64,000 bases of DNA from Aspidiotus rigidus (taxonomy: Eukaryota > Arthropoda > Insecta > Hemiptera > Diaspididae), in assembly GCA_035079385.1 (NCBI GenBank), contig JAVHKY010000053.1, forward strand, positions 3,720,001 to 3,784,000, given 5' to 3'. Position 1 is the stretch's first letter, and the number at the start of each line of letters is the position of its first letter. Under the pieces are notes generated by a model, which saw only the letters and a program-made list of their open reading frames with translations, was not told where the DNA came from and made no database searches. Positions 1-64,000 of the stretch are shown here, piece after piece. The translations under genes were made by a program, and so were the position numbers.

Positions 1-418
1 CATTTGCGAAAACAAAATTTGCAATTTCCACGTGTCCCTTCGATCTGCTCTACCATCGAGCACCTTGAACATGTGCCGTAGATTCGTTGGCGTTGTCTAC
101 GTTTTGGCGATTACTTTCGAACTTTTCCGAATTTCCCTCGTTAGATTCGGTCTCTTTGTTCCGCAAATTAACTAGAGACGGCGGAGATACGAGATGACGC
201 CTCGCACTCTCCATCGCTCGCCTCCCTGCGACCTCGATCTATTCGATACTCGCCGTAAGCCTATAACATTGACAACGGGACGGAACGGTCGTAGTATTTG
301 CACGCGTCGTACGGAGACGCATGCGCCTCTTGCAGGTTACTGCGCGTTAAGACGCGAAATCCAGAGCGTAGTAGGGACAAGCACGAGGCAGTAGCCGAAC
401 GAGTCTGGACCAGCTGAT
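1..418. other. 5' flank of the LRR gene
   Basis: No gene is supported here. The stretch is richer in CpG than most of the window, which fits promoter-proximal DNA for the gene that follows. A 66-codon open frame at 194-394 has no recognisable content and is not annotated. Confidence 0.4.
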
Positions 419-455
419 TATATAAACAATAACAAGATTTCATAACGTTTCATTC
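419..455 (+). promoter_or_regulatory. candidate core promoter (TATA + Inr) of the LRR gene
   Basis: TATATAAA lies at 419-426 and an initiator-like TCATTC at 450-455, with its A at 452. The spacing of about 33 nt matches arthropod TATA-Inr promoters. If used, transcription would start near 452 and leave a 5' UTR of about 270 nt before the ATG at 723. This is inferred from motif and spacing only. Confidence 0.4.
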
Positions 456-722
456 AACTAGTGTTTTCATACGCGAGTTCCTCTTCAAGATTTTTCTTCG
501 GTAGCGCGTATGTTAGATCACTGTTTTCTTCTTTCTTACCAATTCTGACGTTTACATAATAAATTCGTAACGATTAGTTTTATTTTATTAAAAATTCTAG
601 TTTCATTAAGAAAAAAAAAGAGCACACACGCATTGTGCGTATTTTGCGTGCACCTTCGCGAAAGTTTTCTCTTTTTTCTACCTTTGAAAATTTTGTTGCA
701 TTAAAAAAAAAAAAACGTCAAT

Positions 723-3700
723 ATGAGACCCCCGAATGAATTTGAGAATTTCGAGACTGGTGTGGCGAGTCAACAGGATAGAGAAGCCACTGTGCCTCCA
801 GCTGTGATGATCTGCACGAGATTAGCAGGAAGAGCCATCATTCGAGTCGTTGGACGATGCGAAGACGCTCAGGAAAATTGTAATCTCGGTAAGTGATTTT
901 GTGGATCTTTTTTCTGGCTTTTTCAAAAAAAAAAGTTTGTTAAGTCATGCACCTCAAGGAAATGCAGAGCGCTGTTTTGTACTAATCTTGAAAACTGTGT
1001 TAGAGTTTTTATAGCGAGACGTCATACTAGGTCTTTTGATGTAATGCTTCTTGAAGACCAATTAACCTTCCACGTCCTGCTAGATTCTGTTGCCCATGTC
1101 TTTCATCACTACCGAAATTCGAACTCGAGGGCTAAATTCTTATCCATAGACAGCCGCCCCCTCTTCAAATACTGCAAATCACAGAGATAATTACGACGAC
1201 AACGTTAAAGATTAGTAAGAAGTTGACCCGATTAACCTGCTCGTAATACGGTGTACATCAACATCATATCGTTTCCACTTGTAGTAGAAAGCATCAAAAG
1301 TACTTCGAATTAGTTTCATTAATGGTGCGTGATGTTTAAATTGTCGGGGAGATCTTCATCATCGTATGAGAAGGTAAGAAAAAAAAAATCAAATAGGCGA
1401 CTCGTAATCATTCACCAGACCACAATGCAAAGTAGAAAGCTCTTGACGTACAGTCGTACCATAAACCTCGATATAGACCGCAGCGGATAATTCAATCTTT
1501 ATGGAGAAATGCGATTTATGATGGGTACAATAAAAACATCGCTTCTTTTGAGACCGCGTCCATCTAATGTCGAGTGATCTGTACTTTCGTAGCGTTTGTA
1601 AAAAATTCTTTGTGTGGAAGTCGAGCGCACTCATAGTCGGTACGAAACAATAGCTAAGTGTCTGTCAAGATGTGAAAGATTTGCGAGTTGCAAAATAAAT
1701 GCCATTTGATATAATAATTCTAAAGGAACTCTTCATTTTTCGGGATGAGAAAAATAGAATAATTAATAGCACAGGGCTTTGTTACGAATATAATTTTTAG
1801 AAGTATCTTCGGAGTGGATACGAAACCCTTTATTCCATATCAAAATTCGTAAATTAAGTATCACTTTTGCGTTCAATTTTTCTTGTCGACATTTTTACGT
1901 TAGAATCCTGGTTTACCTGTGCCTCTTACCAATTTTGATAAACGATAAAGTCATCACGTGCACCTAAATATCGTAGCTCAATTCAGATGCTTTGTCACAT
2001 GTATAGAATTCATTTTATAAAAATCTATCAGGTCCAAGTGATAAAATATTCACTTTTAACAATTAATTGAACTTTTGGCCATGGCGAGCTGCTGGCTGCA
2101 ATCGGCTTTTCACTGACTTTCGACTAAATTATTCAAGCTTGCACCAACTGCCTACTAACAAGCTTACTGTTGCTTGAGTTATCACTGGCTTTGACTTTGC
2201 TTTCCAGCCCTGGTTTCCACCTGGCCCAAAAACTTGACCCCTGGTTGTCCTTAGAGTCTCAGACCATACAATAGACGAGAATTAGCAACGGCCATTTTTA
2301 TATTTGAACAACCTGAACAAATCATGTCGTTTCGCTCGCCCAAATCAATTTGCGTGTTATCATAACAGCATTGCGACATTTTTCCACATTACACAGGTAA
2401 AAAGTGGCAATCTGATCTTTAAATTGACGATTGCTCGTTGCCAACTTTCGTTTATTGTAGGAAACCCAACTAATACAATAATAGGACTTTGCAAAACGAT
2501 GGAGGCGCTAGCCTCGCATCATGAAATTCTTAATTAACGTCCGAAGGTTGCTTAGCCGATCGCATTAGCTAAAAGCTCAGCTTGAAGCCAAATTTCTCAA
2601 TTAATTGGCTTCGGCTGTCGGCTAACGGCTAACCCCTTCTCATTCGCTAGCTAACGGCTGAAGTGCAAAAAAATCAATATGGGTATCATTTCACAGGGGT
2701 TTTTTTCTGTACAACTGCAACCAATTGAAACAAAATGACGAATAAACTGAGGAATAAATTGTAAAATATTGACTGTAAAATAAATGGACCATATTATCCG
2801 TGTTGGCGTGACGTCGGCACGTTCTGAAAACATGAACAACCCCACCCGTATTTGTGAAGCACCACTTACCCCAGTTTACCGTATTTGTTCAAAACAAACT
2901 ATCGATTCCCATAAGAAATGCATGGGAACGTTTCGATCACACATTCTTATTTAAATGTAAGAAAAAAATAGGAAAAGAAAAGTTCATATTTAGAATCTGG
3001 AAGTTCTGAAGTATTCATAAATGTATCTATAATTCTTTATTTATCTTTCGTTTTCAAATATCAACAAATGATCGAAACGTCCTGTGTATTTCTTATATGG
3101 AGTTAATTTTTGTTTTGAACACAAACGGTAAACTGGGATAAGACTGTGTTAAAGTGGGGTTACAAAAATATGGTCCATATTGTGAAAGAACCTCACTCAG
3201 CAGTGGGCTAACCATTCAGCCAGCGAGCAAACAATTTTGAAGCAATCTGGAGAAATAGTCTTCCTTTACTAATTTCTCATAGACTAAATTGCTGTGACGT
3301 CACAAGGCAATGTTAGCTCTCCAACTTATTCATCAGTTCAAAATTTGCTCCATAAGAAACACTCAAGAACGTTCGACCGACTTACGTTCAGATTTGAAAT
3401 CAAGAAATAAATGAGGAACCGCAGATACATTTTCAAACACTTGAGAACTTCCTAATTCTGAATATAAACACGTAATTGCTTATTTATTTCTGATTTTTTA
3501 ATTTGAACGTATGATCGAAACGTTCCAGTGTATTTCTTATGGGAATCGATAATGTGGTTGAACCAAAAACGATACTATCGATCACATTCAAGGGTTTTTG
3601 AGTACCTTTGCGTCTTGTCGGTACGGAACCAGCAATAAAATGACGTCACGATGATTTAGTGTATTGTTTCTTTGTCGCTTGACTTGAACACTCATATTGT

Positions 3701-6700
3701 ATGAAGCGGTTCTTCGGTTTGGTTAAGACCATTAAAGCTCAACTGCATGAGAAAGAAAAAAAAAAGAATTCAGGGGAAAAATCTAACCATTAGTACTGTA
3801 GGACCAATTTCATTGAATAAAAGCTCGGCTAAATGCTAACTTGATCTCATTGGCTAGCTAACAGCAAATGGCTAAAGCTTTGGCTTATCTAACCAGCCAT
3901 GGAAATATCTGCTTGATTTGTAGTTCCAGTCAAAATTCCCACAATTAAAATCAGAACAATATAATGTGACCTTCCTCTGTAGAGAAGAGCCCTTAGGGTG
4001 AAAAACATTTTCATCTTCAGGGGAAACAGTTATCCTTGATAAGAGTATGACAAAGTCAACTTTTGAATGCAAATTATGCAGCGAGTATCAAACATAGAAA
4101 GCAGAGTCGTGACTCATTTGATTTGTCGTTGAAAATTATGGACGGTATATTCTTTTGCAGACCACGTTTCTGCTAAGAGCATGACCCCACCCTACCATAC
4201 AAACACGATCTGTAGAAAGATATTTTACACGAGGCTGGAAAATCTTGTTCATTAATTAATCAACTGTCCAACAAAATGTGATGACAAAAGCTCGAAAAAA
4301 GAGAAGCTTCTAGTTTCAAGAGTATGGACACCTGATTTTTCTCTGCAATCCCTTCGAGGAAATAACTCATGAAACTAGCAGTAAGATTGGGGTAAGCTGT
4401 TGTCAGCGGAGCAATAGTGAAAAAGTGCGGTCCATTATCAAATCACATATTTTCCACCCTAAGGACCCTATTCAGTTAGAAATTCACATATTATATTCAT
4501 TTTAATTATCCTAACATTAACTACAACCTAACTAGCGGCACTTGTAGTGACCATATTGCATTTTCGTGTATAGTTGCAATTATTGTCAGCCACTTTGGTG
4601 TCCTGTGTCGAAAAGTCCAAGTTAGAGGATCGAAAAAATTGAAAATTACTGAAGTAGCCGCTTTGCTTTTAATTTTAGAGAAAAGAAATCGTCAACTGCT
4701 TAAGAACTGCTTAAAAAGCTATTCGAACACTGAACTGGCTGTTGCTGAGCCGTTTAACTACTTGTACTCACCACTTCTGCTTATTTGCATCATTTTTTGT
4801 TATTCCATGACGTCACTGTATATCGATGCCGGTATTCAAATACAGCCATCAGTCGAAGACTTAATCCTGCATAAGATCGAGTCACATTTTATCTTCCCTT
4901 ATTTGTCTTACTATGGTTCTTTGAAATACATACAAGGCTACAAATGTCCTACAAGTCTTTGGGATCCCCTACAATGAGCAAAGATTGCCAATAAGCAAAA
5001 CGCAACGGACAGGTTAGGTTGCAGCCTAAGCAACAAATTTTGAATCCGTTTCCCATATCAAGGATGAAGCCGCATGTCCGCTTGCTATCCTAATTAACGT
5101 TGCTAAAATTTCGCACTCATTGTTGCGATACTTTCAAATCACTCAGATAAAGAGTGACAATCGCGCTAGTCTAATAATTAGGTTGCCCGTTGTCAACTTT
5201 CCTTTCATTGTTGAAGATCCAAAATTTTAGGTTTGAGTTCTTACCCTTGAAAATGTACAAGTAACTTTCTGAAGCACAAACATAAGCCACCAGGACCGGA
5301 TTTTGACCTGCCACCCTTGACAGAAAAGATATTTCCGTCCCTTTAACTTTTCAACAGAGCACGCTCTCAATCAATTCCTGTTTAGTAAATATTTTTTTTC
5401 GATCATTTCCTTTGTAAGTTATAGGAAAAAAATTATTCACTTTGATTACCGTTTCTTTTTGCTTCAAAAGTTTGCCGTCGTTAGAATATTCCCAGGCAGT
5501 ACAACGGTAATTTGTAAGTTGGAGAAAGATACAAAGATACGGTCCAAAGTCAGAGGGCTTGCGAGTCAAGGAGAAAGATAGACAAGTACAAGCTCTGATA
5601 CTTCCGACAAAGCGAGAGAATCGATGGACATTGAGTAACTCATCGATTTAAATTTGATGCCCAAGAATTTGTTTTCAAGTTGTACCTATACTTGTTTTTC
5701 CCAGTTTTCGTAATATCCGCCGATAATAACTATAACTTGACGAGTGAGATTAACGAGGTCAGATGAAACGTGGAGGTGAGGATTGATGCGTGGTCTGAGT
5801 GAAGACTTGTTCCGCTGTACGTCCAACCAACCAGTTCATATTTTGGAATACCGATAGATCGATCCTCCCAAGAAAAATTACGGTAAATAAGAAGCCTCTT
5901 TATTGAAATTGACCCAAAAGTTTACCACAGCATCCTTGCTCAAGATAGTCGAAAAACTTGAGAACGCGGAAAAAATATGCTCATCTATTCAAAGATTCCG
6001 AAAAAAAAAAAAAAAAAAAAAAGTTAGAATGAGATGGTATAGATAGGTAAATAAAGAGAAAATTCGTACGGATCGTGACAATTAACCGAAATCAAGGTAA
6101 TTCCGCTTTTATTACGCGCGTTTCTTTGTCAAGACGGTATTTCGAGTGACGTATGTTCACGGCATGCGTAAACACATGTAAGATGTGTATAAAGTGACCT
6201 TACATCAATTTCCATTTACGGATCAATTATAGACAAGAGGGGAATGGTAATAAGATCGAACATGCGGGGGGAGGGAGCTCATTTGTACACTTATCTCCGC
6301 GTCAAGATTTATTTTCTAATTTTTTATCTACACCTTCGAAGAGCGTAATCCCCATCAAGACAAGAGTTGTAGGTTAGATCTATCAGATCGAGAAAAATTC
6401 TTTCGCAGTGTGGTTTAAAGAATCACTTCCAGCTTTTACTCGTAAATCGATTTAGATACAGAATGCGGTTCGAAGTAGGTTTTTCAATTTCACGCCGTTC
6501 GATCTGTGCAACCTCATGGTGCGAAGCCATTCGATAGACAGTCCAACATAGGAGGAAAGCTTTTCGTTCAGTGAACTTGAATGGAAGCCAAATGCATAAT
6601 AGAATGCTTTATAACGTTTTCCACGACGTTGTTACGGAATATAAAGATGAGAATGATATTACATTTTATTTTTGACGTATATTCCGAAGCTATACATATT

Positions 6701-9700
6701 TTGCGCGTTTAAATAAAGATCACTGAAAAAACTTGCTAAAACTATCGCGTCAAAAATTTTAAAAAGACAATGCACGGCGAAATAACGGACAAAATTCAAT
6801 TTCGCTTCCTTAAAATCTTCGCGTTCAACTTCGTAACATATTGACGTAAGTATGGAAGTATATCGGTATAACAACGCAGTAGGCTCGCGACATTATTAAA
6901 AGAAATTGTATTTTACTGCGCTTAAAATGCGACGAAACACATCTACCAAGAAAAAAGACTCGCAACGTAATAATAATAATACATAAAATTTGTTGGCACT
7001 TGTTACTTATACGAAGACAAAACATGAAGGAGACAAATCGCGTAAGAAGCGTAGTGGAAAAATTGACGCGTAACATGAATCATATGAAAGTAGAGAACAC
7101 GACTTTATCTTTGTTCTTAAATCCTACCGACAACGGCAAAGGAAGTTTTATCAACTAAATCATATGTGTAGGATCGAAAATAAAATCGAGAGACAGGAGG
7201 ATGACGTTACATCTGCCAACTAGGCTGATACTCCATCCTGTCTATGACGTCAGAAATGACTAAGACAATGATGAGTTTTGTAAAATCACGAAAAGGAAAT
7301 CACGCATTTCCGTGCGACAAAGATACCCCTACATCACCTGGATGATCGAGAAATAACTCGTCTTAATTTAGGACAAGTAATTCAAGCTTGTCACCCTTAC
7401 CCGCCTGCCATGAATTTTCATGTGAAAGCTAATTCAATCCAACCGTATTCAAATAATAATGATAATGAAAATTATGATAACAAAACATAAGAACAAAATA
7501 CATAATAGTAAGTACAAAAAATAACAGTAACAACTGAAAAAAATAATTGAAAAATAATAGTAATAGAAAAAAAAGAAAAAAAATAGGAAGTGTTTTTTAA
7601 AATAAAAATAATAATAGCAAAACTTGGAAGAAAATTAAGAAAAAAAAAAAAAAAAAAAAAGGGAAAAAAAGAGGGGTTAGAGCTAATTAAATATTGTACC
7701 TGTGGCCTGATATCTCTCAAAAGTCATAATTTTTCCACGCCCTTTCTCCCGTATTTGCAGGTCCAAAGTCGAAATTTTTTGATACGTTTGAGTAGCCTTG
7801 CCACTCGCAGATGAAGTATATTTTTGCACTGAAAATCTCTCTGATCACGTCACGAATTACCCACCCTGTGACCTAGCCTAATATATGCTAATACTAGGAC
7901 TAGGGGAACTGAGTTTGCTTGAAAGAGATGTTATCTGCTATGGTGCGAGTCATTTTTACTGAGTTTGCTTACCTTATTTGCTTATATGTGACCCCGTCTA
8001 CAGAAACCCGGCTTAGTGTTCAATTACAATCAGGAGAAAAGGAATCTTCCTTCCTCGGTAAAAGATCCTTTCCTCCTGATCGATATTCAACGCTAAGCCG
8101 GGTTTCTGTAGACGGGGTCACATATACGGTCCAACCTGCAGAGTCTCAGTCAAGCTTTTGTGCTTATAGAAGCCCTATAGGCTATAAAATACATCTACTA
8201 GGGTACTTCGCTCTACATACATTTTACAGTAGGTCACATATTAGCTCGCAGCTCAAAATTTTATACAGGGAACCATTCTCATAGGGAGGAGGATTTTTAA
8301 TAAGTTTGGCATCCTGGGTGATCCAACTTTCGAATCATTTCTTTATGGCTTTCATCAGGCTGTCTGTATCGTCGAAAATTCGTCACAGATAGCTCAACGT
8401 TCTATCTTGTGTTGTAAGTCGGTAACCATGATTTGAGAAGTTTTCTCAAGATCTACTTCTTTTAGGTGTTTGCGTCACCAATCTCCTTTTCTGAACTCAG
8501 CCTAACTAATCGTGAATTCCTCTTCCTATCATACATAGCACATATTTTACAGAGTTCCCTTTTATCATATTCAAAATTTTTCCTAGTCAAATCCCCTTAA
8601 TGGTTGATTCCCCTTCTTCAGAAGGAACCTGTTCTATGGAGGAAAGACGGTCCTTTTGAAAACTTTGACATCCCGCCGTCCGGCAAAAACTGACCTACCT
8701 TAATACAGGAACTTTTAAGCCATTTTATATGATAGAAGAGAGACTCAGGAAAATTTAGTCTCTTTGGTGCCTACCCTAATTTCGAATTTAATTATCAAAA
8801 CTAATTCGACCCACAGAACAGGTTTCCGTGTTCCTCATATAACCTCTTGCAAAAAGCTGTCGTTTTAAAAAGAAAACTTGTTGTATGGGGCGGGGTCTGC
8901 TTGAAATTATTGGCATCTCGCCGTCCGCCGTGCCGTCCGGCAATGTCCAACCCCATTAAAAGTTGGACTTGGAAAAATTTCGAATATCGAGCCACCGATG
9001 CGAAATGTGCAGGGGAAGAAGATGAAATTTTTAAAACAAATGATCAGGAGAGACGTTTTTTACTCAGTGACGTAAAATACCCAATTATTCTGACCGTTTC
9101 TTTTGGACATTCGCTTTTTTTTGCCCTGTCTCCTCTATAATAATAGGGAACTTGGAAAATTTCAACCATTAAAGAAGTTGGGCTCGATAAAAGTTTGAGT
9201 GTGGATATATACCTTGTTATGACAGGGGGGTTTTGCAAGAATTCTGACTTTCGAGCTATTGTATTATAGGACGGAATTTGGGAAAATTTTGACTTTCAGC
9301 CATAGAAATGATAGGAGGAGGACTGGAAAGAATTTCAAAGGCGGCATTGAAAAATTTTGAATATGAAACTGTACGTATGACACAGGGGAGACTTAGAAGA
9401 CTTTTGACTTTCGAGCTTTATATGATAGGAGAAAAACTTGAAGAAATTTCGACTCTTGGGCCATGTACATGATAAGAGGAGACTCAGAAACTGACCGAAT
9501 CTAAAAGAGGAATTGAACATAAAAAAATTTCTACGTTTAAGTTATTTACGAATATGAAACTTGTCTCGATGTTTGAAATTTTCGGGATACCAATTTCAAC
9601 AAGGAACTTGTTTCATCAAGGGGGGCGGGAAAAAGTCCGCCGTCCAGCTGGCCGGCAACCTCAAAGTCGTTTAGAGGTCGTTTTTCCGAGTCACCCTTCT

Positions 9701-12700
9701 ATCATATAGAGCTTCCAGGGCAAAATTTTAACAGAGAACCTGTTCTATGTTTTTTTTGAGAGAGAGAAATTCGCCGTCCGGCAAAAAACTTGAAAAAATT
9801 TCGACTCTAGAGCAATCATATATTTCGGAGCCCCTGAATAGGTCCAGGTCACTGATGACGTCCTATTTTATACTATACTTATAGTAGGTCTAGGCCTCCT
9901 TTATACTATCTTTATACTAGGTCTAGGCTTCCTTGAATTCTCACTACCAAAACCAATTTGACTTATAGAACAGGTTTCCTGCGTTCCTCGTTTAACTTCT
10001 TTGAAGAAGCCGTCGTTTTTCCAAGTCCTTCTCCTATCGTATATAGCTCCAAAGACCAAGCCTGTGACGTCACAATTGGCTGACGTCATATGTCAGGTTT
10101 GTGACGTCATACATTTTTCAGATTCCACGTGTCCCATACAACAAGTTTCCTGCCACCATCGCTCATTCAACACCGTTAAAGAACCCGTAAGTTTTGAATT
10201 AAATCCCCATCATCAAATTCAATTCACCCCATTGAGCCCCATTGAGGAAATTCCGTGCGTTCCTTGTTTAACTTCTTCGTTAAGGAAGCTGTCGTTTTTT
10301 TAACAATATTTGGTGTCCGCCGTCCAGCAAAAACTCACCTACCTTAATCTAATTAGGGATTTCGCTTTTTTGGTGTCGGAAGAGAGACTTGGATAACAAG
10401 AGGGGGATTCGATCTTTACTGACGCCAATTTTGAATTCAATTCTCAATATGGAAACCAAATTCGTATACCAGGTTCCCCGAATTTCTCGTTCAACTTCGT
10501 TAAAGAAGCTGTCGTTTTCCTCCAAGTCTCTAAAGTCGGCTGAGGCCCTCTACGAAGTCATCAATGCATTAGAAACTTTGGTATCTTTGAGTTGAAGGTG
10601 GACAAGGTTATTATTGATTCTCTACCGCAAAACAGATTCTTTGCATTTACTTCATTGAGGTAGTTATCGATTTTTCTGTATTATATGTTCCATATTTATT
10701 GCTCAGAAGTGGAAATTTTTATTTTCCAAGTCTTACGGTCAAGAAATTCGTGCATTAAGCTCAGCATATTAAATTAGAGTATTTTTATCGTTATTTATAG
10801 CCCGAAAATTGAAATTTGATAAAGTCTTCATTGAAATGTTTAAAAAATTCCCTTTCATAATAAAAGAACCCCGTAGAAGAAGTGGATTCATGCCAGGGAG
10901 CCATCTCTCATTTTCTGGTCGTGGACTCCCGGGATGATTCATGTTCTGCGCATCACATACGTAGTTTGCAAAAATATCTGAATAGATGAGGTTTGCATAA
11001 TCAGTAAAAAAAAATTCATTTGACTCATACTCGGAGCACAGGATGGGACGTTGAGCTACTTGTGACACCTTCTCAGAGATAGAACCTCAGGAGAACCACA
11101 AAGAAATTATAAAAGTTGGATCCTCCCCTCCGCTGCGAAGTCCTACCCAAAAACTGTGACCCTAATAAAGGAGCATAATACATTTTTCGAAATAAGTAGA
11201 GAAGACAATTGAGAAAAGTTCCCAGTGGCGGATTTAAGGAAAAAGGCCCAAGCCGCAAGCACCGGAAGAGCCCCATAAAAAAATTTCATAAAATACTTTC
11301 CCATTTTTTTCTGTGGGCCGAGGGCCCAATTTCACAATTGCGCCTTTTGCCACCCGTTAAATGCGCCACTGATAAGTTCCTCTTAGCAATTTTATTTTCT
11401 AACGTATTCGAGAGGCTATATTTGACAACCTAGTGCGTGTCGTAAAGTTGCAGGTACTCAAGAATAAACCGTTCGACGCTCCTCATTACGATGCAAAATC
11501 TCGTGTCGCAAAAATTTATTCGCATCATCGAAGCTTGAAATTTTTATCCTGAAAATTTATACAGAATGACTTCACCGTTTTGCATCATTTCACCGAGCCC
11601 TTTGGTCAAGTGTCCGCTGAGGCCGGATATTAGGAGAATTGAATGCCCCTATTTTGGATGAATAAAACACGTGCTTTCACGACTGCGATGACTGAATTTT
11701 TACTCGTGAACTGTCGATCAATCACAGGAAATTGATTAAAAACGTCGTCGGATAAAGCATCTGTCCGATTTTTACGTTTATACGTCGTATTCAGACACGG
11801 ATTTATGTAATCGCTCATGTGGTGCGAGCCAAGTTGAAGGTCATCTTCGGTTCGAGTACGTTGTACGTAGGCTATCAACGACTAGAGAGACTTTGTTTCA
11901 GCGAAAAAAAGTTGTACATTTTGGTACATCTTTATTTTCCATGTTTCTATTTGTATGTGATTTAAAGCTATCGTATGACACACGAAAAAATATATTTATC
12001 GATATTTCAAGAATACAAAATCAGAACTGAGTTATAAAAGTATGACGTGTTGGGAATTAAAAATTTAAAGTCGTGAATAAACTGTCTCGAGAGATTATTC
12101 GTAACACTGGATGCTGTACGTATTATACGTCTTATGACGTAAAGATTTCACTTTGGAATTTAGTCGCGTATAAACATTTATGTCCGCGTTCAACTCGCAA
12201 AGCTGGCTTTCTTTGTCCGTACGTTTCGCGTATTTTAAATGGCAAATGCCGTCACACGAGTGGTGCATCGTTGCGAAAATGCCGTAGAATCAAAATTCCT
12301 TGGTAAGGATGTTGTTCCGTTGTCTTCTTTCAGTATCTTGCCCAAAATTCCAAAATTGAGATAAAATTAGACTCGATTCAGCTGATTTCTGGCTTTGTAA
12401 TGATAAACGTAGACTACAGGTTTTTCGGTGTTATTTAATGCTGTATTTATGTTGTAATTTTCCTACAACTTTGATGACATTGCATTCAACTTGACGCAAG
12501 ATTTAATTTTATCATGTACTTATTCGAAATAAATTCATTTTAGTTTTATTTACGTTTCTTATATTTTATTGGGTTACAGATTTATCCGAGTGCCAGCTGA
12601 TGCGAGTGCCAGATGCCGTTTACCACCTAATGAGACACACCGAGCTAAAACGTTGTAATTTAGCGAGCAATTCGATCACAAAAATACCCCCAAAATTCGC

Positions 12701-14434
12701 CATCAATTTTTCATCCATATCTGGTGAGTGAAATTTTGAAAACGTGGAAATAGACCTGTAACTATAGTACTTGACATTGGGTAGACATAAAAGTTTTCGA
12801 TAGATTCCATTTTATATTTCAATTTTTTTTTTTTTTCAATCTCTCCATTTAAATGGAATAAATACACAATAAGAGCTGCGATCCAAACAGCGGTTCGCGC
12901 CAGGCCTCGCTCGTATTTTTATTTCGTCTCTAATCCACTCTTACAAATTTCAACACTTTTTTGAGCCTTACAACTGTTCAGATATTTACCTGGCTGGGGA
13001 AAAAAAACTCGAATCCCATAAATTGAAGCTTATTTTTTTAATCAAAAAAATAATTTAATTAGCCACTACTGTACATTTTGTTTCGTCATGCTGTCCTGAT
13101 TTACAATCCAGAAAAATGAATTCGATCTTATCCCCATAATAACGAATTTTACAACTTTTTTTTTTTTCAGAATTGAATCTGGCTCACAATCAGATGAGCA
13201 AATTACCAGACGAATTGGAAGATTTATCGGCTCTGGAGAAAATGGATATCTCCCATAACGCTTTCATCAGTTTACCTTATCCCGTATATAAATTACCAAA
13301 GTTGCATGATTTGAACGCCAGTCATAATTTCATAGTCGGTAAGTAAGAAATAATGCTCTCGAAATTAGTTTCCGTCATAGGCTCTCTTTTTTGCACTACC
13401 TATCTCGAATTACATGAACTCCGTCTTCGAGTAACTTAGTAGTTTAATATTTCTTTAGTATTCTCGCGACCCAGAACCGAGAGCAAAATTAAATGTTGGC
13501 ATATGCAAAGTAGAACACACGTCCGCGACGTTTAATGATCCCTTTTTTATCGGACACTGAAATCAGTGTCGCCGGAAAGAAAACGAAATAATTCAACTTG
13601 CATTTTTTGACCTCAGGATTTGGACAGATTCGTGACAGAAAAAAAAAAAGAAAATGTTTTGAAAGAGTTATTTCGAACAATTTTCGACGTTTATTACAGT
13701 AAATTTTGATACGCTTACTCGTACACAGAGAATTTGTTTTTTTCTCTGTCGGATATGGAAATTTATAGAGCTTTGCATTAAAAAGACTTTCGAAATTCGT
13801 AATTTGATATTGTAATTGAATGATTCAAAAATGTATATTAGGAAATTTGTTCGATAAACGTATGAATATAAATTATTATTTTTTTTTTCAATTCTGGCTT
13901 ATTTTGAGGTAGATTTTTAAAACAAGAGAAATAAAAATAAGTCCGACCAGAATATTCCAAATTTATCTCTATTTCCACATTATAAAGTACTACCTATTTG
14001 AAACTTCTCAATTTATAAACTTTAAGATTAAATAGTAAGGCTAAAAACCACTGAAAGAATTCAAAATTTTGTTTTATGATGTTTTGAACGTGTATCCGTT
14101 CTTTGCATCACAATTAGAGACGAACGAATTTAGCTTTATCATTTAATCTTAATATAAATTGGAATCCACTGATAATGGACATTTTGTAACTTTGAAGCTC
14201 AATTGATTTACAGAGTTATTGAGGCGTACAAACGAATAAATTATTATCATTTTTGCAGAAGTCGAAGTGGATCGATTACAGTCTTGCCCGTCGTTGGAAA
14301 ATGCTGATCTCACCGAAAATCCTTTGAACAGGCTTATACGCGAGGGATTACAGAAAATTTCATCGATCAAAATCACCTATACCGCGTCTGAGGACGATGA
14401 AGATGACGACTGGGGAGAAGAATCGAATGAATAA
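723..14434 (+). CDS. LRRC20-like: LRRC20-like leucine-rich repeat protein, 4 exons, 217 aa
   Basis: The spliced CDS uses exons 723-888, 12580-12723, 13171-13338 and 14259-14434. All introns are GT-AG and all are phase 1, and the frame stays open for 218 codons to TAA. The N-terminus is a low-complexity lead-in. From about residue 55 the protein runs as leucine-rich repeats: DLSECQLMRVP, LKRCNLASNSITKIP, LNLAHNQMSKLPDELEDL, MDISHNAFISLP, LHDLNASHNFI and LENADLTENPLNRL. The order and spacing of the repeats, the DLSEC start and the length of about 200 residues match vertebrate LRRC20, a small intracellular LRR protein of unclear role. The C-terminus ends in an acidic tail rich in E and D around one W. 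Intron 1 is 11.7 kb and transposon-rich, while introns 2 and 3 are under 1 kb. The ATG at 723 is chosen because it opens the only frame that splices into the LRR exons. An extra upstream coding exon cannot be excluded. Confidence 0.85.
2262..2465. mobile_element. TIR-bearing MITE, family A, copy 1
   Basis: A non-coding element of about 200 bp. Its ends are imperfect inverted repeats: left ACAATAGACGAGAATTAGCAAC, right GTTGCCAACTTTCGTTTATTGT. The interior carries a 'gtaaaaagtggcaatctga' block shared with the copies at 4967-5217 and 53002-53231. It has no coding capacity, so it would be a non-autonomous DNA transposon. Confidence 0.5.
2865..3142. mobile_element. foldback element, family B, copy 1
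   Basis: Two arms of about 85 bp pair as an imperfect hairpin. The left arm (2865-2950) is an inverted copy of the right arm (3064-3142), which includes ATGATCGAAACGT, TATTTCTTAT and GGTAAACTGGG. The central loop resembles those at 3350-3542 and 63770-63960. It is a non-coding, MITE-like repeat. Confidence 0.55.
3350..3542. mobile_element. foldback element, family B, copy 2
   Basis: The inverted arms are 3350-3392 (CCATAAGAAACACT...ACGTTC) and about 3503-3542 (GAACGTATGATCGAAACG...CTTATGG). The loop carries a 'ttctgaatataaacac' block shared with the copy near 63835. It is diverged from copy 1 and non-coding. Confidence 0.5.
4967..5217. mobile_element. TIR-bearing MITE, family A, copy 2
   Basis: The left end is CCCCTACAATGAGCAAAG and the right end CTTTCATTGTTGAAGATCC, as imperfect inverted repeats. 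The interior 'aaagagtgacaatcgc' corresponds to the interior of the other family A copies. It is non-coding. Confidence 0.45.
7983..8126. mobile_element. 144-bp near-perfect hairpin, TA-bounded MITE candidate
   Basis: The left arm begins TATATGTGACCCCGTCTACA. The right arm ends with its exact reverse complement, TGTAGACGGGGTCACATATA. Pairing continues inward for about 60 bp with a handful of mismatches, leaving a loop of under 20 nt. Both ends are TA, as expected for a mariner-type TA target duplication. The hairpin is also long enough to give a miRNA-like precursor if transcribed within intron 1. Confidence 0.65.
8560..10560. repeat. dispersed repeat cluster (GCCGTCC / AAGTCC family)
   Basis: The cluster holds many diverged copies of short modules that recur elsewhere in the window. 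They are GCCGTCCGGCAAAAACT, AACAGGTTCC/GGGAACCTGTT, 'cgtttaacttcgttaaagaagccgtcg' and 'tatcatatatagctcgaaagtcgaaattttt'. The same modules flank and build the minisatellite at 38.6-40.2 kb and recur at 42.0-42.4, 44.9-45.3 and 47.8 kb. TGACGTCA palindromes cluster at 10065-10109. No coding capacity is supported. Confidence 0.55.
11223..11371. mobile_element. hAT-like MITE (CAGTGGCG termini)
   Basis: The terminal inverted repeats are CAGTGGCGGATTTA (left) and TAAATGCGCCACTG (right), 13 of 14 bases paired. The flanks carry a likely 8-bp target duplication, AAAGTTCC and TAAGTTCC, differing at one base. About 150 bp and non-coding, as expected for a non-autonomous hAT element. Confidence 0.55.
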
Positions 14435-14601
14435 TATGATAATATATGTTTATCGTGATCAGTTTTATTTTTTCTTAAAGATGTTTTTTATACTCGTAAA
14501 ATTCTTTATTTTAAGTTCTGTCTCAATTACTTACTGTAAGAATAGAAGAGCGAAAACCAAAAGAAGTCACAAAGAAACATGAATTTTTACAGTTCCTAAA
14601 A

Positions 14602-14607
14602 AATAAA
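14602..14607 (+). terminator. poly(A) signal of the LRR gene
   Basis: AATAAA lies about 168 nt after the TAA stop at 14432-14434 and is the first canonical signal downstream. Confidence 0.5.
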
Positions 14608-15689
14608 AACAAAAATTTCGAGAAGGAATTAATAATAATTGTGAGATTATTTTTGAATACCTATCAGTTTACTTTTTCAATGATTAGGTATCGAATTTGA
14701 AACACGCTAAGTGTAAGTTCTAAAAAACTGTTTTTTTTTTTCTTACTTTTCGAAAGTTCTATTAACGTTAGATTCTTCAAATGAGAACCAAATAATTGGT
14801 GAATTGATAGACGTTACTTTCGTTCGAATGATTGTTTTTTTAGATATATTTCATAAATGATTTTTTTAATCTTTATTTTTTCTTCATTCAGATTGCTTAT
14901 TAACGTTCTGAACGTTTTGTGAACACGTTTTGGGAATGATTATCAGAATATTTCGTATTATTTTATACATGAGGAAGACTTAATTGTAAAGTAGTATAAT
15001 TATAAGTTTTGCAATTTCTTTCATTTCTTACTTTTAAGTACCTCATCTTTACTCATTTTTTTTTTTTTAATTACTCAAGAAATACCTAACACCTGGTCGT
15101 ATTTGTGGATTGTCACTTCCGACCGCTAGTCAATATTAGTAGACTTTTTTCGTTTTTCTTATTCCTTATTAAGTATTACCAATGGTTTCGAGTTTATGGG
15201 ATATGGTTACCGATTTGATGGATACCTATCGTTATAAGAGAAATTCGTTTTTGTAAAACGAAAACTTTTTTACAAATTACATTTTCGTAAAATAATCGAT
15301 GGAAAGAAAAAAAGTTATAAAGAGTTCAAATGATCGGAAATGTGAAATATTTTTACCTGTTTTTGAAGCTGTCATAGGTCGGTCATTACGTTTGCAATCT
15401 GAGAGATAGCACTTATTGTCAACTCGCTTACGAGTATAATTTACTTATCTAGCAATGAGTTGAATGGAAGATTTGCACCCGAAGAAGAAAATTTGGGCTG
15501 ATAAAGCCCTTCTAAAGCTCCCACAAAGAAAAAAAAGAAAAAAAAAGAGGATTATACACGGTTTTGATCTTATTTCAAGCCCTCCAGCATCAACGTTTCT
15601 CCAGCACTGACCAGTGTTCAGTACGTAAACATGTGCTCCCATTTATAGCCGTGAGACCCTTCAAGCCGATATCTATCTCCCTAAAAAAG
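14608..15689. other. intergenic, nothing recognised
   Basis: AT-rich sequence with homopolymer runs. No exon-like frame with splice signals, RNA gene or mobile element was recognised. Confidence 0.4.
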
Positions 15690-17400
15690 GCTATTGTAAC
15701 AATGCATTTATAAGGTTCCTCCTACCCTCAATCTTTTCATAGGTTATCAGCTGCAATATTTGGTACATTGGTCCTCTTGTGACGTGTCCAAAATAATCAA
15801 CCTTTCTTTTCCTAAGCCAGTCAACAAGTATTCTCTCCGTTTTGGCCTTTTCCAGAACTTTTTTATTTGGTGTCTTGGTGGTCCATGAGATTTCGAGCAT
15901 TCTCCTATGCAACCACATTTCCGTAGCCTCAAAACGCTCCACTTGCCGTTTGTTCAGTGTGGCTGCCTCTATGGTGTATAATAAAATGGGCTATACGCTG
16001 TCTCACATTCAGGCTCAGAGTTCTATCGCACAGCAATGCCCCCATTTTCTTGAAAGCCGTTCGTGCTTGTCAGCATCTAATAGTTTTCTAGGTACCTGAA
16101 CTCCACCTTTTCGCCATTCCGCCAGTGTTGGCCTGGTATTCACTAACTACCATCCATTTTGTTTTCCTCACATTGATATTTTAGTTGTATCCTTTTCCAG
16201 TGGAGTTCAGGTGATCCAGCAAGTACTGTAGGTTCTGTAGGTCATCTGTCCGGATTACAGCATCGTCAGCGTACTTGTCTTGTTACAATAAATCTTCCTG
16301 ATTCCTTACGGGGAGTCGATAATTGATTCCTTGAATACTTGCTCCGTACACAGGCCTGCCGCATACCCTGCTGAATTTTAAAGTCCACGTGGTCTTGATT
16401 TGTCTCTAAGATTGGCTCGGCTTCTTCATTCCTATAAAAGTTACTGATGACTTGTAGGTCATTTCCATCAATTGCGATTCTCTCTAGAAGTTTTATTTAT
16501 TTTTTCGTTTTGGACATTATCGAAAGCCTTCTCATAATCTATAAAGCAATTATGAAGATGTTGTTGTTCATTCCCCTACTTCTATGTAGTAGGTCATTGA
16601 TTGCTGCAATAGCTTCTCTTGTTCCAACACAGGGAAGGAATCCCAATTGCGTATCTGATAGTTCCGCCTCGCATTTTGTTCGTATTCGGTGGTGAATAAT
16701 TTTCAAGAAGAGCTTCAATAAGTGGCTTATCTGACTGATGGTACGGTGGTCCCCACAGTCATAAATGACGATTTCAGCCATTCTTTTGGAATTCCTTCCG
16801 AATTATAGATCCGATTGAAAAGTCCGGTTAGGTGTTTGATATTATTTTCGTTCAAGAGCCGAATTATATCTCCCGGAATCTTATCTGGGCTCGTGGGTTT
16901 CCCGCACTTGATAAATTTGACAACCTCGGGTTCAAGGATTGCGGGGCGTTCCAGGGGCGGGTCGAGATTGGGGCTGCCTGGTCTTAGCTTCCAGACTTAT
17001 TCCCTGTCTTCATTTGCGTTGGTTATCTAGTAGTCTAGAAGACTTGTGTCTGAAACCTACACCAGTAACTGCTTCGATCTGTTTGTGCATGCGGAAGGAG
17101 CACTCTGCCAGAGCCTCGATTTCCTGACATTGTTCCTCCATCCAACCCACTCTTACCTTCCCGGATCGCCTTCTTTATTTCCTTGTTCAGTTTGCGGTAA
17201 TCCACCTGGTTTCTATTCGTATACTAGATCCGTCTTCTATCCATAAGATCAAGAATTTCTTCTGTCATCCATTCCTTTTTTTTGACATTACCTTTCTTCA
17301 GATCATTTTGGCAAATGCATAATATCACTTGGTTTAGATCCGGTACTGTCCTGCCCCAGGTTCTGCTTTTAAGGCGGCAGAAACTTGTCTTGACTCAATA
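15690..17400 (-). mobile_element. broken LINE, reverse-transcriptase region
   Basis: Reading the minus strand recovers an ordered but frame-broken non-LTR reverse transcriptase. KEWMTEEILDLMD lies near 17240-17285. An RT core at 16539-16781 includes HRTISQISHLLKLFLKIIHHRI, DTQLGFLPCVGTREAIAAIN. The catalytic YADDAVI is at about 16253-16273. The C-terminal region at 15691-15942 contains RRMLEISWTTKT and VDYFGHVTRG. Stops and frameshifts separate these blocks, so the copy is dead. The clade was not resolved, and the outer limits are approximate. Confidence 0.8.
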
Positions 17401-20400
17401 CCGTCTTAAGACATTGGAATGTTCTAGCGAGGAGGTAGGTTAAAATTTTAAAATAACCCTCGGCGGTGTTAGCACTAGCCCAAATCTTATAGCTTCACTT
17501 TTGCACTTTGATGTCAGTTGCAATCTCCCTCCCTTCCCTAACTTAATTATTAGAAGGCCTAATCCATTCCCCAATATTTTTAGACTCGGGCTTTCGACGC
17601 ATGAGACAAAGCAGTGAGTCTTTTTATTAATGGTATAACATTCAAAAATTGAAAGCTAGTCAGTTGTAGCACTTGATTACCCTCTAAAGAGCACCTGCAT
17701 AAAAAAGGTGACAGAATGCTTCAATTAGGTTTTGTTTGAATGAGGAACAAGTACCCCATTGTAGCACCTGGTTAGGTACCCATTTATAACACATACTCAG
17801 GAAAGATGACGTGGGCTTCCGAAGGCTTAGAGAGTGTTCCAAAAGAACTACAGATGGTTAACTTCACAGTTTTCAAGAAAAAAGATGTGGTTTTTTCTGT
17901 TACTCCTGTTGTAGCCCTCGATAGCCCGGGCTTCAACTAGGCGCAGGACCTGCTTGAGATTATGTGCAACGGACAAGCATTCTCCAGTCCCGCGATTGTT
18001 CACCGAGGACCGAATCCATCCATCCATAATAATAAAATACAAGCAACCTACAAAAACCTTGGACAACGCTACGAATAGTTTGTCGAACGTCTGTCGGCAT
18101 CGGGATTGTTCGTTAACGTTCGCGTTCGGATGGGTTTAACGAGCAACAAATGATGGTCGGATGGAGGGGAAGACTTGTCACCTGATCGCACACAAACAAA
18201 GAGTTGTACCTGCAGGGCGTATCGCGCTTGCTTTGTAAGCCAATTCGCGAATAAAGGCAAAGGAGGCGCCCTCTAGGTTTACCATGACAGCAACTTGAGG
18301 AAGCTTGCAAAAAAAGTGATGAAATGAAAAAAGTTATTTAAAAAATCTAAAATAACATTCATCTGAAAGAAAATTGAAAGGGCAACAAGTTTTGTTCTCT
18401 GTATTTTTCATGAAAAGCAATTTGAAACAGTGGAATTATTTGATTAGTATGTCGTCTTATGGTCAGAACAAGTAGCGCTCCTAGCGGGACCTTTATCCGC
18501 GAATATTTTTTTGCTGTTTGTTTGCTCGAGTCACAATACAAAAATATTATATGCATAGCAATGTTGCAGACTGTCATCCCAATTTTTTGAGATAACAAAC
18601 AGTCAAAGACAGCTGACTAGTAGATGTTATTGTGAATCATATTAGGTACAAAATTACTTTTCATCCATGTTCATTAATTTATTGTAATCTACCTTTTCTT
18701 CATTTACGATCAAAAAGTGCCTCATAGCGCCCTCTTAATAGAGGTAAAAAACGAGTCATATCAAACGTAACGCATAACTGATGCGACTGTGTGTAAACGT
18801 ATGTTCGTTTTGCTACAAGGGAGTTTTTTCTGTTTTCATTTCGCACCTAGGGAATATTTACAAACTATCATCTATCTTGTGATCGCATTTGTCGTCTACT
18901 TTTTGATCTTAATTTTGTAAATGAAGAAAAATCTCATACGCAACACGGTTAGAAACGCCTATTTCTAACCCTTGTAGCGTAAATAACTATGTTATTGCTG
19001 ATTAATATCAAGTGATCCAGACAAAGATAATCAATGCTCCGATAATAGATCAATACTGTGCGTATTTCAAACTCTATTCATCAGTAGAACTTCCAATTTT
19101 TGAAATTTACCATCCTTGCTTTTTTTTTTAATTGTAGTTGTATGTATCATTCATTTATCAATTAATGATCCCTTGCATATTGCTGCTCTCAGTTGTCAGT
19201 TGGAGCCCTCTGAATACACGCGTGATTCAATCATTGTAAAGCTATATTGTGCTTTTGAATTCAGTTTCATTCTTTTGAAATTTCAACAAACAATTGTCAA
19301 ACAGTTCTGTGAAGAGCTGAAATAAACAAGCTTGGAAGTTGGAATCTATGTCTTCAATACTTGTAAGTACTTACCGGTATATTATCATATCATTGACCAT
19401 CATCTATACTTAATAAACTGCGTGGAATGAAATCTTACAATTTCAAACGTTGGTATTTTGGATTGTGAAGTTGATTTGAGTCTCTGTTTTTGATTGAAAT
19501 TCTAGATGTTGAATGCAAATAATTTGCCGCTGAATTTATTTTGTATATTTTTCTCATTCAAGGATGTTTACAATTGTCTAGCGTTGAGAAATTAAGAATG
19601 CAACTGAGTGCGGTAATCATTGCTACTGTTAATACTAGGTCAATATGTTCGGCTATGGTTGAACCAATACAAAAATCATCATGAGAGTTTCCGATGAAAA
19701 GACGACTAGGTATTGGGTTTCATTATTGTCACCAATCATCATCATTAGATAAAGCCTGTGTTTAAAGTTCTTCAATCGTTTAGATAGCCTATATTGTTAA
19801 TTTTATTTTCATAACTTCAAATTGATAAATTCAGTGGCGTTTCCCCCTTTTCTCAATTTGAGTGAATGATACAAGCACGCATGTATAGGTACCGCAAAGT
19901 ATTTTGAATTTCAGAAGTTTTGTTTTTTTGCAGTTGTAATATTTTAATCTCTTCTTTCTCGGATCATAATGAAGCTGTAATTTTCAATCATGTAGCCTAT
20001 ACTCAAATGAATAATTGTAGCGGTGATGATGAGTGTTTGTCCAGGCTCATGGTAAATTTTGATTTCAGTGAGGTTATACGTAGGCGCAGTCGATGTCATT
20101 TTATGATATAGCGCATGCTTTCCGCAACCCAACATTTCCCTCAATATGGAAGTTTCTAAAATAAACAAAGCAATAATTAGATGACATGTTTCCCAGAAAT
20201 GGAAATTGCTGAATAAATTTTGATTTCAACTAAGTATTGGCACCAATCAAATAATGTTGGTAAAAGGTTAAATGTAACAAAGCGTTTCCAGTTTGTGCAG
20301 GAGGAGATGAAAACTGTTTCTTTTGTGCAATTTTCATTTCAAGGTGGAGTAATGAATCGTACTTGAGAACTGATATGAAATTGACAGAAAATACTATGTG

Positions 20401-20879
20401 ATCAAAACAAAGCACAAGCATCAACAACACCATATATAAGTACCTGTACCTACTTATTTCTGATGAATATTTCTTTCTTGAGGCAATTTTCAACTCTTTG
20501 TAGGAAAAAAAAAAAAATCTGATTGATAAATATGAAGGAGTACCTAGCTGAATTGAACAAAAGCCAAAACACCAAATGTAGAGTTTGTTTGAAAAATGTA
20601 GAGTTGCTTCAAATATTAGAATTCTTCGTGAAAATGATCAAAAATTCTTCAATAATCTGACATTTTGAAGAATCTTTGTGTGATTAAATATTCCACTTTT
20701 TGAACATTATTTTGTGTTTCTTATAATATTTTAATTGTTTTGTTTAAACAGTTCTTTGTTCCATTATTTCATTTCTGGCTGTTACTGAAGTACTTATTTC
20801 ATTCAATTTGAAATAAGATTAGTTGTTGGTTAAGTAAGGGGTAAATGTTGTACAAAAGAATTAGCATTCTTCGACTTTT
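17401..20879. other. intergenic, no gene recognised
   Basis: AT-rich DNA with short open frames only (none above about 90 codons). None has a family motif or a coherent splice structure. Confidence 0.4.
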
Positions 20880-21625
20880 TAAAAAATGCGACTAAAGTAC
20901 AACTTATTTTAAAATAGGGTTTGGTCAAGGTCAAGCAATATTTCTTTTTTTTTTTTCAAACTGGCTCTAGTCAACTTATTTTAAAATGGTGTTTGGTTAC
21001 GGTAACGTTTGGCAAATATTTTTCTTCTTATAAATGCGACTGAATCACAAATTATTTTAAAACAGAGTTTGGTTTTGTGGTTATGGTCTAGCAACTTTTT
21101 GTTTTTTTAGTGCGACCAAAGTACTATTTTATAATTGTAAAAACAGTAAAATACAATATGCACAAATGCACATTTGTATGTTATGCTCTTGTAAAACCCA
21201 TGAACTTAGCATGCCACAGCCCTTAGCATCACTCTAACCCATGAATTGTGAAGCTGCAAAATGATTACAGGTGTGGTAGTCAATTTCAAAACCATTGCCA
21301 TTGAATGTGGAACCTATTGAGTTTGAAGAAGCTATTTTGAATTAAATTTTGCTTTCTGTTTTTAATACTCTTCAATAATCAATCCCATCTTTTTTTTTGT
21401 TTTTTAATTCACTAAATCCCTAAATGCTATAGAAATTACTTTAAAATAGGGGTTGGTTAAGTTGTGAGCAATATTTTTTTTTGTTCTGTTTTAAATGCTA
21501 CTGAAGTAAAACTTACGCTCATTCAAAATAGTGTTAGCAATCTGTTTCTTCTTTTTGTTTTTTCATTTTTAAATTGTGACTCTTAAAATAGGGTTTGGTT
21601 AATGTAAGCAATATTTTTGTGCCCT
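20880..21625. repeat. decayed AT-rich tandem repeat, about 75-bp unit
   Basis: A unit containing 'acttattttaaaatagggtttggt' followed by a T-rich stretch and 'tgcgact' recurs near 20901, 20974 and 21050. It recurs again, more diverged, at 21425-21625. The 21135-21425 interval lacks clear units. Confidence 0.5.
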
Positions 21626-22666
21626 TATATGTGGACAAAAGAATGTGCAGGTGTTCAGCCTGTTTCAAAATAAGAAAGTTTTTATGACCAATTATCTTTT
21701 TTCTAAAGAGAAGCAATTTAAAATCCACAAAACAAAATACTTGTATTTTGTTCATGGGGGCCCTCTTTTACCAGTTTCATAATTTTGTGGTCAATTACCG
21801 CGCCGGTTCGATTCATTTTTTTTTCCATAAATTTCTCATCGAAAGAAATTGTTTTCTAATTTCGAAATTGGTGCTCACCTTGCTAGCGACGACGCAACAG
21901 ACGCTAGTACGGAATAATCAAGAACTATTATATGCGTTAGTGGTCGATCGAATGATGAACGTATGTCAATATCTGGGTACCTCATCAAGTACTTAATTGT
22001 GAATGTGTCTGTGTGTGTGTGGTAATCACTTCGCGAAATGAGAAAAGAGCAAGTAACGATGTTTCTGATTATTTAATACAGAATCGTAAAGCAAAGCTCT
22101 TTTATCCACTAGAGCAAAACATATTATGCAAAATTATGAAACGAAAATAAATAAAATCTAGAATAAGGTTTGAGCGCGTGTACCTATCTTGACACGAATA
22201 AAAAAAGAATGATCATAATAAAAGAATAATCTATCGAATTAAATCTAGATACAACTTGGTGCATTAAGTAAATCACTTCGATGTTAAGACGTGAAACAAG
22301 ATAAGGAGATCGCGTGTCGAATTTGTAAGGCGAAAAAATTATAGTCGAGGCCTCGTGCGTCATCGAGCAATTCACAACGGGGAGATGATTTATACATACG
22401 AGATTACGTAGTGGGTGCCGAGTAAAGGCGAAGAAACTTACATTATATTATGTATCTTGTCTTTATCGAATGAAGTTAAACTGACGTACCTATCTAGATA
22501 CGAAACAACGATCACCAAGATGAGGTCTTTTGCGCTATTTGTCGTAAGTGTGTTAGTGATGAAGCTCGTAATCACACACCACTACTATCACAGTCAAAGG
22601 CATTACGACAATTTTTTTTGTCTTATGTATGCATGCCTTGCTCAAAACTAGTGGTTGTTCTATTTT

Positions 22667-23506
22667 CTACGACGAGTGACCGAATTTCATTCTTTTATTC
22701 GTAGACTTCTGAAACATAAGAAATAAAAATTCCAAAACTAAACATGTTCTAATTATTACATACAAACAAATTCTCAAGACTTACGCAGTTATAACATTCC
22801 TTAAATTTCACGTCCACTTTCTGGAGCAGATTTAAAAGTTTCCCTGTATATTCAATTCGATGGAAACCGTCAGAAACGCTTAACTTATGAAGCTCTTCAA
22901 TAAGCTCATCAATTTCTTCCTCCGTTACCTAATTCACCTAAGAAAAAAAAATGGTTGCATGAATATCAAAGGTACATTAAGGTAGTTGATTCTTTGGGAT
23001 AATATTCTAAGCACTTACGGTTGCCCTTATCCTTCGCAAAGTCTTCCGACATTCGAGAGAATACATCGGTCAAGACCGTGGATGGAAAACCTGACTTTTG
23101 GCTATCTGACGATTTCGAGCCAGTACTGTCTGCGTACTTTGTACTATCGTACGATTTGTTCGACTTGTTCGACTGAAATGAGGTGTTGAGAACTTCTTCT
23201 TCCACCACTTCACAGTTATCATCAGAATCAGCCGATTGACGATTAGTTCGGCTGTTATGAAAACAATCTCCATTACCAAGTTTGTAAGAATATAATATTA
23301 GAGTAATTCAACAGAATGGTGGCAACTTACGATTCGCTTAGGATTTCTATAATCGCCATGTTCTGTGATAAAGTTTTCATCTTAAATTCCTGTTTTAACA
23401 GAATTTCTAATTTTTTGTAATCTACGCTTCTCTCTCTCAACAAATAACGGATGTTTCCTGGACATGGACATTTTCTTTCTCCGAACGCAATTTCTTCGAA
23501 CGCCAT
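22667..23506 (-). CDS. uncharacterised small protein, 4 exons, about 193 aa
   Basis: Exons on the minus strand are 23506-23331, 23251-23019, 22915-22785 and 22708-22667, with the ATG at 23506 and TAG at 22667. Donors are strong (gtaagt three times). The N-terminus begins MAFEEIAFGERKCPCPGNIR. The middle is a Ser/Lys/Asp-rich, probably disordered stretch (SNKSNKSYDSTKYADSTGS). The C-terminal half is charged and probably helical (IDELIEELHKLSVSDGFHRI) and ends KRMKFGHSS. There is no signal peptide. I do not recognise the family. The exon 3 acceptor is ambiguous: the strong site at 22938/22937 would give an early stop, while the site used here keeps the frame open through exons 3 and 4. Real splicing could therefore give a shorter form ending ELGNGGRN. 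Confidence 0.6.
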
Positions 23507-24539
23507 TAGAATAACAACGGGAAGGAAAAACTGACGACAACATATTATTCTGACGTTCCCCCTATCACAGTTGTTCGTTTTCCTACGTTATTCTTCGATT
23601 AGAGATACGAGTCGAATCGAAGTATATGTATTAAATAATTGAAATACAAATATAATCCGCAACTAGGTATATAGGACTGACGGCTGGTCCTCTTCTTCAC
23701 TTCCGCCGGCGATCTCTTAGGTCCCGCGTTCGATTATTGTCACCTGCGGCAAACAAGAAAGTCTGCCGTCAGAATTCAGTTAGCAAAGGGATTCCTTATT
23801 GAAATTTTAAATACAGAGGCCTAACGACCAACAGGTGGTGGTCCGAGGCTGATCCTCAGGAGCCATCCTGTTTCGAGCTTAAGGCGGGCCAAGGGGTTGA
23901 CACCCCTTGGGAAAGTTGACACCCTCTTTGATACCCTGACGTAGATCCTTGGGATCCAGCGAGAACGTGCAGAAGTGATTTCAGAGGAGATCGTAGCCTG
24001 ACCGAACTGAACGAAATGTCAAATTCATCATAAGGAATATTTACTAACCTGATTAGATTGATTGGCTATCTTCTCTGAACTACCTCCGCGACAAAGTTTT
24101 ATTTCTTTACGAAACAATTATTTATTTTATACACAAACATAAAATAGTACATAGGAAGTTGAAATTAACACGTGCACGAATAGCTTCCGGTTATGAACGC
24201 TTGTTATTTACATTCATCCCTTAAAAACAACCCTGCATCACGTGATCTAGACCACCCATCAAACACCCAATTTAAGCTGTTTGGATAGCGATGTTTCATT
24301 GTGATCGAAACGTCAAATAATATCGAAGGAATTGAAAAAGTCGATATATTTGACACAGTTCCTCACGTACCGCGTTGAGAATGAATATTGTGATGAAAAA
24401 AAACAAGCTACTTCGCGAAGTTGCACAACCGTTGGCTACGACTGTACGGCTATTTGTCCATGTCGTCTTTCGAACGAGGCTCTCTGAAAATTATTCCGCC
24501 ACTGAATTTTAATAGTTGTACAATTGAGAAAATTTCATC
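23507..24539. other. intergenic, nothing recognised
   Basis: This is the flank upstream of the minus-strand small gene. No clear TATA box, exon or repeat was recognised. Confidence 0.35.
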
Positions 24540-24790
24540 TCACTAAATTTCTATTAAAACTGATACAAAATGTATAGAAAATTAAATTTGGTATCGCAGG
24601 ACATCCCTGAATTTCTTTCAGAATTGATACAATTTTTCACTCTTTGAATTTTCTATTAAAATCGATATAAAATGTATGAAAATTGTTGACGCTCTATTTT
24701 TCTTTTAGAATTGATACAAATTGATACAAAATGTATGAAAAATTTGACCATCTAAATTTCAATTAAAAATGACAAATTTGTATACAAATT
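24540..24790. repeat. degenerate tandem repeat, about 60-70 bp unit
   Basis: Variants of 'ctattaaaactgatacaaaatgtat' followed by 'gaaaatt' recur at least three times, as diverged neighbours. No coding potential. Confidence 0.4.
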
Positions 24791-24889
24791 GGTAAGAAAA
24801 AATAGTGAGAAATGATTAAATTTGCTTTGAAAATAGCTAAATATTAGGAGTTGTAAATTAGATGAGTGTTCAGGAAAATTGTGTTATTT

Positions 24890-25145
24890 TTTGTATGTTG
24901 AAAAAGTGGGTTTTACATAGAAAAATAAGGCTGTCGCATGAGTGGCACAGAATTGAAAATGAGTCTGGCGTACAGAAAAATGAGGGTGGCACATGAGTGG
25001 CATAGAGATGAAAATAGGTCTATTGCATAGAAAAATGAGACTGGTGCATACAAAAAAATGAGGCTGTCGCATGAGTGGCGCAGAGTTGAAAATGGCTCTG
25101 GCGCATAGAAAAATGATGGTGGCGCAGGGGTGGCGCAGAATGAAT
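24890..25145. repeat. tandem repeat, about 56-bp unit, 4-5 copies
   Basis: The unit contains 'gcatagaaaaatgaggctg', 'tcgcatgagtggcgcaga' and 'gttgaaaatg'. Copies start near 24902, 24962, 25022-25048 and 25093. The minus-strand open frames here simply translate this repeat. Confidence 0.55.
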
Positions 25146-26579
25146 ATCTATACTGATGGTGCTTTTTCCGAGCAACAGTAACCTACCAATTCGGAGGTGA
25201 GGGTAATCGACTGGCTTCGCAATGACAGTTTCAAGCGTTTTATTGATGTGAGATGTGAGGGCGGAGCCAGCCTGTGGATAAAATAATAAGTGGCCACAAT
25301 GTGCTGAACGATAAACCATGGATCGTGAGATCGGTGGTAATACGTTTGCGATGAATATTGAAGGAATACTTATTGTGCCAAATAGTGATCATAAGATCAT
25401 CAGAGAAATTGAGCATCTTCCTATACCTAGGTAAATGTCAATAGTAATGTCCTGTCGTTCAGGCAGTTCGTCAAAATGGGTGTTGGGAAAATGGCCGTCG
25501 ACAAAACGGATCGGGAATTTGTCCGATCACGCGCGCAGGAAATTACTTGAAATTCACTCAGAATGTGATAAATAGAAGCAATATATTAAAAATATTTTGG
25601 ACCACAGCATATCGCTATACAAAAGATACAACTCGTCGGATTTGCTGTAGGTACATTATTCGAAACCGTCCAATCTTTTTTTTTTTATTACATCCAACCG
25701 AAAAAAAAAATAGAAAAAATATGTACATATATAAATATGGAAAAAAAAAGCGACAACAATGATACTCTGATATAGCGATCCGTTGTGAGGACTGGAGCCG
25801 AGTTTGAGTTCATGTAGTAAGGGAGTATGATTTAAACGCTCTTTAAAAATTATAAAGAGTACAGTTATAAAATATATAAAAAAAAAGTTGGAAAAAGGAT
25901 GGCTATTGGGCCTTACCTTGAAGGAAAAATGGAAAAATTGATTCTAAATGTTGGGAAAGGAGGGGTAGGTCAGAAATAAATTTGAAAATGTATAAGAACA
26001 TCGAAAGGTTTTCAGATGACAGGAGTTCGCCGACTCTGAGAGGAGTAGAGATTCGGAATAATTTAAAACTTTTTAGGTGAGCGGGGAGTCGATTGTGTCC
26101 AAAACGAAGACGGCTGAATTACCAAACTTGACCCTTGTAGTTGAGGAGCAACTCGGTATCAACGAGATGCTTCTTCACAGAATTTGTGATTAGTGCCACA
26201 CTGAGGAAAAAACAACCATTTTTCTGAAAAATTTGGTAATATCACCTGAACCATATGCCTTCAATTTCATTGAACAAATGTTGCAATATTACCCTTGTAA
26301 TCATCAGCAAATTTTACGTTGTATCTACATAAGTAATCGACGAAGAAAAACGTATCAACGAGGATAATAAAATTTACGCCGCTTGCATGATAATATTCTT
26401 TATGACAAAGCTTCTTTAACGGGATTATAATTTTCAAGATAGGAGCGCATCTATTGCAACACAGTGTTTAAGATAATTTACTAGTAATCCTAAATCATCA
26501 TTACGGATCATGAGGAATGCCCTTTACAATGAGAATGTCGCACGAACCGTAAATTTTCCAAGAGAGATTAGAATCCGAG

Positions 26580-26613
26580 TATAAAAGCTCACACTCTCGT
26601 GCTAATCGGCAGT
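26580..26613 (+). promoter_or_regulatory. core promoter of the giant Cys-rich gene
   Basis: TATAAAAG lies at 26580-26587. An initiator-like GCAGTT has its A at 26611, 31 nt from the first T of the TATA box, the canonical spacing. The ATG at 26638 would leave a very short 5' UTR of about 27 nt. The strong TATA box and short leader suggest high, tissue-restricted expression. The spacing is observed; the expression level is inferred. Confidence 0.65.
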
Positions 26614-26637
26614 TTAACTTTGGATCTTTGATTCATC

Positions 26638-29600
26638 ATGAATTTACCGTACAGCTTCTTGATTTGTCTTTTCGCTCTTTCTTTTGTGGCTGTGCCCTCC
26701 GTCGGACGCAGTTTGCCAAGCGAAGAATCATGCGAGCCATGTAAAGATTCTTGCGAATCATGTGAGCCATCTTGTGCACCATGTGAAGAATCATGTGAGT
26801 CTTGCGCCACCACCACTACTACCACTTGTACTACAACCACTGAGCCATGTCAAGTTTCCTGTGAGGCATGTGTGGAATCCTGTGAGCCATGTGTAGAATC
26901 TTGCGATTCATGTGAACCGTCATGCAAGCCATGTGAAGAAACATGTGAGTCCTGCGCCACCACCACTACTACTACTTGTACTACAACCACTGAGCCATGT
27001 TCCTGTGAGCCCTGTGAAGACTCCTGTGAGCCATGTGTAGAATCTTGTGATTCATGTGCACCATCATGTGAACCATGTGAGGAAACATGTGAGTCCTGCG
27101 CCACGACCACTACTACTACTTGTACTACAACCACTGAGCCATGTGAAGTTTCTTGTGAGGCCTGTGTGGAATCCTGCGAGCCATGTGTAGAATCTTGTGA
27201 TTCATGTGCACCATCATGTGAACCATGTGAGGAAACATGTGAAGAAACATGTGAGTCCTGCGCCACCACCACTACTACTACTTGTACTACAACCACTGAG
27301 CCATGTTCCTGCGAGCCCTGTGAAGCCACCTGTGCGCCATGTGACGATACCTGTGCGCCATGTGAAGACTCCTGTGGGCCATGCGTAGAATCTTGTGATT
27401 CATGTGCACCATCATGTGAACCATGTGAGGAAACATGTGAGTCCTGCGCCACGACCACTACTACTACTTGTACTACAACCACTGAGCCATGTGAAGTTTC
27501 TTGTGAGGCCTGTGTGGAATCCTGCGAGCCATGTGTAGAATCTTGTGATTCATGTGCACCATCATGTGAACCATGTGAGGAAACATGTGAAGAAACATGT
27601 GAGTCCTGCGCCACCACCACTACTACTACTTGTACTACAACCACTGAGCCATGTTCCTGCGAGCCCTGTGAAGCCACCTGTGCGCCATGTGACGACACCT
27701 GTGCGCCATGTGAAGACTCCTGTGGGCCATGCGTAGAATCTTGTGATTCATGTGCACCATCATGTGAACCATGTGAGGAAACATGTGAAGAAACATGTGA
27801 GTCCTGCGCCACCACTACTACTACTTGTACTACAACAACTGAGCCATGTTCCTGTGAGCCCTGTGAAGACACCTGTGCGCCATGTGAAGACTCCTGTGAG
27901 CCATGTGTAGAATCTTGTGATTCATGTGCACCATCATGTGAACCATGTGAGGAAACATGTGAAGAAACATGTGAGTCCTGCGCCACCACCACTACTACTA
28001 CTTGTACTACAACCACTGAGCCATGTTCCTGTGAGCCCTGTGAAGACTCCTGTGAGCCATGTGTAGAATCTTGTGATTCATGTGCACCATCATGTGAACC
28101 ATGTGAGGAAACATGTGAGTCCTGCGCCACGACCACTACTACTACTTGTACTACAACCACTGAGCCATGTGAAGTTTCTTGTGAGGCCTGTGTGGAATCC
28201 TGCGAGCCATGTGTAGAATCTTGTGATTCATGTGCACCATCATGTGAACCATGTGAGGAAACATGTGAAGAAACATGTGAGTCCTGCGCCACCACCACTA
28301 CTACTACTTGTACTACAACCACTGAGCCATGTTCCTGCGAGCCCTGTGAAGACACCTGTGCGCCATGTGAAGACTCCTGTGAGCCATGTGTAGAATCTTG
28401 TGATTCATGTGCACCATCATGTGAACCATGTGAGGAAACATGTGAAGAAACATGTGAGTCCTGCGCCACCACCACTACTACTACTTGTACTACAACCACT
28501 GAGCCATGTTCCTGTGAGCCCTGTGAAGACACCTGTGCGCCATGTGAAGACGCCTGTGAGCCATGTGTAGAATCTTGTGATTCATGTGCACCATCATGTG
28601 AACCATGTGAGGAAAAATGTGAAGAAACATGTGAGTCTTGCGCCACCACCACTACTACTACTTGTACTACAACCACTGAGCCATGTTCCTGTGAGCCCTG
28701 TGAAGACTCCTGCGAGCCCTGTGACGACACCTGTGCGCCATGTGAAGACTCCTGTGAGCCATGTGTAGAATCTTGTGATTCATGTGCACCATCATGTGAA
28801 CCATGTGAGGAAACATGTGAGTCCTGCGCCACCACCACTACTACTACTTGTACTACAACCACTGAGCCATGTTCCTGCGAGCCCTGTGAAGACACCTGTG
28901 CGCCATGTGAAGACTCCTGTGAGCCATGTGTAGAATCTTGTGATTCATGTGCACCATCATGTGAACCATGTGAGGAAACATGTGAAGAAACATGTGAGTC
29001 CTGCGCCACCACCACTACTACTACTTGTACTACAACCACTGAGCCATGTTCCTGTGAGCCCTGTGAAGACTCCTGCGAGCCCTGTGAAGACATCTGTGCG
29101 TCATGTGAAGACTCCTGTGAGCCATGTGTAGAATCTTGTGATTCATGTGCACCATCATGTGAACCATGTGAGGAAACATGTGAAGAAACATGTGAGTCCT
29201 GCGCCACCACCACTACTACTACTTGTACTACAACCACTGAGCCATGTTCCTGTGAGCCCTGTGAAGACACCTGTGCGCCATGTGAAGACTCCTGTGAGCC
29301 ATGTGTAGAATCTTGTGATTCATGTGCACCATCATGTGAACCATGTGAGGAAACATGTGAAGAAACATGTGAGTCCTGCGCCACCACCACTACTACTACT
29401 TGTACTACAACCACTGAGCCATGTTCCTGTGAGCCCTGTGAAGACTCCTGCGAGCCCTGTGAAGACTCCTGCGAGCCCTGTGAAGACATCTGTGCGTCAT
29501 GTGAAGACTCCTGTGAGCCATGTGTAGAATCTTGTGATTCATGTGCACCATCATGTGAACCATGTGAGGAAACATGTGAAGAAACATGTGAGTCCTGCGC

Positions 29601-32600
29601 CACCACCACTACTACTACTTGTACTACAACCACTGAGCCATGTTCCTGTGAGCCCTGTGAAGACTCCTGTGAGCCATGTGTAGAATCTTGTGATTCATGT
29701 GCACCATCATGTGAACCATGTGAGGAAACATGTGAGTCCTGCGCCACGACCACTACTACTACTTGTACTGCAACCACTGACCCATGTGAAGTTTCTTGTG
29801 AGGCCTGTGTGGAATCCTGCGAGCCATGTGTAGAATCTTGTGATTCATGTGCACCATCATGTGAACCATGTGAGGAAACATGTGAAGAAACATGTGAGTC
29901 CTGCGCCACCACCACTACTACTACTTGTACTACAACCACTGAGCCATGTTCCTGTGAGCCCTGTGAAGACTCCTGCGAGCCCTGTGACGACACCTGTGCG
30001 CCATGTGAAGACTCCTGTGAGCCATGTGTAGAATCTTGTGATTCGTGTGCACCATCATGTGAATCATGTGAGGAAACATGTGAGTCCTGCGCCACGACCA
30101 CTACTACTACTTGTACTACAACCACTGAGCCATGTGAAGTTTCTTGTGAGGCCTGTGTGGAATCCTGCGAGCCATGTGTAGAATCTTGTGATTCATGTGC
30201 ACCATCATGTGAACCATGTGAGGAAACATGTGAAGAAACATGTGAGTCCTGCTCCACCACCACTACTACTACTTGTACTACAACCACTGAGCCATGTTCC
30301 TGCGAGCCCTGTGAAGACACCTGTGCGCCATGTGAAGACTCCTGTGAGCCATGTGTAGAATCTTGTGATTCATATGCACCATCATGTGAACCATGTGAGG
30401 AAACATGTGAAGAAACATGTGAGTCCTGCGCCACCACCACTACTACTACTTGTACTACAACCACTGAGCCATGTTCCTGTGAGCCCTGTGAAGACACCTG
30501 TGCGCCATGTGAAGACGCCTGTGAGCCATGTGTAGAATCTTGTGATTCATGTGCACCATCATGTGAACCATGTGAGGAAAAATGTGAAGAAACATGTGAG
30601 TCTTGCGCCACCACCACTACTACTACTTGTACTACAACCACTGAGCCATGTTCCTGTGAGCCCTGTGAAGACACCTGTGCGCCATGTGAAGACGCCTGTG
30701 AGCCATGTGTAGAATCTTGTGATTCATGTGCACCATCATGTGAACCATGTGAGGAAAAATGTGAAGAAACATGTGAGTCTTGCGCCACCACCACTACTAC
30801 TACTTGTACTACAACCACTGAGCCATGTTCCTGTGAGCCCTGTGAAGACTCCTGCGAGCCCTGTGACGACACCTGTGCGCCATGTGAAGACTCCTGTGAG
30901 CCATGTGTAGAATCTTGTGATTCATGTGCACCATCATGTGAACCATGTGAGGAAACATGTGAGTCCTGCGCCACCACCACTACTACTACTTGTACTACAA
31001 CCACTGAGCCATGTTCCTGCGAGCCCTGTGAAGACACCTGTGCGCCATGTGAAGACTCCTGTGAGCCATGTGTAGAATCTTGTGATTCATGTGCACCATC
31101 ATGTGAACCATGTGAGGAAACATGTGAAGAAACATGTGAGTCCTGCGCCACCACCACTACTACTACTTGTACTACAACCACTGAGCCATGTTCCTGTGAG
31201 CCCTGTGAAGACTCCTGCGAGCCCTGTGAAGACACCTGTGCGTCATGTGAAGACTCCTGTGAGCCATGTGTAGAATCTTGTGATTCATGTGCACCATCAT
31301 GTGAACCATGTGAGGAAACATGTGAAGAAACATGTGAGTCCTGCGCCACCACCACTACTACTACTTGTACTACAACCACTGAGCCATGTTCCTGTGAGCC
31401 CTGTGAAGACTCCTGTGAGCCATGTGTAGAATCTTGTGATTCATGTGCACCATCATGTGAACCATGTGAGGAAACATGTGAGTCCTGCGCCACCACCACT
31501 ACTACTACTTGTACTACAACCACTGAGCCATGTTCCTGTGAGCCCTGTGAAGACTCCTGCGAGCCCTGTGACGACACCTGTGCGCCATGTGAAGACTCCT
31601 GTGAGCCATGTGTAGAATCTTGTGATTCGTGTGCACCATCATGTGAAACATGTGAGGAAACATGTGAGTCCTGCGCCACGACCACTACTACTACTTGTAC
31701 TACAACCACTGAGCCATGTGAAGTTTCTTGTGAGGCCTGTGTGGAATCCTGCGAGCCATGTGTAGAATCTTGTGATTCATGTGCACCATCATGTGAACCA
31801 TGTGAGGAAACATGTGAAGAAACATGTGAGTCCTGCGCCACCACCACTACTACTACTTGTACTACAACCACTGAGCCATGTTCCTGTGAGCCCTGTGAAG
31901 ACTCCTGTGAGCCATGTGTAGAATCTTGTGATTCATGTGCACCATCATGTGAACCATGTGAGGAAACATGTGAGTCCTGCGCCACCACCACTACTACTAC
32001 TTGTACTACAACCACTGAGCCATGTTCCTGCGAGCCCTGTGAAGCCACCTGTGCGCCATGTGACGATACCTGTGCGCCATGTGAAGACTCCTGTGGGCCA
32101 TGCGTAGAATCTTGTGATTCATGTGCACCATCATGTGAACCATGTGAGGAAACATGTGAAGAAACATGTGAGTCCTGCGCCACCACTACTACTACTTGTA
32201 CTACAACAACTGAGCCATGTTCCTGTGAGCCCTGTGAAGACACCTGTGCGCCATGTGAAGACTCCTGTGAGCCATGTGTAGAATCTTGTGATTCATGTGC
32301 ACCATCATGTGAACCATGTGAGGAAACATGTGAAGAAACATGTGAGTCCTGCGCCACCACCACTACTACTACTTGTACTACAACCACTGAGCCATGTTCC
32401 TGTGAGCCCTGTGAAGACTCCTGCGAGCCCTGTGACGACACCTGTGCGCCATGTGAAGACTCCTGTGAGCCATGTGTAGAATCTTGTGATTCGTGTGCAC
32501 CATCATGTGAAACATGTGAGGAAACATGTGAGTCCTGCGCCACGACCACTACTACTACTTGTACTACAACCACTGAGCCATGTGAAGTTTCTTGTGAGGC

Positions 32601-33912
32601 CTGTGTGGAATCCTGCGAGCCATGTGTAGAATCTTGTGATTCATGTGCACCATCATGTGAACCATGTGAGGAAAAATGTGAAGAAACATGTGAGTCTTGC
32701 GCCACCACCACTACTACTACTTGTACTACAACCACTGAGCCATGTTCCTGTCAGCCCTGTGAAGACTCCTGCGAGCCCTGTGACGACACCTGTGCGCCAT
32801 GTGAAGACTCCTGTGAGCCATGTGTAGAATCTTGTGATTCATGTGCACCATTATGTGAACCATGTGAGGAAACATGTGAGTCCTGCGCCACCACCACTAC
32901 TACTACTTGTACTACAACAACTGAGCCATGTTCCTGTGAGCCCTGTGAAGACACCTGTGCGCCATGTGAAGACTCCTGTGAGCCATGTGAAGACTCCTGT
33001 GAGCCATGTGTAGAATCTTGTGATTCATGTGCACCATCATGTGAACCATGTGAGGAAACATGTCAAGAAACATGTGAGTCCTGCGCCACCACTACTACTA
33101 CTTGTACTACAACAACTGAGCCATGTTCCTGTGAGCCCTGTGAAGACACCTGTGCGCCATGTGAAGACTCCTGTGAGCCATGTGTAGAATCTTGTGATTC
33201 ATGTGCACCACCATGTGAACCATGTGAGGAAACATGTGAAGAAACATGTGAGTCCTGCGCCACCACCACTACTACTACTTGTACTACAACCACTGAGCCA
33301 TGTTCCTGTGAGCCCTGTGAAGACTCCTGCGAGCCCTGTGACGACACCTGTGCGCCATGTGAAGACTCCTGTGAGCCATGTGTAGAATCTTGTGATTCGT
33401 GTGCACCATCATGTGAAACATGTGAGGAAACATGTGAAGAAACATGTGAGTCCTGCGCCACCACCACTACTACTACTTGTACTACAACCACTGAGCCATG
33501 TGAAGTTTCTTGTGAGGCCTGTGTGGAATCCTGCGAGCCATGTGTAGAATCTTGTGATTCATGTGCACCATCATGTGAACCATGTGAGGAAACATGTGAA
33601 GAAACATGTGAGTCCTGCGCCACCCCTACTACTACTACTTGTACTACAACCACTGAGCCATGTTCCTGTGAGCCCTGTGAAGACACCTGTGCGCCATGTG
33701 AAGACTCCTGTGAGCCATGTGTAGAATCTTGTGATTCATGTGCACCATCATGTGAGGAAACATGTGAGTCTTGCGCCACCACCACTACTACTACTTGTAC
33801 TACATCCACTGACCCATGTGAAGATTCTTGCGATTCATGTAAACCATGTGAAGAAACATGTGATTCCAACCCTACCATCACTACTACTACATCTACTACA
33901 ATATCCACTTAG
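26638..33912 (+). CDS. giant secreted Cys/Thr/Glu-rich tandem-repeat protein, 2,424 aa
   Basis: A single uninterrupted exon of 2,424 codons from ATG to TAG. Residues 1 to about 24 (MNLPYSFLICLFALSFVAVP) form a clear signal peptide. The mature protein is 41 tandem units of about 48-73 residues. Each unit is a run of C-x2-C-x3-C motifs (CEPCEDSC, CAPSCEPC, CEETC) closed by a Thr block (CATTTTTTC, TTTTEPC). Cysteine is about a quarter of residues, with Thr and Glu/Asp the other main classes. Basic and aromatic residues are nearly absent, so the protein is strongly acidic. The Thr blocks could be O-glycosylated, and the cysteines could form dense disulfides or bind metal. It ends in a degenerate unit and a Thr/Ser tail. 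I do not recognise a named family. Plausible roles are an extracellular structural material such as a glandular secretion, sheath, silk or egg coat. It sits next to two genes for smaller secreted Cys-rich proteins. Translation in other frames gives long shadow ORFs that should not be counted. Confidence 0.88.
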   Translation: MNLPYSFLICLFALSFVAVPSVGRSLPSEESCEPCKDSCESCEPSCAPCEESCESCATTTTTTCTTTTEPCQVSCEACVESCEPCVESCDSCEPSCKPCEETCESCATTTTTTCTTTTEPCSCEPCEDSCEPCVESCDSCAPSCEPCEETCESCATTTTTTCTTTTEPCEVSCEACVESCEPCVESCDSCAPSCEPCEETCEETCESCATTTTTTCTTTTEPCSCEPCEATCAPCDDTCAPCEDSCGPCVESCDSCAPSCEPCEETCESCATTTTTTCTTTTEPCEVSCEACVESCEPCVESCDSCAPSCEPCEETCEETCESCATTTTTTCTTTTEPCSCEPCEATCAPCDDTCAPCEDSCGPCVESCDSCAPSCEPCEETCEETCESCATTTTTCTTTTEPCSCEPCEDTCAPCEDSCEPCVESCDSCAPSCEPCEETCEETCESCATTTTTTCTTTTEPCSCEPCEDSCEPCVESCDSCAPSCEPCEETCESCATTTTTTCTTTTEPCEVSCEACVESCEPCVESCDSCAPSCEPCEETCEETCESCATTTTTTCTTTTEPCSCEPCEDTCAPCEDSCEPCVESCDSCAPSCEPCEETCEETCESCATTTTTTCTTTTEPCSCEPCEDTCAPCEDACEPCVESCDSCAPSCEPCEEKCEETCESCATTTTTTCTTTTEPCSCEPCEDSCEPCDDTCAPCEDSCEPCVESCDSCAPSCEPCEETCESCATTTTTTCTTTTEPCSCEPCEDTCAPCEDSCEPCVESCDSCAPSCEPCEETCEETCESCATTTTTTCTTTTEPCSCEPCEDSCEPCEDICASCEDSCEPCVESCDSCAPSCEPCEETCEETCESCATTTTTTCTTTTEPCSCEPCEDTCAPCEDSCEPCVESCDSCAPSCEPCEETCEETCESCATTTTTTCTTTTEPCSCEPCEDSCEPCEDSCEPCEDICASCEDSCEPCVESCDSCAPSCEPCEETCEETCESCATTTTTTCTTTTEPCSCEPCEDSCEPCVESCDSCAPSCEPCEETCESCATTTTTTCTATTDPCEVSCEACVESCEPCVESCDSCAPSCEPCEETCEETCESCATTTTTTCTTTTEPCSCEPCEDSCEPCDDTCAPCEDSCEPCVESCDSCAPSCESCEETCESCATTTTTTCTTTTEPCEVSCEACVESCEPCVESCDSCAPSCEPCEETCEETCESCSTTTTTTCTTTTEPCSCEPCEDTCAPCEDSCEPCVESCDSYAPSCEPCEETCEETCESCATTTTTTCTTTTEPCSCEPCEDTCAPCEDACEPCVESCDSCAPSCEPCEEKCEETCESCATTTTTTCTTTTEPCSCEPCEDTCAPCEDACEPCVESCDSCAPSCEPCEEKCEETCESCATTTTTTCTTTTEPCSCEPCEDSCEPCDDTCAPCEDSCEPCVESCDSCAPSCEPCEETCESCATTTTTTCTTTTEPCSCEPCEDTCAPCEDSCEPCVESCDSCAPSCEPCEETCEETCESCATTTTTTCTTTTEPCSCEPCEDSCEPCEDTCASCEDSCEPCVESCDSCAPSCEPCEETCEETCESCATTTTTTCTTTTEPCSCEPCEDSCEPCVESCDSCAPSCEPCEETCESCATTTTTTCTTTTEPCSCEPCEDSCEPCDDTCAPCEDSCEPCVESCDSCAPSCETCEETCESCATTTTTTCTTTTEPCEVSCEACVESCEPCVESCDSCAPSCEPCEETCEETCESCATTTTTTCTTTTEPCSCEPCEDSCEPCVESCDSCAPSCEPCEETCESCATTTTTTCTTTTEPCSCEPCEATCAPCDDTCAPCEDSCGPCVESCDSCAPSCEPCEETCEETCESCATTTTTCTTTTEPCSCEPCEDTCAPCEDSCEPCVESCDSCAPSCEPCEETCEETCESCATTTTTTCTTTTEPCSCEPCEDSCEPCDDTCAPCEDSCEPCVESCDSCAPSCETCEETCESCATTTTTTCTTTTEPCEVSCEACVESCEPCVESCDSCAPSCEPCEEKCEETCESCATTTTTTCTTTTEPCSCQPCEDSCEPCDDTCAPCEDSCEPCVESCDSCAPLCEPCEETCESCATTTTTTCTTTTEPCSCEPCEDTCAPCEDSCEPCEDSCEPCVESCDSCAPSCEPCEETCQETCESCATTTTTCTTTTEPCSCEPCEDTCAPCEDSCEPCVESCDSCAPPCEPCEETCEETCESCATTTTTTCTTTTEPCSCEPCEDSCEPCDDTCAPCEDSCEPCVESCDSCAPSCETCEETCEETCESCATTTTTTCTTTTEPCEVSCEACVESCEPCVESCDSCAPSCEPCEETCEETCESCATPTTTTCTTTTEPCSCEPCEDTCAPCEDSCEPCVESCDSCAPSCEETCESCATTTTTTCTTSTDPCEDSCDSCKPCEETCDSNPTITTTTSTTIST
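26776..33819 (+). repeat. coding minisatellite, 41 units of about 144-219 bp
   Basis: Unit ends fall at each 'actgagccatgt', for example 26850, 27000, 27144, 27306, 27492, 27654, 28509, 28686, 30474, 30651, 30828, 33663 and 33819. Two leader types exist. One opens SCEPCE and the other EVSCEACVESC. Optional modules (CAPCDDTC, a second CEET, EDICAS) make units differ by multiples of 3 nt, so the frame is kept. Units ending at 28686, 30651 and 30828 look identical over 177 bp, showing recent copying. Confidence 0.9.
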
Positions 33913-34010
33913 ATTGGTGTAGAATCCTTCGAGCCGTGTTGTGAGTAGTGTGAGTCTGGCATCACCTCTTGCACTACAAGAATATGCGTACCATCATAGG
34001 AAGAATTTTT
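33913..34010 (+). pseudogene. decayed coding repeat downstream of the stop
   Basis: In the same frame after the TAG, the sequence still reads VESFEPCCE, stop, CESGITSCTT, CVPS, stop. This is a worn copy of the repeat unit, so the coding array once extended further right and was shortened by the present stop. Confidence 0.65.
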
Positions 34011-34247
34011 CAAGCAATGGAATGAATTGTTCGAGCCTGTTAGAAATCTAGTGAGCTAGTTTGCAAATTTATTTAGAAATTGGTAGGAGCATACTTCATG
34101 ATATTTCAAATCATGTAAATCTCGTAACGCTGTGATTTGTACATGTAGCCTAGAATCACAATTATTATGAATCAGATACCTTGTTATTCCACTTTCTTGA
34201 TGTTATTTGGAGAATTTTCTCGTAGATGGTACAACACGCATCATGTA

Positions 34248-34253
34248 ATTAAA
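34248..34253 (+). terminator. possible poly(A) signal of the giant gene
   Basis: ATTAAA lies about 336 nt after the stop. I saw no AATAAA closer. This is a weak, position-only assignment. Confidence 0.25.
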
Positions 34254-34551
34254 ATGTATAGAAAATTGAAATCTGTGCGCGTTATTGCCCGTCGATGTTG
34301 TATTTTTACTACAGCTCTGTTCTTTAGGACGGATGTAAGAGCACCGCTCTTGTTTCTTTCTCGTCCAACATTTAGGTTGATTATCTGGCGTTTGTATTTC
34401 AGTTGTTATATTGAGTGCAGTGGGCTTCTATGGTTGTAATCTTCCATAACCAGATATAACTGTAATTTTAGTGAAATGTACGGTTTTTGTATCCAACTAA
34501 TTTCGATATATTGTATCTCTAGGATCTCTTCTCACTAAATTTCTGCAAAGA

Positions 34552-34583
<32 letters not shown>

Positions 34584-34598
34584 TTTTTTTTTTTTTTT
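34552..34598. repeat. (ATT)n microsatellite followed by poly-T
   Basis: About ten ATT triplets are followed by roughly 16 T. Confidence 0.85.
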
Positions 34599-34603
34599 CA
34601 AGA

Positions 34604-35590
34604 GGGGTAGGCGTATAGGTCGGTTCTATGAGTTACAAAACTTCAGGTTGAAAATTTAGTATAAAACTAGTATAAAAGTCTTATACACTGCACTGGATGA
34701 AAAACTCGGTGTTCCGTAAATACGCCCCTGTCTGCTACCACAGCACTACACTATAGTATTGCAATGTACACGTGATTCTGCAGGGTTCCTTTCACTTCTC
34801 ATGACACAAGCACCAACTTGCCGTATAATACTGAAGTACAGACAGCCTGTGTTTGTTTATCTCCTAAAATTTTAAAATTAGGCATTGTGCTTAAATCCTA
34901 TACCAAATTGTTCCACATTCTAACTTATTCTATTCTAAACATCGTCCTGTTAAGACGACTTAAACATCCTCACCATACCTCTCACCTCCCCTCCCATTAA
35001 TCCATTCTTGCTCATCTCTAATTCCCTAACATCACTTAATGCCATCTCCGGCCGCTCTTGTTTTCTTCCACTCGTAAATTGAATTCACGCTCTTATCACT
35101 ACCTCCTATACTAACTCTATTTCAATGTTCTTCACCTGGGAACTCAGGCACGAGAACATTCGAAAAAAATCAACAATGTAGCGAAACGAGCAACGAATCA
35201 CCCACTCATCTCTCAATCTCTCTTCCCTTCTCTAAAACTCTGACCTCTCCAAACACTTGAATAAATACGTCATCGAAGCCTAGTTCATTGGTATAACTTC
35301 AAATCTCAAAGAAATAAGCTCCCGTTTCCTGAGATTCCTTAAATTAATCCACTCGCAAAGAAGAAATAATTAACACTCGCCTCAAAATCGATCAAACAAG
35401 ACTCCCCCAAACCCATTGCGTCTTTTATCTTATCCCTCTTCCATGTTCTCATCGTGAAACTGATCCCCATCCCTCCTCCTGTGAATTCAACACATCTGAT
35501 CCAGGCCCAAATCAGCCTCTCTCCCGTACTCTTTACTCATTCCTTGAAACCACATGGAGTCAATATCTCCATTTTCTTAACATCTAGACG
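34604..35590. other. intergenic, nothing firm
   Basis: A C/T-rich plus strand with short open frames only. It may be an old transposon remnant, but no motif was recognised. Confidence 0.3.
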
Positions 35591-36116
35591 ATTGACGCAT
35601 TCTTCGATGAATCTGAACGACAGGGTGAAAAGTAATTCTTCGTACAAGTAAATTATTTGCTCTCAAGCTCATATTTTCTTTATGATATACTCGTCTGGAC
35701 AAGTCCTTCTATTGTTTTGTGAAAATGGCGAACTCTTATATCAATATTTTCGGGCTATTAAATTGGAGGTACGGTGCGGCTGCCAAAAGTGTTTTTAGAA
35801 ATCTCATAAAATGTGAAGAAAAACTGGTTAACGTCAGGGCGTCTATCGTTTTTTTAAAACGGTGCAAAAAGAACGACGTCTACCCGTCGTACATCTGGAA
35901 TGCTTTCAAACCAGTTGCCTCCACCTTGGAAGAACCTTAGGGAAATAGGATACGTTTTGAGTCTTGGTTGAAAAAATCGCGTCAGTAGACCAGTTATTCC
36001 AAAAACCTCACCATCTAAAGCAACAGAAGCAAACTCTTGAGAACTGTTTCTCTAGTATCAACAAGGACAAATTACTTTTCACCCTGTCATTCAGATTCAT
36101 CGAAGAATGCGTCAAT
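35591..36116. mobile_element. inverted-repeat element with an ORF fragment
   Basis: Arms 35591-35637 and 36070-36116 are inverted copies, 46 of 47 bases identical (ATTGACGCATTCTTCGATGA and its complement). Between them an open frame at 35719-35937 reads CEEKLVNVRASIVFLKRCKK followed by NDVYPSYIWN. That pattern resembles the N-terminal region of some retroelement ORFs, possibly Penelope-like (tentative). The right-hand boundary could be larger. Confidence 0.45.
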
Positions 36117-37295
36117 ATCTCCATCCATGCTCAACATCTTTTATTGATTTCTCCAACAATCAAATTTCATCTTCCGTATCTAAACTAAATCACACCGCCG
36201 AGCTAATAGATTCGATGGCAGGCTGTCAGTAGCTTCTTAATTAAAATTTTAAAAAATAAAATAGGAGGGTCCCGCTTACTTTATCTTGATTTTCAAATGT
36301 AACAGGTTAAATTACTTCATCTTTAAATCGAGTACCTACAAAGATTTCATTTTAAAATCTATCTAATTTAAGTACACCATTTATAGGTATTGAGTATAAC
36401 TCAAGAACTACTCATCAGACCCTCGAATAAATTGCAGGAGCAATTTGCCAGGTCTAAAAAGAAATCATCCGGCAGTTTTGGAAGAGATCCGCGGACAAAA
36501 AATCTTATAATAGGCGTGTATAAGAATATAAGGAAATCTAGTTGGATCTGTAACCTCCAAAACTTCGAGAAAGTTTACCGCCCCTTCCCCTATCCACTCA
36601 TTTTTCTAGCGGGAAAAGTCTGTAAAACCACCTACTTGCTGAAGTAGCTTCTGTTGCAGATTAAATTAGAAATCAGGTTAGGTTTACTCTGTAGGTATAA
36701 TATTTTAATCCTATGAAAATAAAATTTTAATAACCGCGGTAGCGTGAAAACCATATTCTTCACAAAAACTTAATATTGTAATGTTTTACCGTTTACCTTT
36801 CCATTGACAACAATGTTTTTAGGATAAGTCATTTATCCAGAGACATGCGCTGAAATGAGGATGATGTTCGTGTTAAGCATTATTCACGATCAAAATGAAC
36901 TCAAAAAGTAAAAATATAATTAATTACTATAGTCAGCTATTCACCATTTTACCAGCTTATTTTTTACTCCCATAAAGTGGGCCCACTTCTAAATCCTCTG
37001 TCTTTTGGATGTGAGGTATTGCATACGTAACCCCATCTTTCATGAGAGGTAAAAAATGGAAATTCGACTCTTCCTTGGGCAATTACAAACTTTTTTATGA
37101 ACTTCATCTGCTCGAGGGTCAGTAAGAACTTTCGTTTCTCCTCCATGTGAATTTCGCGCATAGTTTTGGAGGTACCTGCTCTGAATTGTATCTCTTCATT
37201 CTCGTGTATGTGAGCGTTATATGACGAACATACATTATGATAGACATGAAACATTGGCTACGCCAGAAAATGTTTTTCTTATACCCCTTTACCAA
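36117..37295. other. intergenic, nothing firm
   Basis: Short open frames on both strands (for example 36390-36647 plus, 36964-37254 minus) have no recognised motif or splice structure and are not annotated. Confidence 0.3.
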
Positions 37296-37301
37296 TTTAT
37301 T
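37296..37301 (-). terminator. poly(A) signal of the left Cys-rich paralogue
   Basis: AATAAA on the minus strand, about 96 nt beyond the TGA at 37397. Confidence 0.5.
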
Positions 37302-37396
37302 AATTACAACAAATTTATGCAATGTATTAGGGTGTATTCAAGTGAACAAAATTCTGTCATGTGTTAGAAAGTTTCTTGACCACAATTTTCGTAAGT

Positions 37397-40300
37397 TCAG
37401 TAGCATTCATCATCACGTGAACAATGTGTCCTATTTCTCGGACAACCGAGGAGAGGGTTGTCTGCACAAGGACCCGCGCAAGCTGAACAAGGGCAATTTT
37501 CATTCGAGAGTGAAGATGGAACTGTGATTTGAAAATCTGATAGTCCTAAAACCAGTGCATTACCTGCAGTATTCACATAAAGTTGACCTGAAAACCCATA
37601 GCCTATATTTTATAAAATACAGTATAATACTTATATTTAAAATAAAATTTTTTTAAAAATGGTAACCTTGTCCGCAGAATATGGGAAGGCTCCCTAGTTG
37701 AGTTTCATTCTGGAAAATATCGGATAAGAAATTATGTAGGCCAGATCAAGCGACTTACGCAAAAGCACACAATTGTAAAACTTACACCTAGAATATTGAA
37801 TTTTATGCCGCAGAAAACAATTGCCAAACACCTAGTCGGACTAGAACTTGATACGCAGATACCACCTGTATAGGTAATTTGCGTAGATACCAGAATCAAA
37901 AACAAGAAGTAAATGTTTTTTGGTGATGCACGACAACACACCTGTTCCAGCAAGAATTGGAGTTGTTGTGGCTGAGGATGACATCTGGTATTCCGGCGAC
38001 TGACAGGTCTTAGTGTTGCACCTGTTTAGAAAAATATTGCCGCAAGTTTGATTACACACTGTGCACTCACAGAAGCCGGATTGTTTGTCTTGTTGCGATG
38101 CTTTTATCTTGTCTACCTTCAAGTTCAGTATTAAATTCCGAGATGTTGCATCAAATGAGAGTTCAGCACTTCCATTGGCTGAAACATTTTTCACGGTAAA
38201 TCGAGATGAATTACTGCATATTCAAACCTAAATGCCGGAACACCGTATGGATCAACTATTTTGTACTATGAGTGCGGGGGATCTGTTAGGAAATATACTC
38301 AAATTATAGCTCGAGAGTCGACATTTTAACAAGTCCCCCTTCTATCATATATAGTTCGGAGGTCGAAATTTTAACAGGGAACCTGTTTTATGGGAGCTTT
38401 TTGAGAAATTTGCCGTGCGCCGTCCAGCAAAAAACTTAGAAAAACGACGGCTTCCTTAACGAAGTTAAACGAGGAACGCAACGAACCTGTTTTATGAGTC
38501 AAATGGGATTTGGTATTGAAAATTCAAGGAGGCCTAGACCTAGATAAAGCTAGTGTAAAGAAGGCCTAGACCTACTATTGACCTAGTATAATATAGTTTC
38601 AGAGTCTAAATTTTTCAGGGAATCTCTAGCTATATATGATAGCTTGAGAGTCGAAAATTTTCAAAGTCCCCCTCCTATCATATATGGCTCGAGAGTCGAA
38701 ATTTTTCTAAGTCCCTCTCCTATCACATATGGCGCGAGAGTGGAATTTTTTCCAAGTCCCCCCTTCTATCATCTATAGCTCGAGAGTCGAAATTTTTTCT
38801 AAGTCCCCCTCTTATCATATATGGCTCGAGAGTCGAAATTTTTCCAAGTCCCCCTCCTATCATGTATAGGTTGAAAGTCGAAATTATTCCAAGTCCCCCT
38901 CCTATCATACATAGCTTGCAAGTCGAAGTCCCCCTCCCATCATATATAGCTTGAGAGTCGAAATTTTTCCAAGTCCCTCTCCTATGGGTCGAAAGTCAAT
39001 ATTTTTCCAAGTCCCCCTCCTGTCATATACAGGTTGAAAAACGAAATTTTTTCAAGTCCTCCTCTTATCATATATAGCTTGAAAGTCGAAATTTTTCCAA
39101 GTCCCTCTCCTATCATATATGGCTCGAGAGTCGAAGTCCCCCTCCCATCAGATATAGCTTGAGAGTCGAAATTTTTCAAAGTCCCCCTCCCATCATATAT
39201 AGCTTGAGAGTCGAAATTTTTCCAAGTCCCCCTCCTATCATACATAGCTTGAAAGTCGAAGTCCCCCTCCCATCATATATAGCTCGAGAGTCGAAATTTT
39301 TCCAAGTCCCCCTCCTATCATACATAGCTTGAAAGTCGAAGTCCCCCTCCCATCATGTATAGCTCGAGAGTCGAAATTTTTCCAAGTCCCCCTCCTATCA
39401 TACATAGCTTGCAAGTCGAAGTCCCCCTCCCATCATATATAGCTTGAGAGTCGAAATTTTTCAAAGTCCCTCTCCTATCATATATGGCTCGAAAGTCAAT
39501 ATTTTTCCAAGTCCCCCTCCTGTCATATACAGGTTGAAAGTCGAAATTTTTTCAAGTCCTCCTCTTATCATATATAGCTTGAAAGTCGAAATTTTTCCAA
39601 GTCCCTCTCCTATCATATATGGCTCGAGAGTCGAAGTCCCCCTCCCATCAGATATAGCTTGAGAGTCGAAATTTTTCCAAGTCCCCCTCCTATCATATAT
39701 AGCTTGAAAGTCGAAGTCCCCCTCCCATCATATATAGCTCGAGAGTCGAAATTTTTCCAAGTCCCCCTCCTATCATATATAGCTTGAAAGTCGAAGTCCC
39801 CCTCCCATCATATATAGCTCGAGAGTCGAAATTTTTCCAAGTCCCCCTCCTATCATACATAGCTTGAAAGTCCAAGTCCCCCTCCCATCATATATAGCTT
39901 GAGAGTCAAAATTTTTCCAAGTCCCCCTCTTATCATATATGGCTCGAGAGTCGAAATTTTTTCTAAGTCCCTCTCCTATCATATATGGCTCGAGAGTCGA
40001 AAATTTTCCAAGTCCCCCTCCTATCATATATAGCTCGAGAGTCGACATTTTTCTAAGTCCCTCTCCTATCACATATGGCGCGAGAAAGGAATTTTTTCCA
40101 AGTCCCCCCTTCTATCATCTATAGCTCGAGAGTCTAAATTTTTTCCAAGTCCCTGTCCTATCATATATGGCTCGAGAGTCGAAGTCCCCCTCCCATCATA
40201 TATAGCTTGTGAGTCGCCACAAGCCCAGACTTTGGAGCTATATATAAAAGCAGGGTACTTAAAAAAAGTTATCTATGACGTCATCAGATTGTGACGTCAC

Positions 40301-41343
40301 AAGGCTGACCTATGATGTCTTGCTCGCCCCCAAGCTACATATCATAGGAGGGGAAGAAGTATACTAGCCCAGCGCTCGGTAGTGTGATTTTATCGCTGTT
40401 TTTGTACTTGCTTTTTTACTCTTCGTGAGTATACTTCTTCATAATGGACAACCGTAAAATTAAAAAACGAATTGATTCTATAGGAGGGGACTTGTAAAAC
40501 TTTCGAGGTCCGAGCTTTGCCGGCTAGCCGGACGGCGGACGTTTTTTCCAAAAAACCCTTCGATAAAATAGGTTCCCTATTAACAACAGGGGCGCGGGCA
40601 CGATTGTCAGTCAATCTCTTCTATAGAATTATCTAGGCCACCAATCTTCCCCTCTCTTAGGCAAGGTCGAGAGAAGGGGGACATAAGCAAAAATTAATGT
40701 TCTGGCTGAGCCAAATAGATAAAGATAAATTTAAAAAAAAATACAAACCTTGTACACACGGTAGTGCTTGACCTATAATAGGACTAATCAAGGGCGATAC
40801 TGCCAGCTAGAAAAATTAAACAACGAGTCAATAATTTTCTAAGCAAAATGAAAATGACGTTGTAGGATGGAAGTTCGTATCGGACATGAAGAAAAAGTTT
40901 TTGTAGTGCGAAAGATTTCCTAAACAATTGGTTGGTGGTAGATATCCATTTCTTATCATATCATTTAGGTTTACCTTTTCATTCTGGCGTCCTAAATAAA
41001 AACTAGGAAATTATTCTAGACACTTACGAGCGCGTAAACAGCCTGAGCCAAATTACACAATTTAAGGTAGATACAATTGTGATCTCGTGCCAGACAACCG
41101 GATGCTAGAAAAATTATCATTCACTGTAAGTTATATTTGAAAGATTTACGTATGAATAAGACTTAGGATTGAGACAATGCATCGCGTACTTGGCCAGCCT
41201 GCTGAAGATCCCCCTGACGATCCAATATTTGGTATTGTATCTATGATATCGGATAAGAATGAGAATGATGACGTTCCACCTAGCGATTTGACGGGCGATA
41301 CCATTCCAGCAAGGATTGCGATTGTGAATAGAATAATTTTCAT
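37397..41343 (-). CDS. secreted two-module Cys-rich protein, left paralogue, 7 exons, 279 aa
   Basis: Minus-strand exons are 41343-41190, 41104-41028, 40806-40749, 38178-37942, 37865-37786, 37709-37667 and 37587-37397. The spliced frame is open for 280 codons and ends in TGA. The first ATG at 41343 opens a signal peptide (MKIILFTIAILAGMVSPVKS). Two homologous modules follow. Module 1 has CLARDHNCIYLKLC, then PCVQ, then CECTVCNQTCGNIFLNRC. Module 2 has CVSSSSPTRCLAIVFC, then FCGQ, then CPCSACAGPCADNPLLGC. Each module is encoded by three exons with the same phase pattern (1-0, 0-1, 1). Intron 3 (2.6 kb) holds the minisatellite at 38.6-40.2 kb. The donor after exon 6 (gttacc) is weak. A tandem paralogue lies 1.2 kb to the right. 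I do not recognise the family; a secreted, disulfide-rich protein is the supported description. Confidence 0.75.
38290..38630. repeat. dispersed GCCGTCC-family repeat bordering the minisatellite
   Basis: Contains GTTCGGAGGTCGAAATTT, AACAGGGAACCTG, GCCGTCCAGCAAAAAACTT and CTTCCTTAACGAAGTTAAAC, in the same order and orientation logic as copies in the 8.6-10.6 kb cluster. It lies in intron 3 of the left Cys-rich gene. Confidence 0.5.
38631..40225. repeat. minisatellite, 45-bp and 35-bp units
   Basis: The long unit is about 45 bp and combines GAGAGTCGAAATTTTTCC, AAGTCCCCCTCC and TATCATATATAGCTT. The short 35-bp form lacks the 'atttttcca' segment. In 39.1-39.9 kb the two forms alternate to give an 80-bp higher-order repeat. 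I estimate 35-40 units. Open frames on both strands here (for example 38982-39245 minus) are products of the repeat. The array lies wholly in intron 3 of the left Cys-rich paralogue. Confidence 0.85.
40226..40620. repeat. dispersed repeat right of the minisatellite
   Basis: Carries two TGACGTCA palindromes (40276-40283, 40292-40299) and 'ggctagccggacggcggac'. A terminal 'aataggttccctattaa' block is shared with the other GCCGTCC-family copies. It may form one composite element with the array and the copy at 38290-38630. Confidence 0.45.
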
Positions 41344-42039
41344 GTTTGGTTCCAATATTCTAGCACCTTATATAGAATTGAGGCGAGTAAATTACTGAAG
41401 GTATGTCAACTTCTCGCTCAAGTGGATGACATAAAATAGCCGATTATAAAGAGTGTAAACTCGTGATATAACTACCGCGCTAAATATAATTTTCAGAATT
41501 GTACGGTGTACACTTTCACACTTCACTTATGTGCACCACGAAAAGAACAGAAGAAATGGGTAATTTTAATATTTTTTCTGCTCATAAAAACTACCTTTAT
41601 CAATACCTCGCTCAAGTATTTTCTTTATCTAAACGGAATTAGCGATGACTTGGTGCGCCTTCTGACAGTCTAATGTAAAAATGATTAATAAGATCTGTAA
41701 ATATCCAGATAATTACGAGAAAATTTAGAGGAGATGAAAACAGGGCAGTTTGGTTTAAACTTTTGACCATAGCTTCAGCTCTGGCTTGAAACAAGTATGA
41801 AAAGTACAGCTGACTTACGACTTTAGCTTTTGGCTTTAGGCTGCTTCTACGGAAACTTCTCTACCTTAAGATGATTACTCAGCGTCTTATGGCCGAACAG
41901 CTATACCTATTTGAGGAATGATCAAAAAAGTACAATTAAAGAACATATGCGGAGTTTCAGCGACAAAAACTCGCAGCTCACCTAGCGATTGCCTGCATGT
42001 TAATTGAGGCAAACGAGGAATCTGTTTTATACTTTTATA

Positions 42040-42420
42040 GGAGCCACTCACGTGCAGTGTCAAGCTCGGAGGTCCGAATTTGTCTGAGTCTCTTTTCTAA
42101 CATACATAGCATGAAAGTCTAAATTTTTTCTAGTCCCTCTCCTGTCGAATATAGCCTCGAAGTCGAATTTTTTCCAAGTTCCTTTCGCATCATAATGAAG
42201 CTAGAAAGTCGAACTTTTTCAAGTCCTCCTCCTATAGCTCGGAGATCGAAAATTTTTCCTAGTCTCTTTCGCATCGGTTCCCTGTTAACTAAGTCCTTTT
42301 CCCATCATTCATATCTTGGAGATCGAAATTTTTACAATTCCCACGATACGCCGAACGGTACCGAACGGTACCGACCGGCGATCGACGCCCATCATTTCTC
42401 TCCGCGCCTTGACTTGATCA
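42040..42420. repeat. dispersed AAGTCC-family repeat between the paralogues
   Basis: Four or five diverged minisatellite-like units occur here ('agtccctctcctgtcgaatata', 'aagtcctcctcctatagctcgg'), followed by two 'ccgaacggta' tandem copies near 42350-42370. It is non-coding and intergenic. Confidence 0.5.
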
Positions 42421-42508
42421 TAAAAAAAGTGAGAATTCCGAAAGATTGCACATCTCAATATAATACTCGATTAAATAAGTACACTTGAAGACAAACAGCA
42501 AGTTCGTG

Positions 42509-45157
42509 TTACTCTTTGCAGTGTTGTTTTTCCGTAGTTGAGCAGCATTTTTCATCATGTGGGCAATGTTTCGTATTATTTGGACAACCGAGAAGAGAAT
42601 TGTTTGCACAAGGAGCCGCACAAACTGTACAAGTACAAATTCCATTCTCTGGGATTGTGATTTGAACATTGGATAATCCGAAAGTTGGACCGTTATTGTC
42701 AACACTGAGATTAAGTTCTCCTAAGGGAGAAAATATGGTATATGTACGAATGAAAAATAATTGGTGAAAAAAATTAAGTTTGTATTTTAGGCTTTGACTA
42801 TATACCTTTTATGGATTGAGTTTCCTCCATATACTGCAATGTTAAACGAGCGTGGAAAGCGTGCGGTGAGCAGAGCGGGTGAGTGCGCGGAAAAGTAACA
42901 GCTTCTCCTCCCTCCACAATCAACCGCGTCGCCTATTCCGAGTCCTCCGCATCTTATTTTCTTATCATATCTTTCCACGGGTAAACATCGTCTTGACTCA
43001 GTCCATAAGAGGTATATAGTCAAAGATTTTAGGATACATGACGAGTGTAGGAGTAAAGAAGCGAAGAACTTCCGTTCATGTATCTTAAAAAGCTATGTTT
43101 GTGACTTAGGAGTAAAGAGAATAATTTTTCGTAGGTGAGAACTGCAAACTTACATTGCGTGAAAATTGCTCACTTTACTTCTACAATGCATAAATTAATA
43201 CAAAAAAGAATCTTTCAAAATTTTCTAGTGCTTACCTTGTGCACAGAAAAATTGAAGGTTTCCCAGATCGATTTCATTCTGAAAGAGTAAGGTAAGAATG
43301 AGAAATTCTGAACAACAAGCAGTTCACAAGTACCCAATACTTACTCCTAAAACGACGATGTTTACGCCACAAAAAACTAAGGCATAACAATAAGTCTTTT
43401 TTGAAGATGCGAAGCAGACACCACCTAAATTCACACACATGTTAGAATTATTTTTATCGGGAGTAAAAGCTTTAGTAAATAAAAATATAATATTCGACTA
43501 ATTGCGATTAAAGAATTTTCGTCACTCGTTTTCCTTTTGAGATGATGAACTAATAAGGGACAAGTGACTTCACTCTAGATTACATATGGAATACGCCTTG
43601 AAATAGTACATCTACAGTGTCATAGCTCTCAGGTACGACATCATAACTTCCTTAATATCATTATCTGTCCAAATTTTGCCCCACTCTACCTAAACGTCAC
43701 TTTATTCGCTTAAATATGACAGTCTACCAATAAAATATTAAATTATAAATACACCGCAATATAAGTTACCTGATCCACCAAGAATTGGAATTGTAGTGGC
43801 AGGAGATAACATCTGGTATTTCTGCGAGGGACTTGTATTGGTGTTATTGCATCTATTCACAAAAACATCGCCGCATGGTTCGTTACACACTGTACAATCG
43901 CAGAAGCCTGTTTCATTATTTTCGGGGTATGCGCTCAAATTATCAATATTCACGTTAAATATTAGATTGCGTGTAGATGGATCATAAGCCAGTTGACCGC
44001 TGCCATTTGCTGAAAAGTTTTTAATGATAATCCAGTAAAGAAAACCAAAATCAAAATATAAACTTACAAATATTGGTTGTTTTAGAGAGCACCAGTAATT
44101 TGGTTGACGAGGTATTTTCAAAAGTTGCACGTAACTGTGAGTTTGGTGCATCGCTACGCACAACGCGGCCTTCTCACAACCATTTTGTGTTGGTAGAGTT
44201 GCACCAAAACTCGCAGTTGAAGATACAAGTCGCGAGTACATAAACAGCGGAGAGTTTGCGCCTGTGTCTATTGATTTATTGTAAAGTTGCCGCATAGGCA
44301 AGTGATATTATGTCACCTTTGAGTTACTAAATAGCAGCCTAGTAGCAAGTTTGCTTGATGAACCTCTGAATCTTAGAATTTCTGAATTAACTAGACAACC
44401 AATTTGACAAGTTTAGGAGCCATTTTATCAGAACCTACAAGGACTTAGTTGAGTTTGAAAGTATCACAATTGTTCTGAGCCCCAGCTTTGAGGTCACTCG
44501 GATCCCTCTTTGCTTTTCAATCGAAAGTTTTCCTAATCCCAAGTTCTTATAGTGACATTGTGGCCTGTTATCTTCAATAAACATACAAGAACGTCCGACC
44601 CTACCCCCGTTCCTTCGTCATCTAAATTTGAACAAAATATATATCTTTTTAATGCTCTGTATCTCTTGAAGGTAGCCACCCAATTTTATTTTACAATCAA
44701 AAAATTAAAATATTATAGGACGCGTGTACAGATTCTATACACATGCAGTCTATTTATAATAGTTAGAATCACAAACCTTGTGCACATGGTGAATCACTCA
44801 AAATAGGATTGATTAGAAACGTCGATGTTAGCTATAATTAAAAAATTGGAAAAGGATGAACTATTAGATTTGTATTACAAATTTTTGAAAAACAATGAAA
44901 AATTGAGGCTTCCTTAACAATGTTAAACGAAGAACGCATGGGACCTGAGTTCTATGGGTCGAATTTGTTTTAGTAATGAGGTTTTCAAGCCTATTGAGAA
45001 ACCACTACTAAAAAAACGCACTATCAATTCGACTTTTAGGGTAGTCTGGAACTGAATTGAGAAAACACCAATTTACACCAATTTTCCAAAATCTCCTTCT
45101 ATCATATATAAAGAAAGAAAGAAAGAAAGAAAGAGACTAAATGAATGAATAAATGAA

Positions 45158-45204
<47 letters not shown>

Positions 45205-46224
45205 AAATAAATTAATTAATTAATTAATTTAATTTAATTAATCTAAGTCCCCCTCCTATCTCATATAGTTCCAGAAAAGAAGCAGAATTTTTTTAAGTCT
45301 ATTTTGACCGGACGTTGGACGGTAAACGGCAAATTAAAAAAAAAAAAATTCTGCCAATAACGGCACAGGAAACAAATTTTTGCAGCTATTTGTAATAGTT
45401 TCTAATTGAACCAAAATATTGGACACACTAACGTAGCCATGATTTGTGTACAAACTAGGATTTGAAACACAGAATGGTATCAAGATATTATATGCAGTTC
45501 CCGAGGAATCGGAATGCAGTTGTTTTTAATTAAAAGTCCACGTTGCAAAATAAAACTGAGTATCGACCTGGCAGGATAAAAATACTCAAGTACGTGAGTA
45601 TAAATTTTTTTGCTACTCACTTGCACACACACAAGTCATAAGAAGCAATAGCCTCTATTTTTGGATACAGGATTCCCTTCACGCTTCTGCGCTGACCAAA
45701 TTAATTACCAATCACTTATTTCACAATAACCATGTCACAGCCGCTTATGCGTATAAAAGGGCATATTACGCCCCACAATTTGGAAGACGGGAGGGGATTT
45801 GTTGGTAAATGAAAAATTCGAGCGAAAAATTGGACTCTCTACAATTTGTTCTTCAAATGAATTACTTAGTTAACCAAAACCAAAACATTCCATCCGCGAG
45901 GTACATACAATTGCATATTGTTGCTGAGTAAGGTTGCAGCCTTTATAGTAGAAACAGTTGCCGTAACGTCCTATACAAGCAGCGTCTAGAAAAGAAATAT
46001 ATGAATTACCGGGAGGTTTCATTAGAATATTTGATAAATTAGATTTAGGAATATCGCATAATACACTGGTACCTACTCGATCCGTTGTTATTTGGATAAT
46101 CATCTGTTAGCAAGTTACTATTTGATAATATGTCGAAAATACCAGACGCTAATCCGGAGAATGACGATACGTTTGATAGCATTCCCAGGATGCCGAATAG
46201 AATGACGATCTTCAAACACGTCAT
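42509..46224 (-). CDS. secreted two-module Cys-rich protein, right paralogue, 7 exons, 284 aa
   Basis: Minus-strand exons are 46224-46077, 45985-45909, 44831-44777, 44009-43770, 43424-43345, 43278-43236 and 42720-42509. The frame is open for 285 codons to TAA. Exon lengths (77, 80 and 43 nt) and phases match the left paralogue exactly at the corresponding exons. Signal peptide: MTCLKIVILFGILGMLSNVSS. Module 1: CIGRYGNCFYYKGC, PCAQ, CDCTVCNEPCGDVFVNRC. Module 2: CFASSKKTYCYALVFC, FCAQ, CTCTVCAAPCANNSLLGC. The C-terminus adds a further Cys cluster (HCPHDEKCC) missing from the left copy. Several N-x-T/S sites are present (NGSG, NNT). The family is not recognised. An optional exon at 44172-44068 would add 35 residues in frame; see that entry. 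Confidence 0.77.
44068..44172 (-). other. possible cassette exon of the right Cys-rich paralogue
   Basis: This 105-nt open stretch has AG before it and a good donor (gtaagt) after it. It is phase 1-1, so inclusion or skipping both keep the frame. It would encode ATFENTSSTKLLVLSKTTNI and about 15 residues before that. Neither the left paralogue nor module 2 has an equivalent, and its upstream acceptor is pyrimidine-poor. The skipped form is used in the CDS entry. Confidence 0.35.
44900..45330. repeat. dispersed GCCGTCC-family copy with nested microsatellites
   Basis: 'ggcttccttaacaatgttaaacgaagaacgc' at 44910-44940 and 'aagtccccctcctatctcatata' near 45245 belong to the dispersed family. Inside lie (AAAG)n at 45111-45135, (AATG/AATA)n at 45141-45209 and (TTAA)n to about 45240. 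It lies in intron 2 of the right Cys-rich gene. Confidence 0.6.
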
Positions 46225-47040
46225 TGTCCTTGTTTTTGTTCCCAAGTTCCAAACGGAGAGTTAGATATGTTACACTTGTAGCCCCTGTATCCACCGAGGA
46301 CAAACAAAACACTAAAAGCTTACCTACCGTAACTTGTGTTAATTTTTGGCCAAGAAGATGACACAACGTAACCGTCGTAAGTTATTATGCTCATGATAAA
46401 CTATGCGTATTCTCAGAACCGTAGGCGAAAAAAAAATTGAACTTCATTCAGTCGTACGTTCACCATGACCAAAAACAGAAAAAATTTTACAATACCTATA
46501 AAGATTTTCTGGTCGTAAAAATAGGGTACCCTTTTATCAGCTAGTAAATAAGTCAATAATTTTTAAAATTAGGTTCGGAGCTTTTTTTCACATATTTCTG
46601 TGCTTGTTCTCCACAATCTAACGTAAAAATATTGAAACGGAAAACTAACAAATGCAAAATCCCGCAGAATGAAAATTGTCCCAATTTTACTCGTTATAGT
46701 ATCCCCTTTTCATCATGAGTAGCCGTAACTTAGAAGATCATATTATTTTGGTGAAAATATTATCCACATAAGTATGTGTAATATGTGGCCTTTTCGGCTC
46801 TTCTTAAAACTGAGGGACCCACCAATTTGTCAAATTCATTTAGCAGCAGCGCCATCAGTAAATGTTTGATTTTTTATATTTGTGTTTTCTGATGGACTTG
46901 AATTGTTATGAGTACAATAAAACATACGAGTATTAACAAAACCTTCTCATGATGAGAGACAAGACCATTTGGTGGAAACCACCTGCAGGTCCTGAAAATT
47001 GTGAATCAGAGGGAAGAATTGGTGTTAATCTAGTTTACTT
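46225..47040. other. flank upstream of the right Cys-rich paralogue
   Basis: No obvious TATA box sits at a suitable distance from the ATG at 46224. A 5' UTR intron is possible. Nothing else was recognised. Confidence 0.3.
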
Positions 47041-47203
47041 CAGCGGCGTAGCCAGGGGAAGGGATGAAAGGGATGAATCCTCCTCTTGAGGGTCGGAGTT
47101 TATTTTTGGTGCTGATGAGCAGAAAAATTTTCATTTATCTGCTTCAGAACCGTGGTCGTTCACCGTCCATCCTTTACCTAGAAAAATTCTGGCTACGCAA
47201 CTA
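47041..47203. mobile_element. hAT-like MITE (CAGCGGCGTAGCCAG termini)
   Basis: The left end CAGCGGCGTAGCCAG pairs with the right end CTGGCTACGCAACTA. The flanking 8-mers GTTTACTT and GCTTACTT differ at one base and look like a hAT target duplication. About 160 bp and non-coding. Confidence 0.6.
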
Positions 47204-47803
47204 GCTTACTTGGAAAAAACTCATCAGAAGTGACCATAGTAAATGAGTACAATGAGAAGAGGGTGTACCTACCGTATCTCACCATGGTTTAACAAGTCAG
47301 TTTTTTTATAGTTACGAGAGGAGACGACTTTTAAGTTACGGCCTCAAGTAGGTCAAGGTCAAACGTAACAATTCCTTATGGTCGGCGGAGTATTGCAGCT
47401 AGCTGAATGCCAAAAGCAAGAAGCCGAATTCAGCAGAATTTTCACTGGTAAGGAAGAGGCTTGAAACCAGGTTAATTTAAGCCTTTGTAAGCAAAAAGCC
47501 CGAATAAGCCATTTTTTTAGCTTCCTGATATCGCAAAATAGGAAAAAGCACTACTTGAGTGTTCAAATTTAGAATTCAACTGCTTCATTCTTTAGGCCAG
47601 TCTGGCTTTGCCAAAGAATCAAGGATTCAGCCATTCAGCATAGAAGCCTGTTGCGTAATCATCCAATGGACATGAGCATAAACTGGAGATAGGTATCTTC
47701 CAGAAGTATGAAAAAGCCCTAATTCTCCTAATCACATGATCAGCCGAAAATCAGGTGAAATTTGTCCAAAAGCCAAAAACTAAATTTTAACAGGGAACCT
47801 GTT

Positions 47804-48301
47804 TCATCGGGGTCGAGATTCCGGAAAAAACGCCCTTCGCCTCTTCCTTTCTTCTTTCTTCCAGGTCAGTTCGGCAAGCTTCTTCTTGATCTGCTTTGTT
47901 TGGGCTTCCACTCGTTTTTCCACGTAATCCTCTCCTTTCTTCCCCTCTCCTCCTTTTTCGAACATCATTTCATTAAATTCTAGCGGGTGGAGTAACCTTG
48001 ACAGATGGAAATATTGATCATACAGTAAACCATTCAGCCTGGTGATTTTCTTGTAGAGTTCACCAATTTCGTTCTTCACTCTCAATCTTTCGGTTTGCAT
48101 CTTGGTGCGTTTCACTCCTGCGCTGTTTCCTGGTTGCCTGATATTCGCATACTTGGGAATAATGCCTCGTCTCAAGCGAAAAATAAGGAAGCTCGAGAGT
48201 GTGTAAAATGGACAACCGTTTTGTTTGTAACTTGGGTACTGCAAGCTGGCGGCTTCCCAACTGACTGTATTTTTAGCCAACAAAAACTGAACGGCATACA
48301 T
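47804..48301 (-). CDS. 165-codon open frame, possible retroelement fragment
   Basis: ATG at 48301, open for 165 codons. The C-terminal two thirds is Lys/Arg/Glu-rich and probably coiled-coil (NEIGELYKKITRLNGLLYD, EKRVEAQTKQIKKKLAELTW). An LHPLEFNEMM segment sits between them. There is no signal peptide and I do not recognise a family. The low-complexity basic C-terminus and its position in repeat-rich DNA fit a mobile-element remnant. It ends inside a short GGGAACCTGTTTCATCGG block of the dispersed family. It may not be a gene. Confidence 0.3.
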   Translation of the reverse strand: MYAVQFLLAKNTVSWEAASLQYPSYKQNGCPFYTLSSFLIFRLRRGIIPKYANIRQPGNSAGVKRTKMQTERLRVKNEIGELYKKITRLNGLLYDQYFHLSRLLHPLEFNEMMFEKGGEGKKGEDYVEKRVEAQTKQIKKKLAELTWKKEERKRRRAFFPESRPR

Positions 48302-49070
48302 TTTATTTTTTAAGTAAACCCCCTTTGGCTGATGCTTGGTTTCCTAGAAAACTAAGGAAGCCCCTTTTCAAAAACGCTGTAAAACTTCTAAATCACTTTA
48401 TGTGGGGGTCTAGGTAGCCTAAATTTTTGAATCAAAATTCCCTGTACAATTAATAACAGCCCAAGTAGTGTTGCTCCAACCCACGACAATATACGTGTTA
48501 TTCTTAAATCAGAAACGATCAACTTCTTATTCTTTCTACGTTTACCTCATCTTCCTAATGAATCATGAAGGTTAAATACTTCAGTTGACTTTTCAAAATC
48601 AGCGTTTTGTCGAAATTTTAAATTTGATGCTTTCTCAAAACATCTACTCTTTTCAATTTTTCGTAAAAACTCGAGTTTAAAGTCTTCTTAGATTACGATT
48701 GAAAAAAAATTTTAAAAAAACCTAAGGCTGGTTAATATGTATGTATAAATATTAGGTACGTCTAATTAGAATATTTTTTTTCAAATTATCTCCGAATATT
48801 CTCTCATTATCTTGAAGCTATCTTAAATGTTACCCTGGACGCCTCGGCGAAGTTACTTTATTTATTACTGTCATACTTTTTAGTCTATTTACGTTTCCTT
48901 ATCATTTATTATGAATCTCGACCTCAAAATCGTATTAGATAATTAATTTGTTTGATAAAGTTATACACTGCTTTGCAAAAGCATTAACATAGTGCTCTTT
49001 ATCCACCTAACGTGCATGCTTGTGACTGTCTCATAATTTTATTTTCTTAGTATATTCCAGTGTTTACAGA

Positions 49071-62718
<13,648 letters not shown>

Positions 62719-63289
62719 GTAAGGAAAATTATAAACTATAAAATCATGTTCTTATTGCCGGATGTCAATAAGATAATATTCATGAGATTTACACCAATAC
62801 GTAAGAAAACTCGAATTGTTGAAGAATATTTTGTGATGACAAAAAGAGAGGATGAATACTAAAACCTAAATTCCCTTTAGTGGTTCGTGAAAATTAATAT
62901 TCAAGTGAGTGAAGTTGATTTTATTCATTAACCTAGATAGCAAAAACCTGTTGGGGAAAATTTTTGCCATCTGGCGGCCTGAATTTTACCAATTGGCTGC
63001 CAATCCCATAAGGTACATGTTCACGGGATTGCCAGATGTTGAACTTTTTGTCAATGATCTGTCAATGAGCTTTGACAGAAGGTTGCCATGACCCATTTAA
63101 AAGTATTGGCTACATATGGCTGACAGGTATTTTCCCACCGAGAACCAATTTTTTTTTGTTGCAAGCGAGGTACTCATCGCTAACTAACTTAAATCAAGAT
63201 GATGTGGAAAATTGTTCAATTTTGATTTTGATGAACCTTTTTCTAAGATCTCTTTATACTCAATCTGTTGAGATCCATCACCATCATCA

Positions 63290-63660
63290 AGCCGCGAGGA
63301 TTAGATCCCTGGCCTGTTTCGCTCAACTAGTGTAGCCATCGGACCATCGTTTCAAGGTTTGTCCTCTTCTTCTTTTTGCGGTTGGTTTGTATTTCATTAT
63401 TCTCTTTGGCAGTCTATCTTCGGTCGCATCCACTCCATATGTTCCTTCTACTTCTCTCGATATCTTTTTGGTAATGGGTGTTGTCCTAATTCCTCCAGAA
63501 TTGCCGAGTTTCTAACTTTATCAAGCAGCCTGCACTATCTCGCATGAACCTCATTTCTGTCGATTTCTTATCTTTTGTGGAGACCAGGTTTCGCTACCAT
63601 ACATGAGCTGTGAGACTGCTAACTTATTGTAGACTCGTGTTCTTGTTTCCTTCTGGGCCA
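63290..63660 (-). mobile_element. LINE C-terminal fragment
   Basis: The minus strand reads MYGSETWSPQKIRNRQK near 63550-63605 and RRGQTLKRWSDGYT near 63330-63370, the usual 'YGSETW...GRP..RW.D' tail of many LINE reverse transcriptases. Intervening stops show decay. Boundaries are approximate. Confidence 0.65.
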
Positions 63661-63769
63661 TAGATCCACAGACTTTTTCTTGTGACGTATTTAACGGGCT
63701 ACTTGCAACGGTATAGCCATTATTGCCATATAGGAATCTCTTCGATCACTTACCTATTGATATTTCAAT

Positions 63770-63960
63770 ACAAGAAATGAGTAAGAAAAGAAAGATGCCT
63801 ACATTTTCAAATAGGTACTTGAGCACCTCCAGATTCTGAATATAAGCAAACTTTCATTCCTTATTTATTTCTCTGTTTTGAGTATCAATCAATGTTTCCG
63901 AAGTATTTTTATGGGAATCATAAGATGGTCGGACCATGAATATTGTACTATCGAATGACT
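63770..63960. mobile_element. foldback family B, copy 3 (partial)
   Basis: Shares 'gattctgaatataagcaaa', 'ccttatttatttct' and 'tatttttatgggaatca' with the copy at 3350-3542. Its left arm is diverged. Confidence 0.4.
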
Positions 63961-64000
63961 AACGAATTTTATATAATATATGGGTGCGTTCACTCACTGT

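What the first reader, a model, noticed from the sequence alone, without database searches (positions are those of the whole stretch)
26638..33912. A 2,424-residue secreted protein made of 41 Cys/Thr/Glu units, in one exon
The sequence shows a signal peptide followed by 41 in-frame units with about one cysteine every four residues (C-x2-C-x3-C) and a Thr block in each. It is a complete intronless gene with TATA box, initiator and stop. I know of no named family with this exact pattern. It resembles only in principle the repetitive Cys-bearing secretions of insects (Balbiani-ring-type silk, salivary sheath proteins, chorion). A disulfide-cross-linked or metal-binding extracellular material is inferred.
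Basis: partly seen in the sequence, partly recalled or inferred. Interest (0 to 1): 0.9.

Follow-up and report, generated by a model that had tools for sequence, protein, structure and literature searches.

The report
Giant cysteine-threonine repeat secretion gene
A probable arthropod gene encodes one giant, apparently secreted protein in which a quarter of the residues are cysteine, set in regular stripes between threonine blocks that could carry sugars; it looks like a self-curing glue or sheath material of a known broad kind but with an extreme design for which no match was found.

Summary
One ORF (26638-33912, +, 2,424 codons, no N) encodes a hydrophobic leader, 41 Thr-block units and a 30-residue tail, with 600 Cys after residue 24 (25.0%), Thr 21.0%, Glu 19.5%, pI 4.05. 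Cys spacing mostly alternates x2/x3; CxxCxxxC occurs 203 times. A TATA/CAGTT pair precedes the ATG.

Cys codons look constrained: 6 of 7 distinct variants at Cys columns are silent, against 9 of 40 elsewhere (Fisher P 0.0026; a split chosen after seeing the variants). The overall silent excess is weak (P 0.07) and a 1,961-aa antisense ORF exists, so the coding strand rests on leader, promoter and stop.

No relative was found. Closest published analogues: Drosophila glue proteins, above all intronless, orphan, heptad-repeat Sgs4, and insect mucins with cysteine in their repeats. It works like these; membership is not shown.

Most likely: a mucin-type extracellular glue, sheath or coat that sets by disulfide formation. 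Species, tissue and expression are unknown; the own-genome search did not complete.

The parts
26580..26586 (+). TATA box TATAAAA
   Evidence: with CAGTT 24 bases after TATAAA, the single such match in the window, 0.98 expected by chance
26610..26614 (+). initiator-like CAGTT, its A 31 bases after the first T of the TATA box; 5' leader would be about 27 nt
   Evidence: initiator consensus and spacing rule recalled
26638..33912 (+). single-ORF coding sequence, 2,424 codons, ATG to TAG
26638..26706 (+). probable signal peptide MNLPYSFLICLFALSFVAVPSVG
   Evidence: by eye; no predictor run
26719..33819 (+). array of 41 Cys-tract / Thr-block units, 43-73 residues each (the first counted without the leader)
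33820..33909 (+). diverged C-terminal tail EDSCDSCKPCEETCDSNPTITTTTSTTIST
33917..33964 (+). decayed repeat remnant after the stop codon (aligned part); in-frame reading goes on recognisably to about 33996 with a stop inside
   Evidence: local alignment score 34 against at most 28 in 500 dinucleotide shuffles and at most 28 in 222 other stretches of the window; plain blastn saw only 23 bases at E 0.13
34248..34253 (+). first polyadenylation-like hexamer ATTAAA after the stop; first AATAAA at 35260
26850..32735 (-). antisense ORF, 1,961 aa, GTG start, Ser/Val/His/Gln-rich; taken as a shadow, not as a gene

Best explanation
A single-exon gene for a giant secreted, mucin-type, thiol-cured structural material (a glue, sheath or coat). 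Steps: (1) it enters the secretory pathway by its leader (seen in the sequence, by eye). (2) Its 41 Thr blocks, which hold 404 of 505 Thr, are O-glycosylated and, with the strong negative charge (about -589 at pH 7 by calculation), keep the chain soluble and extended (inferred). (3) The Cys tracts between them (units carry 10 to 19 Cys, largely in CxxCxxx register) carry the cross-links: outside the cell or exposed to oxygen they form disulfides within and between chains and set the material (inferred, by analogy with Drosophila glue and aphid gel saliva). (4) The array grows, shrinks and homogenises by unequal exchange in whole modules (exact duplications up to 631 bp are shown; the exchange is inferred). 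Species and gland are not identified.
For: ORF with leader, well-placed TATA/CAGTT pair and stop. Composition Cys 25.0%, Thr 21.0%, Glu 19.5%, Ser+Thr 32.1%, pI 4.05, charge. Cys codons: 6 silent and 1 replacing distinct variants at Cys columns against 9 silent and 31 replacing elsewhere, Fisher P 0.0026, units 2-41, columns with at least 5 units; binomial P from 1.2e-5 to 1.3e-3 for an assumed silent share of 1/9 to 1/4. Cys periodicity: moment at 103 degrees 0.231 against 0.063 +/- 0.005 in 500 shuffles. Published analogues: Drosophila glue proteins, with disulfides formed by air oxidation proposed (PMC6352337 passages and section 11; PMC9409817 passages); aphid salivary sheath loses its structure in DTT (PMC3462764 passages).
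Against: No transcript, protein, tissue or species data. The overall silent excess among 41 single-step variants is 15 against 10.8 expected, P 0.07, and the antisense frame gives 15 of 41 as well, P 0.09 (units 1 and 42, six multi-step variants and columns with fewer than 10 units left out). The Cys/other split was made after seeing those variants, does not correct for transition bias, and third positions of the plus frame are also third positions of the antisense frame, so it does not by itself choose the strand. With tail unit 42 included it weakens to 6 of 10 silent, P 0.025. No homologue in the collections tried, so no cross-species conservation. Structure models are not confident (mean pLDDT 69.7 and 57.6).
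Confidence: 0.56

Rival explanations
1. A secreted metal-binding protein: the CxxC and CxxxC tracts bind Zn, Cd or Cu as a giant extracellular metallothionein-like sponge.
For: 25.0% Cys, 245 CxxC spacings and many acidic residues; a passage in PMC5156713 names a zinc-dependent Cys-rich aphid salivary protein.
Against: CxC, a usual metallothionein signature (recalled), is only 31 of 599 Cys spacings; the secretory route is oxidising (general knowledge); the Thr blocks have no evident metal role; no Pfam match at E 1.
Confidence: 0.12
2. An array that stays open by chance: minisatellite DNA grown in 21-bp and 12-bp quanta, perhaps from a small secreted gene, that makes no useful protein now.
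For: Homogenised array with exact duplications up to 631 bp and only 28 distinct DNA segments of 42; antisense ORF of 1,961 aa; overall silent excess not significant, and no stop among 41 variants is unsurprising, P 0.25. Both the tail just before the stop and the remnant just after it are diverged, as array edges often are without selection.
Against: Leader, promoter pair and ATG stand in the right order upstream of the array; Cys-codon pattern P 0.0026, post hoc.
Confidence: 0.17
3. An eggshell (chorion) or cuticle matrix protein cross-linked by disulfides, from ovary or epidermis rather than from a gland that secretes outward.
For: Silkmoth has a late high-cysteine class of chorion genes (PMC4639761 passages), so insects do use Cys-rich proteins in eggshell.
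Against: Those genes have a ~50-nt first exon, an intron and a 300-500-nt second exon; here one ORF of 7.3 kb. High-cysteine chorion proteins are glycine-rich (recalled); here Gly is 3 of 2,400. No chorion or chitin-binding Pfam match.
Confidence: 0.12

Closest known systems
Drosophila salivary glue protein Sgs4 (with Eig71Ee, Sgs1, Sgs3)
   Same: Signal peptide; [quoted passage not shown] seven-residue Cys repeats CxTEPPT; Sgs1/Sgs3 repeats such as PRCTTTTT and CAPTTTTTT; Thr-rich repeats prone to O-glycosylation and varying in number (PMC6352337).
   Different: Cys 25% here against 10% in Sgs4; two Cys per heptad in CxxCxxx register; Glu 19.5%; almost no Lys or Arg; no 120-residue C-terminal segment; 2,424 aa against 255-361 for Sgs4; no expression known.
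Insect mucins with cysteine inside the PTS repeats (Drosophila Muc/Mur set)
   Same: Ser+Thr above 25% and many repeats; some lack any conserved domain; three of the Drosophila set carry Cys in the repeats (PMC2515642 passages).
   Different: The passages seen describe no such Cys density or heptad register; no Pfam domain at all here.
Aphid structural sheath protein SHP (ACYPI009881)
   Same: Large Cys-rich salivary protein thought to set by disulfide formation; sheath disorganised by DTT; silencing of shp inhibits sheath formation (PMC3462764 and PMC5156713 passages).
   Different: Its sequence was not compared here; the passages seen describe no Cys/Thr tandem array.
Chironomus Balbiani-ring secretory proteins
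   Same: Long secreted proteins made of tandem repeats with Cys (Cys pattern recalled).
   Different: BR1, BR2 and BR6 genes have a repetitive core of about 35 kb (PMC4192438 passages); other repeat chemistry and no Thr blocks (both recalled).

Membership tests
Mucin-type protein (screen of PMC2515642) | Ser+Thr above 25%, over 300 aa, at least four ten-residue repeats, some Pro | tested here: met
   Ser+Thr 32.1%, 2,424 aa, 41 units, Pro 9.7%; their manual step was not repeated
Mucin-type protein (screen of PMC2515642) | PTS repeats occupy at least a third of the length (for the name Muc) | tested here: inconclusive
   41 Thr blocks of 15-16 residues are about 27% of the protein; whole units would count only if the Cys tracts, with their Ser and Pro, are included
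Mucin-type protein (screen of PMC2515642) | Dense O-glycosylation | not testable with these tools
   no glycosylation predictor and no protein
Drosophila Sgs4 glue family | Signal peptide and intronless gene | tested here: met
   leader by eye, single ORF, no transcript to prove the exon; feature from PMC6352337
Drosophila Sgs4 glue family | Repeat CxTEPPT, one Cys per seven residues, about 10% Cys | tested here: not met
   repeat here is CxxCxxx with 25.0% Cys; only the CTTTTEPC piece is somewhat alike
Drosophila Sgs4 glue family | Conserved C-terminal segment of about 120 aa | tested here: not met
   only a 30-residue, repeat-like tail; feature
Drosophila Sgs4 glue family | Larval salivary-gland expression; melanogaster subgroup | not testable with these tools
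   species and RNA unknown
Aphid sheath protein SHP | Sequence homology to ACYPI009881 | not tested
   its sequence was not fetched; it did not appear among the hits
Silkmoth high-cysteine chorion | Small two-exon gene in A/B pairs | tested here: not met
   single 7.3-kb ORF; no second copy in the window beyond the remnant; feature
Metallothionein | Pfam model match; frequent CxC (the latter recalled) | tested here: not met
   no Pfam match at E 1; CxC 31 of 599 spacings

The most novel reading that the evidence does not exclude
A new class of extracellular polymer, a 'thiol-stripe mucin': one chain alternates 41 O-glycosylated Thr spacers with Cys tracts whose i, i+3, i+7 register would put every Cys on one face if helical, giving some 600 thiols that zip chains together on oxidation and could be undone by reduction.
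Probability: 0.25. Interest if true: 0.75.

Novelty: new variant of a known kind. Interest (0 to 1): 0.52.

Why it matters
If expressed, it would be among the most thiol-dense giant secreted proteins known to me (recalled comparison), in a design that joins a mucin-like spacer and a regular Cys stripe in one repeat. That would be a template for redox-cured bioadhesives and a fresh case of how orphan secretion genes arise and expand by module exchange. It would also be a case where the Cys register is held while the spacers drift.

Tried and rejected
Homology. Pfam and NCBIfam at E 1 gave nothing. PDB gave only 3lmf at E 0.013, dismissed as composition without looking at its alignment. Protein database, residues 1-500, candidate lengths about 1,333-4,242: one hit of 6,089 candidates, C. 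briggsae CBG07907 at E 1.4e-11, a Thr/Cys/Glu/Pro repeat of quite another register; it is taken as compositional by eye, not by a test. First 491 residues, candidate lengths about 270-860: none at E 1 among the 7,985 candidates scored, which were those sharing most words. Lengths between about 860 and 1,333 and below 270 were not covered, and such searches serve low-complexity proteins poorly. Viral contigs, 341-aa query: no pattern match. Prokaryote contigs, 305-aa query: 11 pattern matches, 0 confirmed.

Structure. Single-sequence AlphaFold2 of 177 residues (about three units) gave helices at mean pLDDT 69.7, pTM 0.30; with 16 of the 23 distinct units listed as alignment it gave 57.6 and 0.37. 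A long helix is doubtful, as each Cys tract carries on average 4.6 Pro. No fold search was run on such models.

Selection. The overall silent-excess test was not significant and is reported as such.

Remnant after the stop. A first blastn step printed nothing; the alignment score with controls in the same call carries the claim.

Species. The third protein search, spent on a hand-spliced neighbour plus a piece of the ABCC first exon, returned one unnamed TMD0 protein among 4,035 candidates, so the taxon stays unknown.

Papers. Nine searches listed, in capped lists of titles and abstract starts, nothing that describes this protein. Passages were seen of PMC6352337, PMC9409817, PMC2515642, PMC3462764, PMC5156713, PMC4192438 and PMC4639761, and the whole of section 11 of PMC6352337; no paper was read whole.

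Full report
What is there. The plus strand holds one open frame from ATG at 26638 to TAG at 33912, 2,424 codons; the window has no N. After a hydrophobic leader (signal peptide by eye) comes an array of 41 Thr-block units and a 30-residue tail. Beyond residue 24 the composition is Cys 25.0%, Thr 21.0%, Glu 19.5%, Ser 11.1%, Pro 9.7%, Asp 5.2%, Ala 5.2%, with 7 Lys, no Arg and one aromatic residue, a Tyr. The chain without the leader is 250.6 kDa, pI 4.05.

Grammar of the units. A unit is a Cys tract followed by a Thr block, CATTTTTTCTTTTEPC in 34 of 41 cases. The tract is built of heptads CxxCxxx, with a four-residue CEET insert in some units and two forms of opening, SCEPC or EVSCEAC (QVSCEAC once). 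Of 599 spacings between successive Cys beyond residue 24, 245 have two residues between, 240 three, 45 six, 38 seven and 31 one; x2 and x3 mostly alternate. In the protein-level alignment, units 2-41 differ in length by seven, four or one residue and by the two-residue EV/QV opening; since units were aligned as protein, compensating frame shifts are not formally excluded. Units 1-41 carry 10 to 19 Cys, odd or even, so a closed set of disulfides within each unit is not required.

Is it a gene? For: leader, TATA box with CAGTT at the right distance and place, and stop. That pair is expected about once by chance in the whole window, so only its place counts. Cys codons: in units 2-41, distinct variants at Cys columns are 6 silent and 1 replacing, elsewhere 9 and 31 (P 0.0026); with units 1-41, 6 and 1 against 12 and 37 (P 0.0032); with the tail, 6 and 4 against 13 and 44 (P 0.025). 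This split was made after the variants had been seen and does not correct for transition bias. A repeat remnant follows the stop, with an in-frame stop and lost Cys; its alignment score 34 exceeds all of 500 shuffles and all of 222 other stretches, maximum 28 in both. The tail just before the stop is diverged as well, so the edge is a gradient and does not by itself show selection up to the stop.

Against or neutral: among 41 single-step variants (units 1 and 42, six multi-step variants and thin columns left out) 15 are silent against 10.8 expected (P 0.07); the antisense frame also shows 15 of 41 (P 0.09); no stop was seen, but none is expected in a quarter of simulations. The antisense strand has a 1,961-aa ORF whose third positions coincide with those of the plus frame, so strand choice rests on leader, promoter and stop. 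The array looks young: 28 distinct DNA segments of 42, and an exact 631-bp duplication at 28462 and 30604.

Relatives. None found: see Tried and rejected for each search and its limits. Low-complexity proteins are poorly served by such searches, and insect proteomes may be thin in the database, so this is absence of evidence at that sensitivity. The own-genome search did not complete (nine attempts), so paralogues elsewhere in the genome are unknown.

Mechanism. The best-supported reading is a mucin-type secreted material cured by disulfides. Thr blocks hold 404 of the 505 Thr and would be O-glycosylated (inferred). Cys tracts would cross-link (inferred). The Cys stripe has its strongest periodicity at 100-105 degrees per residue (0.231 at 103 degrees against 0.063 +/- 0.005 in 500 shuffles), with a second peak near 155 degrees. 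The first would be one face of an alpha-helix. AlphaFold2 does draw helices but without confidence, and about 4.6 Pro per tract speak against long helices. So the regular register is shown, the helix is not.

Comparison. Drosophila glue proteins share signal peptides, Thr-rich Cys-bearing repeats and fast change of repeat number; Sgs4 in particular is intronless, an orphan and built on seven-residue Cys repeats (PMC6352337). That paper and a review (PMC9409817) propose that the Cys oxidise in air to set the glue. Aphid gel saliva loses its sheath structure in DTT (PMC3462764). Three Drosophila mucins carry Cys in their repeats (PMC2515642). By that paper's screening numbers the present protein would pass as mucin-type (Ser+Thr 32.1%). 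It is not an Sgs4 member: repeat motif and C-terminus differ. It is not a chorion protein or a metallothionein by the features tested.

Surroundings. Exons of an MRP1-like ABCC gene lie downstream on the plus strand. Two copies of a multi-exon small secreted protein with CxCxxC motifs lie between on the minus strand; tblastn matches between them and the array are weak (E 0.19 or more in the lines shown) and fit shared Cys/Thr composition (output cut in part). No tRNA was found, and no Rfam family at the gathering threshold.

Verdict. Observation confirmed; a striking sequence, most likely a structural secretion of a known broad kind in an extreme variant without a match so far. Expression, species and chemistry remain untested.

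Noticed in passing
window about 37396-41343 and about 42509-44019, - strand: Two copies of a multi-exon small secreted protein with CxCTVC/CPCSAC motifs; 53% identity over the 88-aa exon; the first copy begins with MKIILFTIAILAGMVSPVKS, the first exons of the second were not found. Exon borders by eye; no database relative of this part.
   Followed up: partly
window 38630-40216: A 35/45/80-bp tandem satellite lies inside a presumed intron of that small secreted gene, with related stretches at 42063-42342 and, inverted, at 9218-9490.
   Followed up: partly
window 50202-62181, + strand: ABCC (MRP1-like) transporter gene: TMD0, transmembrane and NBD1 exons recognised; its end at about 62181 is by eye.
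   Followed up: partly
window 26850-32735, - strand: Antisense ORF of 1,961 aa through most of the array, Ser/Val/His/Gln-rich; a warning that openness of such arrays proves little.
   Followed up: partly
window 16539-16996 and 55508-56802, - strand: Open fragments that look like retrotransposon reverse transcriptase / RNase H pieces by eye; the one tested, 56287-56802, had no Pfam match.
   Followed up: no
window 24916-25147: Short 55/78-bp tandem repeat about 1.5 kb upstream of the gene.
   Followed up: no
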